A stretch of DNA of 64,000 nt, from assembly GCA_030828385.1 (NCBI GenBank), contig JAURCS010000002.1, positions 61,338-125,337 of the forward strand. The letters are read 5' to 3'. A program made the translations under genes and the position numbers. This document shows positions 1-64,000 of this stretch, in pieces. The DNA is from Gammaproteobacteria bacterium (GTDB lineage: Bacteria > Pseudomonadota > Gammaproteobacteria > Pseudomonadales > Pseudohongiellaceae). The notes beneath the pieces are model-generated. The model ran no database searches, was not told the DNA's origin, and worked only from the letters and a program-made list of their open reading frames with translations. Each line of letters begins with the position of its first letter. Position 1 is the stretch's first letter.

Positions 1-16
1 TCGCCTGTCTGGACAG

Positions 17-2488
17 CTAATTTGCTGCCGCCAGAGTTTCATTGTCGGCGTTATGCTTCATACGAAACTGCTCACTGTTCACGATATTCAGAACCAGCGC
101 CGAGAAGCGGTAATCATCGCCCTCTGCTTCCCGTACAATACGCCTTACTGTTGGCATATCCTGATATTCGATACTGCGACCCAGGCCAAAGGTCATCAGT
201 TTTTCGGTAAATGTTTGCACAAACTGATCCGGCCTGCTCAGGATTGCCTGCCGCAGGGCAACCGGACCATCAACGGGAGTGCCATCTGCCAGCACCCCGG
301 AAGAATCGATGGGTGTTCTGGCCTGACGATCATTATCACGCCAGCGTCCAACCGCATCAAAATTTTCCAGGGCAAAGCCGAGCGGATCAATCACCCCGTG
401 ACAGCCATTGCAGGACGGGTTAACCCGATGCATTTCAAGGCGCTCCCTTACCGTGGTGTATTCCTGACCTTCTTCTATCTCAACAAAACCTTCCACATCT
501 GGCGGTGGTGCTGCTGGCGGTGTACCCATGATGTTTTCCAGTAGCCAGGCCCCGCGTAATACCGGTGAGGTACGATTTGGATAGGACGACACCATGAGTA
601 CCCCGCCTTTCCCCAGAATGCCCCAACGTCTTTCATCTGCCAGTGTGACCTTGCGAAATTCTGAACCACGAATGCCATTGAAGCCGTAATGCAAGGCCAG
701 GTTTTCATTCAGGTATGTATGATCTGCGGTAAGTAAATCCAGTACACTGCGATCTTCACTGAATATACTCTGCATAAACAGCAGGGCTTCCTGTGTCAGA
801 TCTGCCCTGATATTGCCATCAACATCACGAAACAGTTTTCCATCAGGGGTAATATTTTCAAGCTCAGCCAGACCCAGCCATTGATAGCCAAAATTACGCG
901 CCAGATTCTCCGCGCGCGGATCTTTCAGCATTCTCTTAACCTGCTGTTCCAGTATCACCGGATCTTTCAGCCCGTCATCGATGGCAATCTCCAGCAATAC
1001 TTCATCAGGAATTGAGCTCCAGAGAAAAAAAGACAGCCGTGATGCCAGCTCCAGACTGCTAAGCTCAAAGGTGGCGCCGGGCGGCAATGACTCGGGTACT
1101 GGTTCCAGCCGGTAAAGGAATTTCGGGTGTACCAGAATGCCTGACAAGGCAAAGGATATCCCTTTCTCAAAACCGCCATCGGCATAACCCGCCTGATACA
1201 TGCGCATTAACAGTTCGCTATCTTCATCCGCCAGAAATCCACGAAAGGCTTCACTGGCAAGATCTGTGATGATGTTTCTTGCACAGGTTACTTCTTCCAC
1301 ATCATTGTCCGGGTGGCAGGAAAAGATTCTGTCGCGACTGGGTGTTGAGCTTAATCCCGTGGCATTAACCGGACCATAGATTTCAAACTGCCGGACATCG
1401 ACAATAGCATCCTGGCCCTTTCGCGGGGTCAACTGCTGCAAGGGGGCGTCTGATTCAGCAAAGGAGCGATGCAGAAAAAACACGGCAACTTTATGGGGAC
1501 CCGCCGTAGTCGTTAGGGGAATATCGCGGATTCTTGCATTAAGGGCATCCACAGCCGGGGCGCGCAGCTTGTCCAGTTGCTCCGCTTCCTCCATGCCGCC
1601 AATGGTTGTTTCGAAAAATTTCCTGCCATCAATAGTGGCGATCAGAGTATTACCATGCTCCATACTGCCAACTGCCAGCCCCGATGCCATGCTGGCAATA
1701 TTCAGCAGGTAGTCACCATCACTGGGGAAATAATGCTCCACTACGGCGCCGCCCCGCGAGCCCAGTGGTAAACCATCAATATGAAATGACTGTCCAACTG
1801 TTGAAAAGGAGTACGGCGTACCCGATGCTCTGGCAGTTGCCGAACCAATCGCCTGCTCACTGACCACTCTGGCAGCACCAAGGTACTGATCAATAAAGGA
1901 AGGTGTTACCTGCAAGGCGGTAGCTATATTGTCAAAACCATCTTCTGCACCATCAACCGGAAGCAGTGCCGCCGGATCGATATCCAGCTTTAACAAATCC
2001 CTGATGGCATTGGCATATTCAGTCCGATTCAGGCGATGCAGCAGTTTCTCACCAGGGTCGACAAATTCTGCAGGTTGATCGAGATTACCCTCCAGCCAGG
2101 CTACAAATTGATTGATCTGCTGATTGGCAGGCTTTTCCTGGCCCGGAGGTGGCATCATTCTGCCACGCAGCTTTCGTACCACTTTTTCCCAGACCTCGGC
2201 ATCTGCACTAATGGCATTGTGATCCAGCAGATCAAAGGCAAGCCCTCCGCTGTAATCATCGAGATTGTGGCAATCGACACAATATTCACTGAGCAGGGCC
2301 CATTGTGTTTCTGCCTGCGCCTCCAACTCTGACGGCGAAAGAATGGCCGTCTCAACTGGCATATCGGCAACAGCTGATCCGTCGTTATCGCGGCAAGCCG
2401 CCAGTAACAGAAATGAAGCCAACAGCACGCCGGCCCTGAATTTCAGGCCAAGGCTATTCACGGACTTTGCTTGAGGAACGATAACCAT
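17..2488 (-). CDS. Diheme lipoprotein of the PSCyt/PSD (DUF1587-1595-1592-1588-1585) family, copy A
   Basis: 823-residue exported protein. A hydrophobic signal (residues about 15-31) ends in a lipobox with Cys32, so it is probably a lipoprotein. A first heme c motif (C70-V-D-C-H74) lies in a PSCyt1-like segment. DUF1587 follows (LNRTEYANAIRDLL onward), then DUF1595, DUF1592 (ELASRLSFFLW onward), DUF1588 with a second CxxCH (C693-N-G-C-H697, followed by GVIDPLGFALENF), and a C-terminal DUF1585. These domains were first described from planctomycetes; their biochemical role is unknown. The two CxxCH motifs suggest electron transfer. The gene lies 69 bp downstream of a co-directional MBL gene, as part of a module seen twice more in this window. 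A DUF1552 gene might lie beyond position 1, but this cannot be seen. Domain assignment is firm; function is not known. Confidence 0.93.
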   Translation of the reverse strand: MVIVPQAKSVNSLGLKFRAGVLLASFLLLAACRDNDGSAVADMPVETAILSPSELEAQAETQWALLSEYCVDCHNLDDYSGGLAFDLLDHNAISADAEVWEKVVRKLRGRMMPPPGQEKPANQQINQFVAWLEGNLDQPAEFVDPGEKLLHRLNRTEYANAIRDLLKLDIDPAALLPVDGAEDGFDNIATALQVTPSFIDQYLGAARVVSEQAIGSATARASGTPYSFSTVGQSFHIDGLPLGSRGGAVVEHYFPSDGDYLLNIASMASGLAVGSMEHGNTLIATIDGRKFFETTIGGMEEAEQLDKLRAPAVDALNARIRDIPLTTTAGPHKVAVFFLHRSFAESDAPLQQLTPRKGQDAIVDVRQFEIYGPVNATGLSSTPSRDRIFSCHPDNDVEEVTCARNIITDLASEAFRGFLADEDSELLMRMYQAGYADGGFEKGISFALSGILVHPKFLYRLEPVPESLPPGATFELSSLELASRLSFFLWSSIPDEVLLEIAIDDGLKDPVILEQQVKRMLKDPRAENLARNFGYQWLGLAELENITPDGKLFRDVDGNIRADLTQEALLFMQSIFSEDRSVLDLLTADHTYLNENLALHYGFNGIRGSEFRKVTLADERRWGILGKGGVLMVSSYPNRTSPVLRGAWLLENIMGTPPAAPPPDVEGFVEIEEGQEYTTVRERLEMHRVNPSCNGCHGVIDPLGFALENFDAVGRWRDNDRQARTPIDSSGVLADGTPVDGPVALRQAILSRPDQFVQTFTEKLMTFGLGRSIEYQDMPTVRRIVREAEGDDYRFSALVLNIVNSEQFRMKHNADNETLAAAN

Positions 2489-2557
2489 GGTGTTATTTTT
2501 TTATTACTTTTATGCTTCCAATACTTGTTAATTTAATTATTTCTTCGCAGCGTTTGC

Positions 2558-3523
2558 TTACGGAATATTTAACAATCTGAAATTCTGGGCATCGCGATAA
2601 CGTCCCTGAAAACTCTGGAAAGCCAGTGTCATAAACAGGGTTGGGTCACCCATTTGCGCCTCAAATTCTGCGGTGTGCTTTTCTGCCAGTATATCTTCAA
2701 GATCATAGCTGCTGATTACTGAAGCATGAAGGCGGTCAAAAATAGTCAGGTACATCTGGTTTTGCGCCTTGAGTTCATCGAGGTTCATGATGTCACCCCA
2801 GGCAGGAATGATTCGGGTATTCTGATCCGGCACCGTCAGCAGTGAAACAAAACTATCCAGCATGCCTCCAATATAACCCCCGGTACTCCAGTCTATTTCA
2901 GGCCAGCGACCATTGGACACCAGGCCACCGGTAACCAGTACATTTTCTTCTTCAAAATACACCCAGATATCACCATCGGTATGTGCATTCCACAAAAAGC
3001 CATAAAACACCGAGCGATCACCCAACTGTAGCACACCATCATCCCAAAGCGTTGTTACAGGCAGGCCTGCCTCGGACAGCGGGGCATACTTTTTGTCAGC
3101 CCAGCGTTGCCATACGTGAGTACTCAGCCAGAGCATGGTGTTTTCGTGAGCTATAATTTCAACGCCGGCGGAACCCAATGGCACATTGGCTCCGGTCTGT
3201 TCCCGATGCCACTGGGTGTTTATCAGGGCTCGGATGGGAACGCCGGGAAAGGCCTCCTCAACGACCTGACGTAAACTGTCATACCAATCGGCATGCCCAC
3301 CATCTACCAGAATAACGCCTTCACTGCTTTCCACTGCCAGTACATTGCCATCGGGCCCTTTCACGAACAACATCCGCTCTGACAGGGCAATTGTTTCCAG
3401 GGGGATTGTCTGTGCCTGCAGAGGCGCAGACAACAGCATGCAACATGCAAGCGACAGCGGCATCATCAACAGGCTCTGCAGATACTTACTGCAGGCAGAC
3501 AGGGAATTGATTATGTTCATCAT
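2558..3523 (-). CDS. Exported metallo-beta-lactamase-fold protein with degenerate metal site, copy A
   Basis: 321 residues with an N-terminal hydrophobic signal ending near LSAPLQAQ, so probably periplasmic. The MBL fold is recognisable (GVILVDGGHADW; AHENT; HTDGDIWVYF; IIPAWGD). The catalytic HxHxDH motif is replaced by Q104-W-H106-R-E108-Q109. The usual Asp after the second half-motif is Gly (VTGG), and the usual PGHG His is Trp (PAWG). His106 and His181 remain. By comparison with working MBL enzymes it is probably not a normal dinuclear hydrolase; it could bind one metal or act as a binding protein. It is the most degenerate of the three module-type MBL proteins here. It precedes the PSD diheme gene and is divergent from the secreted protein gene at 3824. 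The fold is sure; activity is doubtful. Confidence 0.88.
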   Translation of the reverse strand: MMNIINSLSACSKYLQSLLMMPLSLACCMLLSAPLQAQTIPLETIALSERMLFVKGPDGNVLAVESSEGVILVDGGHADWYDSLRQVVEEAFPGVPIRALINTQWHREQTGANVPLGSAGVEIIAHENTMLWLSTHVWQRWADKKYAPLSEAGLPVTTLWDDGVLQLGDRSVFYGFLWNAHTDGDIWVYFEEENVLVTGGLVSNGRWPEIDWSTGGYIGGMLDSFVSLLTVPDQNTRIIPAWGDIMNLDELKAQNQMYLTIFDRLHASVISSYDLEDILAEKHTAEFEAQMGDPTLFMTLAFQSFQGRYRDAQNFRLLNIP

Positions 3524-3823
3524 GGTTAATTGTGTTGTGCCTAGACTTGTCTGTACCGACTGTTATTTAATAAGGGCAAAATAGTCATTGGCCATTATTT
3601 CTCAATTTGTCTGTAAATATGCATCTATGTAAGCATGCATGTAAATACACAAGTTGAGTATAAGGGGGGCACTTCTATTTTTATAGTTCTAATAAGGCAA
3701 CGATAAGCCATAATAACGCCAAGCAACTGTATTCCATAGAAAAACTGCTGGCTCAATGCACAGAATCAAGCGTGCAGATACGCCATCCACTGGTTGGCAA
3801 CCAGTAAAACAGGGGACTCAAGT
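3524..3823. promoter_or_regulatory. Divergent intergenic region with a repeated TGTAAATA word
   Basis: This 300-bp gap separates two divergent exported-protein genes and must hold both promoters. TGTAAATA occurs at 3612-3619 and again at 3640-3647, flanking ATGCAT-rich sequence (GCATGCAT at 3633-3640), an operator-like arrangement. I could not assign -35/-10 boxes with confidence. No gene is visible. Confidence 0.35.
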
Positions 3824-4597
3824 ATGAAACTGATAAAACCAATTCTCACCAGCATATTTTCCATCCTGCTCGCCGCGGGCCTTTCCATGCAGGCCGCTGC
3901 CCAGGATGCCGACATTCCGCGTACTGCCAGCGGTAAACCCGATTTTAACGGGGTGTGGGAATTCCCCTATGTGCCTGATATGGCCAGGAGTAATGGCAGA
4001 AGTCAGTTCGGTCCGGGAGAGCTTCCGTTCACCGCTGCCGGCAAGCTGAACTTTGAGCGCTATGATTCCTCTGAGGGTGATTACACCGGCGCCTGTCTGC
4101 CATTTGGTCATGTTCGTTCCATGAATTCACCTAACCCGGTTCAGTTTTTCCAGACCGACAATGACTTTGCCTATCTGTTTGAAGTTAATACCTGGCATCA
4201 TTCTTTCAGGATTGGTGGTGAAGACATGAGTAGTCGTTTGCCGGCTACCTGGTATGGCAATTCACACGCCCAATGGGAGGGTGACACACTGGTAGTAACC
4301 ACCAGCAATTACAACGGCAAGACCCGCCTGGACACTGTGGGCCATCCCCATAGTGACAAAATAACCGTCACGGAAAAATTCACGCTGCGTGATGCCGATA
4401 GCATCAACTATGAAATCACTGTTGATGACCCGATTTACTATTCCGAACCCTGGAGCAATCAGCGTATTTTTACCCGCATGCAGGACGGTCTGGGACTGCT
4501 GGAATATTCCTGTAATGAAAATAATAAAGGCTTCTGGGATGGCAGAATCACCCTGCCTGACTATGACAACTGGCATACTTACGATACGGAAGAATAA
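3824..4597 (+). CDS. Secreted W-G-D family protein (QWEGDTLVV motif), function unknown
   Basis: 257 residues from ATG 3824. That start is preferred over the upstream TTG at 3794 because AGGGG lies 8 bases before it and it opens a clean signal peptide (cleavage near MQAAAQ). The mature part starts with 'IPRTASGKPDFNGVWEF', a common opening for this uncharacterised secreted family. The core motif is QWEGDTLVVTTSNYNGKT, followed by TVTEKF and a DDP turn. Related proteins in this window start at 12557, 18619, 31145 (minus) and 36957; the last is fused to DUF6152. The gene is followed by a strong terminator and then a tannase-family gene. The fold is probably beta-rich; role, ligand and partner are not known. 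Confidence is high that it is a gene and low on function. Confidence 0.88.
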   Translation: MKLIKPILTSIFSILLAAGLSMQAAAQDADIPRTASGKPDFNGVWEFPYVPDMARSNGRSQFGPGELPFTAAGKLNFERYDSSEGDYTGACLPFGHVRSMNSPNPVQFFQTDNDFAYLFEVNTWHHSFRIGGEDMSSRLPATWYGNSHAQWEGDTLVVTTSNYNGKTRLDTVGHPHSDKITVTEKFTLRDADSINYEITVDDPIYYSEPWSNQRIFTRMQDGLGLLEYSCNENNKGFWDGRITLPDYDNWHTYDTEE

Positions 4598-4641
4598 CTG
4601 ACTGGTTTGTCGTATTTGCTCGCGACAAAGTAACAGCCAGC

Positions 4642-4684
4642 AAAAGGGCCAGCGTGATTTTAAAATCATTCTGGCCTTTTTTTA
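4642..4684 (+). terminator. Intrinsic terminator after the W-G-D gene
   Basis: AAAAGGGCCAG (4642-4652) pairs with CTGGCCTTTTTTT (4671-4683), with an inner GATTTTAAAATC palindrome in the loop, and ends in a run of seven T. It lies 45 bp after the stop at 4597 and separates this gene from the tannase-family gene. Confidence 0.85.
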
Positions 4685-4709
4685 TTACCATACTTACAAC
4701 AAAAGAATC

Positions 4710-6311
4710 ATGAAGAAACACAACATGAAGCACATTACCTTGACACTCATGGCCGCAGGAATATTACTTTCAGCCTGCAGCGAGCAATCCAGTGATCAAC
4801 CTGCTGTGGCCTCTTCTCCTTTGGCAACCTCCGCCGCCGCACAAGCCATGACGTGTGAATCATTGTTAAGCACTAATTTCCCCAACACCACTATAAGCCG
4901 GGCAGAAACTATTGCCGCTGGTGCCTATAGCGCTCCTGCAGGTGGTTTTCCCGGCATGGGGGCAGATTATTCCAATCTGCCGGCGTTCTGCCAGGTTGCA
5001 GGGTCGATTCATCCCACCAGCGATTCCGACATCCGCTTTGAACTGTGGCTGCCGTCAGAAAACTGGAATGGCCGGTTTATGCAAACAGGTAACGGTGGTG
5101 CTGCAGGCTCTATTGTCACCAGCTCCCTTGCTGATCCGCTTATGCGAGGCTATGCGGTGGCCAATACAGATACCGGTCATGTGGCCGGTGGCGCAGATAT
5201 ATTCGGTTGGGCAGTGGATCATCCGGAAAAAGTTACCGATTTTGCCTGGCGTGCCGTGCATGAACTAACGCTGACGGGTAAGGCAATCACCAGCAGCCAT
5301 TATGGCAGTGACCCTGAAAAATCCTATTTTGTCGGCTGTTCAACCGGCGGCAGACAGGGATTAATGGAAGCTCAACGTTTTCCTGACGATTACGATGCGA
5401 TTATCGCAGGTGCCCCTGCCAACAACTGGTCCCCCTTGATGGCTCTGAGCATTGTGATCCAGTCCAATCTGGGGGAAGGCAAGCTCGCTCTGAACAAGCT
5501 GGGTTTGCTCAAGGAGGCGGTTATCACTTCCTGTGATGCCCTGGATGGCGTTGAGGATCGAATTATAAGCAATCCTGCCGCCTGTAATTTCAATCCCGCC
5601 AGCCTTCAATGCGCTGGTGAAACCACCGCACAATGCCTGGCAGCTGAAGAAGTTGAAGCAGCCCAAACTATTTACAAGGGTGTGGTAAGCGCTTCTGGCC
5701 AGGTCTGGATACCGGGTACCGGACCTGGCAGTGAACCATTATGGGGAGCCTACACCTCACCACAGTTCACCATTGGCAGCGGTTTTTTTCAGGATATTGT
5801 ACTGAATGATGCCAACTGGGATCCGGCGAGTTTTAATGCCGATGAATACATGCCTGTGGCCATGGAGGCTGGTAGTGAATTGATCGCCATGGATCCGGAT
5901 ATTTCCGAGTTCATCAATCACGGCGGCAAACTCATCACCTACCATGGCACTACTGATGGCCTTATTCCATTCGGCAATACTGTGAACTATGTGGAAAGCA
6001 TGATTGCAAGCCTGGGGCAGCAAGCTGTGAATGACAGTGTTCGATATTACCAGGTACCAGGGATGGATCATTGTGCTGGTGGTGAAGGCGCCCACGCCAT
6101 TTCCTGGCTGGATGCGATGGTATCGTGGGTAGAGGAAGGAAGTGCACCCGGTGATCTTGTGGGTATCCATCCAGCACCGCCTCCTGGCGCGCCGGGCTCG
6201 GATAATGCACGGGAATTTAGCCGACCGGTTTGCCATTACCCGGCAATCCCCACCTATGATGGTTCCGGCGATCCCGATATGGCCAGAAGTTTTTCCTGTG
6301 TTGCACCCTGA
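4710..6311 (+). CDS. Tannase/feruloyl esterase family lipoprotein
   Basis: 533 residues. The signal peptide ends in a lipobox (LLSAC, Cys23), so it is a probable lipoprotein acting in the periplasm or on the cell surface. The tannase/feruloyl esterase signature is complete: nucleophile in GCSTGG with Cys210-Ser211, acid Asp416 (GTTDGLIP), and His454-Cys455 (GMDHC). In this family the two Cys residues form the disulfide of the 'CS-D-HC' arrangement that holds Ser and His together. A Cys-rich DALDGVEDR segment (about 276-284) matches the Ca-binding part of the lid. Expected reaction: hydrolysis of ester bonds in gallate or hydroxycinnamate esters of plant or algal material, or of synthetic esters. 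A MHET hydrolase-like substrate range cannot be excluded from sequence. The gene stands alone after a terminator. Confidence 0.92.
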   Translation: MKKHNMKHITLTLMAAGILLSACSEQSSDQPAVASSPLATSAAAQAMTCESLLSTNFPNTTISRAETIAAGAYSAPAGGFPGMGADYSNLPAFCQVAGSIHPTSDSDIRFELWLPSENWNGRFMQTGNGGAAGSIVTSSLADPLMRGYAVANTDTGHVAGGADIFGWAVDHPEKVTDFAWRAVHELTLTGKAITSSHYGSDPEKSYFVGCSTGGRQGLMEAQRFPDDYDAIIAGAPANNWSPLMALSIVIQSNLGEGKLALNKLGLLKEAVITSCDALDGVEDRIISNPAACNFNPASLQCAGETTAQCLAAEEVEAAQTIYKGVVSASGQVWIPGTGPGSEPLWGAYTSPQFTIGSGFFQDIVLNDANWDPASFNADEYMPVAMEAGSELIAMDPDISEFINHGGKLITYHGTTDGLIPFGNTVNYVESMIASLGQQAVNDSVRYYQVPGMDHCAGGEGAHAISWLDAMVSWVEEGSAPGDLVGIHPAPPPGAPGSDNAREFSRPVCHYPAIPTYDGSGDPDMARSFSCVAP

Positions 6312-6386
6312 CAGGACTGTAAAATAAGAGAAAATAAATTCGCGCAACAAGGCTGATTATTCGTGGGCCAATAAAGCCGGTCTTAC

Positions 6387-6854
6387 TTACAGGAGTGAGC
6401 GAATCTCTTCGATCCTGTTGCGATTGGCATTCATATCGCTTCGCCCCACTCTGGAGGCTGAGCGCACATGAATATGTCCTTCATCCTCTGCTTTCAGGAA
6501 TTCCACGTCATCAACAAAGCCCATTAACGCCGTCTGGAAAGTGTAATAGGCATAATTCTCCTCACGCCTTACCTGCACAGCACCTTTCATAGTAGCCAAT
6601 GCAGCCTCAAGGGCTTCCCAGGCATTGCCATCGACCAATTCAAGCGGGGCAATATAATGACTGTCAGCGACGGGTGCCTGGCTGGAAACGCAGTTTGGCG
6701 TTGCCGGGCAGTCAAGCAATTGACCATTGTCATGGCCAGAGGCGACCTGCATGGATCTACTGGCTACACCCATTCGATATAACAGGAATGTAAGAATAAG
6801 CACGACCACAACCAGAATTATTAAAATCGTCTGTATCATTTTTCTTACCACCAC
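6387..6854 (-). CDS. DUF1499 family membrane-anchored protein
   Basis: 155 residues with one N-terminal transmembrane segment (about 8-27), then the DUF1499 domain: CPATPNCVSS near the start, FVDDVEF in the middle and IHVRSASRVGRSD followed by N-R-NRIEEIR at the C-terminus. The family is widespread in proteobacteria and has no known biochemical function. The single-gene unit is convergent with the tannase-family gene. The domain assignment is clear. Confidence 0.9.
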   Translation of the reverse strand: MVVRKMIQTILIILVVVVLILTFLLYRMGVASRSMQVASGHDNGQLLDCPATPNCVSSQAPVADSHYIAPLELVDGNAWEALEAALATMKGAVQVRREENYAYYTFQTALMGFVDDVEFLKAEDEGHIHVRSASRVGRSDMNANRNRIEEIRSLL

Positions 6855-6981
6855 CCTCTCCTGAAAACACCTTTGCCATCACTATCGTAATAAAAAAAGG
6901 GCAGAGCATCTTGAGATTCAAGTGTCTCTGCCCCCGGACTTGCTGATTCTATGTTACCGGACCTGAAGTCATGGTTTCTGC

Positions 6982-7566
6982 TTACTGGTCCGCCAGCGGA
7001 TTGCCCCGCGGCTCATAAGTGGCATCGTACTTGTCAGGAATGCCACTGTCCGAACTGATATAACGCTTGGAGATGAGCCACTTGCCATCAATCTTGACCA
7101 GAGCGGTATCCTCACGCCCCTGCTCATAGAGGTTCGGAGCCTGCCCGACACCAGGGTTCAGCACACCGGTCCAGAGCACATGGGCAACGGCATTGTTGCC
7201 ATCAATATCAATTACCGCATTGGTTAGCAGCATATGTCCTACGCCACGATTTGCTCTCGCCTCGGCTTCCTCGCTACCTTCAGGCCGAGTATAAAGTGCC
7301 GCAATTTCGTCATGTCCGACAGCTATAGTGCTATCCACATCCAGCAGCGCATCTTCAGTAAAATACTCCGCCATTTCATGGGCATTGCCCTGGGATAATT
7401 CATAGTAGTAGCGCACCAGCAAATCCTCGATCTGAATACGATCCAGCAAGGTTTCCATGGTGACCTGGGCATTGGCAGATCCAGCAAACATCACTAGCAT
7501 ACTTACAGCCAGAGCAAGTAAAGGCCGACAGTATTGCTGAATTCTCTTTGTTTCGCACTTGAACAT
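6982..7566 (-). CDS. Secreted SnoaL/NTF2-like protein
   Basis: About 194 residues from ATG 7566, chosen because AGAGG lies 6 bases upstream; a longer reading from 7587 lacks this site. The signal peptide ends near FAGSANAQ. The mature protein has the SnoaL-like cone fold pattern: 'IQIEDLLVRYYYELSQGN', 'MAEYFTEDALLDVD', 'GHDEIAALY', 'RGVGHMLLTNAVIDIDG', and 'REDTALVKIDGKWLISKRYI'. Members include polyketide cyclases and dehydratases, but many exported members have no known activity. A catalytic Asp/His set cannot be assigned with certainty. It is divergent from the flavoprotein gene. Confidence 0.85.
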   Translation of the reverse strand: MFKCETKRIQQYCRPLLALAVSMLVMFAGSANAQVTMETLLDRIQIEDLLVRYYYELSQGNAHEMAEYFTEDALLDVDSTIAVGHDEIAALYTRPEGSEEAEARANRGVGHMLLTNAVIDIDGNNAVAHVLWTGVLNPGVGQAPNLYEQGREDTALVKIDGKWLISKRYISSDSGIPDKYDATYEPRGNPLADQ

Positions 7567-7777
7567 AATCATCCTCTTTATCATCAATTATTTTTTTTCA
7601 GAACATCGTTGGTAACACAGAACTATGCTGCCAATCCCCCAAACCTCTGCCAGACCATCTAGTGTTAGTCTTTTTAACCGACCCAATATTGGCGCAATTG
7701 AAAGATGTCCACAAGAATGCTCACAACTCCTGGCGTCGAAATGCCAAGGCAGCGCCTATGACTCACGACGCTTTTCA

Positions 7778-9094
7778 ATGGTAGGATTGCGCCACGTATT
7801 CAAACCAGCCAAACATAACAGTACTGGATATTACTTGAAAAATCCCGACAACAATAAAGACCAAGAGAATTATGACGTGATAATTCTTGGCGGTGGTGCT
7901 GCCGGTTTAATGTGCGCATTAACAGCAGCTGGTCGCGGTCGCCGCGTACTGGTACTGGAAAAATCCAACAGGATTGGAAAAAAGATCCTGATGTCCGGTG
8001 GCGGCCGCTGCAACTTTACAAACTATTCAATTGAGCCTGAAAACTTCCTCTGCGCCAATCCCCACTTTTGTAAATCAGCACTCAAACGCTATACCCAGTG
8101 GGACTTTATCAAGCTGGTCGAAGAGCATGGCATCGCTTATAAAGAACGCAAACACCAGCAATTATTTTGCAAAGACTCGGCAAAAGATATTCTGGCAATG
8201 CTGCAGCATGAATGCGACGGGTGTGGCGTCAGAATAATGAATCAAATTGACGTTAGCACTATTCAGACGCTTGCCTTATCAAGTAATAAAACGTCCGTAC
8301 GTTATCAGCTTGATTTTCTCAAAAAAGACAAAGACTCTGCAAAAAGCTACTCAGTACACTGTGAATCTTTAGTTGTTGCTACAGGCGCCCTCTCGGTTCC
8401 AACCCTTGGGGGCAGTGGCATGGGTTATGACATTGCACAACAGTTTTCCATACCCTTGACAGAGCGTCGCGCCGGGCTTGTGCCTTTCATGTTTACCGAT
8501 CAATTTAAATCCGTGTGTGAACGCCTTTCCGGTATCTCTGTAGAAGTCGAGGTAAGCTGTCATTCACAATCATTTAGTGAAAGCATGCTGTTTACCCATC
8601 GCGGTATTAGTGGCCCGGCAATACTGCAGATTTCCAGCTACTGGAATCCCGGCGATACAATCAGCATTAATCTGCTACCGACAGTTGAGGCAAGTGACTG
8701 GCTTTGTCAGAGTAAAAAAACCAATCCCAAGAATCTGCTAAAGACCGTATTGCAGAAATCTCTGGGTAAGGCACTAATTAGCGAACTGCAACAATTATGG
8801 TGGCCCGATGAAGCCGAGAAAGCCCTGGCCGAATTCAGCGATCAGCGCCTGAAACAGTTGGGCGAGCAATTGAATCGCTGGCAGTTAAAACCATCTGGCA
8901 CGGAAGGCTACCGTACCGCGGAAGTGACCTTGGGAGGCGTGGACACTGACTACATCAGTTCCCGTACTATGGAGGCCAAAAACCAGGCTGGGCTGTTTTT
9001 TATCGGCGAAGTACTGGATGTCAGTGGTCATCTGGGCGGCTATAACTTTCAGTGGGCCTGGTCATCAGGTTATGTAGCCGGGCTGGAAGTATAA
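7778..9094 (+). CDS. HI0933/YhiN-type FAD-dependent oxidoreductase
   Basis: The protein begins its family domain at 'YDVIILGGGAAGLMCAL' (dinucleotide-binding GxGxxG) and continues with RIGKKILMSGGGRCNFTN, LVVATGALSVPTLGGSGMGYDIA, and the C-terminal GLFFIGEVLDVSGHLGGYNFQWAWSSG. These are hallmarks of the HI0933/YhiN (BaiN-related) flavoproteins, usually about 400 residues. The start is uncertain: the open frame extends up to ATG 7625, which would add a tail with no family similarity. ATG 7778 (438 aa) and TTG 7835 (419 aa) fit better, but neither has a strong ribosome site. The protein is cytoplasmic. The substrate is unknown; BaiN members reduce bile acid double bonds, but that is not implied here. 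Confidence 0.9.
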   Translation: MVGLRHVFKPAKHNSTGYYLKNPDNNKDQENYDVIILGGGAAGLMCALTAAGRGRRVLVLEKSNRIGKKILMSGGGRCNFTNYSIEPENFLCANPHFCKSALKRYTQWDFIKLVEEHGIAYKERKHQQLFCKDSAKDILAMLQHECDGCGVRIMNQIDVSTIQTLALSSNKTSVRYQLDFLKKDKDSAKSYSVHCESLVVATGALSVPTLGGSGMGYDIAQQFSIPLTERRAGLVPFMFTDQFKSVCERLSGISVEVEVSCHSQSFSESMLFTHRGISGPAILQISSYWNPGDTISINLLPTVEASDWLCQSKKTNPKNLLKTVLQKSLGKALISELQQLWWPDEAEKALAEFSDQRLKQLGEQLNRWQLKPSGTEGYRTAEVTLGGVDTDYISSRTMEAKNQAGLFFIGEVLDVSGHLGGYNFQWAWSSGYVAGLEV

Positions 9095-9231
9095 AATTTA
9101 CCCTATGACGAAATCGGTAAAAGCAGGTAAGTTAGCCAGCTAGAACTGCAAAAAAGCAATCAGTAGTATCAAGCCGGAAATGAATTACTGCAGAGAGGGG
9201 ACGTCCATGTTCCCCCGCATTCATTACAGAA

Positions 9232-11670
9232 TTAAAATGACATATTGGCCGTTATACCAAACTCTCTGGAACGTCCGATCACAGAAAAGTCATAACCCCA
9301 TACATTACGGGTATCGAAGCCACCGTTAATATACTGCTCATCTCCAAGGTTATTACCCCACAGACTTAGCTCCCAGTTGCCTTCCTGAGGCGTATAGGTA
9401 GCACGGGCATTCAGGATGCCATAGGACGGCTCCAGAATAATATTTCCATTGGCATCTACACGGGTACGCTGAAAAGCAGAATCACGGGCATACTCGCCCA
9501 TCCAGCCATACTTTCCTGAAAGCGACAAGGTCGCCCCGCTATTCATGTGTACATCGTAAACCGCACCCAGAGAAAAGCTTTCATCTGGTGCATAGGCAAA
9601 TGGAGAATTGGGAGAAATCCCATTTATTCCATCAAATACACCACGCTCAATATAGGCAGTATCGATCAAACCAATATTCAGCGTCATAACAAGATCGTCT
9701 ATTGGCATATAGGTAATATCGAACTCAAAGCCCGAAGCCTCCCCTTTACCGGAACTGGTGGGATAGGGGAAAGGCAGCGAAGAACCGGGGTTATCCGGGT
9801 CAGGCGGTAACTGCTGGACGCGCATCCCTTCCCAGTCAGAATCGAAGTAAGTCGCGTTAAAACGCAGAGTGCCATCGAGCCAGTCTGAACGCATACCTAT
9901 TTCCCAGGTGGTTACAATTTCAGGATCCAGAATCACCTGACCAACATTGTTTACATTGGTTACACCGCCGGAAGTAAAACCTTCTCCCCAGTTGGCGTAG
10001 ACCATCAAATCCTCAGTATGCTGATAGGTCACCGCAAACTTGTTGGTAGTGATGCTGCCAAGATCTGCATCTTCGGCCACTGAGACCACAGTTCCAGCAA
10101 ATGAGTTTCCTGTTGGCGCAATTTTAGGATCACTGGTTCTGAAGGCGCCGGTAGGCGTATAGGTCGTGGCACGACCATCGTCATTGGTAATACGTATACC
10201 AACCGTTGCTTCCAGTTTTTCGGTGAATGAATAGGTGAACTCACCAAACCAGGCAGAGTCCTCGTCCTCATTGCCAACCAGATCGTCAGCAGTAATAAGA
10301 ACAATAGGAAAATAGCTGCTCAGAGCCGCATCACCGATGGTCGCACCGTAACTACGAACATAGCCCAGGGCCGCACCATTTAAAGGAGGATCCAGAGGCC
10401 CGGTGTTTGGCTGGGCAAAATCCCATAATCCCCAACGATAAAAGCGGTTTTTATTTTCCTGATCCAGAGAGTAATAACCCACCAGATAATTGGCCCGGTC
10501 ATCAAACAGGGAACCGGTGAATTGAAACTCCATGGTGGTATTTTTATCCTGGTCACGAATATCATCGGTAGTAATGATGAAATCTGATCCATCAAAATCC
10601 ACTACCTGTCGTCTGTCCAGCTCCCAGCTGGAGAGAATGGCTTTAACATTAAAGGCTTCATTTATGCCCCAATCCAGAGTCATGGTGTAGTAGGTCAGAT
10701 CGGTTTTAATGCCATCTTCAGGGCCGTCAGATTTAGACTGCCATTCCCCCACTTCACCACCGGGGAAACCGGGTTCATGGGTAAGCGGCCCAAAACGATT
10801 GGTCACTGTTTGTACCGGAGGATCCGGAAAGGCAGGATCAATTGCTCGTGCCACATTCAGGAAATCGGGATTTCCTGCAATAACATTTTGTGCTCTGAAT
10901 CTGACATGATCAGTATTGGTAAAACGTACGATACGCGCATCTGAGCTGGATTTATCTTCATCGTTCATAGTGAAGCGCAAGGAAAAATTATCCGTAGGCT
11001 CCCACAGAATATCACCGCGCAGAATCAGGTCGTCCTGTCCGCCAAAGTCATGACCAAGCGTCAGACCTTCAAGAAAACCATCATTTTGAAAGCTTGAAAT
11101 CATCCATTTCGTTTTCAGGGTTTCACTAATAGGGACATCAAGTGACGCAGTAAAATCCTGGCGATTAAACGAGCCAAAGCCAGCACTGATTCTGCCGCCA
11201 AATTCATCAGCGGGTCTCTGTGTTGTCATATTGATAGCACCGCCATTGGTGTTTCTACCAAATAAGGTACCCTGGGGACCTCTGAGGATTTCAACACGTT
11301 CCATTTGCGTGAAATTGGTTTGCTGAAAACCAAAAGGGCCCTGCCAGACACCATCTATATAAATACCTACCCCTGGCAAACCACGGATAAAGAATGATGA
11401 CTGTCCCTGCCCCAAACCAGGATTCAACACGACATTCGGTACCATAATGCCAAGTTCGCTACCGGTCTGGATATTGGCATTGGTGAGTTCTTCCATTGAA
11501 AATGCCTGCACGGACATTGGCGTTTCCTGAAGATTGGATTCACGGCGCTGCGATGTGACTATGATTTCTTCAAGAGCTGTTTGTGCTTGAACGGGTAAGG
11601 AAGTGAAAAACATTAATGGAACAGTTGCCAAAAATCCTGTTTTTTTCCTAAACGGAACATGCTGACTCAT
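9232..11670 (-). CDS. TonB-dependent receptor 1
   Basis: 812 residues. The signal peptide ends near SLPVQAQ. The plug begins with the TonB-box-like 'ALEEIIVTSQRR', followed by SVQAFSMEELTNANI, the FFIRGLPGVGIYIDGVW loop and VEILRGPQGTLFGRNTNGGAINM. A long beta-barrel follows and ends in the aromatic C-terminus NMSF. It is an outer-membrane receptor for active uptake of a ligand that cannot be inferred; no siderophore, cobalamin or sugar-uptake genes adjoin. The length fits the family. The leader carries a conspicuous imperfect palindrome about 55-90 bases upstream of the start. The nearest upstream gene is DUF6152 (12009), in the same direction but 338 bp away. Confidence 0.94.
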   Translation of the reverse strand: MSQHVPFRKKTGFLATVPLMFFTSLPVQAQTALEEIIVTSQRRESNLQETPMSVQAFSMEELTNANIQTGSELGIMVPNVVLNPGLGQGQSSFFIRGLPGVGIYIDGVWQGPFGFQQTNFTQMERVEILRGPQGTLFGRNTNGGAINMTTQRPADEFGGRISAGFGSFNRQDFTASLDVPISETLKTKWMISSFQNDGFLEGLTLGHDFGGQDDLILRGDILWEPTDNFSLRFTMNDEDKSSSDARIVRFTNTDHVRFRAQNVIAGNPDFLNVARAIDPAFPDPPVQTVTNRFGPLTHEPGFPGGEVGEWQSKSDGPEDGIKTDLTYYTMTLDWGINEAFNVKAILSSWELDRRQVVDFDGSDFIITTDDIRDQDKNTTMEFQFTGSLFDDRANYLVGYYSLDQENKNRFYRWGLWDFAQPNTGPLDPPLNGAALGYVRSYGATIGDAALSSYFPIVLITADDLVGNEDEDSAWFGEFTYSFTEKLEATVGIRITNDDGRATTYTPTGAFRTSDPKIAPTGNSFAGTVVSVAEDADLGSITTNKFAVTYQHTEDLMVYANWGEGFTSGGVTNVNNVGQVILDPEIVTTWEIGMRSDWLDGTLRFNATYFDSDWEGMRVQQLPPDPDNPGSSLPFPYPTSSGKGEASGFEFDITYMPIDDLVMTLNIGLIDTAYIERGVFDGINGISPNSPFAYAPDESFSLGAVYDVHMNSGATLSLSGKYGWMGEYARDSAFQRTRVDANGNIILEPSYGILNARATYTPQEGNWELSLWGNNLGDEQYINGGFDTRNVWGYDFSVIGRSREFGITANMSF

Positions 11671-11723
11671 AATACCCCCCAGTATTTAAACTTTTTGTAA
11701 TTATTTTTTATCTTTATTTGCTT

Positions 11724-11758
11724 ACTTAAAGAAGTATTCCATGTGTACTTTTTTAAGT
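11724..11758. promoter_or_regulatory. Imperfect 35-bp palindrome upstream of TonB receptor 1
   Basis: ACTTAAAGAAGTA (11724-11736) faces TACTTTTTTAAGT (11746-11758), with one mismatch and a 9-base spacer. It sits 54-88 bp upstream of the receptor start in an AT-rich stretch of 338 bp without genes (11671-12008). It could be an operator or an mRNA leader hairpin. It does not match a Fur box as I know it. Confidence 0.4.
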
Positions 11759-12008
11759 TGGCACCTAGTCTCTCATTATAGTAGTACCGAAGTAAACCAA
11801 ATGACCAAAAAAACTCGGAGAGAATACTTTATTAGAAAAAATTTATAATAATCAGTGTATTAGATTATGGCCAACTACATTTCACACATTGATGGCATAA
11901 TGATTCCAATCAGGAATTACCGTTTTAAAGAAGGGATATCTATGAAATAAATATGGCAAGAAATTATAACGAACGTTATATATGATTAACGCTATTGATC
12001 CTGAAACT

Positions 12009-12407
12009 TCACTCCCGAGAGCTTGACCACAGAGACTCGCCGGTTTCTGCTCTGCTTACCGAGGAAGCATTGGCAGTATTACTGCCATCACGGGAGCCAA
12101 AACCTGTGATTCTCAACAAATCCCCCGCTTTAACGGTTTGCGGTGTCATACCGCTACGCACAATCGAATTTACTCCCAGCATTTCAACCGACCAACCCTG
12201 AAGATTCCCCTGCTCATCCTTTACATCCAGATGTAACCAGGCATGCGGATTGGTCCATTCTACCGAGGTGATAGTGCCGGTAATATCAACGGGTCGTCCC
12301 ACATCAAATTCCGCAGAAAACGAATGATGCGAGAAAGCTCCGGCGCTTGTTAAAAGTGACAACATGCCAAAAACTATTGCAAACACCTGTGCTAGTACGA
12401 TTCGCAT
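12009..12407 (-). CDS. DUF6152 exported small protein 1
   Basis: 132 residues. The hydrophobic signal ends around SAGAFS, and HHSF follows directly, so the mature chain probably begins with or close to two His. Family pattern: HHSFSAEFD, then GTITSVEWTNPHAWLHLDV, a GWSVEMLG strand, SGMTPQTVKAGDLLRITGFGSRDG. This matches the uncharacterised DUF6152 family of small periplasmic proteins. It is divergent from a W-G-D secreted protein (12557), and the same pairing recurs at 29640/30123 and as a fusion at 36957. No activity is known; the conserved His pair plus N-P-H suggests metal binding (inference). Confidence 0.88.
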   Translation of the reverse strand: MRIVLAQVFAIVFGMLSLLTSAGAFSHHSFSAEFDVGRPVDITGTITSVEWTNPHAWLHLDVKDEQGNLQGWSVEMLGVNSIVRSGMTPQTVKAGDLLRITGFGSRDGSNTANASSVSRAETGESLWSSSRE

Positions 12408-12556
12408 TTTCCAGACTCCACATTGATTATTATTTTAAACAGCAGAATGTGATCACTCCGCTAACATGATATACACTACGCAGATATAGGCCAATAATAA
12501 ATTTCATAATAAAAATATTAAACATTTAAATCAGCAATTAATCGATAGGGGATCCC
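12408..12556. promoter_or_regulatory. Divergent promoter region between DUF6152 and W-G-D genes
   Basis: The 149-bp AT-rich gap must serve both divergent genes. I saw no clear palindrome, and -35/-10 boxes are not convincing. The two genes are likely co-regulated because they share this gap and the same pair of families is fused elsewhere in the window. Confidence 0.3.
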
Positions 12557-13639
12557 ATGCGACATCGACTCATAATATTAACTATCCTGTTAATGGCAAC
12601 CTCGCCACTTAGTGCCCAGTGGTTTGATTGGAGCAACCCCAACATTCCTCGCACCACAGAAGGCCGTGTGGACATGTCTGCACCGGCTCCGCGAAGCAGC
12701 GACGGTCATGCAGATTTTTCAGGTAAATGGACTCCCACTGATGCCAGTGGCAGCCTGTTTGATCTGGATAACTATCAGGGCTGGGCGCTTGATGTGATGG
12801 CTGAAAATGAAACGACTTTCTTTGTGGATGACCCGCGCTTTAACTGCTTGCCTGATGGCCCGGCATCTTATCTTGCCGGCTCTTCTACGGGCGGTACCCG
12901 ACGCATAGTCCAGACGCCAACATTTATTGCTGTACTAAACCCCGACATGACCTACCGCCAAATCCACCTTGATGGTCGAGAGCCTCTAGAAAACCCTATA
13001 TTGCCAAACTGGCTGGGTTACTCTGCTGCGCACTGGGAAGGCGATACCCTGGTGGTTGTCACCAGTGGCTTTAATGACAAGACCTGGTTGACCCGGGAAG
13101 GGCTTCCACATACAGATCAGTTGCGTATTACAGAACGCTATACAAGGCCGGATTTTGGGCACATGACTCTTGAGATCACTTATGAGGATCCGGGCCTGTT
13201 AAATCAATCGGTGCAAGCGACGGTGAGTCTGGCGCATCAGTCTGATCTGGATTTTCTGGAGAATGTTTGCAACGAATCAGAAACTGCACAGCGCCATTAC
13301 ACTGGTGAGCTAAGTCAGGCAGAGGAAAAAATTGTGGAAGTTCCCCTCGAACTGCTTGAGTCCTATGTAGGGACTTACCAGGGGGTCTGGCTGGGCCGCA
13401 TGATAACCGCAGAGGTTTACCTGGAAAATGGCGAACTTTTTCTGACCCGGTCTCCGCGTTATTCTGATACCGGTGGCAATACTGATTCGGCAACCTCTGT
13501 GCTGATTGCCCAATCGGAAAACGCCTTTGATAGTATCTTTGGTCTGGGATGGATTTTTAATCGCGATGAAAACGGTGAAATCAGTTCTGTGTCCGAAGTT
13601 CATGTGTCAGGCGCCTGGCCTTTTGAACGTGTTCGCTAA
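12557..13639 (+). CDS. Secreted W-G-D family protein with C-terminal beta domain
   Basis: 360 residues. The signal peptide ends near SPLSAQ. The mature N-terminus has 'IPRTTEGRVDMSAPAPRSSDGHADFSGKW', the family's typical opening, and the core motif is HWEGDTLVVVTSGFNDKTWLTREG, followed by QLRITERY and YEDPG. Residues after about 260 form an added domain beginning LLESYVGTYQG with MITAEVYLENGELFLT, which resembles the DUF3471-like beta domain found at the C-end of some serine hydrolases. It is divergent from a DUF6152 gene. It ends just before a strong bidirectional terminator. Function is unknown; a hydrophobic or phenolic ligand could be guessed but nothing in the sequence proves it. Confidence 0.88.
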   Translation: MRHRLIILTILLMATSPLSAQWFDWSNPNIPRTTEGRVDMSAPAPRSSDGHADFSGKWTPTDASGSLFDLDNYQGWALDVMAENETTFFVDDPRFNCLPDGPASYLAGSSTGGTRRIVQTPTFIAVLNPDMTYRQIHLDGREPLENPILPNWLGYSAAHWEGDTLVVVTSGFNDKTWLTREGLPHTDQLRITERYTRPDFGHMTLEITYEDPGLLNQSVQATVSLAHQSDLDFLENVCNESETAQRHYTGELSQAEEKIVEVPLELLESYVGTYQGVWLGRMITAEVYLENGELFLTRSPRYSDTGGNTDSATSVLIAQSENAFDSIFGLGWIFNRDENGEISSVSEVHVSGAWPFERVR

Positions 13640-13677
13640 TTCAGGAATACCTGGTCCATATTGGAAAATTCATGGTT

Positions 13678-13710
13678 AAAAAAAAGGGCAATTTTCATTG
13701 CCCTTTTTTT
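13678..13710. terminator. Bidirectional intrinsic terminator
   Basis: AAAAAAAAGGGCAA (13678-13691) pairs with TTGCCCTTTTTTT (13698-13710) around a 6-base loop. A-run and T-run flank the GC stem, so it can work on both strands; it lies between two convergent genes. Confidence 0.88.
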
Positions 13711-13727
13711 ATCCCCTTTTTATTTTT

Positions 13728-13760
13728 CTTTTATTCATCTTTTATCCATTTTTTATCCAA
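13728..13760. repeat. Three tandem 11-mers (CTTTTATYCAT)
   Basis: CTTTTATTCAT, CTTTTATCCAT and TTTTTATCCAA follow one another at exactly 11-base spacing, just after the terminator and before the convergent gene's stop. They share TTTTATC with the heptamer array at 44896-44958. Confidence 0.7.
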
Positions 13761-13778
13761 CAGGCTCAATTATGCAGT

Positions 13779-14759
13779 CTATTCCCAACCCGTCGTGGCC
13801 ATATAGTCAGCAAAATAACCGATGGCTTCAACTTCATGGATGTTGCCACCCCATATCTTGAATAGATGCACAGCTGGAAGATCATAGGAATCCCTTTCAT
13901 CAATGAACTCAGAATGTCCCGGGACACCAATGGTTTTATAGGGAGAGTTGCCCATAGCCTGACGAAAATGTGACAGAGCAAATACCAGCCCGGTTTCTTC
14001 ATCAGCAATGCTCACCCGCCGCTTATCTATACTATCGATATATTGGTAAATCTGTGTGTTCAGCTGGGCCGCGCAGCCCATTGACGCAAACACCGCAAAA
14101 TCATTAAACGGGTCGTCAGGGATCGGATTTCTGGAAGTCTGATGGCCATTTTCATGACGCACACAATCATCCGCAAAGGGAGCCAGCGCACCATTACTTT
14201 TTTCCAGGGCGTCATAGTAAGCCCTGCCTATAGCAAGCAGGCGCTGGCGAGAATCCCTGTACTCTGGCGGCACTACTGATAACAAAGGCACTCTGGGTTT
14301 AAGCAAATGACTCATGGCGACATCATCTATATCGCGGTTGATCAGATGTTCCGCTTCAACGATTTCATTAGCCTCCAGTTGCAGGCGTAAAGCCACCTGG
14401 ATGAAACGATTTTCCCTGTTTACGCCAGTCTCGAGCCCCTGACTTTCCTGCATCACAACCATGAATCCAATTTGCTGTGACACCGGATCCGGTACATAAA
14501 TCCTGAACTCGGCAGGAAGCGCGGAAGCAGTTTGCCAGAGTCCCTCGCCAGGCTGAATGGGTATCAGGTTTTCCACCATTCTGATTTTACCGGCCAGGGA
14601 CACCCGATCGGGATCATGAGCCACCAAAGCAGTCAGATAGTCATCTGCAATATTGATCAGGCACTGCCTGTCACATTCTTTTTGGGCTGAATGCACAGGC
14701 ATTGCCAAAAGCAGAGTCCATGCGGTCAAAGCCACTGTTACTATTTTCATGCCGGGCAT
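13779..14759 (-). CDS. Secreted protein of unknown function (DUF8021-like)
   Basis: About 326 residues from ATG 14759, chosen for AAGGGA eight bases upstream. The signal peptide ends near MPVHSAQ. The mature part starts with a Cys pair (KECDRQC), then 'YLTALVAHDPDRVSLAGKIRMVENL' and 'GEGLWQTA'. A second half has 'DDCVRHENGHQTSRNP', 'FASMGCAAQLNT', 'VSIADEETGLVFALSHFRQ' and a C-terminal 'LFKIWGGNIHEVEAIGYFA'. This pattern resembles the SnoaL/NTF2-like proteins now grouped as DUF8021, from memory only. It lies alone on its strand, divergent from the MBL gene at 14925. Real gene with good confidence; function unknown. Confidence 0.82.
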   Translation of the reverse strand: MPGMKIVTVALTAWTLLLAMPVHSAQKECDRQCLINIADDYLTALVAHDPDRVSLAGKIRMVENLIPIQPGEGLWQTASALPAEFRIYVPDPVSQQIGFMVVMQESQGLETGVNRENRFIQVALRLQLEANEIVEAEHLINRDIDDVAMSHLLKPRVPLLSVVPPEYRDSRQRLLAIGRAYYDALEKSNGALAPFADDCVRHENGHQTSRNPIPDDPFNDFAVFASMGCAAQLNTQIYQYIDSIDKRRVSIADEETGLVFALSHFRQAMGNSPYKTIGVPGHSEFIDERDSYDLPAVHLFKIWGGNIHEVEAIGYFADYMATTGWE

Positions 14760-14924
14760 CAATGCTTTCCCTTATAAGTAAATTATTGCTGTGTCAGTAT
14801 CATTGAATCACAGTATAGTCGAGAATCAGAAGCAGAAAAAAACCTGGAAAACTTGCTCAATCCTTTTCATCTCACTAAATTAGACAAAGAATTTGCTTAC
14901 TTAATATTGTTCCCCGGAATCCCT

Positions 14925-15992
14925 ATGAAAAAACTGCCATCTTTATTGCCAGTACTTATACTTACTTTTACCTCACTAATTTTCTCGGCATTGCATGCCC
15001 AGGATGAGGAGGCGCCGGCATTTCGATTTGCCAATGAAATCCGTCATATCACCGGCGACCTGTACCGCGCCGGTAATGGTTCCTGGCATGGTATTTTTCT
15101 GGTCACCGATGAAGGTATTATTCTTGCTGATCCCTTAAACCTGGAATTTTCCACCTGGCTGAAAACACAGCTCGATGAGCGTTTTGATGTGCCGGTGCGC
15201 TATGTCATTTATAGCCACAGTCATTTTGATCATGCCCCCGGCGCAGCGGTATTCGCAGATACCGCCACCATTATTGCCCATGAAGGTGTCGCCCTGAATA
15301 TGGACGGACGCTATCCACAAATGCCCGGAGACATGATCGATCGTAATAATAACGGCATGATCGACGAAGAAGACATTATGATCCCAACTACCGCCGATCC
15401 CGGCATCTGCGGCATGTTTCCCGGCTATTTTGAAACCATCGATCTGAACGGTGATGGCGTCGCCACACCAGCTGAATTGCAGGCTGACCTGGTCAGACCG
15501 GATATCTTTTATTCCGAGCGCATGACACTCACCCTGGGGGGCAAAACCGTAGAGTTATTTCATCCGGGCAAAAACCATGGTGATGACATGACCGTGGTCT
15601 ATTTTCCCGAAGAGCGCACGGTATTTGCCACGGACATGATTGCGGATGCACTGGTAAGAGACGATATTCGCTCGCTACCCAGTGCCTGTGGTCCACTGGA
15701 CGGCACCCCCATTGCCGAGTGGATACGCTCCTATGAGGCTGTTGAAGCACTGGATTTTGATATTTTTGCCGGCGGTCACGGTGACTTTTTTAGCCACGAT
15801 GATGTCTCATCAGCGCGGCAATTTTTGCAGGATCTGCACGACGCCGTAAATCAGGCATTGGCTAATGGTTTGTCGCTGGAGCAAATGAAACAGGAAATCC
15901 TGTTACAGCAATATTCCCACTGGGCCTATTACGAGCAATTGCGAGAGAAAAACATCGAAGCGGCCTATCTCAACCTGACCCGCTTCAGGTAG
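14925..15992 (+). CDS. Exported metallo-beta-lactamase-fold hydrolase with two EF-hand-like loops
   Basis: 355 residues from ATG 14925, which opens a clean signal peptide (cleavage near ALHAQ). Metal-site residues are complete: H98-S-H100-F-D102-H103, H218 (KNHGDD), D237 (FATDM) and H285 (GGHGD), so a dinuclear zinc hydrolase is expected. Between the first and second metal motifs sits an insert with two Ca-binding-like loops: D139-R-N-N-N-G-M-I-D-E-E-D150 and D173-L-N-G-D-G-V-A-T-P-A-E184. They match the DxDxDGxIxxxE spacing of EF hands. The insert could bind calcium and gate the active site. Substrate is unknown. Unlike the three module-type MBL proteins of this window it keeps every ligand, so it is probably a different branch. 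Confidence 0.9.
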   Translation: MKKLPSLLPVLILTFTSLIFSALHAQDEEAPAFRFANEIRHITGDLYRAGNGSWHGIFLVTDEGIILADPLNLEFSTWLKTQLDERFDVPVRYVIYSHSHFDHAPGAAVFADTATIIAHEGVALNMDGRYPQMPGDMIDRNNNGMIDEEDIMIPTTADPGICGMFPGYFETIDLNGDGVATPAELQADLVRPDIFYSERMTLTLGGKTVELFHPGKNHGDDMTVVYFPEERTVFATDMIADALVRDDIRSLPSACGPLDGTPIAEWIRSYEAVEALDFDIFAGGHGDFFSHDDVSSARQFLQDLHDAVNQALANGLSLEQMKQEILLQQYSHWAYYEQLREKNIEAAYLNLTRFR

Positions 15993-16398
15993 TATTTTTC
16001 AGGATTTCAGGGCAACCAGGGTTTTTTAACGTGCCATAATCCGCCATGCTTCCGCTTTCGGCCTTGTCCTTGCCTGCAATCCTCCCGGCATTGGCTCCAC
16101 TTTTTCAGAAAATATTCATCTTATTGATTTAAATGAACTTAATTCATTCAAGCCACTTCTTCACCCCCTCCTTTAGACTGGTCATGGCCTTCTTTTTCCT
16201 CCGTAAAAAAGCCGAAAAAGTTTTTTAACAAAGCGTTAACGCAGGTGAAACAGTTACGAACAGTTAATTTCGCCCTTTGACTGGTTTACATCCGCTAGCA
16301 TGCCCTCATAGTAAGTACCCAGGCAACGTCCTGAATGCATCAGATTAGAAATCCGGCATCCCGGTTTCAACCGGTAGACACTTTTAGTGAGATTGAAT
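15993..16398. promoter_or_regulatory. Regulatory region upstream of TonB receptor 2
   Basis: 406 bp without a gene. It carries several symmetric words: AATGAA-cttaa-TTCATT (16132-16148), the perfect palindrome GCGTTAACGC (16233-16242), a direct repeat CAGTTA at 16251 and 16261 (10-bp spacing), and CCGGTT-tc-AACCGG (16361-16374) 25 bp before the start codon. The last could form a hairpin near the ribosome site. I found no conserved cobalamin-riboswitch core. Confidence 0.4.
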
Positions 16399-18435
16399 AT
16401 GAAGTTAACAAAACCACTGGCACTATCCCGATTGGCCTGTTGTATCTGCTCCGCCATAGCCGGCGTTCCGGTCTTTGCCCAGACTGGCTCTCCCACGGCA
16501 CCGGATATAGAAGAGATCGTGGTTTTTGGACGCGCCAGAGACCTGGTAGGCACAGCCGAAGCCGCCAGCGAAGGATCCATCGGTGGTGCTGATCTGATGG
16601 TACGGCCATTATTTAAAACCGCGGAGCTGCTGGAATCCATGCCGGGAATGATCGCTGTACAGCATTCAGGCAGCGGGAAAGCCAACCAGTTTTTTCTTCG
16701 CGGCTTCAACCTCGACCATGGCACTGACTACACCGTATTCGTGGATGGCATGCCCATGAATTTGCGCTCCCACGGCCATGGCCAGGGCTATCTGGACGTT
16801 AACGGCCTGATCCCCGAAACTGTGGAACGCATTGATTACCGCAAGGGGCCCTATCGCGCCGACCTGGGCGATTTTTCCATGGCCGGTGCCTCCTTCATTC
16901 ATACCATTGACTCCCTGGACAACAATTTTCTGTCCATGGAAAGTGGCCAGTATGGATGGCGACGCGTGGCAGGCGGCGCCAGCCAGAATCTCCAAAACGG
17001 CTCTCTGACCCTGGTCGGTGAATACAAACAAAACGATGGCCCCTGGCAAAAAGCAGAGGATCTGAACCATGTTTCCCTGTGGAGTAAATATCTACGTGAT
17101 ACGGATTTTGGTCAATTCATGCTGACGGTTTCCGCTTATGAAGCGGACTGGGATCCCACGGAACAGGTGCCGGAGCGCGCTTTTGGTACAAGCGCCTGTG
17201 CAGATGCATTTTGTGCTCTGGACCCTACTGCAGAGGGCGAAACCTCACGCTGGATTGTCACCAGTGAGCTAACTGGTGATGACTGGGGAGCGACCCTGTA
17301 TGCCCAACATTATGACTGGACCATGTCATCCAATCCCACCTATGACGCACAGATTAACCAGTTCGATAAACGCTGGACCATGGGCGGAAAAATAGAAAAA
17401 ACCCTGATAGAGGAAATGAATTTTCAAATCATCGGGGGTGGCAATTTCCGCTACGATGATGCTAGCCGTATCGGCGTTGAACAAACTGATCGCGGTGTTT
17501 TTGTGGAAGATATTGCGGCGAACTCGATACAGGAAGCTTCCTACGGTGCCTTTGTTGAAGCCACCTGGTATGCCACAGACAGCCTGCGGGTGATTGGGGG
17601 GCTGCGCGGCGATTACTATGATTTCGATGTGAGTGCTTTAAATGGCCTGAGTGTGGCCGGCACAAACTCGGATAATCTGTTCTCCCCCAAAATTGCCCTG
17701 GCCTGGCAGGCCATGGATGACCTTGAGTTGTATGCCAACTGGGGTCGCGGCTTTCACTCCAATGATGCCCGTGGCGTCGTTAACAGGATCGATCCTGTAC
17801 CCGGGCTTTCCCGGGGCGAAGGACGGGAGTTGGGTGCCAGACTGACTCTGGGCGATTTCAATTTCACCTCATCCTACTGGTGGCTGGATCAGGACAGTGA
17901 ACTGATTTTTGTCGGTGACTCCAATTCAGTAGAGCCTAAAGGCGGTTCCGAGCGCGATGGTTATGAGCTGACCATGTTCTGGCAACCACTAAGCTGGCTT
18001 GGTGTAGACGCCGTTTATACCCACAGTAATGCCAACTATGTGAACAATCCTGAAGGCAATTTCGTGGAAGGTGCCGTGGAAGAAGCCGGGCAGATAGGAA
18101 TTTCAGCCAGTCGCGACAACTGGGATCTGGCCCTGCGTGCGCGTTATCTCGGGCCCTATGCCCTCACCGCTGACAACACGCAGCGCTCCGAAGCACTTAC
18201 CACCGTGAGCATTCGCGGTGCCTGGCACTTCAACAAACTTACCGCCTATGCTGAAGTCATCAATTTGCTGGATACGGATAACAAGGAAATCGTTTATTAC
18301 TATCCGGCTTATGTACCGGGTCTGGATCCTGTAGATCAGAGCTCCGAAGATATTGATTGTGCCATTACCAATTGCACCATCAGCCGCGCCACTGTGCCAC
18401 AGAGCTTCCGTATGGGCGTCAGCTACAAGTTTTAA
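16399..18435 (+). CDS. TonB-dependent receptor 2
   Basis: 678 residues from ATG 16399; a GTG at 16387 is in frame but lies in the probable ribosome site. The signal peptide ends near VPVFAQ. A TonB-box-like 'DIEEIVVFGRA' precedes a plug with AELLESMPGMIAVQHSGSG, NQFFLRGFNLDHGTDYTVFVDGMP, a His-rich loop (SHGHGQGY) and ERIDYRKGPYRADLGDFSMAGA. The barrel ends in VSYKF. It transports an unknown ligand across the outer membrane. A Cys-containing loop (residues about 266-276, CADAFC) and a C-terminal CAITNC loop may each be disulfide-bonded. It lies downstream of the EF-hand MBL gene on the same strand, with 406 bp of regulatory-looking DNA in between. Confidence 0.93.
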   Translation: MKLTKPLALSRLACCICSAIAGVPVFAQTGSPTAPDIEEIVVFGRARDLVGTAEAASEGSIGGADLMVRPLFKTAELLESMPGMIAVQHSGSGKANQFFLRGFNLDHGTDYTVFVDGMPMNLRSHGHGQGYLDVNGLIPETVERIDYRKGPYRADLGDFSMAGASFIHTIDSLDNNFLSMESGQYGWRRVAGGASQNLQNGSLTLVGEYKQNDGPWQKAEDLNHVSLWSKYLRDTDFGQFMLTVSAYEADWDPTEQVPERAFGTSACADAFCALDPTAEGETSRWIVTSELTGDDWGATLYAQHYDWTMSSNPTYDAQINQFDKRWTMGGKIEKTLIEEMNFQIIGGGNFRYDDASRIGVEQTDRGVFVEDIAANSIQEASYGAFVEATWYATDSLRVIGGLRGDYYDFDVSALNGLSVAGTNSDNLFSPKIALAWQAMDDLELYANWGRGFHSNDARGVVNRIDPVPGLSRGEGRELGARLTLGDFNFTSSYWWLDQDSELIFVGDSNSVEPKGGSERDGYELTMFWQPLSWLGVDAVYTHSNANYVNNPEGNFVEGAVEEAGQIGISASRDNWDLALRARYLGPYALTADNTQRSEALTTVSIRGAWHFNKLTAYAEVINLLDTDNKEIVYYYPAYVPGLDPVDQSSEDIDCAITNCTISRATVPQSFRMGVSYKF

Positions 18436-18618
18436 TAAGCAGGATCAACCACGGCCTTACTCCTCAGCGCATGCTTAATGCGCTGGGTGCTTGCAAGTAG
18501 CGCCAAAAATCAATAGTGTCTCTGGCTCTACTAAATGGATGTATAGCAAGGACGCGTTAATTCGCATTGTCATCCCTACTCATTAATAAGCAACCTGATT
18601 ATCGAGCCTCTTTTGAAA

Positions 18619-20073
18619 ATGCCATTTACGAAAAGTAAGTATTTCATCGTCTTGTCCACCGCAATCCTCTTACACTCCTGTAGTTCCACTCAGAATTCTG
18701 ACAGCGTCGAATTTGTCAGTATTGGCCGCGGCGCTCCGGTCCTTGATCCGCTAAGCCTGCTGGAAACCCGACCAGCTGAACAGACCACTCCCTTTGGCAC
18801 ACTGCCCAATGTCAATGAAATATTGAATGGCGATATTATTGTTGGCCCCCTGTTGCTGGAAGCTGGTGATATGTTTGGCATGGCTCCTGAGAGAATAGAA
18901 ATCTATTCTGCGGCGAATGGTGACTCACCTGAAGGCATCGAGCCGCTGGAGACAGATTTATTTAACTCAACAGATTTCTACAAGGATATGGAGCACTGGA
19001 CCGATCCGCGTTATTTTCGCTGCAACAGCAGTTTTGGTATTGAACAACAACGTGTCGCCACGCCGTTAAGTACTGCGACTATTGGCGACAACCCTTCCCT
19101 TACGGCAGCATGGGGCTATTGTGATCGCGATCTGCCAAAAGAAGCCATTGTCAGTCCCTATGACTTTGAGTCTGCTGAAGCACACTATAATGCCTTATTG
19201 GCAGAGACCGAGGCTCGCGGTGGACCTGAGGAATATGATTACGCCAGTGTTCCCGGTGAATGGACTGGGCGCTATGCTGGTTTACAGTTCTCGACATTGA
19301 TGACCAACTGGTATGGGATGATGTACAGTCAGGCCTCTACCATTGTTTCATTGCTCACTGATGAATATGCCAAGCGTTTTGTGCAGCAGAATTATCATCA
19401 GGTGAATACAGGAGCCTTTCAGTGGCCTGCCATGTACTGCTGGCCCGAAGGTTTTATCCGCCGCTGGCATTGGGCTGCTGCTACTGAACATTCCATCATG
19501 GTCACTCCTGACCTGGTGCAGATATCCACCACCCAGGCCGATAACTTTGTCACCAATATTTATGTTGGCAGGGAATTCAATATGGAGGGAGCTGTACCCA
19601 GACTGGGAGCAGATGTACCACGTTGGTATGGTGAAACCATAGGCTTCTGGGACGGTGATGCACTTATTACCTGGACTTCCAATATCCAGGGCTGGATGTC
19701 ACACAGTGGTTTTGAGTTTTCCAATAAAATGCAGACCATCGAAATTTACCAATCCAGATATGACAGTGATGGAAATTTCATTGGCATTAACCACGAAGCT
19801 ATTTTCTATGACCCTGAAGCTTTACTGCAGCCAGTACGCATTGTCCGGGACCTGACCAAGCTCAGCAGTTTCAGGGAAGGTGACCCCATCGTATTTACCG
19901 AGTGTATCCCGACCATTTTTCCCATTAATGGCCGCGCCGAACCTATCTCTCCAGGTACGATAATTGAATACAAGGTGCCCGATGTCTATGGTCAGCCCTG
20001 GCGTCAGATCTGGGAAGAGAATTTTGAGCAGGATATGGAAATACCGACCAAGGAAGATATTTTCAGTTTTTGA
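18619..20073 (+). CDS. Large W-G-D family lipoprotein
   Basis: About 484 residues from ATG 18619 (a TTG at 18613 is also in frame). The signal peptide ends in a lipobox-like ILLHSC, so it is probably a lipoprotein. The C-terminal third carries the family core 'GETIGFWDGDALITWTSNIQGW', then QTIEIYQSRY and FYDPEALLQPVRIVRDL, aligning with the QWEGDTLVV segments of the proteins at 3824 and 12557. The N-terminal half is Trp/Tyr-rich (MEHWTDPRYFRCNSSFG, WGYCDRDLP, YCWPEGFIRRWHW) and unfamiliar to me. It lies 183 bp downstream of TonB receptor 2 on the same strand. Function unknown. Confidence 0.85.
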   Translation: MPFTKSKYFIVLSTAILLHSCSSTQNSDSVEFVSIGRGAPVLDPLSLLETRPAEQTTPFGTLPNVNEILNGDIIVGPLLLEAGDMFGMAPERIEIYSAANGDSPEGIEPLETDLFNSTDFYKDMEHWTDPRYFRCNSSFGIEQQRVATPLSTATIGDNPSLTAAWGYCDRDLPKEAIVSPYDFESAEAHYNALLAETEARGGPEEYDYASVPGEWTGRYAGLQFSTLMTNWYGMMYSQASTIVSLLTDEYAKRFVQQNYHQVNTGAFQWPAMYCWPEGFIRRWHWAAATEHSIMVTPDLVQISTTQADNFVTNIYVGREFNMEGAVPRLGADVPRWYGETIGFWDGDALITWTSNIQGWMSHSGFEFSNKMQTIEIYQSRYDSDGNFIGINHEAIFYDPEALLQPVRIVRDLTKLSSFREGDPIVFTECIPTIFPINGRAEPISPGTIIEYKVPDVYGQPWRQIWEENFEQDMEIPTKEDIFSF

Positions 20074-20090
20074 GACAGGATGGAAATGAA

Positions 20091-20140
20091 ACAGCCCCCT
20101 GCACACTGATTGTTTACTTCAATCAATGTGTAGAGGCTGT
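20091..20140. terminator. Long imperfect hairpin between convergent genes
   Basis: ACAGCC (20091-20096) pairs with GGCTGT (20135-20140), and inside it CACACTGATTG (20102-20112) pairs with CAATCAATGTG (20120-20130). No T-run follows, so it may be a processing or rho-aided end rather than a standard intrinsic terminator. Confidence 0.4.
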
Positions 20141-20198
20141 AATCTGTGAAGATAACTAATTAGATCGAATTAGTTGCTACTGATTTTTATGCCAATGA

Positions 20199-21350
20199 CT
20201 AGACGGGTTGGACACTTCCAATCTCTGCCACCAGGCCACGACTGATCGTTTGCTTGATAAGGCGCTCAATGGCTTTCAGTTGTTTGCGCTCATCAGAGCT
20301 AACCAGCGAGATCGCCCTGCCCTGGGCACCGGCACGGCCGGTTCTGCCAATACGATGCACATAATCTTCAGGCACATGGGGAAGATCATAATTGATCACC
20401 ATGGGCAGCAAATCGATATCAATTCCACGCGCGGCTATATCAGTCGCAACCAGCACCTGGATGCGGTTTTGTTTAAACGCATCAAGCGCTGCAGTGCGTT
20501 GTTTCTGGCTTTTGTTGCCATGCAGAGCAGATGTCATGATGTTATTTTTATTAAGGATTTTAGTCAGCTTGTTAGCACCGTGCTTGGTTCTGCTAAACAC
20601 CAAGGCCTGGTCGTTGGTACCTTGCAGCAAACTTCTCAGCACACCGGATTTATCTTCTTTATTCACTTCAAATAGCTGCTGATGAATAATTTCAACGGCA
20701 GAATTGCGCGGTGCCGACTCGATTTCCACCGGATTGTGGCAAATGGTTTTTGCCAGGTTTCTGATTTCCGGCGAAAAGGTGGCAGAAAACATCAGGTTCT
20801 GTCGACGCTGCGGAACCAGTTTCAGAATCTTGCGAATGGCATGAATAAAACCCATATCCAGCATTCTGTCTGCTTCATCCAGTACCAGGATTTCCAGTGA
20901 CTGCAGTGAAACCGCCCTGCGATCAATCAAGTCCTGAAGACGTCCCGGCGTTGCCACCAGAATATCAACGCCCTTGTGTACGCGTTGTAATTGCGGATTA
21001 ATATTAACGCCACCAAAAACAGCGCAGGCTTTAATTTTTTCGTTATCACCATAAGTGATGACACTTTCCAGCACCTGAGCCGCAAGCTCACGTGTTGGCA
21101 CCAGGATCAGTACTTTTACCATGCCACTGGCGACAGGCTTTGAATTGCTCAGCTTTTGTAAAATTGGCAGTACAAACGCCGCCGTTTTACCGGTACCGGT
21201 CTGTGCTGCTGCCATAACATCCTCTCCATCAAGCACCGCCGGAATGGCTTTGGCCTGGATCGGAGTTGGTTGTGTATAGCCCTGTGCCTGTATCGCACTT
21301 AACAGGGAATCACTTAGACCAAGGGTATTAAATTGTTGTGTTTCACTCAT
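20199..21350 (-). CDS. rhlE: DEAD-box ATP-dependent RNA helicase, RhlE type
   Basis: 383 residues, a compact helicase core without a long basic tail. Q motif 'GYTQPTPIQAKAIP', Walker A AQTGTGKT (49-56), PTREL, GG and TPGRLQ motifs, DEAD box VLDEADRMLDMGF, SATF, ARGIDIDLLPMVINYDLP and HRIGRTGRAG are all intact. It unwinds or remodels RNA in the cytoplasm; RhlE proteins act in ribosome maturation and mRNA decay. The gene is alone, convergent with the lipoprotein gene, with an unusual 595-bp upstream region that holds a phased CATGG array. Confidence 0.95.
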   Translation of the reverse strand: MSETQQFNTLGLSDSLLSAIQAQGYTQPTPIQAKAIPAVLDGEDVMAAAQTGTGKTAAFVLPILQKLSNSKPVASGMVKVLILVPTRELAAQVLESVITYGDNEKIKACAVFGGVNINPQLQRVHKGVDILVATPGRLQDLIDRRAVSLQSLEILVLDEADRMLDMGFIHAIRKILKLVPQRRQNLMFSATFSPEIRNLAKTICHNPVEIESAPRNSAVEIIHQQLFEVNKEDKSGVLRSLLQGTNDQALVFSRTKHGANKLTKILNKNNIMTSALHGNKSQKQRTAALDAFKQNRIQVLVATDIAARGIDIDLLPMVINYDLPHVPEDYVHRIGRTGRAGAQGRAISLVSSDERKQLKAIERLIKQTISRGLVAEIGSVQPV

Positions 21351-21944
21351 AAAATTTCTGACTCTTAACGGGCTTTTATAGCAAGTAACAATAGGCTACT
21401 GATTAACTATAAGCCTTATAATTAATGGTATTGCTTTCCCGTCGCAAAAAGTAAGTTAACCCTACCGGGCGCTGGAAAAATAGCATGGCAATTGCCATGA
21501 CTTTTCATGGACATACCATGGAAAGACCATGGGACACGCCATAGAAAAATGCCATACATAAAAGTAACGGCAGCAATGGTTGTGTTGAGAAAATTAGAAA
21601 GCAGGCTTATGGCATGCCTTTAGAGGGCCGCACAAGAATCAGGGAGGGTAATACCGCATCAGTAAATCTGAAGCTAATCTTCATTTACTGACCTTTATAA
21701 TATTCACATCAGAACAGCTTCTTTACTGCACTGATGAAGCTTACTCTAACACATGTGCAAGCAAACTGCATTGACTATTATTTGCCTACAATTTTCGACA
21801 TTCAACAGCAGGATCCTAAGTTCGTGCAACGGCATAACATGAATTTTCTTTCCTGCCATTTCATCAATAGTATTGCAGCTCCGTCCGGGTCATTTAAAAT
21901 AGCGCTATAAAATAATCTGAAAATCCGGCATAGTCTTCTCCATC
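21351..21944. promoter_or_regulatory. Long intergenic region upstream of rhlE
   Basis: About 594 bp between two divergent genes. For the rhlE side, a weak promoter may lie near 21410-21440 on the minus strand (TTGCGA, 17 bases, TAATTA). The 21484-21556 part holds the phased CATGG array described separately. I saw no convincing gene in it; a 24-codon frame from 21550 has no support. Confidence 0.35.
21484..21556. repeat. Helically phased CATGG/CCAT array
   Basis: The perfect palindrome CATGGCAATTGCCATG (21484-21499) is followed by CATGG at 21506, 21517 and 21528 and by CCATA words near 21539 and 21552. Spacings are close to 10-12 bases, about one DNA turn, so the motifs would face one side of the helix. 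It lies about 135-205 bp upstream of rhlE. Confidence 0.6.
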
Positions 21945-22685
21945 ATGATTGAACCCCTGCTGTTAAGCACCCTGCAAATTTCCACCTACGAACATGAACA
22001 CCTGCTCACTAAAGCGAGCGGGTTTTTCTTTGAGCGCGATGAAAAACTTTTTCTGGTGACCAGTCGCCATGTGTTGGTGGATGAACCCAGCGATCACCAC
22101 CCCAATAGAATCGAGCTGGAAATCCATAACAATCCGGAAAACCTTGCCGAGTCTTCTGTGTTTTCCATCCTCCTGTTTAATGACGGAGAAAGCGTCTGGC
22201 GTCAGGGATCAGACAGTGCCGGGGATATTGATGTAGCAGTGATAGAAATTGAGCGCAACAACTTGCCAGATACCGCTACCTACTTCGCTTTCACCCCTGC
22301 CCATTTACACGATTCGATTGAAAGAATAGAAATTGGAACGGAAATGCTGATCATAGGCTTTCCCCTGGGCTTTCACGACACCCTGCATCACTTGCCAGTT
22401 GCCAGACGCGCGATTAATGCGTCCTCTTTCAGTATGCGCTTTCAGGGCAATGGCTATTTTCTGACAGACGCACGAACCCATCGCGGTATGAGCGGTGCAC
22501 CCGTAGTCACACGGGATGAATCGAAAGTCGAAGAGGAAAATTTAAACTCGGAATTACCCTGGACCTTGCTCGGCATTCATTCAGCGCGACTGGATGTGGG
22601 CACCAGAGACCTGGAAGTTGACGAGGCACTGGGACTTAACTGCGCCTGGTTTGCCGACATTCTGTTAACGCTGACCAGCGATTAA
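21945..22685 (+). CDS. Trypsin-like serine protease, cytoplasmic
   Basis: 246 residues with no signal peptide. A chymotrypsin-fold protease pattern is clear: His42 in 'LFLVTSRHVLV', Asp96 in 'DIDVAVIEI', and Ser183 in 'HRGMSGAPVV', preceded by 'MLIIGFPLGF'. All three triad residues are present, so it should be active. The sequence most resembles stand-alone trypsin-like domain proteins that occur next to stress or conflict genes in bacteria, but here no such partner is seen: rhlE is divergent and a drug exporter converges. The substrate is unknown. Confidence 0.88.
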   Translation: MIEPLLLSTLQISTYEHEHLLTKASGFFFERDEKLFLVTSRHVLVDEPSDHHPNRIELEIHNNPENLAESSVFSILLFNDGESVWRQGSDSAGDIDVAVIEIERNNLPDTATYFAFTPAHLHDSIERIEIGTEMLIIGFPLGFHDTLHHLPVARRAINASSFSMRFQGNGYFLTDARTHRGMSGAPVVTRDESKVEEENLNSELPWTLLGIHSARLDVGTRDLEVDEALGLNCAWFADILLTLTSD

Positions 22686-22731
22686 CAAGCAGAATATGCA
22701 GCTTAAATTCTGCAGCACTTTTACTATTGAA

Positions 22732-23928
22732 TTACGCTTCCTGCAAGACCTGTGGTTTTTTTAAAGCAAACACTGACAGGGTGGCGGCGATCACACCGCA
22801 GATGGCGATCGCAACAACCAGTGGCACCGGCGTATTGTTGAATACCGCACTGACAATGGCGATACTGATAGCGCCAATAACCATCTGTAATGTCCCACCC
22901 AGAGATGCAGCTGTGCCAGCAATCGGTCCATGATCCTCAAGCGCCAGAACCATTGAGGTAGGTAATATCAATCCCAGAAAAGCATAAGTCACCAGTAGTA
23001 AGCCTACCAGCAGAGGAAAACTGTCAAAGCCCAGCATTACTACACTAAACAGCAGGCAGGCAAAGAAGCAGTAGCCAGCCACAGCCCACTTGATTACATT
23101 AATAGTGCCAAAGCGGGCTTCCAGTGTTGCGGCAAGCTGGCTGGCAGCAAAGAAGCCAAAAGCATTCAAGGCAAACGCCAGGCTGTACTGAAAAGAAGTC
23201 AGCCCATAATAATCCATGTAGAGGAACGAACTGGTTGCCAGGAAAGCAAAAAAGCTGCCCATGCCCATACCGCCAATCAGGGTAAGCCCCATGTAATGGG
23301 TATCGCGAAACAGAATACCAAAGGCATTCATCATGCGACTGAGCTTAAAAGGACTTCTGTTCTCCGACTTCAGGGTTTCCCTGAGTCCGAAACGGGTCAT
23401 CAGAAAACCAACTATAGAGGCCAGGGAAACCGCCACAAACACTGCACGCCAGCCAAAGGGAATAATCACCGCGCTACCCAGCAAGGGCGCAAACATCGGT
23501 GAAATAGCAATAATGATCATGATGGTAGACATTAACCTTGTCGCCTCATTTCCGGTATAACAGTCACGAATAACCGCGCGCGGAATCGACATTACCGCCG
23601 CTGCGCCAATCCCCTGCACGAAGCGCATCGCTATAAGCCAGTTAATGGTCGGTGACATGGCGCAGCCAATAGACGCCAGGGCAAACACCACCAGGCCAAA
23701 ATACAGTGGCGGCTTGCGCCCAAACACGTCGGAAGCCGGACCATAGACCAGTTGACTGACACCGAAGGAAATAAAAAATGACATCAGTGTTGCCTGGGAT
23801 GCAGAGACTGATGCCTGCAGGTCTTCAGCAATAACAGGCATCGCCGGCAAATACATATCAATTGCAAACGGTCCTATCCAGCTAAGTGAACCCAATACCA
23901 GGGCCATTTTGATCAAATCAGATTTCAC
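22732..23928 (-). CDS. Bcr/CflA family multidrug efflux transporter (MFS)
   Basis: 398 residues with about twelve hydrophobic segments. The first-loop signature 'AIDMYLPAMPVIAEDL', 'GVSQLVYGPASDVFGRKPPLYFGL' and 'MRFVQGIGAAAVMSIPRAVIRDCY' identify the DHA1 Bcr/CflA group, which exports drugs such as bicyclomycin or chloramphenicol and also cysteine by proton antiport across the inner membrane. The gene is monocistronic and convergent with the protease gene, 46 bp apart. The actual substrate is not predictable. Confidence 0.93.
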   Translation of the reverse strand: MKSDLIKMALVLGSLSWIGPFAIDMYLPAMPVIAEDLQASVSASQATLMSFFISFGVSQLVYGPASDVFGRKPPLYFGLVVFALASIGCAMSPTINWLIAMRFVQGIGAAAVMSIPRAVIRDCYTGNEATRLMSTIMIIIAISPMFAPLLGSAVIIPFGWRAVFVAVSLASIVGFLMTRFGLRETLKSENRSPFKLSRMMNAFGILFRDTHYMGLTLIGGMGMGSFFAFLATSSFLYMDYYGLTSFQYSLAFALNAFGFFAASQLAATLEARFGTINVIKWAVAGYCFFACLLFSVVMLGFDSFPLLVGLLLVTYAFLGLILPTSMVLALEDHGPIAGTAASLGGTLQMVIGAISIAIVSAVFNNTPVPLVVAIAICGVIAATLSVFALKKPQVLQEA

Positions 23929-24257
23929 ACTTAGTCCCGTGTTAAATACACCGCGAGTCGTTCAGGGTGCGAATAAAAGAAGGGGGCAATTATAGTGGCG
24001 AATTTGATAATTAGTAGTGCCGATTTCAGGACTTATCCGGGCGCACGCTGGAAAAATACAATCAATGAAATAACCATATCCATGCTACAGATGGACTTAC
24101 TCCTTGCCCTGCAAATATTCGGCTGGCGGACATGGCTTTATGAGAGAGCAATCCATTATTGAGTTTGCTGTCTCCCATCTGATAATTCTATTAAAGTATC
24201 CCGGAAGCCCGTGTAAATGCTAATACCTTACTGCATGCCACTAAAAGGAAGCTCCAG
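23929..24257. other. Intergenic gap without visible gene
   Basis: 329 bp between the divergent Bcr/CflA and GST genes. It must contain both promoters. I saw no repeat, hairpin, operator or reading frame worth calling. Confidence 0.3.
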
Positions 24258-24983
24258 ATGCCTGCTTACACCGAAATTACTCTGCACTACTTTGACGTGC
24301 GTGGACGCGGACAATTTATTCGTGGTCTGCTCACTCAGCGCGATATTCCCTTCAGTGATGACCGCATCAGGCTCAATGCTGATAATTCCAACTGGCCAGA
24401 CATTCGCAGTAACAGGGCTGTTAGCGGCGACTTTCAGAAACTCCCGGCGTTGCAATGGGACGATATGATGATCAATGAAGTGTTGGTCATTCTCGCTTTT
24501 ATCCAGGAAAAACTCGGGGATAACGCTCAGCTGGATGAAACGACGCGTTTACAGCATGCCATGCTTACTTCCAGCGCTTTTCTTGATTTACTGACGCCCT
24601 GCATCAATTTGATCTGGTGCGATATTTTTCATCCGGGTACCGACGTTGCTGAAACTACAGCTGTTTTTAAAAGACGGCTGCAAATGCATTTGGCGACTGT
24701 TAACCAGACACTGCAACAATGGGGCTGGCTGAATACCATGAATGATCGTGAAGTAATGGTTGCCGACGCGGTGTTATGGGAGGCACTCGATATGATTCGA
24801 CTGACCTTCAATGGCAAGGTCAGTCTTGATGATTTTGAAGCACTGGCAACTTTTTATGAGAGTTGTCCGGGCGCAACAACCTTCAAACAGCTGCTGGCAC
24901 TGAAACCTTCTACCATTACTGCAAGACCCGGTGAAGCCGAAGCACTGTTAGCTATCCAAGAGAGTTTAAATAGCCAGGGTTGA
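24258..24983 (+). CDS. Glutathione S-transferase-like protein
   Basis: 241 residues. N-terminal thioredoxin-like domain opens 'EITLHYFDVRGRGQFIRGLL', the Y-F-x-x-R-G-R pattern of tyrosine-type (alpha/sigma-like) GSTs, with 'FQKLPALQWDD' as the cis-Pro segment. The helical C-terminal domain spans about 95-240. It probably conjugates or binds glutathione in the cytoplasm. ATG 24258 has AGGAAG ten bases upstream. It is convergent with the cyclophilin gene, 11 bp away. The specific substrate is unknown. Confidence 0.9.
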   Translation: MPAYTEITLHYFDVRGRGQFIRGLLTQRDIPFSDDRIRLNADNSNWPDIRSNRAVSGDFQKLPALQWDDMMINEVLVILAFIQEKLGDNAQLDETTRLQHAMLTSSAFLDLLTPCINLIWCDIFHPGTDVAETTAVFKRRLQMHLATVNQTLQQWGWLNTMNDREVMVADAVLWEALDMIRLTFNGKVSLDDFEALATFYESCPGATTFKQLLALKPSTITARPGEAEALLAIQESLNSQG

Positions 24984-24994
24984 GCAGGATTCAA

Positions 24995-25708
24995 TCAGGG
25001 TGAAACATTCGCACCAACAATACTTACCGTCTCGATCATAACGGGTTTGGTAGTCAGGGAGTCCAGATAGGCAGCACCATCATTCCACAAGCGCGCCTGA
25101 TCCAGACCACCGCCCGGGTCGCCTACCGGGATAAAGGCATCCACTGCTTCCATTCCCGACACTACTTTGCCAAAAACCGTGAAGTTGTAACGCGGTTCCG
25201 CCAGCCTGTTGTTCTCTATGTAGTTTATAAATACCTGCGTGGAGTTGGTATCCGGACCGGCCTTGGCAAAAGCCAGGGTGCCGCGTTCCAGCGCAAATAA
25301 ACTGGGATCATCATTAAAGTTGTTGTCCTGCCACAAAGGATAATTATCGCGCCAGTTGATGCCAAACTGGGCAACAAAGTCCGGGACTACACGAAACACC
25401 GGAGTATCATCGTAAAACCCTGCCTCAACAAGTTCCAGAAATCGCGCCGCCGCATTGGGAGCAGCTTCGGGATATATTTCGATAACAATCTCACCGGTTC
25501 CAGTTTGCATCAACAGCGTAGATTTTTGCGTCAGTACTGGAACAACATCGTCCAAACCGGGCAAAGGTTTGAGAGAGATTGCCATTTCATCTGTTGCCGA
25601 CTCGGTGACTGGAGCATCCACTTGCAGATTGTCAGGACTGTTACTGTCTTCCTGCCCACCACAGGCAATAAGTTGCAGGATAAAAAGCAGCGTTATTGTT
25701 TTCTTCAT
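24995..25708 (-). CDS. Cyclophilin-type peptidyl-prolyl isomerase lipoprotein
   Basis: 237 residues. A short signal peptide with lipobox 'LQLIAC' (Cys16) points to a periplasmic lipoprotein. The cyclophilin domain has 'GEIVIEIYPEAAPNAAARFLELVEAGFYDDTPVFRVV', 'FVAQFG', 'RGTLAFAKAGPDTNSTQVFINY' and 'YNFTVFGKVVSGMEAV', in the order usual for bacterial cyclophilins. It catalyses proline isomerisation in folding envelope proteins. It is the last gene of a minus-strand run, 15 bp after PBP4. Confidence 0.93.
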   Translation of the reverse strand: MKKTITLLFILQLIACGGQEDSNSPDNLQVDAPVTESATDEMAISLKPLPGLDDVVPVLTQKSTLLMQTGTGEIVIEIYPEAAPNAAARFLELVEAGFYDDTPVFRVVPDFVAQFGINWRDNYPLWQDNNFNDDPSLFALERGTLAFAKAGPDTNSTQVFINYIENNRLAEPRYNFTVFGKVVSGMEAVDAFIPVGDPGGGLDQARLWNDGAAYLDSLTTKPVMIETVSIVGANVSP

Positions 25709-25723
25709 ATTTCTAATTCCACC

Positions 25724-27193
25724 TTATTGTAAATAAGTCCAGATCAGCAGCGCATCCAGTAACTCAGTGCCCGGGCCTCGATCAGCCAGCTCATGATTCA
25801 CCATACCCGTTACTGCAAAAACCCGGTTACTTTGTGAATAGACAAAACCATTTACTGCCGACACTTCATCAAGGGAGCCGGTTTTTACATGCATGCGGCC
25901 AGACATCTTCGATCCACGTGCCCGGTTGCGCATGGTGCCGTCCATGCCATTGAGCGGTAACGACGCTACATACTCTGGCATATAAGGGCTGGCCCAGGCA
26001 CTTTGCATGACTTCGTTAAGCAGTACTGCCGTAATGCGGGTATCTCTTGAGAGTCCAGCACCATTGCTCAACGACAATTGTTTGGAGTCGAGGCTTTTCA
26101 ATTCCAGATAATTATTGATTGCCTCAATGCCTTTTTCCACCGTAGCCGGCGGCCCCAGAACTTCAGCACCCAGGGTCAATAACAAATGTCGGGTCATCAG
26201 ATTATTACTGAATTTATTAATGGACTTGATAACGTCCGACATGGGCACTGAGTTCCAGATCACGATGGGATCAAGTTCATCCGGAACGGCCCCACGACGC
26301 AAATCGCCGCCCAGCTGCCCACCCAGTTCCGACCACAATTCCTTAAACAGGCCGAAAGTATAATCCGGCGCATCCAGAACTTCCCTGACCATTTGATAAC
26401 GTGAGCAGCGAGAGGGAAACTGTCCTTCAAAAATCACTTCAGAGGGATCATCAGGATTTAAATTGAAACTGATTCCGCGCTGGTAACCACCACAGGATCG
26501 ATTGACCTGACGCAGGCGGTTACTGATTTTGACATTGGGTAAGCGGGGATCGGTGTGAATGATGACATCCCGGCCATTGGCATGGGGGTAAAAGAAAAAG
26601 GTCATGGCCTGAAAGTTGGCAATGATGGCATTGGGATCGGTATTGTAGGCGCGCCCATTCTGGTTATCGATGAGTTCTCCTTCTTCCACAGACGCATCAA
26701 AATAGGATCCATCCAGCACCAGGTTGCCGGTGATGTGTTCAACACCAGCACGTTGCAGAGACTTCAACATGGCACGCAACTGGTCTTCAACCAGGAAGGG
26801 ATCGCCACCGCCTTTCATGAGCAGGTCTCCCCTGAGCACCCCATTTTCAATGGGCCCAAGGGCATACAGTTCAGTCTGCCAGGTAAAAGCTGGTCCTAAT
26901 GATTCCAGTGCTGCAAATGTAGTCAGGGTCTTGATTGCTGATGCCGGGTTCATCGGAAGGTCGGCATTAACAGACAGGTCGGGGTTATCCTGGCCCACTT
27001 CCTGAACATAAAAACTGAAACTGGAAGGTGGCAGATTATGGCCATCAATCACCAGCTGTATGCGTTCAGGGATGACACTGTTTTGCGCTTCAGCACCCTG
27101 TGCCAGGCTGGTAAGCGAGTGCATAAAAGACAATGCAAACAGCGCAACAAGAGAAAGTAGTTGAGAGGACAAGCGCTTTAAAAAAATTTCCAT
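25724..27193 (-). CDS. dacB: D-alanyl-D-alanine carboxypeptidase/endopeptidase (PBP4 type)
   Basis: About 489 residues from ATG 27193, the first Met that opens a signal peptide (LVALFALSFMHSLTSLAQ); the frame extends to 27319 but then overlaps the gene upstream. The three penicillin-binding motifs are present: SAIK (in NPASAIKTLTTF), SNN (KFSNNLMTRHLL) and KTG (HVKTGSLDEVSAVNGF). As a class C PBP it trims and cross-link-cleaves peptidoglycan in the periplasm. It is probably co-transcribed with the PQQ dehydrogenase gene (34 bp upstream) and the cyclophilin gene, an odd partner set. Confidence 0.93.
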   Translation of the reverse strand: MEIFLKRLSSQLLSLVALFALSFMHSLTSLAQGAEAQNSVIPERIQLVIDGHNLPPSSFSFYVQEVGQDNPDLSVNADLPMNPASAIKTLTTFAALESLGPAFTWQTELYALGPIENGVLRGDLLMKGGGDPFLVEDQLRAMLKSLQRAGVEHITGNLVLDGSYFDASVEEGELIDNQNGRAYNTDPNAIIANFQAMTFFFYPHANGRDVIIHTDPRLPNVKISNRLRQVNRSCGGYQRGISFNLNPDDPSEVIFEGQFPSRCSRYQMVREVLDAPDYTFGLFKELWSELGGQLGGDLRRGAVPDELDPIVIWNSVPMSDVIKSINKFSNNLMTRHLLLTLGAEVLGPPATVEKGIEAINNYLELKSLDSKQLSLSNGAGLSRDTRITAVLLNEVMQSAWASPYMPEYVASLPLNGMDGTMRNRARGSKMSGRMHVKTGSLDEVSAVNGFVYSQSNRVFAVTGMVNHELADRGPGTELLDALLIWTYLQ

Positions 27194-27227
27194 GGTGATT
27201 AGATCGAACTCTGTTCTTACTTCTTTT

Positions 27228-28838
27228 TTATTCAGGCAGTGCAAAAGTAAACAGTGCAGTGCCTGCAGCAATCGCAATATACTGTTTACCATTAACAGCA
27301 TAGGACATGGGCGCCGCATTCACTTGACCACCCAGGTTGGCTTTCCAGAGCAACTCGCCGCTAGTGGCATCCAGCGCCACAAAGTAGCCATCCTTACCTC
27401 CACCAAAAACAATATCACCATCAGTCGAGAGTACCCCGCCCCAGGTAATATTGCCCAGATCAAATTCCCACACCGCATCCAGAGTGTCCGGATCATAGGC
27501 ACGAATGACGCCCCAGGCTTCTTCATTGTTATTCAGGAAAGGTTCCAGCGCGACATCGCCCATGGTGGTCTGGCGTCGGTTCACGCCCAGTGCCTGGGGA
27601 AACCGACCCTCGATGGCCATGATGCCCGAATCTTCCCAATGGGCAACATAATAAAGATCATGCTTTGGACTGTAAGCTGTAGGCGCCCAGTTGATGGCAC
27701 CATGCACATGGGGACGGATAACCGTTCCTTCCACTGAAGGCACCATGCCAGGCGCACGAATCGGACGTCCCGATTCATCAAAACCGCTCATCCAGTTAAC
27801 GTTGACATAGGGTTTGCCATGGAGGAATTCACCAGTCACGCGGTCCAGTACATACATCAGCCCATTACGATTGGCCCACAACATAAGTTTGCGCAGGCGC
27901 CCCTCCCATTGCCGGTCCACCAGAACCGGTACCTGAGTGGAATCGTAGTCCATTTCATCATGGGGCGTGAACTGGTAATGCCATTTTATTTCTCCGCTGT
28001 CTGCATCAAAGGCCACCACGCTGTCACTATAAAGATTATCACCAAGCCTTGTACGGCCATCCCAGTCAGGCGCCGGATTACCAGTTCCCCAGTACACCAG
28101 ATTCGCTTCTGGATCATAGGCGCCGGCATTCCAGATAGCAGCGCCCCCGGTCATCCAGGAATCACCGGACCAGGATTCATGGCCAGGTTCACCGGGGCCG
28201 GGAATGGTATAGGTCTTCCATATTTCTGCGCCAGTGTTGACGTCATAGGCAGCCACATAACCGCGAATGCCGAGATCGCCACCGGCCGTACCAATATAGA
28301 CTTTATCTTCAACTACCATGGGCGGCATGGTGATGGAATACAGCGCATTGGCATCAGCTACTTCGGTGTTCCAGATCAGATTGCCACTGCGCGCATCGAT
28401 TGCCAGTAAACGTCCATCCACCGTTCCCATAAACAAAGTATTGCCAAGTATCGCCAGACCCCGGTTAACCCGCCCGCAACAGGTTCGTGCCGGTGCCGGT
28501 TCATGGTTATAGGTCCAGAATATTCTGCCTGTCGCCGCATCAAGAGCAATGACGTCATTGGGAGCCTGCACGGTATACAGAACACCATCCACGACCAAAG
28601 GCGTGGCTTCAAATTTCTCCAGTGATCGGGCCTGCCACACCCACTGCAATTCAAGCTCGGCGACATTGCCGGTGTTGACCTGATCAAGACCGCTATGACG
28701 CTGGTTAAAAAGATTTTGTGAATAGCTGAGCCAGTTGGCGTCGTTGTCAGCGCTTAATATGTCGTCAAAACTGACTTGTGATAAACCCGCTTCGCTTATC
28801 AGCAGCGCAGCAAGAAATAACAGACAATATTTTTTCAT
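27228..28838 (-). CDS. PQQ-dependent dehydrogenase (quinoprotein)
   Basis: 536 residues with signal peptide (cleaved near AGLSQ). An eight-bladed PQQ propeller is indicated by repeats such as 'VIALDAATGRIFWTY', 'LLAIDARSGNLIWNT', 'VVAFDADSGEIKWHY'. The vicinal disulfide over PQQ is RTCCGRVNRG, and the proposed catalytic Asp lies in TPHDEMDYD. It should oxidise an alcohol or sugar in the periplasm and pass electrons to a cytochrome c. The partner is encoded directly upstream with an ATGA overlap (28835-28838). It is shorter than methanol dehydrogenase large subunits (about 600) and lacks a fused heme domain. Substrate unknown; no pqq synthesis genes are seen here. Confidence 0.93.
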   Translation of the reverse strand: MKKYCLLFLAALLISEAGLSQVSFDDILSADNDANWLSYSQNLFNQRHSGLDQVNTGNVAELELQWVWQARSLEKFEATPLVVDGVLYTVQAPNDVIALDAATGRIFWTYNHEPAPARTCCGRVNRGLAILGNTLFMGTVDGRLLAIDARSGNLIWNTEVADANALYSITMPPMVVEDKVYIGTAGGDLGIRGYVAAYDVNTGAEIWKTYTIPGPGEPGHESWSGDSWMTGGAAIWNAGAYDPEANLVYWGTGNPAPDWDGRTRLGDNLYSDSVVAFDADSGEIKWHYQFTPHDEMDYDSTQVPVLVDRQWEGRLRKLMLWANRNGLMYVLDRVTGEFLHGKPYVNVNWMSGFDESGRPIRAPGMVPSVEGTVIRPHVHGAINWAPTAYSPKHDLYYVAHWEDSGIMAIEGRFPQALGVNRRQTTMGDVALEPFLNNNEEAWGVIRAYDPDTLDAVWEFDLGNITWGGVLSTDGDIVFGGGKDGYFVALDATSGELLWKANLGGQVNAAPMSYAVNGKQYIAIAAGTALFTFALPE

Positions 28839-29635
28839 TGCGCAGCTCCCCGCCGCAGCGTCGACAGATAAGCCACCAGATCGGCAATCTCCTGTTGCGT
28901 GTAGCCTGTAGCCAGTGATGGCATATCCGGATTGCTAAAACCAAATGAAACCAGCTGGCTCTTTTCAAATGAGCGCAGTCTTTCATTGCTATCGAGCATC
29001 TGGACAGTAAAGGCATCATGATTAAGCAGGCGACCGGAAACCATTTCCCCATTCGACGTCTGCACTGAATAAAACCGGTTTCCGGGCTGCACTTCGCTAT
29101 CGGGCTCAAGCAGCGACTGCTCAAGCTCCGCCGCCGATCTCACCAACGCAATACTGCTCAGATCAGGACCGAGCACTGACCCCTTGCCATTGATCATATG
29201 GCAGTCCATACATTTACCCCTGCCCTCATACAACGTTTTGCCCCGTGCAATATTGCCGCTGAGCGCGCCATTATCGCGTTCCCCCAGACTGCGCAGATAA
29301 GCAACAAGCATATAAGCCTGTTCTTCAGTGACTCTCGGTGTTGGCGGCATGGGAGTATTGGGAATGCCATTCATGATAATGCCGGCAATTTCCTCATCCG
29401 AATAAGGTTGACGAAAATTGTTATGCCCCAGATCCACCTGACTTATCAGATCACCGTCAGGTCCATGACAGTTGGCACAGTAATCCCGAAAGGCGCGTTC
29501 ACCACCAAGCAGATCAGCGCCGGTTTCATGTTGTGCCAGACTTGAGGGGCTCGTAGTAACAACAAGTATAACGGCAAGAACAGACAAGCATGTCCACAAT
29601 CGGTTCACAGGAAAAAGTGTTGATGATAAATTCAC
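28835..29635 (-). CDS. Diheme cytochrome c, partner of the PQQ dehydrogenase
   Basis: About 267 residues if translation starts at GTG 29635, just after the stop of the DUF6152 gene; longer readings from 29794 overlap that gene and are unlikely. The start is uncertain. The signal is 'LSVLAVILVVTTSPSSLAQ'. Two heme c motifs follow, CANCHGPDGD and CMDCHMINGKGSVLGPDLS. A C-terminal segment (YSVQTSNGEMVSGRLLNHDAFTVQ) has the pattern of a small beta domain often fused to such cytochromes. It accepts electrons from the PQQ dehydrogenase in the periplasm. The 4-bp overlap with that gene supports co-translation. Confidence 0.88.
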   Translation of the reverse strand: MNLSSTLFPVNRLWTCLSVLAVILVVTTSPSSLAQHETGADLLGGERAFRDYCANCHGPDGDLISQVDLGHNNFRQPYSDEEIAGIIMNGIPNTPMPPTPRVTEEQAYMLVAYLRSLGERDNGALSGNIARGKTLYEGRGKCMDCHMINGKGSVLGPDLSSIALVRSAAELEQSLLEPDSEVQPGNRFYSVQTSNGEMVSGRLLNHDAFTVQMLDSNERLRSFEKSQLVSFGFSNPDMPSLATGYTQQEIADLVAYLSTLRRGAAQ

Positions 29636-29639
29636 AGGA

Positions 29640-30095
29640 CTATTGAGCTGCTTCAGCTTCGGCACGCGAGGTATATCCCTGTTTAACCCATTCTTCCCAG
29701 TCCGGACTTGGACCACAGCCACCATCATTGGGAGAGTAGAAAGTTCCCTGGGCATCGATGATATAACCCAACGCGCCACCAGGGCGGCCGTCATGAAGTG
29801 GACAATAGACCACGCTTACCGTCTGCCCGGGCTGAAACGTGAAACCGTTCATGCTGGGAGAACGAGACATCACTGATGGCGGTGCAGCCCCTTCCAGGCT
29901 GTAAAGTGTGCCATCCTCGGTTTCCATGTACAGGGCAATATGGGGGCTGTTAAATGCCCAGCGTCTTATTGTGCCTGTCAGAAACTCTTCGCGGGAACGG
30001 TCAAACATGGCAAAACTGTGATGAGCCATGGCACTTTCCAGACCTGTGGTCATCAGAAAAGCCGCCACGGTTAAAATTTTTATTGTTGTTTTCAT
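29640..30095 (-). CDS. DUF6152 exported small protein 2
   Basis: 151 residues. The signal peptide ends ESAMA, and the mature chain is predicted to begin HHSFAMFDR, so a free N-terminal His. Family pattern continues with GTIRRWAFNSPHIALYME, LYSLEGAAPPSVM, and 'FQPGQTVSVVYCPLHDGRPGGALG'. It lies between a W-G-D-related gene (27 bp upstream) and the diheme cytochrome gene in one apparent operon with the PQQ dehydrogenase. The role is unknown; position in this operon suggests a link to periplasmic oxidation. Metal binding is inference only. Confidence 0.88.
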   Translation of the reverse strand: MKTTIKILTVAAFLMTTGLESAMAHHSFAMFDRSREEFLTGTIRRWAFNSPHIALYMETEDGTLYSLEGAAPPSVMSRSPSMNGFTFQPGQTVSVVYCPLHDGRPGGALGYIIDAQGTFYSPNDGGCGPSPDWEEWVKQGYTSRAEAEAAQ

Positions 30096-30122
30096 TTCTG
30101 GACTCCTTTGATATCTCGGCGC

Positions 30123-31145
30123 TTACTGGACATCATCATTAAAAATAGGACTTTTTTCCTGTCCTACCAGTCCCGCGGGCAGATCAGGATTACGCAGCCG
30201 ATCATTGCCGCGCGGATCCACATAGCCATCTTCTCCCGGCAAGCGATACTGGGTTGAAGGTCTACCCTCGTCGTCAAACGTCAGGTAGGTATTGTCATTT
30301 TGGGCGCACTCCCAGTAACGCATCCTGAAACCAAGAGCTTGAAGGTCTTGCCGTGGCCAAAAAGTGTATACCACCGTTATCGGTTCAACCAGACTGAGCT
30401 CATCATAAAAAGTGACATTATTGACCAGTCGTTTGGTACCGTTGTTCAGTGTTTCCATACGCCAGACTTCCACAGTTTCAAACTGGTTGCTGGTTGGTGG
30501 CGTACCACGGAAATAATCCGATGGATAAATATCAACGGTATGCACGATCAACATATCATCCACCCAGAAGCCGATGGAATCGCCAGCAGCATAATGGGTA
30601 CCGTCAATATTCTTGTGTTCCTGGTTAATGTAGATTCGACGCGTGTCATTACCCAGATCATTGGTCCACCAGGACTGGCTTGGTGTATTGATGAATTCCC
30701 GCACGTAAGGTTCGAGCAACCAGCGTGGCATGCCGGCAGGCTCACATGAGGTCAGGCGGTCATAGTCTACGCCAAGATCCCGTCGATACTGGAATGCGGC
30801 TTCGTATTCCGGCGTCAGTACGCCCTCTTTTATCACCACATTCTCACCTTCACCAAAGGGACCAATGGGGCTGCCATCCAGCGACTCCAGAAATAGCTGG
30901 TTGCCGCTGTTATTCCCTTGTGCAGACCACAAACCCTCCCACTTCGGCACGCTATCATAGCTATGGGAAGTGCCTCCATTATGGCTGTTATACAAATATT
31001 CATAATGGCCAGTGGAAGTCGCGAAACGCTGGGGTGGCGGAACTACGTCCGGCAACTGCGCCCTTGGTCCAGGCTGGGCCTGAAGCAGAGTTGAGAAAAG
31101 CAGCATGATCGCTGCGTGAACGAGTTTGTTAACCATGTTTTTCAT
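30123..31145 (-). CDS. Secreted W-G-D-related protein, divergent member
   Basis: 340 residues with signal peptide (cleaved near TLLQAQ). The core segment 'GDSIGFWVDDMLIVHTVDIYP' followed by ETVEVWRM and 'VTFYDELSLVEPITVVYTFW' aligns with the W-E/D-G-D-x-L segments of the other family members, but the G of the motif is replaced (WVDDML). The N-terminal half has 'WEGLWSAQGNNSGNQLF' and a 'SCEPAGMPRWL' segment. It heads the apparent operon with DUF6152, cytochrome c, PQQ dehydrogenase and PBP4. Function unknown. Confidence 0.82.
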   Translation of the reverse strand: MKNMVNKLVHAAIMLLFSTLLQAQPGPRAQLPDVVPPPQRFATSTGHYEYLYNSHNGGTSHSYDSVPKWEGLWSAQGNNSGNQLFLESLDGSPIGPFGEGENVVIKEGVLTPEYEAAFQYRRDLGVDYDRLTSCEPAGMPRWLLEPYVREFINTPSQSWWTNDLGNDTRRIYINQEHKNIDGTHYAAGDSIGFWVDDMLIVHTVDIYPSDYFRGTPPTSNQFETVEVWRMETLNNGTKRLVNNVTFYDELSLVEPITVVYTFWPRQDLQALGFRMRYWECAQNDNTYLTFDDEGRPSTQYRLPGEDGYVDPRGNDRLRNPDLPAGLVGQEKSPIFNDDVQ

Positions 31146-31224
31146 TTACTTCTCCCAGTCCCAGGTAAATCATTAAAACTGAATATTATTATTTTCTATA
31201 GCTATTTCTTAGCCCTCACCCTTG

Positions 31225-32421
31225 CTAAAAAGGCTCAATGGACAGCCTGGTTTTCAGGTCAGCCTTGCAGAAAGCATGCAGGAAACAGGTCTGCTCGGAT
31301 ATATCCAGAATAGTGCGGGCAAACTCATCATCCTCCCCGCTGACCAGATGCACATGGGTTTCTATCGGGTCTGCGGTTCCTGCTTTCCCGGTTCCGCCGC
31401 TGGCACCGCCCAGTGAAAAATGGGTGTCCTGAATAACCCGGTATTCCTGCAAATCCTTTTTGACAATTTTGGCATAACGACCAAACTGGGTCATGAAGCA
31501 GAAACCAATACCGGCACTGATATAACTTACCGCATCAGGGGCCAGACCCTTGCCGCCATTGACTGGCGCTTCATCGCATAGAAAATGAAAAATGGAGCCA
31601 TGGGGATTAAACAAATGCTGTTCAACCTGCTTTACGCCGTCTTCGCGCAGTGTACAGATGCCTCGAACATGCAGAATTCGATCCTGCTCTTCTTTCAGAC
31701 TATCACCCGCCAGCGTAACGCTTTCTCCAGTTTTTGGCGTGATACCGCCTTTAACAAGCAGACCAGACCAGTCATCACTGGTTGGCATGGCAGCATCGAA
31801 GTGATCGCCGGGATCCGCTTCAGCAGGCCGTCCAACTGGCAAGGCTTTTGCGGGTTCGATTTCTTCGCCGTTATGGCACAGGGTAAACAGGCTTTCCTTG
31901 GCACCACGCATGAGCCCGTTCAATGGAGATGCCGCTACTGCATCAACCACCAGGCCATTGATCGCTTCATGGTCGGCATCACAATCAATCTGGACATCCA
32001 GCTCCACATCTTTTGCGCCACCAATCATGGTGCCTCTGAGTGCAGAGCCTTTCATGGTGTAGTAATTATCCTGAACCAGACGAATATTGTTGATATCAAT
32101 GCCGCGCTGTTTGGCCAGGGCAAGAATTTCATTCATATAGGAACAGACCATGCCAGTGGTCAAAAAGGACAGCGGACATGGGGCCGCATCAAGGCCATCA
32201 AGATAGGCGCCTTCATCACTGGCCAGACGCCAGACATTGCCGGTGCGGGCCGAGACTACCAGCGCCTCTTTCTGCATCACAGACAATGAACGGACACAAA
32301 GCCTGACCGCTTCACCCAGTCGATTTTCCGGCGCCTTGAACCCTGTCATTTCGGCGTTGGCTACTTTAAAAAAAAGCGGCTTGCCGGACTCCAGCAGGGG
32401 GTTGGCTCTTGGTTCAGACAT
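31225..32421 (-). CDS. OsmC family protein, two tandem OsmC-like halves
   Basis: 398 residues, about two and a half times a single OsmC domain. The first half has 'APCPLSFLTTGMVCSYMNEILALAKQRGIDI' with Cys82 and Cys93, and the second half has 'GLAPDAVSYISAGIGFCFMTQFGRYAKIV' and 'QTCFLHAFCKADLKT'. OsmC-type proteins reduce organic hydroperoxides using paired Cys; conserved Cys pairs are present in both halves, though spacing in the second half differs. Cytoplasmic. It is 79 bp upstream of the W-G-D-related gene on the same strand and divergent from an ankyrin gene. Confidence 0.86.
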   Translation of the reverse strand: MSEPRANPLLESGKPLFFKVANAEMTGFKAPENRLGEAVRLCVRSLSVMQKEALVVSARTGNVWRLASDEGAYLDGLDAAPCPLSFLTTGMVCSYMNEILALAKQRGIDINNIRLVQDNYYTMKGSALRGTMIGGAKDVELDVQIDCDADHEAINGLVVDAVAASPLNGLMRGAKESLFTLCHNGEEIEPAKALPVGRPAEADPGDHFDAAMPTSDDWSGLLVKGGITPKTGESVTLAGDSLKEEQDRILHVRGICTLREDGVKQVEQHLFNPHGSIFHFLCDEAPVNGGKGLAPDAVSYISAGIGFCFMTQFGRYAKIVKKDLQEYRVIQDTHFSLGGASGGTGKAGTADPIETHVHLVSGEDDEFARTILDISEQTCFLHAFCKADLKTRLSIEPF

Positions 32422-32638
32422 AATTGATAACTCCTGTTTTAATTAGTACCCCTAATATTTTTTGTGAGTATTAAGGAAATACTTGATTCCCTGAGCTTGC
32501 CAATGGATTGCAACAAACAGGGCCAGAAATGGCAACTTAATGTAATTTCCTATAGCTCGCAAATCTGTCCATCATTTCACTATCAGCAAGTAATCCAATG
32601 CAGTGGAATTTTCTGCTAAACTCGTGAAACTTGAACAG

Positions 32639-32651
32639 GCAGACTATCTGC
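32639..32651. promoter_or_regulatory. Small palindrome between OsmC and ankyrin genes
   Basis: GCAGA-CTA-TCTGC is a perfect 5-bp inverted repeat, 46 bp before the ankyrin start in a 275-bp divergent gap. It may be an operator or chance. Confidence 0.25.
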
Positions 32652-32696
32652 ATTTTTAGCCAATCACCCAATACACATATATAAGAAAATACAGGC

Positions 32697-34304
32697 ATGA
32701 AAAGACTACTCCGGCTTTCTATCATTCTTTTATCTCCCGTCTTCTCCGCTATGGCGGACAACGATATTGTTACGCTGGTAGCCAACAACCAGGCTGATTT
32801 GGCGATGCAAAGTATTGCCAGTGGTGGCGATGTAAATGCAACCCAGGCAGATGGCACTACCGCCTTGATGTATGCAGCCTATCTGGGCGATGCCGAGCTG
32901 GTCGCCGCTCTGGTAGCTGCCGGCGCTGAAACCAACGTGAGCAATGACTATGGTTCCTCGGCAATTCTGGAGGCTTCCATAACAGGCGCCACAGATGTCC
33001 TCGAAATTCTGCTGGCCCATGGCGCAGACGCCAATTGGCGTAACCCGGAAGGAGAAACACCGCTGATGAATGTAGCCCGCGCCGGACAACTACAGGCAGC
33101 AGAATTATTACTTGCCAACGGCGCCCAGGTAGATGCAGTAGAACAATGGGGCGGACAAACCGCCCTGCTCTGGGCCGCCGCCCAGCAGCAACCCGAGATG
33201 ATTGCCCTGCTGATTCGCCATGGAGCTGACGTTAACCACACCAGTATTGTCAGGCAGTGGGATCGCACCATTCTTAACGAACCGCGTCCGTTGACCTACA
33301 ACAGGGGTGGTTTTACCGCCTTGCACTTTGCAGCCCGCGAAGGGTGTACCGAATGCGTTCGCGTGTTGACCGAGGCTGGCGCCGATACTGATATCCACGA
33401 TCCGGAACGGGTCACGCCATTAAACGTTGCGCTGTTGAATCAACACTTTGCCACGGCTGCAGCGCTGATAGACGCTGGTGCCGATGTAAATAAATGGGAT
33501 ATCTATGGCCGTACCCCACTGTTTAACGCCATTGATCTGCACACCTTGCCAATTGGCGGTCGACCTGATATTCCCAGTAGCGATCTCATCAGCGGCCATG
33601 ACATTGCGGCCATGCTGCTTGAGCGCGGCGCCAATCCGAATATCCAGCTAAAACTGGTACCGCCTTTACGCAACGCCATCTATGATCGCGGTTCCGACAA
33701 AGTCCTTACCACCGGAGCTACACCACTGATGCGTGCGGTAAAAGGGGGCGACCTGGAAAGTACACAACTGTTGCTGGAATACGGTGCTCTGCCGGATCTG
33801 CCAAATAAGGAAGGCCAGACACCGATGATGATTGTGGCTGGCATTGGTCATACTTCCTCACCAACCCGGGGCGCTTTTCGTACGCAACAGCAAAGCATTG
33901 ACGCTATTCAACAGTTACTGGATGCCGGCGCTGACATTAATGCCTTATCCGGTGATCCGGCATTGCCACCAGGAGTAAGCGTTGTCGATTATCAGCGCGA
34001 CAAGACACCGCACCCCGCCAACGAGGGCGAAGTGGTTATCCATGGGCAGACAGCATTGCATGGCGCTGCCAAACAGGGCTGGACAGAAGTCGCTCGTTTT
34101 CTTATTGAAAATGGCGCCCAACAACAGGTGGTTGATGATGCCGGCAGCACACCTTTTGATCTGGCCATGGCTCGCTATGCCCCAGCCTATAATGACACGC
34201 CACCATTGCCTTTCTTTGAAACCGCACAATACCTGCAACAGGAATGTGCCCGGGTCGATGGCTGTGTGATACCTGACCCTATCAATAGCGAACTGGTACC
34301 TTAA
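32697..34304 (+). CDS. Exported ankyrin-repeat protein 1
   Basis: 535 residues. The signal peptide ends near VFSAMA. About ten to twelve ankyrin repeats follow (for example 'DGTTALMYAAYLGDAELVAALVAAGAETN', 'GETPLMNVARAGQLQAAELLLANGAQVD'). After the sixth repeat comes an insert with 'NEPRPLTYNRGGFTALHFAAREGCTECVRVL', containing a CxxC pair, which is shared with the two other ankyrin proteins here (EPRAQ-Y/F-RPTGG). Ankyrin repeats bind other proteins; export to the periplasm is unusual for them. Unlike the other two copies it is not next to a PSD or MBL gene; a VOC protein gene follows after 36 bp. Confidence 0.92.
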   Translation: MKRLLRLSIILLSPVFSAMADNDIVTLVANNQADLAMQSIASGGDVNATQADGTTALMYAAYLGDAELVAALVAAGAETNVSNDYGSSAILEASITGATDVLEILLAHGADANWRNPEGETPLMNVARAGQLQAAELLLANGAQVDAVEQWGGQTALLWAAAQQQPEMIALLIRHGADVNHTSIVRQWDRTILNEPRPLTYNRGGFTALHFAAREGCTECVRVLTEAGADTDIHDPERVTPLNVALLNQHFATAAALIDAGADVNKWDIYGRTPLFNAIDLHTLPIGGRPDIPSSDLISGHDIAAMLLERGANPNIQLKLVPPLRNAIYDRGSDKVLTTGATPLMRAVKGGDLESTQLLLEYGALPDLPNKEGQTPMMIVAGIGHTSSPTRGAFRTQQQSIDAIQQLLDAGADINALSGDPALPPGVSVVDYQRDKTPHPANEGEVVIHGQTALHGAAKQGWTEVARFLIENGAQQQVVDDAGSTPFDLAMARYAPAYNDTPPLPFFETAQYLQQECARVDGCVIPDPINSELVP

Positions 34305-34340
34305 GACAGCAATTAGCAAACCACACCGGGGGAAAATAAA

Positions 34341-34874
34341 ATGGCCGAATTTGGTTTTGGACAGAAAACCGGGCAGATCATGCAGATGGCCTATGTAGTC
34401 GAGGACATCAGGGCAGCGATGAACTGGTGGATCATGGATGGCAAAACCGGGCCCTGGTTTTTGCTGGACAGCTTTACCGGCCCTGACCAGATCTATCGTG
34501 GAGAGCAGGCCCGGTCCGACGTAGCTATCGCCATGTCTTTTGCCGGCCATATGAACATCGAACTAATACAACCCAAAGACGATTACCCCTCAGTCTATAA
34601 AGAGACTATCGAAAAACGGGGTTATGGTTTTCATCATATCGGCATTGCGGTGGATGATACCCTCGCGGAATCACAAGCCTACCAGGCACGAGGATTCTCG
34701 GAAGCCTTTTCGGCTGATGTGGGTGGTGGCAGAGTACGCTATATGGACGACGGCAAAAACGAGCCCGGATTTATCGAATTGATCCCGGCAGCCCCGGAAA
34801 TGGATGCAGCATTCACGCGCTTCTATCAAGCCGCGCAAAACTGGAACGGCGAAGACCCGATAAGGGCGTTCTAG
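34341..34874 (+). CDS. VOC/glyoxalase superfamily protein
   Basis: 177 residues, cytoplasmic. Two VOC beta-alpha-beta units are visible: 'IMQMAYVVEDIRAAMNWWIMDGKTGPWF' and 'GYGFHHIGIAVDDTLAESQAYQARGFSEAF', closing with 'YMDDGKNEPGFIELIPA'. His in the second unit and Glu in the last strand are likely metal ligands. This is the glyoxalase_4-like type, which includes epimerases and lyases; the exact reaction cannot be named. GGGGGAA lies 8 bases before the ATG. It follows the ankyrin gene on the same strand. Confidence 0.88.
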   Translation: MAEFGFGQKTGQIMQMAYVVEDIRAAMNWWIMDGKTGPWFLLDSFTGPDQIYRGEQARSDVAIAMSFAGHMNIELIQPKDDYPSVYKETIEKRGYGFHHIGIAVDDTLAESQAYQARGFSEAFSADVGGGRVRYMDDGKNEPGFIELIPAAPEMDAAFTRFYQAAQNWNGEDPIRAF

Positions 34875-34887
34875 TCGCAAGTCGCAA
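34872..34887 (-). repeat. CTTGCGA heptamers, two copies
   Basis: Read on the minus strand, two tandem CTTGCGA units end in CTA, just after the VOC stop codon and beside the terminator hairpin. Same repeat family as at 34979, 36026, 44781 and 51340. Confidence 0.6.
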
Positions 34888-34912
34888 AAAAGGCGACTAA
34901 ATTAGTCGCCTT
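34885..34912 (-). terminator. Intrinsic terminator for the esterase gene
   Basis: AAGGCGACTAA (34890-34900) and TTAGTCGCCTT (34902-34912) form a perfect 11-bp inverted repeat. Read on the minus strand it is followed by TTTTTT, as expected for the end of the esterase gene whose stop is at 35021. It may also stop plus-strand transcription from the VOC gene. Confidence 0.8.
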
Positions 34913-34978
34913 GTCGGATGCGTCCCTGCGGTCCTTATCCGACCTACAGAAAAGCGTTGAAGCCCGAGAGAGTGGTTG

Positions 34979-35020
34979 CTTGTCTCTTGTCTCTTGATAC
35001 ATGTGACTTGTGACTGTTGT
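34979..35020. repeat. Tandem heptamers CTTGTCT/CTTGTGA, six units
   Basis: Six units at exact 7-base spacing: CTTGTCT twice, CTTGATA, CATGTGA, CTTGTGA, CTGTTGT. The array abuts the stop codon of the esterase gene at 35021. Confidence 0.75.
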
Positions 35021-35974
35021 TTATTCCCCAATAACATCATGATAGAAACGAATCATTGCATTGGTGATCGTCGTATCCGCACTATCAATACTCATGACGT
35101 GTGACACATGATTGTAACCTTGCCACTGGGTATACATGGGGCAGTCTGAATACTTCTGACACAGCTTTGCATACATCTGGGCAACACTGGTTTCGATATT
35201 GGCCGGGTCGTATTCAGCGCTCCACAAATACACGGGAATTTGCTCCCCCTGGTAAGAGTCAACAAGGCCAAGGGGGGCACGTTCGGCTGCAAGCGTAGCA
35301 TCGGCGCCGTAATAAGCTGGCGTGCCTGCCGCAAACCCGCCGGAACTGAGTATGGCCATTTTTACGCCAGGACCATCGGCTAACTGGGAAGGTTCATGGA
35401 ACATGTAGGTTGCCACATGCGTGGAGCCGGCTGAATTGCCCATGATGGTGATATTCTCAGGATTGCCGCCGAATTCGTCAATATTGGCTTGAACCCACTC
35501 GATGATCATGCGCAGATCAACCGCGCCATCGGGCCAGCTGGCTTCCGGTGCCAGGCGGTAATTGGCGTTGATACCAATGCCCCCGACTCGGGCAGCAAAC
35601 TTGCCCACATTACTGTAGATCAGGTTATCCGTGGCCGCGCTGACCTTGTCGCCTCCGGTAAGGCCGCCGCCATGAAAATAAATCAGCACCGGGCCACCTT
35701 CCCTGAAACCGGCATCACTGACCCAAAGATCAAAGGTCTGTGAGGGATGATCGCCATAGGCAATATCACTGTGCACCGTTAGCCCCTGTGAGCCAACTTC
35801 CTTCTGCAGAGGTGTATACAAGGCCTGGGTAGCCGCATTCACCTGACCGTTCCACTGCTTGCCAATTTGCGCGATACCTGCATAAGCCGCAGCCACCAGA
35901 TCTTCCTGCGCAACAGTAGCAACGCTGCCAAGCAGAACCCCAACCCCCACTAAAATATTCAGTATCACTTTCAT
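35021..35974 (-). CDS. Exported alpha/beta-hydrolase (HSL/carboxylesterase type)
   Basis: About 317 residues from ATG 35974, which opens the signal peptide (VGVLLGSVATVAQ). Oxyanion motif HGGG in 'LIYFHGGGLTGGD', nucleophile elbow GNSAGS, Asp in 'WSAEYDPANIE', and His in 'YNHVSHVMS' make a complete catalytic set typical of the hormone-sensitive-lipase type. It hydrolyses carboxylic esters, probably in the periplasm. The ribosome-site region has an uninterrupted run of eight G (35977-35984 on the coding strand), a possible slippage site. Own terminator downstream. Confidence 0.9.
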   Translation of the reverse strand: MKVILNILVGVGVLLGSVATVAQEDLVAAAYAGIAQIGKQWNGQVNAATQALYTPLQKEVGSQGLTVHSDIAYGDHPSQTFDLWVSDAGFREGGPVLIYFHGGGLTGGDKVSAATDNLIYSNVGKFAARVGGIGINANYRLAPEASWPDGAVDLRMIIEWVQANIDEFGGNPENITIMGNSAGSTHVATYMFHEPSQLADGPGVKMAILSSGGFAAGTPAYYGADATLAAERAPLGLVDSYQGEQIPVYLWSAEYDPANIETSVAQMYAKLCQKYSDCPMYTQWQGYNHVSHVMSIDSADTTITNAMIRFYHDVIGE

Positions 35975-36025
35975 AACCCCCCCCAACCTTAAATAAATTA
36001 TCTACCGCAATTCTATATGTTTTTT

Positions 36026-36060
36026 CTTTTTTCTTGTGACTTGTGACTTGCAACTTTTAT
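36026..36060. repeat. Tandem heptamers CTTGTGA/CTTGCAA, five units
   Basis: CTTTTTT, CTTGTGA, CTTGTGA, CTTGCAA and CTTTTAT follow at 7-base spacing between the TVP38 and esterase genes, 5 bases after the TVP38 stop. Confidence 0.72.
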
Positions 36061-36064
36061 ACCG

Positions 36065-36781
36065 TCAGTCCTGATTGCGACCAATGCCAATTTGACGCCA
36101 TGTAGTATTGATAAACAAGGTTACCAGGGCAAGAAGCGTTGCCGGCACCAGCAAATAAAGCCCGTAAGTCCCGGCATCATCAAAGCTCACCAGCCCGGCT
36201 CCCAGAAAACTGTAACTGATGACTCCCGGCATGGCTCCGAACAAGGTCAATAGCAGCAGTTTATCCAGTCTGATAGTAGTCATGGCAAGAACTATATTCT
36301 GTAAAAGGTAGGGTACGAAAAACGTAAGACGCACGATGATCGCTACAATAAATCCATAGCGATCTATTTGACTAAGAAATTTTTTCACCTCTTTGTGCCC
36401 GCCCGCCAGTTTTGCCATGCCCTTGAATACATAACGCACGGAGATCGTCGAGGCGACACAACTTACCAGAATCCCTGCAAGGCTGACCACAGAACCCAGA
36501 AACGGACCAAAGAGGGCGCCACAGACGATATTCAGCGGAATAAGAATGGGGATAAAAAAGAAAGAACAGAAAAAATAGAGCAGCAGCAGATAGACAATAC
36601 TGAGCACCCCGAAAGTAGACAGTAATTGTTCAAAAAAGCCAATCAGTGCCGCATCGGAATAGTCAGGAAACAGGAATTTCCTGAGCAGAAACACCAGAAT
36701 GCTCAACACTACCAGCAATAAAACAGGATTAATTTTCTTTATCAAACTGTCGCCCACCAAAAAGTGCTGGCAGGATATCAT
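36065..36781 (-). CDS. TVP38/TMEM64 (DedA-like VTT domain) membrane protein
   Basis: 238 residues with five to six hydrophobic segments. The VTT pattern is clear: 'FFIPILIPLNIVCGALFGPFLGSVVSLAGILVSCVASTISVRYVFKG', then 'RYGFIVAIIVRLTFFVPYLLQNIVLAMTTI' and 'FGAMPGVISYSFLGAGL'. These inner-membrane proteins are linked to lipid scrambling or undecaprenyl-phosphate flipping in the DedA superfamily. No partner gene; the downstream esterase is separated by a repeat array. Confidence 0.9.
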   Translation of the reverse strand: MISCQHFLVGDSLIKKINPVLLLVVLSILVFLLRKFLFPDYSDAALIGFFEQLLSTFGVLSIVYLLLLYFFCSFFFIPILIPLNIVCGALFGPFLGSVVSLAGILVSCVASTISVRYVFKGMAKLAGGHKEVKKFLSQIDRYGFIVAIIVRLTFFVPYLLQNIVLAMTTIRLDKLLLLTLFGAMPGVISYSFLGAGLVSFDDAGTYGLYLLVPATLLALVTLFINTTWRQIGIGRNQD

Positions 36782-36956
36782 AGCGATATCACTTTATTGA
36801 GGTGATAAGCATAAATCAGGAAAAATTCATATTCCCCCTGTTTAATGGCCGTAAACCGTCAGTTTTTCATCCGCCAGGATCTTAACAGGCATAGTCTTAT
36901 AAAAACTCAGGTTCTTAAGTATCATGATGGCTATTCACTGATACTGAGAATTTGTC

Positions 36957-38009
36957 ATGAGACCCGGTCACCAATTATTTCTTCTCATTGCCCTGCTCCT
37001 GCCAGGCCTGCTACAGGCCCATCACAGCTTTTTCGGGCGTTTTGATAACAGCAGTTCCATGGAAATCGAAGGCATTGTGACCAATATTCACTGGCAAAAC
37101 CCCCATGTTCATATCTTTCTTGAAACCATGGATGACAATGGCGAGACCATTGAATGGGATCTGGAGAGTGGCTCGCCCACCCTGATGCAGCGTGCCGGAA
37201 TTCCCCGCGACGCCATCTCTGTCGGGATGACTATTCGGGTTGCGGCGTGGCCTCCACTCACCGGCAGGCAGGAAGCCTTTGCCACCAATGTACTGCTTCC
37301 CGATGGCCGGGAATTTGTCATGCAGACCGGCGCCGAGGCGAAATTCAAGGATCAGTTTATCGGTGATTTTTCCTATCGTTTTCGCACCGAGGGTGACCGT
37401 AGCCGACCGGAATTGGGCCTGTTCCGAATGTGGACCTTTACCGGCGCCGATGGTTTTTTGTTTCCGGAATCCATTAATCGCAACCATGACCTGAACAACT
37501 ATCCGATGACTGCGGCCGCAAGACAGGTACTGGCCAACTTCAATCCGGCTACCGACAACCCGACCAATAACTGTACCCCCAAAGGCATGCCCTTAATCAT
37601 GGAGCAGCCACTGCCGATGGAGATTATTCGCGATGGTGACAATGTGGTTTTACGTATCGAGGAATATGACCTGATGCGCACTATTCACATTGACCAGGAG
37701 TCTGCGCCACAGAACACACCCTTCTCGCCGCTGGGTTATTCAACAGGCTATTGGGACAATGACACGCTGGTAGCCAACACCGACCATATCAACTGGCCCT
37801 GGTTCGATCAGGCCGGCATTCCCCTGAGCACGCAGGCATCGATCACTGAACGCTTTACCCCTATCGAAGAGGGCAGCATGCTGGATTATGAAATGGTGAT
37901 TACAGATCCAGTCAACTTCACCGAACCCGTCACTTTGAACAAGAAATGGATTCATGTCCCGGGGGTGGAAATACTCCCCTTTGAGTGCGAAGAATATAGT
38001 CAGGAGTAA
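36957..38009 (+). CDS. Fusion of DUF6152 and W-G-D domains, exported
   Basis: 350 residues. The signal peptide ends GLLQA and the mature chain begins HHSFFGRFD. Residues about 21-120 match DUF6152 (GIVTNIHWQNPHVHIFLE, LMQRAGIPRDAISVGMTIRV). The C-terminal part from about 200 matches the W-G-D family: 'YSTGYWDNDTLVANTDHINWPW', 'ASITERFTP', 'MVITDPVNFTEPVTLNKKW'. Because the two families are separate neighbours at 12009/12557 and 29640/30123, this fusion argues that they act together. A Cys pair (residues 206 and 343) may be disulfide-linked. Function unknown. Followed by a terminator. Confidence 0.9.
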   Translation: MRPGHQLFLLIALLLPGLLQAHHSFFGRFDNSSSMEIEGIVTNIHWQNPHVHIFLETMDDNGETIEWDLESGSPTLMQRAGIPRDAISVGMTIRVAAWPPLTGRQEAFATNVLLPDGREFVMQTGAEAKFKDQFIGDFSYRFRTEGDRSRPELGLFRMWTFTGADGFLFPESINRNHDLNNYPMTAAARQVLANFNPATDNPTNNCTPKGMPLIMEQPLPMEIIRDGDNVVLRIEEYDLMRTIHIDQESAPQNTPFSPLGYSTGYWDNDTLVANTDHINWPWFDQAGIPLSTQASITERFTPIEEGSMLDYEMVITDPVNFTEPVTLNKKWIHVPGVEILPFECEEYSQE

Positions 38010-38083
38010 AAATTGTCTGCGGACAATAGCGAACGGGTATATTCAACAGCACCGGCACTCATTACATTTTTCCCCAGATTTTA

Positions 38084-38119
38084 AGCCTGACATTGATTGT
38101 CAGGCTCAAGCCGTTTTTT
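38084..38119 (+). terminator. Intrinsic terminator after the DUF6152 fusion gene
   Basis: AGCCTGACA (38084-38092) and TGTCAGGCT (38098-38106) form a perfect 9-bp stem with a 5-base loop; a six-T run follows after eight bases. Confidence 0.75.
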
Positions 38120-38211
38120 ATTTGATATTTATCAAGCCGTTAGCATTAAAAGCCGGCTGATTTTCAGCACTCTGCTGATTTATCTATAGAATAAGCGCCA
38201 GAGGAAAAATC

Positions 38212-38487
38212 ATGGTCGAAGCCACTAAACATGTTGTTAGCGCCGAAGCTATAAAGCCTGAACCGGTCCTGCAGGCCAGAAAGCTATGTAAAACATATCA
38301 GATGGGCGAGATCACCGTCACCAGTGTAACGCCCTGTACCTTCTACGTGCTTGATCGCAAGGATGTAGAGGAAGTAATGGAACAGCAGCCTTCCATTCGA
38401 ATTGCTCTACAGCGAGCCGATCAACGCAGACGCGGGGAACAGGCAGAGGCCGAGACCAAGACAGAGAAACAAACAGGCATTAAATAA
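38212..38487 (+). pseudogene. Chimeric remnant: ABC-ATPase start joined to cyclic-nucleotide-domain end
   Basis: 91 codons with AGAGGA eight bases before the ATG. Residues about 18-36 ('PVLQARKLCKTYQMGEITV') are the first strand of a LolD/MacB-type ABC ATPase, with no Walker A after it. From about residue 37 the chain switches to 'TPCTFYVLDRKDVEEVMEQQ', the last strand and helix of a cyclic-nucleotide-binding domain, and ends in a charged tail. This looks like the product of a deletion that fused two genes. It could still be translated, but neither domain can fold as usual. Annotating it as an ABC protein would be wrong. Confidence 0.6.
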
Positions 38488-38551
38488 TCATCACTGCATT
38501 TGTGTGCTTTTAGGTGTTCTGTACAATTAGCTGAATACTCAGGAATGCATC

Positions 38552-39895
38552 ATGAAAACAGTCCCTCAAATTTCCCCCGAAAAAGCCGCCACTCTTATTA
38601 ATAATGGCGACACCCTGCTTGTCGGCGGTTTCGGCATGACCGGCAACCCGGTCCATCTACTGCATGCTATCGCTGAGACCGATGCCAGAGATCTCACTTA
38701 TGTTGGCAATAACGTGGGCGAACCCGGATTAGGAGGTGGACGCCTGTTACGCAATGGTCAACTCAAAAAAGCCATAGGCTCCTTTTTTACCAGTAACCCA
38801 GAAGCGGTGGCCGCGGTTCAGGATGGCCGCATTGAAGTTGAATTATTACCCCAGGGCACACTGGGCGAAGCTATCCGTGCCGGGGGGGCTGGTATTGGCG
38901 GTTTCTTCACCCCTACCTCGGCCGGAACGCCTCTGGCGCAGGGCCGCGAAACACGCACTATTGACGGCAAGGAAATGGTCTTTGTGGAACCCATTAAAGG
39001 CGATGTCAGCCTGATTCGTGCCTGGAAAGCTGACACCGCTGGTAACCTGCAATACCGCATGACGGAAAACAATTTTAATCAGGCCGCTGCGACTGCGTCG
39101 AGACTGGTGATTGTGGAAGCAGAAGAAATAGTACCCGTTGGCAGTCTTGATCCGAATGCCATTCATACGCCCGGCTGTTTCGTGGATTACCTGGTACAGG
39201 CACACACCAGTGAAGAAGACCTGGGCTCATCTGCCTCCGTGTCTGCCAGTCATAAAAAAGTCGACGACTCCCGTATGGCAATGGCGCAAGCGGTACTGGA
39301 GGAGCTCAATGCCGGTGAAATTGTAAATCTGGGCATTGGTATCCCTACCCTGGTGGCCGATCTGATCAGCAGCAATGACGGTATTATCATGCATACGGAA
39401 AATGGCATGCTGGGGGTAGGCCCTGAACCCGACAGTGGCGGCGCCATGGATTATCCGGTCAATGCCGGCAAGATTCCTGTCACTGCCCTGCCCGGCTCTT
39501 CCTACTTTGACAGTGCGGCGTCCTTTGGCATGATTCGGGGTGGCCATGTGGATGTAGCAGTGATGGGCGGACTGGAAGTGGATGAAGCCGGCAATCTGGC
39601 AAACTGGGCGGTACCGGGCAAACCTCTGCTGGGCGTGGGCGGTGCCATGGATCTTGCATCGGGTGCCAAACGACTCATAGTCACCATGACCCATTGCGAC
39701 CGGGACGGCAACAGCAAGGTAAAAAGGCATTGTACTTTGCCACTCACAGCCAAAAATGTCGTTGATGTCCTGATAACTGATCGCGCTGTATTCCACTTTA
39801 CTGAGCAGGGCATGGTATTGAAAAAAGTTATGCCTGGGTTTACCAAAGAAGCAGTCGCCCAGAGTACCGAGGCCAAGTATCAGGAGGACTGTTAA
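38552..39895 (+). CDS. 3-oxoacid CoA-transferase, A and B subunits fused
   Basis: 447 residues. The N-terminal half (1-230) is the alpha unit ([42 protein letters not shown]). The C-terminal half (240-447) is the beta unit with the catalytic Glu283 in HTENGMLG, and '[44 protein letters not shown]'. It moves CoA from succinyl-CoA to a 3-oxo acid (acetoacetate or 3-oxoadipate). In most bacteria the subunits are separate; fusion resembles eukaryotic SCOT. It heads a three-gene operon ending with a thiolase, so the pair can cleave acetoacetate or 3-oxoadipate to acyl-CoA units. Confidence 0.94.
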
Positions 39896-39900
39896 GCGCC

Positions 39901-40248
39901 ATGCAAAAAGTCTACAAAGGGGCGTGCCATTGCGGCAAGGTGGAATTTGAGTTTGACTCCCCGGAAATTACCGAGGGTCTGAGGTGTAACTGTTCAATTT
40001 GCAAACGCCTGGCCTGTGTACATTCAATGAAAATCGAGCAGAAAAATCTGCGACTTATTCGGGGAGAAGACTTCATTCATACTTATACGTGGGGTGATTT
40101 CGGCATTCCCTTTACCTTCTGTAAAAACTGCGGCGTGTATGTCTACTACAACACACCCGTCCAATGCCGGGTCAACCTGGGATGTGTAGATGACGTTGAC
40201 ACTTTCGCACTACAAATTCATTTCTTTGATGGTGCCCATCAACTTTAG
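39901..40248 (+). CDS. GFA/CENP-V-type zinc protein
   Basis: 115 residues. Zinc-binding Cys sets are C9-H-C11 (ACHCGKVEFEF), CNCSICK near 29-35, and FCKNCG near 79-84, the family of glutathione-dependent formaldehyde-activating enzyme-like proteins. Most members have no proven activity; the name does not imply formaldehyde metabolism. It sits 5 bp after the CoA-transferase stop and 8 bp before the thiolase start, so all three are likely one transcript. Confidence 0.92.
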   Translation: MQKVYKGACHCGKVEFEFDSPEITEGLRCNCSICKRLACVHSMKIEQKNLRLIRGEDFIHTYTWGDFGIPFTFCKNCGVYVYYNTPVQCRVNLGCVDDVDTFALQIHFFDGAHQL

Positions 40249-40256
40249 GCCAATTT

Positions 40257-41465
40257 ATGACTAACGCTTATATCTGTGACTATATTCGTACTCCCATCGG
40301 CCGCTATGGTGGAGCCCTTTCCTCCGTGCGCACTGATGATCTTGCCGCCGAACCTATCAAGGCACTGATGGCACGACACAAGACACTGGACTGGTCTGCG
40401 CTGGATGATGTGATTTTAGGTAATACCAACCAGGCCGGCGAAGACAATCGCAACGTAGCACGAATGGCACTGCTACTGGCTGGCCTTCCGCAAGAAGTGC
40501 CAGGAATCACTGTTAACCGACTATGCGCATCCAGCATGGAGGCGATCATCATGGCGTCACGCCAGATCAAGGCGGGCGAAGGCGAGCTGTTTATTGCCGG
40601 CGGCGTGGAAAGTATGTCCCGCGCGCCACTGGTGATGCCAAAAGCTGACAGGGCCTTCAGCCAACAAGCAGAAATATATGAAACATCCCTGGGCTGGCGC
40701 TTCATTAACCCAAAGATGGAACAAATGTATGGTACCGACTCCATGGGCGAAACCGCGGAAAATGTGGCGCAGGAATTTAACATCAGCCGTGAAGATCAGG
40801 ATGCCTATGCCCTGCGTTCACAACAACGTACCGCTGCCGCCATCGCCAGTGGTCGTCTGGCAAAAGAAATATGTCCTGTAGGCATTCCACAACGTAAAGG
40901 TGATGCTGTCATTATCGACACGGATGAACACCCGCGCCCACAAACCACACTGGAAGCCCTGGAAAACCTGGGCACGCCTTTTCGCGAAGGTGGCACAGTG
41001 ACAGCAGGCAACTGCTCTGGAATCAATGACGGGGCAGCTGCGCTCATCGTAGCGTCGGAGAGCGCCGTGGAAAAATACGGGTTGACGCCGCTGGTAAAAA
41101 TACTGGGTGGAGCAAGTGTTGGACTCGCACCCAGGATCATGGGATTTGGTCCGGCCCCGGCTACCCAAAAATTGCTTGGACGCCTGCAGTTTTCCATTCA
41201 GGACTTCGATTTATTTGAGTTTAATGAAGCTTTTGCCTGCCAGGTACTGGCCTCAGCACGGGCACTGGGACTTCCCGATAATGCCGACTTTATAAACGCC
41301 AATGGTGGCGCTATTGCCCTGGGTCATCCACTGGGGGCATCCGGTGCGCGCATAAGCGGAACGCTGGCACTGCAGATGCATGAGAGCGGCGCCAACAGAG
41401 GGATAGCGGCGATGTGTGTGGGAGTCGGTCAGGGCGTGGCGATAGGACTGGAAAAAGTTTCCTGA
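40257..41465 (+). CDS. Acetyl-CoA acyltransferase (thiolase)
   Basis: 402 residues. The active-site Cys90 (NRLCASSMEA), His357 (GGAIALGHPLGASGAR) and second Cys387 (AMCVGVGQG) are all present, along with NEAFACQVLA. Length and the opening 'AYICDYIRTPIGRYGGALSSVRTDDLAAEPI' resemble PcaF-like 3-oxoadipyl-CoA thiolases, but acetoacetyl-CoA or other 3-ketoacyl-CoA use is possible. It works with the CoA-transferase two genes upstream: activation of a 3-oxo acid, then thiolytic cleavage to acetyl-CoA. Convergent with the sigma-54 activator gene. Confidence 0.94.
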   Translation: MTNAYICDYIRTPIGRYGGALSSVRTDDLAAEPIKALMARHKTLDWSALDDVILGNTNQAGEDNRNVARMALLLAGLPQEVPGITVNRLCASSMEAIIMASRQIKAGEGELFIAGGVESMSRAPLVMPKADRAFSQQAEIYETSLGWRFINPKMEQMYGTDSMGETAENVAQEFNISREDQDAYALRSQQRTAAAIASGRLAKEICPVGIPQRKGDAVIIDTDEHPRPQTTLEALENLGTPFREGGTVTAGNCSGINDGAAALIVASESAVEKYGLTPLVKILGGASVGLAPRIMGFGPAPATQKLLGRLQFSIQDFDLFEFNEAFACQVLASARALGLPDNADFINANGGAIALGHPLGASGARISGTLALQMHESGANRGIAAMCVGVGQGVAIGLEKVS

Positions 41466-41489
41466 GGCTACACTCTCAAAAGCAAAAAC

Positions 41490-42827
41490 TTACTCGTCAT
41501 TCACCTTGCGATACAGTGAACGCACACTAATACCAAGAATGTTTGCGACTTTTTCCTTGTCCCCCTGATAGCGTAGCATCAGGCTGGCAATATAATTGCG
41601 CTCCAGTGTTTTCAGATCGATCTCTTCATCTGACGCTACCAATGCTAAATCCTGTTCCAGCGATAAATTTTCAGAGGGGCGGTCAAAAAAACAATCCCTG
41701 ATGGTGTCCGCTTCAATTTCATCGGTGTCGCTTAATACGATTGCCCGACTCAGAATATTGCGTAGCTCCCGGATATTACCCTTGAATCGATGCAGCTTGA
41801 GCGCTTCTTCTGCAGCCGTAGTAAGGCTGAATTTCTTGCCTCCCGCCACCCGCTTTAACAGTGCCCGGGCCAACAAAGGAATATCGTCTATGCGCTCAGC
41901 CAGTGAGGGCAGGTGAATTGGGAAAACATTGATACGGTAAAACAAATCATCACGAAACTCTGAGGCATCTACCATCTGGCTCAGATTTCTGTGGGTCGCA
42001 CAGATTAATCTGAAATCCGATCGCTTCACTTCGGCGCTACCTACCTGACGAAAAGTACCGGTTTCCAGCAAACGCAACAATTTTACCTGGGTTTGTAGGG
42101 GAACATCGCCAATCTCATCCAGAAACAGGGTACCGCCATCGGCCAGCTCAGCCAGGCCTTTCTTGTTGGAGGTGGCTCCGGTAAAGGCACCTTTCACATG
42201 GCCGAATAATTCACTCTCAAACAGCGAGTCGGTCAGTCCGGTACATTCCAGCGTCACCAGTGGCTTGTCCTTGCGTTCGCTAGCCTCATGAATAGCCCGT
42301 GCAGCCAGCTCCTTACCGGTCCCTGATTCCCCCAGCAGCAATACCGCTATATCGGCCTTGCCAACGCGGGCAATATTCTCAAGCATTTTATTAAAGGCCG
42401 GGCTTTCACCCACCAATTGCTTGTCACTGAAATGGCCGCTGGCCAATGGAACGGGATGTAATAGTTCAACGAAATAAATCAGCTCACCTTCACTGTTGTG
42501 GATGGGCAGCATTTCCACATCCACATGTTCCTTGCCCCGAGGGGTTTGATGAATATGCAAAACACGCTCTTTATGACCTGATTTTTTTGCGGCGCCCAGA
42601 GGACAATCCTCACCAGCCTGATCACAGGGCACACTGTAACCATGGGATACCTGGAAACAGCGATTAGTCCTGGAAAAATCTATTTCGCCAAAACTTTCCT
42701 GATAGCGTGAATTGGTGGCGAGGATCTCATAGTCGGCAGACACCAGAATTGCCGGGCAGTCATAGCCGTCCAGCATGGCAGCCATGGGAGAGGTCAGTGT
42801 CGGATGGTCTGAAGTGATCAATTGCAT
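41490..42827 (-). CDS. Sigma-54-dependent activator with Cys-containing PAS domain
   Basis: 445 residues. A PAS-like sensor domain (about 15-125) carries C57, C68 and C75-P in the spacing often seen in PAS domains that may bind metal or sense redox. The AAA+ domain has Walker A GESGTGKE (166-173), the sigma-54 contact loop GAFTGA, Walker B GGTLFLDEIGD and the R-finger region FRDDLFYRINVFPI. A FIS-type HTH ends the protein (DKEKVANILGISVRSLYRKV). It activates RNA polymerase-sigma54 by ATP-driven remodelling. The divergent side has a sigma-54 promoter before a tiny gene, likely its target. The signal is not known. Confidence 0.93.
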   Translation of the reverse strand: MQLITSDHPTLTSPMAAMLDGYDCPAILVSADYEILATNSRYQESFGEIDFSRTNRCFQVSHGYSVPCDQAGEDCPLGAAKKSGHKERVLHIHQTPRGKEHVDVEMLPIHNSEGELIYFVELLHPVPLASGHFSDKQLVGESPAFNKMLENIARVGKADIAVLLLGESGTGKELAARAIHEASERKDKPLVTLECTGLTDSLFESELFGHVKGAFTGATSNKKGLAELADGGTLFLDEIGDVPLQTQVKLLRLLETGTFRQVGSAEVKRSDFRLICATHRNLSQMVDASEFRDDLFYRINVFPIHLPSLAERIDDIPLLARALLKRVAGGKKFSLTTAAEEALKLHRFKGNIRELRNILSRAIVLSDTDEIEADTIRDCFFDRPSENLSLEQDLALVASDEEIDLKTLERNYIASLMLRYQGDKEKVANILGISVRSLYRKVNDE

Positions 42828-42837
42828 TGCGTCGCCA

Positions 42838-42861
42838 TTTTTGTCATATTTTTTGTCATAT
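42838..42861. promoter_or_regulatory. Direct repeat, probable activator-binding site
   Basis: TTTTTGTCATAT occurs twice in tandem (42838-42849, 42850-42861). It lies about 105-130 bp upstream of the -24/-12 promoter at 42966, the normal distance for an enhancer site of a sigma-54 activator, and right next to the activator's own start. Confidence 0.5.
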
Positions 42862-42965
42862 TTGGCGATAAATCCCCCATTGTCAAGCCCCTGAGAACAG
42901 TTTTATTTCACCCATTAACAATTTTATCATTATATATCATGTAGTTAAGATGCTTCCCATATTGT

Positions 42966-42982
42966 TGGCACGGTCTCTGCAA
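42966..42982 (+). promoter_or_regulatory. Sigma-54 (-24/-12) promoter
   Basis: TTGGCACGGTCTCTGCAA contains GG (42967-42968), ten bases, then GC (42979-42980), matching the TGGCACG-N4-TTGCA consensus with one change. The start site should be near 42992, giving a leader of about 95 bases to the ATG at 43086. Confidence 0.82.
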
Positions 42983-43085
42983 CGTACCAGATGTGAAAGC
43001 AGACAAGAGTAATAAAGAATTCAGAATACCGAAACGAATCAAGCGAACCAACAAGATCAAAATTTAAGTTTAAGGAGTAATTGAG

Positions 43086-43187
43086 ATGATGAAAGTAAAG
43101 AATATGTTTCTACTGATGATGTTGCCACCACTGTTGACTGCAGCAACATTAGCCTGGGTTATGGTGTTCCCTAATCCAATGATGTAA
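43086..43187 (+). CDS. 33-residue hydrophobic peptide behind a sigma-54 promoter
   Basis: ATG 43086 (a second ATG follows at once) with strong TAAGGAG 9 bases upstream, and TAA at 43185. The peptide is Met-rich with a single hydrophobic span: MMKVKNMFLLMMLPPLL at the start, then TAATLAWVMVF and ending NPMM. A short basic N-end and one membrane segment suggest an inner-membrane small protein; a role as a cleaved signal is unlikely because nothing follows. A hairpin (43194-43212) and a terminator (43235-43286) come right after, so this is the only product of the unit unless the RNA itself acts. I recognise no family. Divergent from the sigma-54 activator. Confidence 0.72.
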   Translation: MMKVKNMFLLMMLPPLLTAATLAWVMVFPNPMM

Positions 43188-43193
43188 ACGAAT

Positions 43194-43212
43194 CTAAAGC
43201 AAAACGCTTTAG
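43194..43212 (+). promoter_or_regulatory. Hairpin after the small peptide gene
   Basis: CTAAAGC-AAAAC-GCTTTAG is a perfect 7-bp stem with a 5-base loop, 7 bases after the stop codon. It may protect the 3' end of the short mRNA. Confidence 0.5.
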
Positions 43213-43234
43213 TCATGCACAGTATTTTTGTGCC

Positions 43235-43286
43235 AGGGGCAGGAACCCATCTACATCCCCTCCCTTTCCTGCCCCTTATTTTTTCC
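43235..43286 (+). terminator. Intrinsic terminator of the sigma-54 unit
   Basis: AGGGGCAGGAA (43235-43245) pairs with TTTCCTGCCCCTT (43265-43277), followed by ATTTTTT. It ends the short transcript before the convergent ankyrin gene. Confidence 0.8.
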
Positions 43287-43299
43287 TGACAGTTATCTT

Positions 43300-44871
43300 T
43301 TAATCGCCAGCCAGCAAGTCATTTACCATGGCGATCATCGCTTCGCTTTGCAGCCTGTCTGCCCTGCCGCCTGCATTATTGGCAGTGGCTGCATCAAGCA
43401 GATTTTTCCCTTGATCATCCACCGCATGGATATCTGCGCCATGGTCAACCAACCAGGACACCACTGTCATCCAGTTTTGCTTGGTAGCGGCAAAGATCGG
43501 CGTCTGCCCCTGGCGATTCGTCATGGTAGACATCCGGGCAATGCGGGCATTATGACTTTGGGTATCGCTGACCCGACGGTTGATATCGGCGCCCGCTTCC
43601 AATAACACCTGCAGAACCGGGATTACCCTGTCTTCCCTGCCCGGCTCGAAAGTTCCGCGCAAAATACTGCGCCGGTTACCGAAACCCGCAGCCGCCATGA
43701 ACGGCGTAACCCCCATCACATTGGGCAGTTCCACATCAGCACCGAATTCCAGCAGCAGTCTCACCGCGTCCAGATCATGGGAATTGGCAGCCCGCAATAA
43801 CGGCGTCGCCCCGGTAGTGAGTTGATCATCCACAAAGCGGCCACTGTTACCACCACGGCCCGGTCGATGAAAATTTAACTGGGGATCAGGATTAACCCCG
43901 GCTTCCAGTAATTGCCGGGCAACATCAAGCGCTGTAACACTGATGCTGGCATTATCATCGCTACCGCGACCTGGCAGAGTATTCATATCAATAGCGATAT
44001 ACAGCGCAGTACGCCCCCACCAGTCCCATAGATGGGGATTAGCGCCCAGCTCCAGTAATAGTTTTGCTGTATCAAAATGCTGATTATCAATGGCAATCAT
44101 CAAGGCAGTAACCGCATCCGGCGATGGTTTATTGATATCTGCTCCAGCTTCCACAATAGCTTTGGCGCAATCAGTACAGCCAGTACGCGCCGCATAAAGT
44201 AAAGCGGTAAGACCACCGGTGGGCCGGTACTGGGCTCTCGGTTCCGAGGTGATCTGACTACCCCAGTCAAAGGCACTGGCCCGCACACTGACATCGGCAC
44301 CATGCTCCAGCAACAAGCGCGTCATTTCTCCATGGTTGTTTCCAGCAGCCCACATCAGGGGAGTCTGACCACGCCATTGCTCAAGCACATTTACCTCTGC
44401 GCCATATTTCAGCAACAGTTCAGCGACCTCTACTACCCCGGTACGCGCTGCCAGCATGAGAATAGTCTGGCCGTCAGCATTGGCAGCTTCAGGATCAGCC
44501 CCCGCCTGCAACAGCATATCTACCAGCACCACGTTACCCACCTTGACCGCTTCGGCAAGAGGACTGGAACCATAATTATTCATGATATTGGGATCCGCCT
44601 CTCTGGACAGCAAGGCTTCAGCGAGAGCAGGATCGACGTTGTAGACGGCCCACAATAAAGCCGTTGAGCCATCCCCCTGGCGCATGTTGACATCCGCACC
44701 GACACGAATCATTTCCAGCGCCTGCTCGCGCTCACCTTGCTGAATCAAATCCGGCAGAGAATCTGCAGCATTTGTTACGAAAGAAAGAGACAAGAGGCAA
44801 GAGGCAAGAGACAAGCAAGCCCCCTGCCTCGACATGAAAGTTTTAAAAAGTTGAATGGCTTTATTTCCCAT
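43300..44871 (-). CDS. Exported ankyrin-repeat protein 2 (module copy B)
   Basis: 523 residues. The signal peptide's hydrophobic core (LSLASCLLSLSFV, about 20-32) is encoded by a tandem heptanucleotide repeat. About ten ankyrin repeats follow ('DGSTALLWAVYNVDPALAEALLSREADPN', 'GQTPLMWAAGNNHGEMTRLLLEHGADV'). The insert 'SEPRAQYRPTGGLTALLYAARTGCTDCAKAIVEAGADI' carries the conserved CxxC. The C-terminal repeats include 'RQGQTPIFAATKQNWMTVVSWLVDHGADIHAV'. Its place after PSD and MBL genes matches copy C at 62135. Ankyrin repeats mediate protein binding; in the periplasm it may hold module parts together (inference). Confidence 0.92.
   Translation of the reverse strand: MGNKAIQLFKTFMSRQGACLSLASCLLSLSFVTNAADSLPDLIQQGEREQALEMIRVGADVNMRQGDGSTALLWAVYNVDPALAEALLSREADPNIMNNYGSSPLAEAVKVGNVVLVDMLLQAGADPEAANADGQTILMLAARTGVVEVAELLLKYGAEVNVLEQWRGQTPLMWAAGNNHGEMTRLLLEHGADVSVRASAFDWGSQITSEPRAQYRPTGGLTALLYAARTGCTDCAKAIVEAGADINKPSPDAVTALMIAIDNQHFDTAKLLLELGANPHLWDWWGRTALYIAIDMNTLPGRGSDDNASISVTALDVARQLLEAGVNPDPQLNFHRPGRGGNSGRFVDDQLTTGATPLLRAANSHDLDAVRLLLEFGADVELPNVMGVTPFMAAAGFGNRRSILRGTFEPGREDRVIPVLQVLLEAGADINRRVSDTQSHNARIARMSTMTNRQGQTPIFAATKQNWMTVVSWLVDHGADIHAVDDQGKNLLDAATANNAGGRADRLQSEAMIAMVNDLLAGD
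44781..44815 (-). repeat. Heptamers CTTGTCT/CTTGCCT inside the ankyrin 2 signal-peptide codons
   Basis: Read on the minus strand: CTTGTCT, CTTGCCT, CTTGCCT, CTTGTCT, CTTTCTT, at exact 7-base spacing. Seven is not a multiple of three, so any gain or loss of one unit would shift the frame just after the start. Confidence 0.78.
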
Positions 44872-44895
44872 AATGATTCTCTAAACCTGCCCCAC

Positions 44896-44958
44896 TTTTA
44901 TCTTTTATCTTTTATCTTTTATCCTGCACCCTGCATCCTGCATCCTGCATCCTGCATC
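44896..44958. repeat. Nine-unit heptamer array (TTTTATC x4, CTGCAYC x5)
   Basis: Four TTTTATC units (44896-44923) and then CTGCACC plus four CTGCATC units (44924-44958). The array fills most of the 91-bp gap between the MBL stop and the ankyrin start, so its length sets the spacing upstream of the ankyrin ribosome site. Confidence 0.85.
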
Positions 44959-44962
44959 TTTG

Positions 44963-45904
44963 TTAAACAATATTTGGCTCAAGTTTATTATGATGCGCCC
45001 ACAAGCCTTTATGCGCGTCATACAAAAACCTGTAGGGATCATCAAAGCGTCTTGGCAGCTTATCCATCACGCCACTGGCCAGGGAATCCTGCGCATCAAA
45101 GCCCATACGAATCTGATCAACCAGGGTTTCATACAGAAACTGCATAAGATCTCGCTCTGACTCGACATAGGCCCTGCTTACACTGGCAGAGCCATAGGAC
45201 GGTACAAATTGCGTATCGGTATCACTGATATCCAGTAGCAGATTCAGCGCATCCACCCTGCCGCCAATCCAGCCACCACTAAACCAGTCAAAATCCGGGT
45301 CAATGCCGGGCGAGATGACATCACCTGCAGCGATGATATTGGCGTTGCCAAAGTGGACATAGATATCGCCATCGGTATGGGCGAGCTCCAGGTAACCATA
45401 AGCAATTTCTTCATCGGCTTCCTTCATCTCACCCTGCGTATAAAAAGTGTTGCGGGGATGAGCTGCTGTCGGCATGGCAGGCTGATACCTGTCTTCTTCA
45501 AACAGATAATAGTCTGTCGCCAGATGCAGCCTGGTTTTTTCATGGGCAATGATGTTGGCGCCCTCACCAGCAAAATAGGCATTGCCACCCACCTGATCCT
45601 GATGCCAATGACTGTTAAACAAAGTCTTCACTCTGACCCCGTCACCATAGCTGTTCACTACTTCCTGCAATGACCCGGTGGCATTCATGGCGCCACTGTC
45701 TACCAGGATGAGACCATCATCGGCCTGAAAAACCAGCACATTTGCGCCAACGCCGTTGATAACCGACACTCTCTCACTCAGTGGTGTTACTGCGTAGGCC
45801 AGAGCCGCGCCCGATATGCCTGGCACAAGCATAGCACCGAGCACCGTCGCAGATCTGGCCATAAACAGACGACGATTCGAGTTTAAAAAATGCTTTCCAG
45901 TCAT
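44963..45904 (-). CDS. Tat-exported MBL-fold protein with altered metal site (module copy B)
   Basis: 313 residues. The N-terminus has a twin-arginine motif (NRRLFMARSATVLGA), so folded, possibly metal-loaded, export is expected. Site-1 ligands are kept: H99-W-H101 and H176 (LAHTDGD); D103 and D195 (AAGDVIS) also remain. The usual His after D103 is Gln104, and the usual PGHG His is Tyr237 (PSYG), so a second metal site is impaired. It may be a mononuclear enzyme or binding protein. It starts 3 bp after the PSD diheme gene, so it is translationally coupled, and is followed by the ankyrin gene. Confidence 0.9.
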   Translation of the reverse strand: MTGKHFLNSNRRLFMARSATVLGAMLVPGISGAALAYAVTPLSERVSVINGVGANVLVFQADDGLILVDSGAMNATGSLQEVVNSYGDGVRVKTLFNSHWHQDQVGGNAYFAGEGANIIAHEKTRLHLATDYYLFEEDRYQPAMPTAAHPRNTFYTQGEMKEADEEIAYGYLELAHTDGDIYVHFGNANIIAAGDVISPGIDPDFDWFSGGWIGGRVDALNLLLDISDTDTQFVPSYGSASVSRAYVESERDLMQFLYETLVDQIRMGFDAQDSLASGVMDKLPRRFDDPYRFLYDAHKGLWAHHNKLEPNIV

Positions 45905-45907
45905 TGC

Positions 45908-48349
45908 CTACTCCCCGCTCGCAATGGCAACCTGCGTTGCCTTTTCAGTTTCATCATGGGGTAGTGCCTGCATGCGAAACGCGTCGCTGTTCACAATACC
46001 CATCACCAGGGAAGAAAGTGTGTAGTCATCATTTGCTGCATTACGAACAATGGCGCGTACCTGGGGCATATCGAAATACTCAAGTTCGCGGTTGATGGCA
46101 TACATCATCAGTTTTTCTGTGATGGCCTGGGCAAATTGTGCCGGCCTGCTGGCCAACTCATTGCGCAACTCAATAACACCGTTAATAGCTGTGCCATTAG
46201 GCAGTACAGTCCTTGCATCTATGGGCGCATCAGCAAGACTGTCAATGTCGCGCCACCTGCCAGTGACACTGAAGTTTTCCAGCGCCAGTCCGATAGGATC
46301 GATAACTCCATGGCACTGATTACAACCGGGTTTTGATCTGTGCTGCTCAAGACGGGCACGCACTGTGGTTGGTTTCTGCCCTTCAGGCACGGACAGATCT
46401 GTCTCTACATTCGGAGGTGGTGGTGCTGGTGGCGTACCCATCAGTTTTTCCAGCACCCAGGCACCACGCAACACCGGGGAGGTTCTGTCACCGTAGGAAG
46501 TTCTTAACAGCGTAGCTCCTTTACCGAGAATTCCAAAACGTCTTTCATCGGTCAAAGTAACTTTTCTGAACTGACTGCCATGGACACCTTCAATACCATA
46601 ATGACGAGCCAGCGCTTCATTCAGGAAAGTGTAATCTGCCTGCAGTAATTCAATTACCGGGCGATCCTCCAACAGCACACTGGACAGGAACAGAGCGAGC
46701 TCACGGCTGAAATAATCAAACATCTTCTCATCGAAACCGGGAAACAGGCCCGGATCCGGCTCAATCACTGTCAGCTCATCCAGGTTCAGCCATTTCCGGG
46801 CAAAACTGTTGACCAGATGCTGCGCACGGGAATCAGCCAGCATGCGCGAAACCTGTGCTGTTATAACTTCCTCGTTATCAAGTGCGCCCGCTTCCGCCAG
46901 TTCCAGCAAGGGGGTATCCGGCCCCTGACCCCAGAGGAAAAAGGACAGCCTGGATGCCAGCTCCAGATCACTGAGAGCAAAAACCCTGGCATCGCCAATG
47001 TCGCGCAGGGGTGAAATTCCCCGATAAAGAAAATCCGGACTGGCAAGAATGGCCGCAACCATCTGCTCAACGCCTTCATCAAACCCACCGGGACCTTCAC
47101 GGCCCATCTCAAAAAACGGCAACAACAGATCCAGATCCTCCCGGGTCACTGGCCGGCGATAGGCACGATGGGCCAATTGCTCCGCGATACGGGTAGCGCA
47201 GGGTATTTCTTGCGCCTCGTTTTCTGGCTGGCAAACAAAAATCCTGGCCCGGCTTTCAGTCATGGATATGCCACTGGCATTGAAGGGACCATTGATCTCA
47301 ATACCATCCAGCAGCCTTGGCACCCTCAGTGAACCGGTAAAAGCAAAGCCACCATAGGGGGTAAAACCACCAATCAACTCGTCGGTCTCAACACGGGCAC
47401 GCTCAATAAAGGTGACAACAATTTCATGTACTCCTGCTTTCACATCCAGCGGAATATCCTTGAAGCGTTCCATAATAAGGTTACTGGCCGGAGCGCCGCC
47501 TTTGTTAACCAGAGCAAAATCTTCAGGCCCGCCTATGTTTTCACTGAACACTTCAACGCCGGCTACCAGCACTACCAGTGTCTGTTCAGTTTCTATAGAG
47601 CGCGGATACAGGCCAACATCAAGATCGAGAATATTGAGCCGGTATTCACCATCGGCAGGAAAATTGTGAGTGACCTTGATCCCGCCACGCGTACCCAGAG
47701 GAAAACCTTCCTCATAAGTATCCTGATCGCCACTGATCACCTGGTAATAGGCATTGGCAACTTTGGGCACCGGCTGGCCTACCGCCATTTTCGCGACTGC
47801 CCGGGCCACATTAATATACTGCTCCAGAAATGATGGCGAAACACTCAGTGCGGCAGCAATATTGTCAAAGCCGTCTACTTCAATATCCATGGGCAGGTAA
47901 TCGGCAGCATTGATTTCAATACCCAGCAATTCCCTTACCGCAATGGCATATTCTGTTCGGTTCAGTCGCTGTACCGGGACATGTCCCGCCATGGCATCAT
48001 GGTCAAGGCTAATAGCCTCATCGAGATTGCTTTCCATCCAGGCAACAAAGCCGTCGATTACTTCCTGGTCCGGCTGCTCACTGCCAGGGGGAGGCATCAG
48101 GCGTCCGCGCAGTTTTCGCACAGCGGCCTCCCAGACCGGAGCTTCTCCGGCTACGTTCTCCAGGGACATCAAGTCAAATGCAACACTGCCAGCCCAGTCT
48201 TCACTGTTATGGCAATCACTGCAGTAAGTGTTCAGCAGGGCCTCATGTTGCCCGGGTATCAGACTTGCATCAGTAATGGCTGATTGCTGCGCCAACCCCT
48301 GTGACAAGAAGCCAAGCCAGAGCATAAATAGTAGTATCGATCGTTTCAT
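45908..48349 (-). CDS. Diheme PSCyt/PSD-family exported protein, copy B
   Basis: 813 residues with a cleavable signal (LGFLSQGLAQ). CxxCH motif 1 is C43-S-D-C-H47. DUF1587 follows (LNRTEYAIAVRELLGIEIN), then a carbohydrate-binding-like middle part, DUF1595 (AHRAYRRPVTREDLDLLLPFF), DUF1592 (ELASRLSFFLWGQGPD), DUF1588 (TSYGDRTSPVLRGAWVLEKLMGTPPAPPPPNVE) with motif 2 C676-N-Q-C-H680, and DUF1585. It probably carries two hemes c in the periplasm. It is the first gene of module copy B, ahead of MBL and ankyrin genes; this copy has no DUF1552 gene in line. Much closer to copy C than to copy A by eye. Confidence 0.94.
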   Translation of the reverse strand: MKRSILLFMLWLGFLSQGLAQQSAITDASLIPGQHEALLNTYCSDCHNSEDWAGSVAFDLMSLENVAGEAPVWEAAVRKLRGRLMPPPGSEQPDQEVIDGFVAWMESNLDEAISLDHDAMAGHVPVQRLNRTEYAIAVRELLGIEINAADYLPMDIEVDGFDNIAAALSVSPSFLEQYINVARAVAKMAVGQPVPKVANAYYQVISGDQDTYEEGFPLGTRGGIKVTHNFPADGEYRLNILDLDVGLYPRSIETEQTLVVLVAGVEVFSENIGGPEDFALVNKGGAPASNLIMERFKDIPLDVKAGVHEIVVTFIERARVETDELIGGFTPYGGFAFTGSLRVPRLLDGIEINGPFNASGISMTESRARIFVCQPENEAQEIPCATRIAEQLAHRAYRRPVTREDLDLLLPFFEMGREGPGGFDEGVEQMVAAILASPDFLYRGISPLRDIGDARVFALSDLELASRLSFFLWGQGPDTPLLELAEAGALDNEEVITAQVSRMLADSRAQHLVNSFARKWLNLDELTVIEPDPGLFPGFDEKMFDYFSRELALFLSSVLLEDRPVIELLQADYTFLNEALARHYGIEGVHGSQFRKVTLTDERRFGILGKGATLLRTSYGDRTSPVLRGAWVLEKLMGTPPAPPPPNVETDLSVPEGQKPTTVRARLEQHRSKPGCNQCHGVIDPIGLALENFSVTGRWRDIDSLADAPIDARTVLPNGTAINGVIELRNELASRPAQFAQAITEKLMMYAINRELEYFDMPQVRAIVRNAANDDYTLSSLVMGIVNSDAFRMQALPHDETEKATQVAIASGE

Positions 48350-48673
48350 GTGAATCAGTTAACCTGTAAAAAACGGATGCTTGCTGCAGTCATAATTGCT
48401 TTGGAAGATTCTAGCAAAAGGGGAGCTAATATACTTGCTCCAGGTCATCAGAATATGTCAATAGACTTTTCCAAACACGAAGGATTAATCAAATACACTG
48501 TGAGCCGGACAATTCAGCAGCGGGGCGTCGTGGAAAACATGCTGTACAAGCCGACAAGGCTTCTACATAATTGAAAATACCTAACAGAATTAACTGCTTG
48601 CAATCAGAACATCTGTAAATTCGATTATAAAGTTACGGGACGGTTAAAGCGTTATTGCAACAGGGGAAGGCAC
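48350..48673. other. Intergenic region upstream of module copy B
   Basis: 324 bp between divergent genes. It has a small inverted repeat GGAGC (48423-48427)/GCTCC (48438-48442). A 74-codon frame from 48350 has no recognisable content and is probably chance. Promoters of both sides must lie here but are not clear. Confidence 0.3.
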
Positions 48674-49264
48674 TTGATCAAAGCGCCACATCAACAAAGA
48701 TTACTTTTTTACTGCCTGGCTGCAGCACTCCCCCTGTTTCTGGTCGCCTCTCTTTTCAACTACAGCCTGCTCAGGGGAGAAGGCCATTATCTATTTGGCA
48801 GCAACCTGGAAATTCTTGGCTACCTTATCCAGGCAGAGTTCCTGGCGGTGGCAAGTGGCATCCTGATCCTGATTCCCCTGCTGGTGCGGTCAACCCTGAA
48901 GTACATCCGCTGGTTTTTGTTTGCAGTTTTTGTATGCCTGGCATTGGGCTTTGCCTGGCTCGCCCATGAGATTGATGGTCGTGCCGGCATGCTGTGTTAT
49001 GCCCTGCTGGTCTTTGTTTCCTATGGCGGGGGAACCTTGCTGGTTTTTGACTGGTATGCCGGAGCTACGCGTACTTTTTTATCTTTGCTACGCTGGTCAA
49101 TGGGTATTTTTATCTACGTAAGCCTGCAGCTGTCATTCAATCTTGAAAGCAATATCAGTATCTGGAAAAACACGCGTACTGTTATTCCTTTTGGCGCATC
49201 GTATTTTTATATTCTGAGTGTGCTTGAGCTTATCCTTTACACGCCATTGACCTACTATCTTTAG
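48674..49264 (+). CDS. Integral membrane protein of unknown family
   Basis: 196 residues. The start is TTG 48674, backed by AGGGGAAGG just upstream. About six hydrophobic segments run through the chain (LLFYCLAAALPLFLVASLF; LGYLIQAEFLAVASGILILIPLLV; WFLFAVFVCLALGFAWL; LCYALLVFVSYGGGTLLVFDW; a further pair near the C-end). I recognise no domain or motif. It precedes RidA and MFS genes on the same strand, with 110 bp to RidA, so it need not be in their operon. Confidence 0.75.
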   Translation: MIKAPHQQRLLFYCLAAALPLFLVASLFNYSLLRGEGHYLFGSNLEILGYLIQAEFLAVASGILILIPLLVRSTLKYIRWFLFAVFVCLALGFAWLAHEIDGRAGMLCYALLVFVSYGGGTLLVFDWYAGATRTFLSLLRWSMGIFIYVSLQLSFNLESNISIWKNTRTVIPFGASYFYILSVLELILYTPLTYYL

Positions 49265-49374
49265 AAGAAACATAATGAGAACAGGCTCTTGGGCACGGGA
49301 TAGACCAGATGCTGGATGCGAAAATCAGGACAGAAACATAAAATCCTGCCCCTTTATACAATAAGGCTCTTACT

Positions 49375-49770
49375 ATGAAGCGAGAAATTATCAATCCCTG
49401 GACCTGGCAGGAAGCACTGGGCTTTGTTCACGGGAATAAAGTCAGCGATGTTGAATCCACTTTTTATCTGGCCGGTCAGACTTCCTGCGATGATAATGGC
49501 CATAGTCTTTTCCCGGGCGACATGGAAAAACAGATTGACCAGGTACTCAACAATATCGCGATTATTCTGCAACAGGGAGGTATGGATTTTACCAATGTCG
49601 TGCGCCTGAATATTTATACCGTGGACATGGAGAAAATGATGCAGGCGCATGATCATATGACCAGTAACCTCAAACAGAGAGGCTGCCAGCACACCGGCTG
49701 TCTGCTTGGCGTTACCGCTCTCGCCTCTCCCGATGCCCTGGTAGAAATAGAAATCACCGCTGTTAAATAA
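49375..49770 (+). CDS. RidA/YjgF-family protein
   Basis: 131 residues. RidA features: 'FYLAGQTSCDDNGHSLFPGDMEKQIDQVLNNIAIILQQGGMDFTNVVRLNIYTVDM' with the conserved Arg, and 'LLGVTALASPDALVEIEITA'. RidA proteins hydrolyse reactive enamine/imine intermediates; this one belongs to a less well studied subgroup because the C-terminal Arg-containing motif of true RidA is not exact. Cytoplasmic. The gene lies 51 bp before an MFS exporter gene. Confidence 0.9.
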   Translation: MKREIINPWTWQEALGFVHGNKVSDVESTFYLAGQTSCDDNGHSLFPGDMEKQIDQVLNNIAIILQQGGMDFTNVVRLNIYTVDMEKMMQAHDHMTSNLKQRGCQHTGCLLGVTALASPDALVEIEITAVK

Positions 49771-49821
49771 TTTACCCCGGCAAAGCGCCAAACACTTTAT
49801 TACGCAAAGAAACCTCTGTTG

Positions 49822-51030
49822 ATGGCTGACCGTACTTTTATTTTCTACCTGTCTGCCAGGGTATTGATTGCCGTGTGCAGCAGCATGCTATCCGTTGCTA
49901 TTGGCTATCATATATACCTGCTTACCGGAAATCCCTTTGATCTGGCCCTGGTAGGCCTGATGCAAATACTGCCAATGATCCTGTTGTTTATCTTTAGTGG
50001 CTGGGCGGTAGATCATTTCCCACGCAAAAAAATACTCATCAGCTGCGCCTTTGTCGAAGCCATTGTCTACATTGGCCTTGCTATCAGCATGAACAGCGAC
50101 GAACTTAATCGAGGCGTTATCTTTTCCCTGATTTTCCTGCATGGCTGTGCACGGGCGTTCTACTCTCCTGCCTCGCAAGCCATCCTGCCAAACATTGTCA
50201 GCAGTGATTATTTATCCCGGGCTGTGGCTATTACCAGTTCAGTCTGGACCACGGCACAGACAATCGGTCCTTTTGCTGCCGGCCTGCTGATTGCCCTGAT
50301 TGACTTCAAGACCTATTGGGCACTGGTTGCCTTATCCACATCCGGGGCCTGCATGTTTATCCTTCTGCCAACCTTGCCTGCCAGCAAACCATTAGGGCGA
50401 GGGCTGAAACCTCTGCTAAATGGCATTCGTTACGTAATGGCCAATCCGATTGTGCTACCAAGTATTTCGCTGGATCTATTAATTGTATTTCTGGGCAGCG
50501 TGATGGCACTACTGCCGGTGTATACCATTGATGTATTAAAGGTAGGACCGGAAACCCTTGGCCTGTTAAGAGCGATGCCGGCACTGGGAGGCGTCATGAT
50601 GGGACTACTAATGGCGAGGCTACCTCCCATGCGAAAAGCGGGAAAGCTGCTGTTCATCTCCCTGGGTATCTTTGCCGCCTCGGTGCTTGCCTTTGCGCTG
50701 TCCTCCACACTGTGGATAAGTCTGGCGGCACTGTGGGTCTATGGGGCATCGGATATGGTGAGCGTCAATATTCGTACTACACTGATCCAGTTCGCTACCC
50801 CGGATGAATTGCGTGGCAGGGTCAGTGCTGTAAACATGCTGTTTATCGGCGTATCAAATGAAATGGGCGACTTCAGGGCAGGCTCCATCGCTGCCGTATT
50901 CGGCCCTGTAACAACAGTATTGGCGGGTGCCGGCATGGCCTTTGTGGTTGCTCTTGGCGGCTACATGGTTTTTCCCAAACTACGTCAGCTGGACAAGCTT
51001 ACTGATGCAGAAATCAAGCAGTCAGGTTAA
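49822..51030 (+). CDS. MFS transporter of the EntS/DHA3 type
   Basis: 402 residues from ATG 49822 (a TTG at 49819 is in frame). About twelve membrane segments, with the loop motif 'GWAVDHFPRKKILISCAFVEAIVYIGLA', 'HGCARAFYSPASQAILPNIVSSDYLSRAVAITSSVWTTAQTIGPFAAGLLI', and 'IQFATPDELRGRVSAVNMLFIGVSNEMGDFRAGSIAAVFG'. This is the pattern of the EntS/macrolide-efflux (DHA3) group; some export siderophores, but no siderophore genes are seen here. Inner membrane. The acylphosphatase gene follows after 7 bp. Confidence 0.92.
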   Translation: MADRTFIFYLSARVLIAVCSSMLSVAIGYHIYLLTGNPFDLALVGLMQILPMILLFIFSGWAVDHFPRKKILISCAFVEAIVYIGLAISMNSDELNRGVIFSLIFLHGCARAFYSPASQAILPNIVSSDYLSRAVAITSSVWTTAQTIGPFAAGLLIALIDFKTYWALVALSTSGACMFILLPTLPASKPLGRGLKPLLNGIRYVMANPIVLPSISLDLLIVFLGSVMALLPVYTIDVLKVGPETLGLLRAMPALGGVMMGLLMARLPPMRKAGKLLFISLGIFAASVLAFALSSTLWISLAALWVYGASDMVSVNIRTTLIQFATPDELRGRVSAVNMLFIGVSNEMGDFRAGSIAAVFGPVTTVLAGAGMAFVVALGGYMVFPKLRQLDKLTDAEIKQSG

Positions 51031-51037
51031 TCCATTA

Positions 51038-51307
51038 ATGAAGCATATTAATGTCACCGTCAGTGGTCGGGTCCAGGGCGTTTATTTTAGAGCTTCCACA
51101 AAGAAAGAAGCTGATGCCCTGGGTATCAAAGGCTTTGTTCAAAACCAGCCCGATGGCAGTGTCTATCTTGAAGCTGAAGCTAATGAAAACACGCTTGAGT
51201 TATTTTTGACCTGGTTGAAAATTGGCCCCGCTACAGCCCGGGTAGATAACCTGAAAATTGAAGACAGCGATTGTAAATATTTTGAAGGATTTATTATAAG
51301 CCATTAA
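51038..51307 (+). CDS. acyP: Acylphosphatase
   Basis: 89 residues from ATG 51038; the frame extends further upstream but that part overlaps the MFS gene and is not family-like. Catalytic Arg18 (SGRVQGVYFRAST) and Asn36 (GFVQNQPDGSV) are both present. It hydrolyses acyl phosphates such as carbamoyl or acetyl phosphate in the cytoplasm. It is at the end of the RidA-MFS run and convergent with the MBL/cNMP gene. Confidence 0.94.
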   Translation: MKHINVTVSGRVQGVYFRASTKKEADALGIKGFVQNQPDGSVYLEAEANENTLELFLTWLKIGPATARVDNLKIEDSDCKYFEGFIISH

Positions 51308-51339
51308 ACAAACAGCAGCATTGCCGACTCGACGTTTTG

Positions 51340-51367
51340 CTTGAGACTTGCAACTTGTAACTTGCGA
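51340..51367. repeat. CTTGNNN heptamers, four units
   Basis: CTTGAGA, CTTGCAA, CTTGTAA and CTTGCGA at 7-base spacing, ending at the stop codon of the convergent MBL/cNMP gene (51368). The next bases form CGACTA-tt-TAGTCG (51364-51377), like the hairpin at 34890-34912. Confidence 0.75.
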
Positions 51368-53527
51368 CTATTTAGTCGTCACTGCCCCACGCAACCAATC
51401 CACAGCAGGATCGTTTTCGCTAATACGGTATTTACGCAGCAGGTAATTCAGTTGTGGCGTACCCTGCAAAAGGCTGGACAGTGGCTGAATGGAGAATCTG
51501 ATAAAACGGCACTGCGTTTCAGTTTTCAACTTGCCGATGATTTTGCTGGAAAAAGGCCTGATTCCCAGTTCATCACCCACCGTAAGCGGAATCCCTTCGA
51601 AGCTTGCTTTACCTGAGTCCAGAATATACCAGTAATCATCGTCAATCGTTCTTTCCTGTCGGGCGGCTATTAATTCCACTTCACACAGCGCTGAAACTTT
51701 TTCCAGCACCGTGGAAATAAGCTCGGAAAACTGAGGCAGTGTTTTCAACTCAGTGCGCATTTCCCCGCGCTTGAGTAATTTGTCGCGAAAGCCTTCGCGC
51801 ACCACAAAGTCATTAAAATTTTCTTCTGAAAATACCATGACCGTCACAGGTGAACTTGCTACGACACTGGCATTGCGCTTCAGGGTGCCAGTGACGATAG
51901 CCATCTCACCAATTATTTCACCGGCCTGCAGACTGGCAACAGTCTGGAATTCAGCCCCATCAAACATTACTACATCCCAATAGCCGGTAAGAATCAGATA
52001 CACATAGCCTCGAGTACGCTCTTCCTGTACCAGGATGACATCACCCTTGTTATAGCGTCTTACCTGATCCTCAGCCAGGATGGAGCGTGCCCAGCGATCT
52101 GAAAAAGGTTCACCCAGCCAATTGGATAAATATTGATTCATTAACGATGTATAAATTGAATCATCACCATCAACGACAATATAGCGCTTGCCGGAACTGG
52201 CCAGTGAAAAGGTGGTAGTGAACTGATGGGCAAGGTGTTCTACATGTACAAAGACCACTCTATCCGAATCAGAATTCAATGCGTCTACAGGGTCACCATG
52301 TATTGCCCCGGCCCCGCCATCAGCAACCAATAAGTCGAAACGGTCGGTGAAAATATTGCTGAGATGCTCATAGGTGTCATGACTGACGATGCCCAGTTTT
52401 TGCATTTCCCTGATGGATTCCATGCCATGGTTGTCACCTATCAGGCAAATATCCCGTTTAGAGCCCTTATGCTGAACTGAGAAAGTTGCGCCGACTGTAG
52501 GAATGCTATGTACAGTTAGATGCGGCTTTATATCCATACCAAAATATTTATGTGTTTGACCTGGCACCACTTCTATCAGGTGAAAGTACTCGCGCACCAC
52601 TTCAGCTTTCCAGTTCAGATTACAACTGAGCTTTTCAATGGCCATTTCAAATATTTCCCGCGTGGTAATAACCTCAACTTTGTGAGGCATAAGAATAAGC
52701 GGAAACATGGCGCAGTGATCAACATGCAGATGGGTCAGAAATACTGCAGATACAGAGTTTTTCGAGATTCCTCTGGCATAGAGATGCTTGTCCAGATAAG
52801 GCAGGGAATCAATCAGGATATAGCTGCCGTTATAACAGAGCGCCAAACCGGTACAGGGCTCATTGGCGGTAAAGCCTGAAGCACTGCCGAGAATTTCCAG
52901 GCCAAGTTTGACCAGATCCCGGGGAATGAAATCAGATTGCATCTGATAAGGCGGAAAAATATGTTCGTCTTCATTCAGGTCCACCTCAAGGGAATCCTCG
53001 CTGAATGAAACCGTATATTTGTCATGCCCGGTATGAAGAATGGTAAATGAACCGGCTTCGGCCTGTTCATTGATGAAGGGAATAACATTGAAAAAACTTT
53101 CGACTTCCCGCACCTGGCCTCTCTCATCTTTCAAAGCAAGATAGTGGGCGGCTTCTAGCCATTCTCTCTGGACGCGTTTCGGTGTCCCCCAACTTTCGAG
53201 TTCGGCCTCTGTCGGCCCCAGTAAAGTCAGTCTCAATAAACGAAAGACTCTTGAGATATCTTCTGCACATCCCACCAGGTTAATCTTCTTGCCATCGAAC
53301 AGCCCATTGCTCATAAAGAGGAAGTAATAGAGAGGAAATTCGAGATTATTGAGAAGGGATCCGTCCTTTTCCTTACTGTCGGTTAGCACCATGGTGTTAA
53401 GGGTAGGCACCTTGTGCAGCAGCAGGCCTTTCAGGACTTCCGGGGGCTGACCGATCAGCAGGGATTCCTCCCCATACTGGAGTACACGGCTGCCATCAGC
53501 CGGTTTTGAAACCTTCAGACTTTCCAT
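51368..53527 (-). CDS. MBL-fold protein fused to a cyclic-nucleotide-binding domain
   Basis: 719 residues, cytoplasmic. An unfamiliar N-terminal region (1-220) is followed by an MBL domain with intact H266-L-H268-V-D270-H271 and further motifs LIGDNHGMES, LLVADGGAGAIHGDP and FVHVEHL. The THLHVDH form resembles class II cyclic nucleotide phosphodiesterases and RNase Z. A cNMP-binding domain (about 490-590) has 'RRYNKGDVILVQEERTRGYVYLILTGYWDVVM' and 'LQAGEIIGEMAIVTGTLKRNASVVASS'. A second, partial cNMP-like part may follow (about 610-690). The chain may sense and degrade a cyclic nucleotide, or hydrolyse another substrate under its control. The sequence does not settle which. Monocistronic. Confidence 0.88.
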   Translation of the reverse strand: MESLKVSKPADGSRVLQYGEESLLIGQPPEVLKGLLLHKVPTLNTMVLTDSKEKDGSLLNNLEFPLYYFLFMSNGLFDGKKINLVGCAEDISRVFRLLRLTLLGPTEAELESWGTPKRVQREWLEAAHYLALKDERGQVREVESFFNVIPFINEQAEAGSFTILHTGHDKYTVSFSEDSLEVDLNEDEHIFPPYQMQSDFIPRDLVKLGLEILGSASGFTANEPCTGLALCYNGSYILIDSLPYLDKHLYARGISKNSVSAVFLTHLHVDHCAMFPLILMPHKVEVITTREIFEMAIEKLSCNLNWKAEVVREYFHLIEVVPGQTHKYFGMDIKPHLTVHSIPTVGATFSVQHKGSKRDICLIGDNHGMESIREMQKLGIVSHDTYEHLSNIFTDRFDLLVADGGAGAIHGDPVDALNSDSDRVVFVHVEHLAHQFTTTFSLASSGKRYIVVDGDDSIYTSLMNQYLSNWLGEPFSDRWARSILAEDQVRRYNKGDVILVQEERTRGYVYLILTGYWDVVMFDGAEFQTVASLQAGEIIGEMAIVTGTLKRNASVVASSPVTVMVFSEENFNDFVVREGFRDKLLKRGEMRTELKTLPQFSELISTVLEKVSALCEVELIAARQERTIDDDYWYILDSGKASFEGIPLTVGDELGIRPFSSKIIGKLKTETQCRFIRFSIQPLSSLLQGTPQLNYLLRKYRISENDPAVDWLRGAVTTK

Positions 53528-53833
53528 GATCTAACCTGTTTCCCGGTTCTTAATTCTTGTGATATTCCCTTACAGCTGCCGGTGAAAGTGAGATTCAGGG
53601 TGAAGTTAACTCTCGATGGTCAGTATATAAGCAAATGATAGCATTTTGCCATACCCCGCATTATTGCTGGGTTTATAACCATATTTGAGTTTCGCAGTTG
53701 AAAATATGGGAGTTATTCCTGTCGTTTGTTTTTACCCCCTACTAATGTGAACCAGGTCTCGAATTCCGACTTTTTTCCAAAAAAAACCCGCTACCCAGAC
53801 TTCTGCGTAGCGGGTTCTGTTTAGGCCAGTCTC
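53528..53833. other. Intergenic region upstream of the MBL/cNMP gene
   Basis: 306 bp without a gene. It holds an inverted repeat CCATATTT (53679-53686)/AAATATGG (53702-53709) about 150 bp upstream of the MBL/cNMP start, and the terminator of the DUF2272 gene (53777-53816). Confidence 0.4.
53777..53816 (-). terminator. Intrinsic terminator of the DUF2272 gene
   Basis: AACCCGCTAC (53785-53794) and GTAGCGGGTT (53807-53816) pair perfectly over 10 bp; on the minus strand a run of eight T follows. The gene's stop is at 53834. Confidence 0.88.
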
Positions 53834-54793
53834 TTACCCAGACTTTGAAGAAACCGGTTTTATGTTTTTTATCGCAAAGTCTTTATTACCAGTACTAAGT
53901 TTCAGGTGGGCAAAAATGCTTCTTTCCCCGTAAGCTGCAGGTTGCAGGTACGAGTCCGGAGAGGGTATCGCTGGCAACAACTTCATCCTCACCGCCCCCC
54001 TGACATTGCCACCGATCACTTTTATCTGTTTATTTTCAGCATCCAGCTCCACCACCACATCACAATGGGTTCTGGCACCTTCGCCCATTTGCCCTCTGCG
54101 CTGCTCAAGGTTTCTATATTCCGGGCGACTGCCTCGGCAAAGCATGTCACCAGGCAGTATCTCAGCCTCACCGATATCATAGGCTATGTAAGCTGCCTGC
54201 GGTTCCAGGCCATCACGGGCACGAATGGCCTGATCAATATAGGAATGATGAGCAATGGCGCGCTGAAACTTGTCATATTCACCCAGTCCGCTTTCACACA
54301 TTACCCAGGAAATAAATGCTGCCGACCAGAAGTCACGCCAGCGCGCCGTAATGCCCTGCTCGCGCCAGCGCTGGTTTTGCCGCTCCAGTAACCAGCTGCT
54401 GTCGGGTGCGGCCGCCCAGTAACCGGCAATATCATCGGAAACACGTCTGGCCTCTTCTTCCGACATCCAGTTGGTGCGCCACCAGCGACGACTGCGACCG
54501 GCATTGGCATCAAGCTCTTCCTGACGGGTCATGTCGAGCACGCTGGCACCAAACCAGGTCCACTCCTGGCTGGCAATATCTACAATACGCTGCCTGACTT
54601 GTGAAGCCGGCAACGAACGGCAACTGCGGTCACTGATACGCATTTCGCCGGGACTGCCCATGACACGTGCCGAGGGTGGCAACACATCCAGCATTTCCCG
54701 CGGTAGTCGCTCTGCAGGAATATGATGCTGTGCCTGGGGTGATATTGGCAACAACAACAGCAGCAGAAAAGATATGGAAAATTTATTTATCAT
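53834..54793 (-). CDS. DUF2272 secreted protein
   Basis: About 319 residues from ATG 54793, which opens a signal peptide (FLLLLLLPISPQAQ). The DUF2272 domain spans about 70-260: 'QEWTWFGASVLD', 'WRTNWMSEEEARRVSDDIAGYWAA', 'WRDFWSAAFISWVMCESGLG', 'FQRAIAHHSYIDQAI', 'ILPGDMLCRGSR', 'THCDVVVELDAENKQIKVIGGNV'. The Cys and His of these segments (C in WVMC, HC in THCDVV) resemble a papain-like/NlpC-type arrangement, so a peptidoglycan hydrolase role is possible. Own terminator downstream. Confidence 0.86.
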   Translation of the reverse strand: MINKFSISFLLLLLLPISPQAQHHIPAERLPREMLDVLPPSARVMGSPGEMRISDRSCRSLPASQVRQRIVDIASQEWTWFGASVLDMTRQEELDANAGRSRRWWRTNWMSEEEARRVSDDIAGYWAAAPDSSWLLERQNQRWREQGITARWRDFWSAAFISWVMCESGLGEYDKFQRAIAHHSYIDQAIRARDGLEPQAAYIAYDIGEAEILPGDMLCRGSRPEYRNLEQRRGQMGEGARTHCDVVVELDAENKQIKVIGGNVRGAVRMKLLPAIPSPDSYLQPAAYGERSIFAHLKLSTGNKDFAIKNIKPVSSKSG

Positions 54794-54882
54794 GAAGACA
54801 ATCTTGCATAAATCCTTATTAATATTTTGTCTGGCCATGCCCAGTAAGAGTAAACACTGCAACTGAAAATTCCAAGCGCCCG

Positions 54883-55494
54883 TTAAATAACTGCGATCCA
54901 GCGCTCTATCCCTTTCAAGATCATATCCACTGCGAAAGAGCCGGTAAACAGCGCAGTGATTCGCCCGGCAATTTCCACGTAGCGTTCCACGTATCTCTCT
55001 TTACGTGTCTGCACGAAATCATGGATCTTTTTAAACAGGATTATCGAGCCCAACGCACAAACCAGACCCACCGCTATGGCAAGGCTCGACATGATCAGAC
55101 CAAGCTGGGTGCCGGCAATCACACTAGCACTGATAGTACCCGGGCCAACAATAAAAGGCATGGCGATAGCACCAGCGATTTCAGTGGAATGAGGGTTAAC
55201 GGAAGAAATTGGCGGCCCGATTCCCAGAATCAGCCTTATACCAATGATAAGGAAGGTAATTCCGCCGAATATCATAAAGGCTAGGAAACGTATCTGTAGC
55301 ACATCGTCAAAAATTACTTCGCCAAGCCAGGCGAAAAGAAAAAATACACAGAAACTGATCAAACCGGCCCGCGCCATGATGCGCGCAAACTGGCCAAAGG
55401 GGACTTCCTTTATCAGCGTGAGCAGGTAAACACTCATGATGAAAGGGTTTAGCAGAACAAAAATCAGTAAAAACGATTGGGAAAAAATTTCCAT
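54883..55494 (-). CDS. MarC family (UPF0056) inner-membrane protein
   Basis: 203 residues with six hydrophobic segments. Family marks: 'FVLLNPFIMSVYLLTL' at the N-end, 'FLAFMIFGGITFLIIGIRLI', 'AIAMPFIVGPGTISASVI' and 'IAGRITALFTGSFAVDMILKGIERW'. MarC proteins have no proven function; the early link to multiple antibiotic resistance was not upheld. It lies between DUF2272 and DUF1552 genes, all on the minus strand, with modest gaps (89 and 43 bp). Confidence 0.92.
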   Translation of the reverse strand: MEIFSQSFLLIFVLLNPFIMSVYLLTLIKEVPFGQFARIMARAGLISFCVFFLFAWLGEVIFDDVLQIRFLAFMIFGGITFLIIGIRLILGIGPPISSVNPHSTEIAGAIAMPFIVGPGTISASVIAGTQLGLIMSSLAIAVGLVCALGSIILFKKIHDFVQTRKERYVERYVEIAGRITALFTGSFAVDMILKGIERWIAVI

Positions 55495-55537
55495 AACAAG
55501 TAATTATCTTTCCCAATCAGTAATCAGAATGGCTATT

Positions 55538-56890
55538 TCAAACTTCAGAAATAATGCCGGTGGCGTTAGCCCATTGATCCACTTCGATACCGAGTTTATC
55601 CAGCATGGTCAGATGCAGGTTGGCTATTGGTGTACGCTCTGGCAGATCAACATGTTGCCCCCCGAGCTTCATGGTCCCCGCACCACCGCCTACCAGGATG
55701 TTGGGGACCGGATAATTATTATGCATATCGCTGTTGCTCATATTGGAGCCATACATAAACAGCGAGTTATCCAGCAATGAGCCTTCACCATCAGGGGTAT
55801 TCGCCAGCTTATCCAGGAAGGCACTGAATTTCTCAACGTGCCAGGTCTGAATCCGCACCAATCGGCGCAGGCGCTCCAGATCGTTGGCATGATGTGACAG
55901 CGGATGAAAGGCATCCGGTACACCGATGTGGTTATAGGTACGATTGGTACCTTCTGACACCATAATATAGGAAGCAACACGCGTCAGGTTGGCCTGGTAA
56001 GCCAGCGCAATCAAATCAAACAACAGTTTTACCTGCTCATCAAATCGGTCCAGTTCACCCACCGGCGCCTGGGGAATATCAAAGCCGGACAGATCCTGTC
56101 CTGCCGCCATATTTACGCGGCGCTCAATTTCACGCACGGTATCAAGGTAGCCATCCAGCAACAGCTTATCACTGGGGCCAAGGGTTTTCTGCAGCGCATT
56201 GGTGCGCTCGGCGATCAGATCAAGAATACTGGCTTTCTGTCGAATGATCGCATTACGTTCCTGGGAATTATCCCCTTCGCCAAACAGTTGCAGGAAAATC
56301 TTGCGTGGATTGAATTCCATCGGCAAAGGCGAGTTGGCGTTTCTGAAGGAAAGTGTGGAGGAGTAGTAACAGCCCCCGGTCCCGCCTCCGCAAGCCGCCA
56401 CCTGAACCGTGGTTTCAGCCGCCACTTCGAGCGATGGTAGCGCGGTATCCTGGCCAATGTGCTGGGCAATCACCTGATCCAGCGTAGTGGACATACTGGC
56501 CCCGGCAGCAGCACTGTCCGGTCGCACGCCACTGAGCCAGGTCGCTGGAACGATGGTGTGCACAGAGCCGGCACTGGCGGCGTTTTCCAGATTACCAAAA
56601 GAGTTTACGTATTGCTTATGGGGTTCAAGTGAGGCCAGTATTTTGCTGAGCTCAAAATTATCTCCGGCACCACGGGGTGTCCAGCTATCGAGTTCCGGGC
56701 CATGGGCAGTGTTATGCATGATCGCGCCATGGGGAATGTAAAAGAAACCGGTACGAATCTTCCCGGCGGCAGCTGTCTGGGCCAGCGCCGTACTTGCCGG
56801 AACCATGGCGTCCAGAAAGGGCAGCGCCAGTGATACACCCGCGCCTCTGAGAACCGCACGTCGACTCAGGTGTTTTTTGGTAAGAAACAT
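55538..56890 (-). CDS. DUF1552 (HXXSHH) Tat-exported protein, divergent copy
   Basis: 450 residues. Twin-arginine signal (SRRAVLRGAGVSLALPFLDAMVP). The family's name motif is present as H329-P-L-S332-H333-H334. Other marks: 'RTGFFYIPHGAIMHN', 'LPMEFNPRKIFLQLFGEGD', 'LLFDLIALAYQANLTRVASYIM', 'NSLFMYGSNMSNSDMHNNYPVPNILVGGGAGTM'. A Cys pair CGGGTGGC (167-174) is specific to this copy. DUF1552 genes usually pair with PSD diheme genes. Here it is divergent from module copy C by 354 bp, while copy C has its own DUF1552; it may serve copy B or be a spare. Confidence 0.93.
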   Translation of the reverse strand: MFLTKKHLSRRAVLRGAGVSLALPFLDAMVPASTALAQTAAAGKIRTGFFYIPHGAIMHNTAHGPELDSWTPRGAGDNFELSKILASLEPHKQYVNSFGNLENAASAGSVHTIVPATWLSGVRPDSAAAGASMSTTLDQVIAQHIGQDTALPSLEVAAETTVQVAACGGGTGGCYYSSTLSFRNANSPLPMEFNPRKIFLQLFGEGDNSQERNAIIRQKASILDLIAERTNALQKTLGPSDKLLLDGYLDTVREIERRVNMAAGQDLSGFDIPQAPVGELDRFDEQVKLLFDLIALAYQANLTRVASYIMVSEGTNRTYNHIGVPDAFHPLSHHANDLERLRRLVRIQTWHVEKFSAFLDKLANTPDGEGSLLDNSLFMYGSNMSNSDMHNNYPVPNILVGGGAGTMKLGGQHVDLPERTPIANLHLTMLDKLGIEVDQWANATGIISEV

Positions 56891-56949
56891 GTCGTTGACT
56901 CCACTATATTTGGACCTTCTTTCCCACTACCTTCCCCACTTGCCCTATT

Positions 56950-56966
56950 ATCAAGAAGCTCTTGAT
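56950..56966. promoter_or_regulatory. 17-bp palindrome in the divergent DUF1552/PSD promoter region
   Basis: ATCAAGAAGCTCTTGAT has perfect 7-bp arms (56950-56956, 56960-56966) and lies 60 bp upstream of the divergent DUF1552 start. It looks like a dimeric regulator site. The whole 354-bp gap (56891-57244) has no gene. A -10-like TATAAT is at 57230-57235 on the plus strand, only 10 bp before ATG 57245. Confidence 0.5.
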
Positions 56967-57244
56967 TTATGCCAAGGCATGAGGTCACTCCCGCTTCCTA
57001 TTATATAGCCTAATGATTCTTATATAGACCCCGGGCAGTGCAATATCCAGCATTTCATTGAGGAAGTATTGTGAAATTTGGCACCAGGCCGAAAGTCAGC
57101 GGACAGTTGCCTTTATAATCTGCCTGTATTGTAGCTGGAATAAAGAAAGGCCGGTCAGGCGCAGAGGAGAAGAAACTGCCTTAATCCGCGGTCTCTCTCG
57201 CTTACGTATAACTTTCACTGCCAGCTCTATATAATGCGACATCC

Positions 57245-59746
57245 ATGAAAATCGACAAAGTATCTGAATTTACCACACAGCGACATAATTACATGAGTAA
57301 CAAAGAAAGTATGTTTGGCTCCGCAATCAGTTCAAAACACGCACAGGGCTATAGCCCAGCATGTTCCCTTAAAGCACTGGCCAGTCTGTTTGTGCCTTTC
57401 ATCTGTCTGGCATTTTCTTTTCAATCTGCCAACGCCCAGGATTCCGCCCAGGACCTTATCCAAACCTATTGTGTCGACTGTCATAATCTTGAAGATTATT
57501 CCGGTGGCATTGCTTTCGACCTGATGGACATGAATCAACTCACCCAGGATCATGAAACCTGGGAAATGGCAATCAACAAGCTGCGTGGTCGCCTGATGCC
57601 ACCCACCGGAGCAATGCAACCCAGCCAGGTTGAAGTTGACACCCTGGTCAGCTCACTGGAAACCTCTATCGACTCCAGTCTGGAAGAAATGCATATCGGC
57701 CATGTGCCGGTTCAGCGTCTTAACCGAACCGAATTCGCGACAATCGTGGAAGACCTGCTGGCAGTGGAAGTTGACCCTGCCCAGTTACTGCCCAGTGAAA
57801 TTGAAGTGGAAGGTTTCGATAATATTGCCAACGCGCTGGGCTCATCCCCTTCTTTTCTGGAACAATATATCGCGGCTACACGCCTGGTCGCCACCGAAGC
57901 GGTAGGCGCCCCGGTACCCAAATTTGCCAACGTGTTTCATCCACTGCCCGATCGTGGTTTTGGCAGCAATGTCTCCCGTGACCACATTGATGGCTTTCCT
58001 CTGGGCACCCGTGGCGGCATGCGCTTCACTCACTTCTTTCCCTCGGACGGTGAATATCGCTTCAGTATTCTTGATATTGATGCCGGCCTCTATCCCCGCG
58101 GTATGGAAACTGCTGCCACCATGGTTATCCTGGTTGATGGCAAGGAAGTAAACCGTATCGATATTGGTGGCCCGGAAGACCTGGCTATAGCAACCCGCGA
58201 CGGCGTTGTTGGCGGTGATGTCATCCTGGCAAAACTGGCAGGGCTTTCCGCGGATGTCGAAGTAGGCACCCATGAAGTGATCGTTACCTTTATTGAGCGC
58301 TCCTGGGGCGCCAGCAACAATGCTACCGGTAATGGCAGAGTATCCGGTATGCCCAGAATCGGTCTCGGCGTCGAAGTTGAAGGGCCGTTTAACCCTACCG
58401 GCCTTTCCCTCAGCGAAAGTCGGGAAAGAATTTTCACCTGCCAGCCCTCGGAATTGGCAGAAGAACGTCCCTGTGCAGAAAACATTGCACGAAATCTGGC
58501 CACCAAAGCTTTCCGTCGTCCGGTGACCGATGAAGACCTGGAATGGTTGATGCCGTTCTATGAAGTCGGGAGTGCTGAAGCCGGCGGTTTCGATGCAGGC
58601 GTAATTGAACTGGTAACGGCCATACTCTCAAGCCCTGATTTCCTCTTTCGCTCATTAAAAATTACCTCAAACGAGCCCAGAGTACTTAATGATGTGGAGC
58701 TGGCATCGCGCCTGTCTTTCTTCATGTGGAGCCAGGGCCCCGATGAAGAATTGATTGCACTGGCCTCCGAAAGCAAGCTTTCCGATCCTGAAGTCATGGC
58801 GGCTCAGGTTCTGCGTATGCTGGCAGATCCGCGCGCCAATTCATTGATCGAAAATTTTGCTCTGGCCTGGCTTAACCTTGATGAACTGGATGCAGTCCAG
58901 CCTACCGAGCGGGGTTTTAATGATGCCATGCGCACCAACTTCGAGAGAGAAATCCGTCTATTTCTGGCCAGCGTGCTACTGGAGAACCGCAGCGTGCATG
59001 AATTGCTCACCGCTGACTGGACCTACCTTAATGACTCACTGGCTCGTCACTACGGTATTGAAGGCGTCCTTGGCAGCCAGTTCCGTCGCGTCACCCTTGA
59101 GGATGACAAGCGCTGGGGCTTGCTCGGCAAAGGGGCCACCCTGCTAAGAACCTCTTACGGCGATCGCACCTCGCCGGTGTTGCGCGGTGCCTGGGTCCTG
59201 GATCGCATCCTCGGAACACCGCCGGCACCACCGCCTCCGAACGTGGAAGTGGACCTTTCGATCCGCGAAGGTGAAGCCCCTACTACTGTTCGTGCCAGAC
59301 TGGAAGTACACCGCGAGAACCCAACCTGTCAGGCCTGTCATGGCGCCATCGATCCGCCCGGACTGGCATTGGAGAATTTTGACCTTACCGGACGCTGGCG
59401 CGATGTTGACCGTCAGGCCAATGCTGTCATTGATGCCTCTACCATTCTCAATAGCGGCATAGAAATTAATGGCCCGAGCGAACTGCGCGAGCATCTGTTA
59501 AGCAGGGAAGATCAGCTGCCTGCTACCATCACCAAACGTCTGATGATGTATGCCATGAATCGTGAAATTGAATATTTTGATATGCCGCTGGTGCGAGAAA
59601 TTGTACGTGAATCAGCTGAACAGAATTACACCTTTGCCTCTATTATTACCGGCATCGTCAACAGTCCTGCTTTCCGAATGCAGGGTCCGGAAGAAAACCA
59701 CGACGAGTCGGCTGTAGCACTCGCAACAAACGAATCAGGGAGATAA
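57245..59746 (+). CDS. Diheme PSCyt/PSD-family exported protein, copy C
   Basis: 833 residues from ATG 57245, but Met codons at 57293 and 57311 are possible; none has a good ribosome site, and the first would be nearly leaderless given the -10 box at 57230. The signal core is 'ALASLFVPFICLAFSFQSANAQ'. Heme motifs are C76-V-D-C-H80 and C695-Q-A-C-H699. Domain order is PSCyt1, DUF1587, middle part, DUF1595, DUF1592, DUF1588, DUF1585, as in copies A and B. It begins the most complete module: DUF1552 starts 3 bp after its stop, then MBL and ankyrin genes. Electron transfer is likely; substrate unknown. Confidence 0.94.
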   Translation: MKIDKVSEFTTQRHNYMSNKESMFGSAISSKHAQGYSPACSLKALASLFVPFICLAFSFQSANAQDSAQDLIQTYCVDCHNLEDYSGGIAFDLMDMNQLTQDHETWEMAINKLRGRLMPPTGAMQPSQVEVDTLVSSLETSIDSSLEEMHIGHVPVQRLNRTEFATIVEDLLAVEVDPAQLLPSEIEVEGFDNIANALGSSPSFLEQYIAATRLVATEAVGAPVPKFANVFHPLPDRGFGSNVSRDHIDGFPLGTRGGMRFTHFFPSDGEYRFSILDIDAGLYPRGMETAATMVILVDGKEVNRIDIGGPEDLAIATRDGVVGGDVILAKLAGLSADVEVGTHEVIVTFIERSWGASNNATGNGRVSGMPRIGLGVEVEGPFNPTGLSLSESRERIFTCQPSELAEERPCAENIARNLATKAFRRPVTDEDLEWLMPFYEVGSAEAGGFDAGVIELVTAILSSPDFLFRSLKITSNEPRVLNDVELASRLSFFMWSQGPDEELIALASESKLSDPEVMAAQVLRMLADPRANSLIENFALAWLNLDELDAVQPTERGFNDAMRTNFEREIRLFLASVLLENRSVHELLTADWTYLNDSLARHYGIEGVLGSQFRRVTLEDDKRWGLLGKGATLLRTSYGDRTSPVLRGAWVLDRILGTPPAPPPPNVEVDLSIREGEAPTTVRARLEVHRENPTCQACHGAIDPPGLALENFDLTGRWRDVDRQANAVIDASTILNSGIEINGPSELREHLLSREDQLPATITKRLMMYAMNREIEYFDMPLVREIVRESAEQNYTFASIITGIVNSPAFRMQGPEENHDESAVALATNESGR

Positions 59747-59749
59747 ACA

Positions 59750-61090
59750 ATGGCTCATTTTCTCACCAAGAAACATCTGTCCCGACGTACACTTCTGCGC
59801 AGCGGTGCAGTAGGCCTGGGACTGCCCTTTCTGGACGCCATGGTACCGGCAGGGACGGCGCTGGCTCAGGTTGATGCCATGCCCAAAAAACGTGCCGGAT
59901 TTTTCTACCTGCCCCATGGCACCATTATGAACAATACGCCTTTAGGTAAAGAGGTTGATAAATGGACCTGCACGGGTTCCGGTGACAACTTTCAGCTTGG
60001 CAGTATTCTTGAGCCACTCGATCCGCTAAAACAGTACCTCACCACATTCGAAAATATTGAAAACACTGCTGCCGGTGGCTCAGTGCATACGCTCAATCCA
60101 GCGACCTGGCTTTCCTGTGTGCGGCCTGGCACTGGCTCCACTCCGGAACTTGCGACCACACTGGACCAGGTCATTGCCCAGCAGCTGGGTCAGGAAACCG
60201 CGCTGCCTTCCATGGAACTGGCGACAGAGACCACTATTCAGGTGGCTGCCGGCAACGGTGGCTTTTATGCGGTGACCACGTCTTTCTCTGCTCCCAACAA
60301 ACCGTTGCCCATGGAATTTAATCCGCGCAAGGTTTTCATACAGTTGATGGGACCCTATGACACCCAGGAAGAGCGAGAAATGATCCTGCGAAAAAACAGC
60401 AGCATCCTCGACATGATTGCCGATCGCACCCGGGCACTGCAGAAAGACCTTGGTACCGGTGACCGCGCCTTGTTATCTGATTATCTCGACACCGTTCGCG
60501 AAATAGAACGCCGCGTTCAGCTGGCTGGTGAACAGGACCTGTCAGGCATTGATGTGCCGACCGCTCCGGTAGGTGAGTTCGAGAACTTTGATGACCAGAT
60601 CACCATGATGTTTGATCTGATTGCCCTGGCGTATCAGGCAGACCTGACCAGAATCTCCACCCTGGTGATGGCTGCAGAAGGCACCGACCGCACCTATCCA
60701 CAGGTGAATGTCGCCGGTGGTTTCCACCCTACCAGCCACCACACCAATAATCCCGAACGTATTGCCGAGCTGATTCGCATTCAAAGTTACCACATGAAGC
60801 ATTTTGCACGCTTCGTTCAGAAACTCGCCGATACCCCTGACGGCGATGGCAGCATACTGGACCATTCCCTGTTCCTGTATGGCTCCAATATGGGCAACAG
60901 TAATCAGCATGACAATTATCCGCTACCGGCAATTCTTATGGGCGGTGCCAGCGGCGCTGTCAGAGGTGGCAAGAACATTATCCTGCCTGAGCGTACCCCG
61001 CTAGCCAATGTGCACCTGACGATTCTCGAAAGACTGGGCATCCCTCAGGAAAGTTTTGGCAACAGCACCGGAACCATCGCCGAAGTTTAA
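59750..61090 (+). CDS. DUF1552 (HXXSHH) Tat-exported protein, module copy C
   Basis: 446 residues. Twin-arginine signal (SRRTLLRSGAVGLGLPFLDAMVP). HXXSHH motif H326-P-T-S329-H330-H331. The N-part 'RAGFFYLPHGTIMNN' and the C-part 'HSLFLYGSNMGNSNQHDNYPLPAILMG' match the divergent copy at 55538. The His-rich motif suggests metal binding, and the fold may be related to the alkaline phosphatase/sulfatase group (from memory). The 3-bp gap after the PSD gene implies translational coupling and equal expression. Exact function is unknown. Confidence 0.94.
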   Translation: MAHFLTKKHLSRRTLLRSGAVGLGLPFLDAMVPAGTALAQVDAMPKKRAGFFYLPHGTIMNNTPLGKEVDKWTCTGSGDNFQLGSILEPLDPLKQYLTTFENIENTAAGGSVHTLNPATWLSCVRPGTGSTPELATTLDQVIAQQLGQETALPSMELATETTIQVAAGNGGFYAVTTSFSAPNKPLPMEFNPRKVFIQLMGPYDTQEEREMILRKNSSILDMIADRTRALQKDLGTGDRALLSDYLDTVREIERRVQLAGEQDLSGIDVPTAPVGEFENFDDQITMMFDLIALAYQADLTRISTLVMAAEGTDRTYPQVNVAGGFHPTSHHTNNPERIAELIRIQSYHMKHFARFVQKLADTPDGDGSILDHSLFLYGSNMGNSNQHDNYPLPAILMGGASGAVRGGKNIILPERTPLANVHLTILERLGIPQESFGNSTGTIAEV

Positions 61091-61122
61091 AAGATATCCA
61101 AAGAAGTATAAGAACAGAAATA

Positions 61123-62103
61123 ATGAGCAGGCTGTTTATGAAGAAGAACGAGCGTAGAACCATTCTGAAGGCTGGTTTACATGGCCTGGTCACCGTGCCT
61201 GTGCTTGGTGGACTTGCCAGTTGCTCTGATGACCAGCAAGCCGGGGAACAGCCAGCTCCACAAATTATTGCAGCGCCAACCCGCTTGCCAAGCGAAGCTC
61301 TTAGCGATTCAGTCACGCTGCTCAGTGGCGCACCGGGCAATGTCCTTGCCCTGACCACTGACGATGGCCTGATGCTTATCGATAGTGGCTCGGCAGCACT
61401 GGCACCCTCTGTGCAACTCAGTCTTGACGCTCAACATGTGAGCACCCTGTTCAATACCCACTATCATCCGGATCAAACTGGCGGTAACGCACTCTTTGGT
61501 GAAGCCGGTGCGGCAATTCATTCCCATGAAATTACGCGTCAATGGCTGTCTTCTGATTATTACATTCCAGCAGAAGATCGCTGGGTAAACGCCCTTCCTG
61601 GCGTGGCACGCCCTACTCATACTTTCAGAGATAAAGGCGAGATGACGGCAGGATCGGAAACCATCGAATACGGTTATCTGCTGGAAGCACACACTCGCGG
61701 CGATGCCTATGTATTCCTGCGTGATGCCAATATTCTGGCAGTAGGTGATGTGGCTTCTCCATTACGGGATCCTGAGCTCGACTGGTATGCCGGCGCCTGG
61801 CTCGGCGGACGTGCGGATGCCATGGATGACATTCTGGAACTGGCAAATGCCGACACACTTATCGTCCCGGCCTATGGCGAAGTCATGACTATGGCCGAGT
61901 TTCAGGCCGAGCGCGACATGATGTGGCATTTATGGGAACGCTGTTCGACCCTGGTCAGTAATGGTCGCAGCGCGCAGGATATGCTGGAAGACGGTGTGAT
62001 GGATGAGATTGATCGTGAATTTGATGATCCCTATCGTTTCCTTTACGACGTAGCCAAGGGGCTATGGGCGCACTATACAAATTTCGGTGGCAAAACTGTT
62101 TGA
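61123..62103 (+). CDS. Tat-exported MBL-fold lipoprotein with altered metal site (module copy C)
   Basis: 326 residues. The signal has a twin arginine (ERRTILKAG) and then a lipobox (GLASC, Cys34), so it is a probable Tat lipoprotein. Metal motif H113-Y-H115-P-D117-Q118: the usual last His is Gln. H190 (EAHTRGD) and D209 (AVGDVAS) are present, but the PGHG His is Tyr251 (PAYG). This is the same pair of losses as in copy B, so it is a family trait rather than decay. It lies 32 bp after DUF1552 and 31 bp before the ankyrin gene. Confidence 0.92.
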   Translation: MSRLFMKKNERRTILKAGLHGLVTVPVLGGLASCSDDQQAGEQPAPQIIAAPTRLPSEALSDSVTLLSGAPGNVLALTTDDGLMLIDSGSAALAPSVQLSLDAQHVSTLFNTHYHPDQTGGNALFGEAGAAIHSHEITRQWLSSDYYIPAEDRWVNALPGVARPTHTFRDKGEMTAGSETIEYGYLLEAHTRGDAYVFLRDANILAVGDVASPLRDPELDWYAGAWLGGRADAMDDILELANADTLIVPAYGEVMTMAEFQAERDMMWHLWERCSTLVSNGRSAQDMLEDGVMDEIDREFDDPYRFLYDVAKGLWAHYTNFGGKTV

Positions 62104-62134
62104 GCTCGGCTCTACTTTTATAAGGTTTCTGGAA

Positions 62135-63715
62135 ATGAAAAAACTTTTAATAAACTTGATCGGGCCCTGTGCAGTGAGTCTGCTGACCTTGTTGTCATCT
62201 GCCACTTTTGCACAGGACAGCCTTATTGACCTTATTCGTGACGGCCAGCGCGACGCTGCTCTGTCCGCAATCTCCGCGCCAGATACCGACATCAATGCAA
62301 GCACCGAAGATGGCGCTACTGCGCTGCATTGGGCTACCTATTCTGTAGATCATGAACTGGTAGTAGCTCTGCTTGATGCCGGCGCTGTGGCTGATACCAC
62401 CAATCTATATGGCTCAACGCCATTAACCGAGGCGATTAAACTGGGAGATGTTGCGCTGGTAAAATTACTGCTGGATGCCGGTGCTGACCCCGATTCACCC
62501 AACCAGGACAACCAGACCGCACTAATGCTGGCATCCTATATTGGCTCACTGGAAATAGCAGAAATGCTGATTGCCAAAGGCGCTGATGTCAATGCGGTGG
62601 AAACCTTCCGCGGCCAAACGGCGTTGATGTGGGCGTCTGCTGAGAATAATCCTGATGTTGCCGAGTTGCTCCTTGAAAATGGTACCGACGTACACGTGAA
62701 AGCGGTCCATGATGACTGGCCACGACAGATGACATCCGAACCTCGTGCCCAGTTCCGCCCTACCGGTGGGCTGACCGCACTGCTCTATGCAGCGCGCTCG
62801 GGTTGCTACCGTTGTGCAACAGGCATCGTTGAGGCAGGAGCAGATATCGATCAGCCCAATCCGGATGGGGTAACACCGCTAATCAATGCACTGGATAACA
62901 AGAGCTTTGATATCGCCATGTACCTGATTGATCAGGGCGCCAGAGTCAATGTCTGGGATATGAATGGCCGCACTCCTCTCTATCTGGCCATCGACATGAA
63001 TTCCTTCACCCCAAGAGGTTTTTTTGGTGGCACAGTGGCTACGGCTCCCCGTGATTCACAAACCTACACCGCCCTGGATGTGGCCAGACGACTGATTGAC
63101 ATGGGCGTTGATGTTAATCATCAGATGACCCGAATTCGTCCCAACGGTCCTGGCCGGGGTCGCTTTGCTGACTATGATATGCGCGGCGGAACCGGAGCAT
63201 TGATGGTAGCCACCTTCAGTCATGACCATGAAGCCATGGAACTGTTACTGAATAATGGCGCAGAAGTGGATCTGCCCAATGTATTCCAGATCACACCATT
63301 TATGTATGCCACGGGCATGAGCGGGAACGGTCGCGGACCCGGCGGCAATCTCGATGGCATTCAGGAACGTGCTATCAAGTCTATTGATCTACTACTGGAT
63401 GCGGGTGCCGATATCAATGCCCAGGTACCCGGTAGCCGCACCTTCACCGGTCAGCTTGATACCTATATTCAGGGCCGGGACAACGAAGGTCGCACGGCTC
63501 TGCATAACGCTGCCGAACTGGGTTGGGAAAAAGTAGTAGCGCATCTATTGGAACGCGGTGCCGACCCATCTATTGTCGATGCGGAAGGCCAGACAGCTCT
63601 GGATGAGGCGCTGGCACCGGTGATGAATGGTCCAGGTGGGCGTAACCGGCCTGATAGTGGTGATCGTGAAGCAACTGTTGCGCTGTTAAGTTCTGCCCTG
63701 GCAGAATCTGAGTAG
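62135..63715 (+). CDS. Exported ankyrin-repeat protein 3 (module copy C)
   Basis: About 526 residues from ATG 62135, which opens the signal peptide (LLTLLSSATFAQ); the frame extends upstream over the MBL end but without a signal. About ten to twelve ankyrin repeats, for example 'DGATALHWATYSVDHELVVALLDAGAVADT' and 'GQTALMWASAENNPDVAELLLENGTDVHV'. The shared insert 'SEPRAQFRPTGGLTALLYAARSGCYRCATGIVEAGADI' has the CxxC pair. C-terminal repeats: 'EGRTALHNAAELGWEKVVAHLLERGADPSIVD'. It is the last gene of the module. As in copies 1 and 2, export of an ankyrin protein is the unusual point. Confidence 0.93.
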   Translation: MKKLLINLIGPCAVSLLTLLSSATFAQDSLIDLIRDGQRDAALSAISAPDTDINASTEDGATALHWATYSVDHELVVALLDAGAVADTTNLYGSTPLTEAIKLGDVALVKLLLDAGADPDSPNQDNQTALMLASYIGSLEIAEMLIAKGADVNAVETFRGQTALMWASAENNPDVAELLLENGTDVHVKAVHDDWPRQMTSEPRAQFRPTGGLTALLYAARSGCYRCATGIVEAGADIDQPNPDGVTPLINALDNKSFDIAMYLIDQGARVNVWDMNGRTPLYLAIDMNSFTPRGFFGGTVATAPRDSQTYTALDVARRLIDMGVDVNHQMTRIRPNGPGRGRFADYDMRGGTGALMVATFSHDHEAMELLLNNGAEVDLPNVFQITPFMYATGMSGNGRGPGGNLDGIQERAIKSIDLLLDAGADINAQVPGSRTFTGQLDTYIQGRDNEGRTALHNAAELGWEKVVAHLLERGADPSIVDAEGQTALDEALAPVMNGPGGRNRPDSGDREATVALLSSALAESE

Positions 63716-64000
63716 CCGTCTTTATGGAGCTTTGGTCTCAATTGTTATCCGTATCACTCATTTTGATCATTGTCGATGAAACGCATAAGTACTGGCACAA
63801 CCTTTCAAATGAAAGTCAGGCTATAATCCCTTCAACAATGAATTAGCGGCCAGGACTATAAAAAATATAATGGGGTTGCCATAGTGCTCCGAACTTCCTA
63901 TTAATTATGAGACTTTCAACTTTGGTTAATCCAACATTGTCTAAACTTCTACCGCAATCCATGCGCGCTATAACAATAGGTTTAACCACGAGTACCAGCC
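63716..64000. other. Window end: intergenic, possible gene start at 63907
   Basis: After the ankyrin stop there are about 190 bp with two TATAAT-like words (63822-63827, 63866-63871) but no convincing -35. An open frame starts at ATG 63907 on the plus strand (MRLSTLVNPTLSKLLPQ onward) and runs off the window; with only 31 codons and no clear ribosome site it cannot be judged. Confidence 0.3.

Follow-up and report, generated by a model that had tools for sequence, protein, structure and literature searches.

The stretch analysed here (the window, 64,000 nucleotides) raises the question of whether four neighbouring genes for exported proteins, which we call copy C, belong to one functional unit, and what such a unit might do. 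The genes of copy C are:

57245..59746, plus strand: PSD, a diheme DUF1587/1595/1592/1588/1585 protein with a Sec-like signal
59750..61090, plus strand: DUF1552 (HXXSHH) protein with a Tat-type signal
61123..62103, plus strand: MBL-fold protein with an HYHPDQ motif, three-His site kept
62135..63715, plus strand: exported ankyrin-repeat protein (ANK), likely starting at ATG 62135

All window open reading frames sit at the coordinates given earlier, and the spacing of 3, 32 and 31 bp that an earlier note gave for this run was confirmed (59747-59749, 61091-61122, and 31 bp if the ankyrin gene begins at ATG 62135, a likelier start than the GTG at 62087 where its open reading frame is listed to begin). 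An inner ATG may be the true start of the copy C PSD, and the N-terminus of the MBL looks Tat/lipoprotein-like by eye. No terminator-like site was found on the plus strand between 54800 and 64000; the five sites found were all on the minus strand, with a chance expectation of 7.7. A Pfam scan of ten window proteins confirmed their families. The PSDs match PF07631/PF07627/PF07624/PF07626/PF07637 and have a cytochrome domain at the N-terminus (above cut-off in copies C and A, below it in copy B), the DUF1552 proteins match PF07586, the MBLs PF00753 and the ankyrin proteins PF12796.

Related genes occur elsewhere in the window:

2558..3523, minus strand: copy A MBL
17..2488, minus strand: copy A PSD, N-terminus lipoprotein-like by eye
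45908..48349, minus strand: copy B PSD
44963..45904, minus strand: copy B MBL
43300..44871, minus strand: copy B exported ankyrin protein
55538..56890, minus strand: DUF1552 protein, head-to-head with copy C; by relatedness most likely the copy B partner
32697..34304, plus strand: extra ankyrin gene, with relatives in the L037/L038 set

Copy A had been described as an MBL and a PSD; both are present, but they are not the whole set, as the copy continues beyond the window with DUF1552 and an ankyrin gene (L026, 13202-10353), giving the order MBL-PSD-DUF1552-ANK. Copy B does lack DUF1552 at its locus, as had been noted, but its partner is probably the gene at 55538, which stands apart yet is most likely not the orphan it was taken for. 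That gene has its relatives in common with copy B: its profile correlates at 0.929 with the copy B PSD, versus 0.355 and 0.283 with the two other orphan PSDs, and the nearest module of the copy B PSD, the copy B ankyrin protein and this DUF1552 is the same one (L058). Because copies B and C are sisters, and the DUF1552 of copy C also correlates with the copy B PSD (0.819), the assignment is likely but falls short of proof. The missing DUF1552 in copy B suggests that genes were rearranged rather than that the set was composed differently. The extra ankyrin gene, also reported as lone, does lie apart but is not unattached, since it groups with the L037/L038 set (0.86/0.905).

The gene set to which copy C belongs is conserved and occurs about 15 times in a genome of 2.62 Mb. 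The core of the set is a diheme DUF1592-type PSD, a DUF1552 protein and an exported ankyrin protein, and the MBL is optional: it recurs, as its earlier listing as a module member implied, but it accompanies 9 of the 15 copies here and lies near 14 of 40 DUF1552 genes in three other genomes. Genome-wide there are 15 PSDs, 17 ankyrin genes, and 17 DUF1552 matches in 16 places, one DUF1552 being a broken gene that reads as two pieces. Weak PSD4 matches also occur at L046, L047, L051 and L052. All 80 Ank_2 matches in the genome fall within the 17 ankyrin genes (lists compared by eye); every one of these 17 belongs to the module family, and 16 are clustered with a PSD or DUF1552 gene, so the clustering is not due to chance. 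Sampled genomes of the same genus and a sister genus carry 12-19 DUF1552 genes each.

The gene set is also found in other Gammaproteobacteria, in Acidobacteriota and in some Alphaproteobacteria, among them a Novosphingobium sp. KACC 22771 plasmid (L137), whose record is named and derives from soil. A conserved neighbourhood in other genomes, on which the earlier note had staked its reading, is present, with gene order kept across phyla. Among 80 relatives, 36 had 5 kb of sequence on both sides of the PSD, and near these we found DUF1552 in 35, an ankyrin gene in 35, both in 34 and an MBL in 17; contig ends truncate the remaining 44, which had DUF1552 in 40, an ankyrin gene in 31 and an MBL in 19. 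A sample of 40 DUF1552 genes from three genomes (19 of 19 in G479, 12 of 12 in G476, 9 of 13 in G483) had a PSD nearby in 39 cases and an ankyrin gene within 5 kb in 37; those lacking a near ankyrin gene were L157, L160 and L177, and the one lacking a PSD, L146, sits at a contig start. Outside this PSD clade, defined on a quick-search version of the PSD tree, none of 14 PSD–DUF1552 pairs had an ankyrin gene nearby.

Distances within the families were correlated for PSD and DUF1552 (0.816, n=123), PSD and ankyrin protein (0.764, n=110), PSD and MBL (0.804, n=51) and DUF1552 and ankyrin protein (0.840, n=107), and 0 of 999 permutations gave values as high; judged by these distances, the four families are co-inherited. 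Correlated distances are expected for any genes that move as one unit. That linkage alone makes linked genes co-vary would also be the argument for regarding the neighbourhood as chance or shared history with no common function, but the same set occurs in two phyla in near 1:1:1 numbers, gaps are short (no more than 100 bp between PSD and DUF1552, overlaps included, in 138 of 146 same-strand neighbours), and the parts of split copies can still be matched. The neighbourhood and co-inheritance data already disfavour this explanation, and we consider it highly improbable.

The sequences of the core proteins suggest what a common function might involve. Two CxxCH motifs were present in the PSDs of 130 of 135 modules, residues C76, C79, H80, M118, C695, C698 and H699 are kept in every row occupied at those positions (131 to 136 rows), and PSD3, PSD5, PSD4, PSCyt3 and PSD2 all exceed their Pfam cut-offs within one chain in copies A, B and C, which by motif and domain identifies the PSD as a diheme protein of the PSCyt3/PSD (DUF1592-type) family. 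DUF1552 scored 244.7 bits against an HMM cut-off of 30 bits and carries an HxxSHH motif, whose H326, S329, H330 and H331 are found in 125, 120, 125 and 124 of 125 aligned rows (copy C counted twice); R12, R13, H113, D139, D221, D238, R250, E253, H326, H330 and H387 are present in all 125. The export signals attributed to the module proteins were found in most members of each family, with a twin-arginine pattern in 119 of 123 DUF1552 proteins and 42 of 51 MBLs versus 16 of 110 ankyrin proteins and 13 of 135 PSDs. A sequence search of solved structures found no relative of PSD or DUF1552, the matches listed having E values of at least 0.53. Profile comparison indicates that DUF1552 is distantly related to DUF1501: the match is full-length and co-linear (score 40.9, 312 columns, probability 51%), versus at most 22.7 in 24 control comparisons, after row L182 was dropped for its wrong frame and a version with signal peptides was set aside. 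DUF1501 proteins also have twin-arginine N-termini, but they form a separate Pfam family, and one of two DUF1501 subgroups had no DUF1552 match. The alkaline-phosphatase superfamily was considered as a wider home for DUF1552; here three single DUF1501 proteins gave one weak match to Phosphodiest and one to DUF229.

Metal binding by DUF1552 and the MBL, as proposed in the earlier note, has partial support: the former has invariant His and Asp residues and a twin-arginine motif, and the three-His site of the latter is kept in 46 of 51 MBLs, but its second metal site (D120, H121, H263) is intact in 3 of 51. H263 itself is present in 4, and all seven metal ligands occur together in 2. The idea of a dead enzyme, drawn from 9 sequences, was dropped given the conservation of the three-His site among the 51. 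By profile the fold resembles that of subclass B1 metallo-beta-lactamases (BcII, E 1e-16), in contrast to which both metal sites (HxHxD, H196, D/C221, H263) are not kept intact in module MBLs; the three proteins scanned fell far below the curated cut-offs. Membership among SoxH-related quinoprotein relay MBLs (TIGR04558/9) was also rejected, at 35-50 bits in three proteins against a cut-off of 280-300. In the ankyrin family, five residues among H, C, M, W, Y, D, E, R, K, N and Q are conserved at 0.90 or above; none is a His, Cys or Tyr, which argues against a conserved heme ligand.

That last point bears on the nearest published parallels, in which an ankyrin protein is linked to a heme protein: AnkB-KatB of P. 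aeruginosa, Cj1386-KatA of C. jejuni and ank-katE of Leptospira, where heme catalases are reported to require ankyrin proteins. The module likewise encodes its ankyrin protein beside a heme protein (heme by motif only), and AnkB is periplasmic according to a paper title, so that by analogy the PSD could be a peroxide-defence heme protein and the ankyrin protein its heme chaperone. KatB, KatA and KatE-type partners are, however, catalases with b-type heme, unlike the module, whose PSD carries the motifs of c-type heme, a cofactor attached by the cytochrome c maturation system. In addition, the module ankyrin proteins show no conserved heme ligand, and 15 diverse copies would be odd for a single stress. 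We regard a role in peroxide defence as quite improbable.

The planctomycete-type PSCyt3/PSD and DUF1552 genes (Rhodopirellula, Verrucomicrobia, Planctomyces) are alike in domain families, export and high copy number, but the one locus read (L139) had no ankyrin or MBL partner. DUF1592 and DUF1552 genes are neighbours on a plasmid of Planctomyces SH-PL62. In passages of the literature, PSD-type proteins are called unexplained, DUF1552 is described as secreted in R. baltica, and PSCyt3 genes are said to adjoin one of two families of uncharacterised genes (PMC5615132, whose text contains DUF1552 three times, although that statement does not name it). The main texts in one open-licence library yielded no paper naming DUF1592 and DUF1552 together and no description of an ankyrin-bearing version of the set; "ankyrin" was absent from the main text of those papers naming either family that were checked for it, including PMC7789669. 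The literature consulted also includes PMC2754498, PMC11442138 and PMC7567364. In Sphingobium, PSD and DUF1552 genes are neighbours in one gene run, followed by cytochrome c' and cytochrome b561 genes; here the cytochromes are separate, the one PSD scanned (TomTYG64, L138) lacks the N-terminal cytochrome domain, and no ankyrin gene was found.

Gene neighbours elsewhere suggest a redox context. In L204 and L205 the gene after PSD-DUF1552 encodes an FCSD-type flavoprotein, the PSD is fused to a glucose/sorbosone dehydrogenase (GSDH) and CBM26 in L206 and L210, and PQQ dehydrogenases lie within 5 kb of 21 of 136 loci (five locus pairs being the same place twice, and one pair overlapping), adjoining the module in L217 and less than 1 kb away in L218. 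An amine oxidase and a cytochrome c lie 2-3 kb away in L214, and L137 has a molybdopterin protein at about 4 kb. The PQQ, amine oxidase and molybdopterin neighbours and the PSD-GSDH fusions might be explained if the module were an electron sink for separate dehydrogenases of the periplasm (PQQ, flavin, molybdenum) with genes close by, DUF1552 not being the catalyst. We consider this possible but unlikely: 115 of the 136 loci, including many truncated ones, have no PQQ-cluster member within 5 kb, none was recognised by eye in L219 or L220 (one neighbour scanned), and the invariant His and Asp residues of DUF1552 look like a catalytic set. In the source genome the excess of PQQ genes near modules is weak (4 of about 23, p about 0.04, flank share estimated). 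DUF6152, near 17 of 136 loci, was dropped as a module part because it has 52 matches genome-wide; a "PDLSGSW" family stands beside 26 of 136 loci (raw count), and the one member scanned had no Pfam match.

The fused domains could also mean that the module attacks carbohydrates or polymers made of them at the cell envelope, where the MBL would open the resulting lactones. Among PSDs that do not belong to the ankyrin clade, some have CBM26 together with GSDH (L206, L210) or have CBM2 (L204), L212 has a match to cellulose-binding Sde0182 overlapped by a stronger PKD match, and published excerpts list a CBM2-bearing DUF1592 protein in a lignocellulose community (PMC6004670) and PSCyt genes with CBMs in Verrucomicrobia (PMC5615132). 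This we think unlikely, as the ten scanned window proteins had no carbohydrate-binding domain and so few MBLs keep the second metal site.

The conserved, co-inherited genes for exported proteins, present about 15 times here, are best read from their sequences as a periplasmic oxidoreductase, each copy with a different substrate, a reading to which we give a probability of roughly 0.45. DUF1552 would fold and receive its metal in the cytoplasm, be exported by Tat, and hold the substrate at its invariant His/Asp site, while the PSD would take electrons through its two c-type hemes for transfer to the respiratory chain. For the PSD–DUF1552 pair, the ankyrin protein may serve as a dedicated scaffold or assembly factor, and the MBL, where present, an accessory one-metal hydrolase, perhaps acting on the oxidised product; a carbohydrate or alcohol is the best guess for the substrates. 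The single periplasmic complex proposed earlier is plausible, although co-inheritance of linked genes is by itself no proof of contact. More tentatively, and with some doubt, the module could be a new class of periplasmic oxidation machine, in which a diheme PSD is combined with a metalloenzyme that resembles DUF1501 and is exported by Tat, and with an ankyrin scaffold to match; each small genome would keep at least a dozen old versions, every one specific to its substrate. This repertoire may be likened to those formed by SusCD-type loci in Bacteroidetes. Through the fixed exported ankyrin partner, the near 1:1:1 counts and the repertoire of old copies, two orphan families become a single system that can be tested, and if the substrate-specific oxidoreductase reading is true, a large share of the periplasmic oxidation carried out by Acidobacteriota and uncultured Gammaproteobacteria may have been overlooked.

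The module joins a diheme DUF1592-type (PSCyt3/PSD) protein, PSD, a DUF1552 protein and an exported ankyrin protein, ANK, with an optional metallo-beta-lactamase-fold protein, MBL. An ORF check of the window bore out the positions and intergenic gaps in the earlier note, and a Pfam scan its family names. Four features matter here:

57245..63715, plus strand, module copy C
43300-48349, minus strand, module copy B, with PSD_B and ANK_B
55538..56890, minus strand, lone DUF1552 gene
32697..34304, plus strand, lone ankyrin gene

The window (G000:C72:61338-125337) ends at its contig end, in a genome of 2.62 Mb and 149 contigs. Profile searches of this genome gave 15 matches to PSD4, a Pfam domain of PSD, and 17 DUF1552 matches at 16 sites, a broken gene on contig C61 being seen as two pieces. 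All 80 genome-wide Ank_2 matches, compared by eye, fell inside 17 ankyrin-family genes, and reading the 17 fetched regions placed 16 of these in clusters with DUF1552 or PSD, the exception being the lone gene at 32697. MBL genes, counted only within the module family, were present in nine copies. Beside one ankyrin gene, and without PSD, a DUF1552 gene persists as two overlapping ORFs (L040:8754-9963), probably a decaying module copy. If split parts are paired as matched below, the genome would hold about 15 sets (15 PSD, 15 DUF1552 and 15 ANK genes), plus this broken remnant and one extra ANK. The genome also has a very high number of matches (52 in 2.62 Mb) to DUF6152 (PF19649), a functionally uncharacterised family. 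Between copies B and C (51368-53527) lies a large protein in which, by eye, an MBL-like domain seems to precede cyclic-nucleotide-binding-like sequence, and near copy A is a tannase/feruloyl esterase gene (PF07519; 4710-6311); members of a tannase-type protein cluster were seen near modules at 7 of 136 loci.

A scan with a PSD alignment, aimed at close relatives by choice, yielded 80 loci, the best 80 of at least 589 confirmed relatives. By title these best 80 were mostly Gammaproteobacteria or "Proteobacteria", with many Acidobacteriota (Terriglobia, Bryobacterales and Vicinamibacteria) and few Alphaproteobacteria, all from MAGs. One MAG record with the module, L079, is titled Klebsiella pneumoniae, a name probably wrong for the bin. 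The conserved neighbourhood anticipated earlier extends beyond the own genome: among these best 80, the 36 loci with 5 kb on either side of PSD had DUF1552 at 35, ANK at 35, both at 34 and MBL at 17, and the 44 cut by contig ends had DUF1552 at 40, ANK at 31 and MBL at 19. DUF1552 sites were also read by genome in three of eight genomes themselves reached through PSD-scan loci (G479, 19/19; G476, 12/12; G483, 9/13), and these 40 DUF1552 genes had PSD within 5 kb in 39 cases, ANK in 37 and MBL in 14.

At phylum level 6 of 299 genomes carried DUF1552, and among 58 relatives, own genome counted, 27 did; PSD4, counted likewise, turned up in 7 of 140 class-level and 6 of 56 order-level genomes. DUF1552 matches numbered 12-17 per genome in six other genus members, 14-19 in five sister-genus genomes and 0-5 in the other six sampled genera of the family. 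Genomes with identical match coordinates were taken as one each: G482 (locus of MAG WB5_5_057) with G484, and G480 (SI072_bin121) with G488, in the same genus, and G479 (UppL6_bin-1235) with G500 in the sister genus.

Mantel correlations across 135 modules (999 permutations) were 0.816 for PSD and DUF1552 (n=123), 0.764 for PSD and ANK (n=110), 0.804 for PSD and MBL (n=51) and 0.840 for DUF1552 and ANK (n=107), with 0/999 permutations as high. The own genome alone gave 0.817 (n=12), 0.760 (n=13) and, for PSD and MBL, 0.641 (n=7; 5/999 permutations as high). The module sets travel together; contact does not follow from these correlations.

Pairing without ankyrin was found among 22 further PSD-DUF1552 loci (18 picked from profile-search matches and four of 16 plasmid records), where all eight with PSD scores of at least 719 had ANK and all 14 scoring 378 or less lacked both ANK and MBL. 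A quick PSD tree of 82 rows (the 15 own ones, 45 drawn at random from the rest and the 22 further loci) placed all 55 ANK rows on one 68-row branch (SH-aLRT 96), with 14 distant rows outside. Inside that branch 13 rows were labelled as lacking ANK, two of them own-genome orphans; many were contig-end cuts or outside length or strand limits (e.g. L102, L088, L132), and at least one, L076, seems truly to lack it. The own PSD copies grouped with copies of other phyla in this tree, so the module set is old and reflects no recent burst.

Split parts were matched by identity profiles across 106 complete modules, copy C excluded. The DUF1552 gene at 55538, previously described as lone, is separate from copy B by position but is likely its partner: its profile correlated at 0.929 with PSD_B, versus 0.355 and 0.283 with two other orphan PSDs, and the module nearest to it, PSD_B and ANK_B alike was L058 (PSD-DUF1552-MBL-ANK). 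This assignment stays short of proof because B and C are sister copies and the DUF1552 belonging to copy C likewise has a profile correlated with PSD_B (0.819) and with the gene at 55538 (0.923). Outside the window, PSD L036 pairs with DUF1552 and ANK of L039 (0.922/0.866; both loci cut by contig ends), and PSD L037 with those of L038 (0.897/0.898). The ankyrin gene at 32697, also called lone, is indeed the sole own one outside a cluster, but relatives tie it to the L037/L038 set (0.86/0.905).

Of 135 PSD proteins 130 carry two CxxCH motifs; PSD also has an invariant C399/C410 pair and, in 132 of 132 rows, M118, which lies within an LMPP stretch that fits an axial Met. In DUF1552 the R12 R13 of the twin-arginine signal and H113, D139, D221, D238, R250, E253, H326, H330 and H387 are each invariant (125/125 rows, copy C counted twice). 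For MBL, in standard numbering, the ligands H116, H118 and H196 occur in 46, 47 and 50 of 51, whereas position H121 holds Gln in 25 and His in 18, position D221 Asp in 24 and Gly in 23, and position H263 His in four. The three His occur together in 46 of 51, D120-H121-H263 in three and all seven ligands in two, so one three-His site is conserved and the second site mostly lost, in partial support of the metal binding suggested earlier. Twin-arginine patterns occurred in DUF1552 (119/123), MBL (42/51), ANK (16/110) and PSD (13/135), and N-terminal hydrophobic stretches, versus inner controls, in ANK (107/110 vs 66/550), PSD (109/135 vs 28/675), DUF1552 (70/123 vs 24/615) and MBL (20/51 vs 27/255); from these counts we read PSD and ANK as putative Sec substrates, and DUF1552 and most MBLs as putative Tat substrates.

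With the signal peptide removed, hhalign matched DUF1552 to five proteins of DUF1501, a distant candidate relative, across 312 columns at a score of 40.9 (probability 51%), against a maximum of 22.7 among controls (PSD, MBL, ANK, the reversed DUF1501 alignment and 20 versions of it with shuffled columns). No match to DUF1552 came from a second DUF1501 subgroup. Searched singly, one DUF1501 protein weakly matched Phosphodiest (E 0.008) and another DUF229 (0.17), families of the alkaline-phosphatase superfamily.

Gene context speaks for a redox role of PSD-DUF1552. In Sphingobium genes for cytochrome c' and cytochrome b561 come after the pair, and in two distant genomes the gene next after DUF1552 encodes an FCSD-type flavoprotein (L204:4459-5757, L205:4738-6042); the L204 PSD is a fusion with CBM2 and an additional cytochrome c. 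Single chains of 2157-2232 aa (L206:6959-13657, L210:1220-7693) combine CBM26 starch-binding modules, a glucose/sorbosone dehydrogenase domain and a PSD/PSCyt3 part. Among few-copy genomes, a PQQ dehydrogenase adjoins the module in L217 and lies <1 kb off in L218, and an amine oxidase and cytochrome c lie 2-3 kb from it in L214; in L219 and L220, with one neighbour domain-scanned, inspection by eye picked out no such dehydrogenase. In the own genome 4 of about 23 PQQ genes lie near modules, a weak excess with the flank share estimated. The commonest extra neighbour (26 of 136 module loci) is an exported-looking "PDLSGSW" family (e.g. L114:7658-8380), one member of which had no Pfam match when scanned.

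The reading we favour, at somewhat under an even chance (roughly 0.45), is that the module would be a periplasmic oxidoreductase in which DUF1552 would provide the substrate and metal site, PSD would carry electrons and ANK would serve as a dedicated scaffold or assembly factor. By analogy with published ankyrin-heme-protein pairs, an assembly role for ANK is reasonable, although the module ANK alignment has no conserved heme ligand. The literature consulted treats PSD and DUF1552 proteins as known and unexplained, and their pairing is already visible in annotated records; no description of the ankyrin and MBL version was found in the literature searched.
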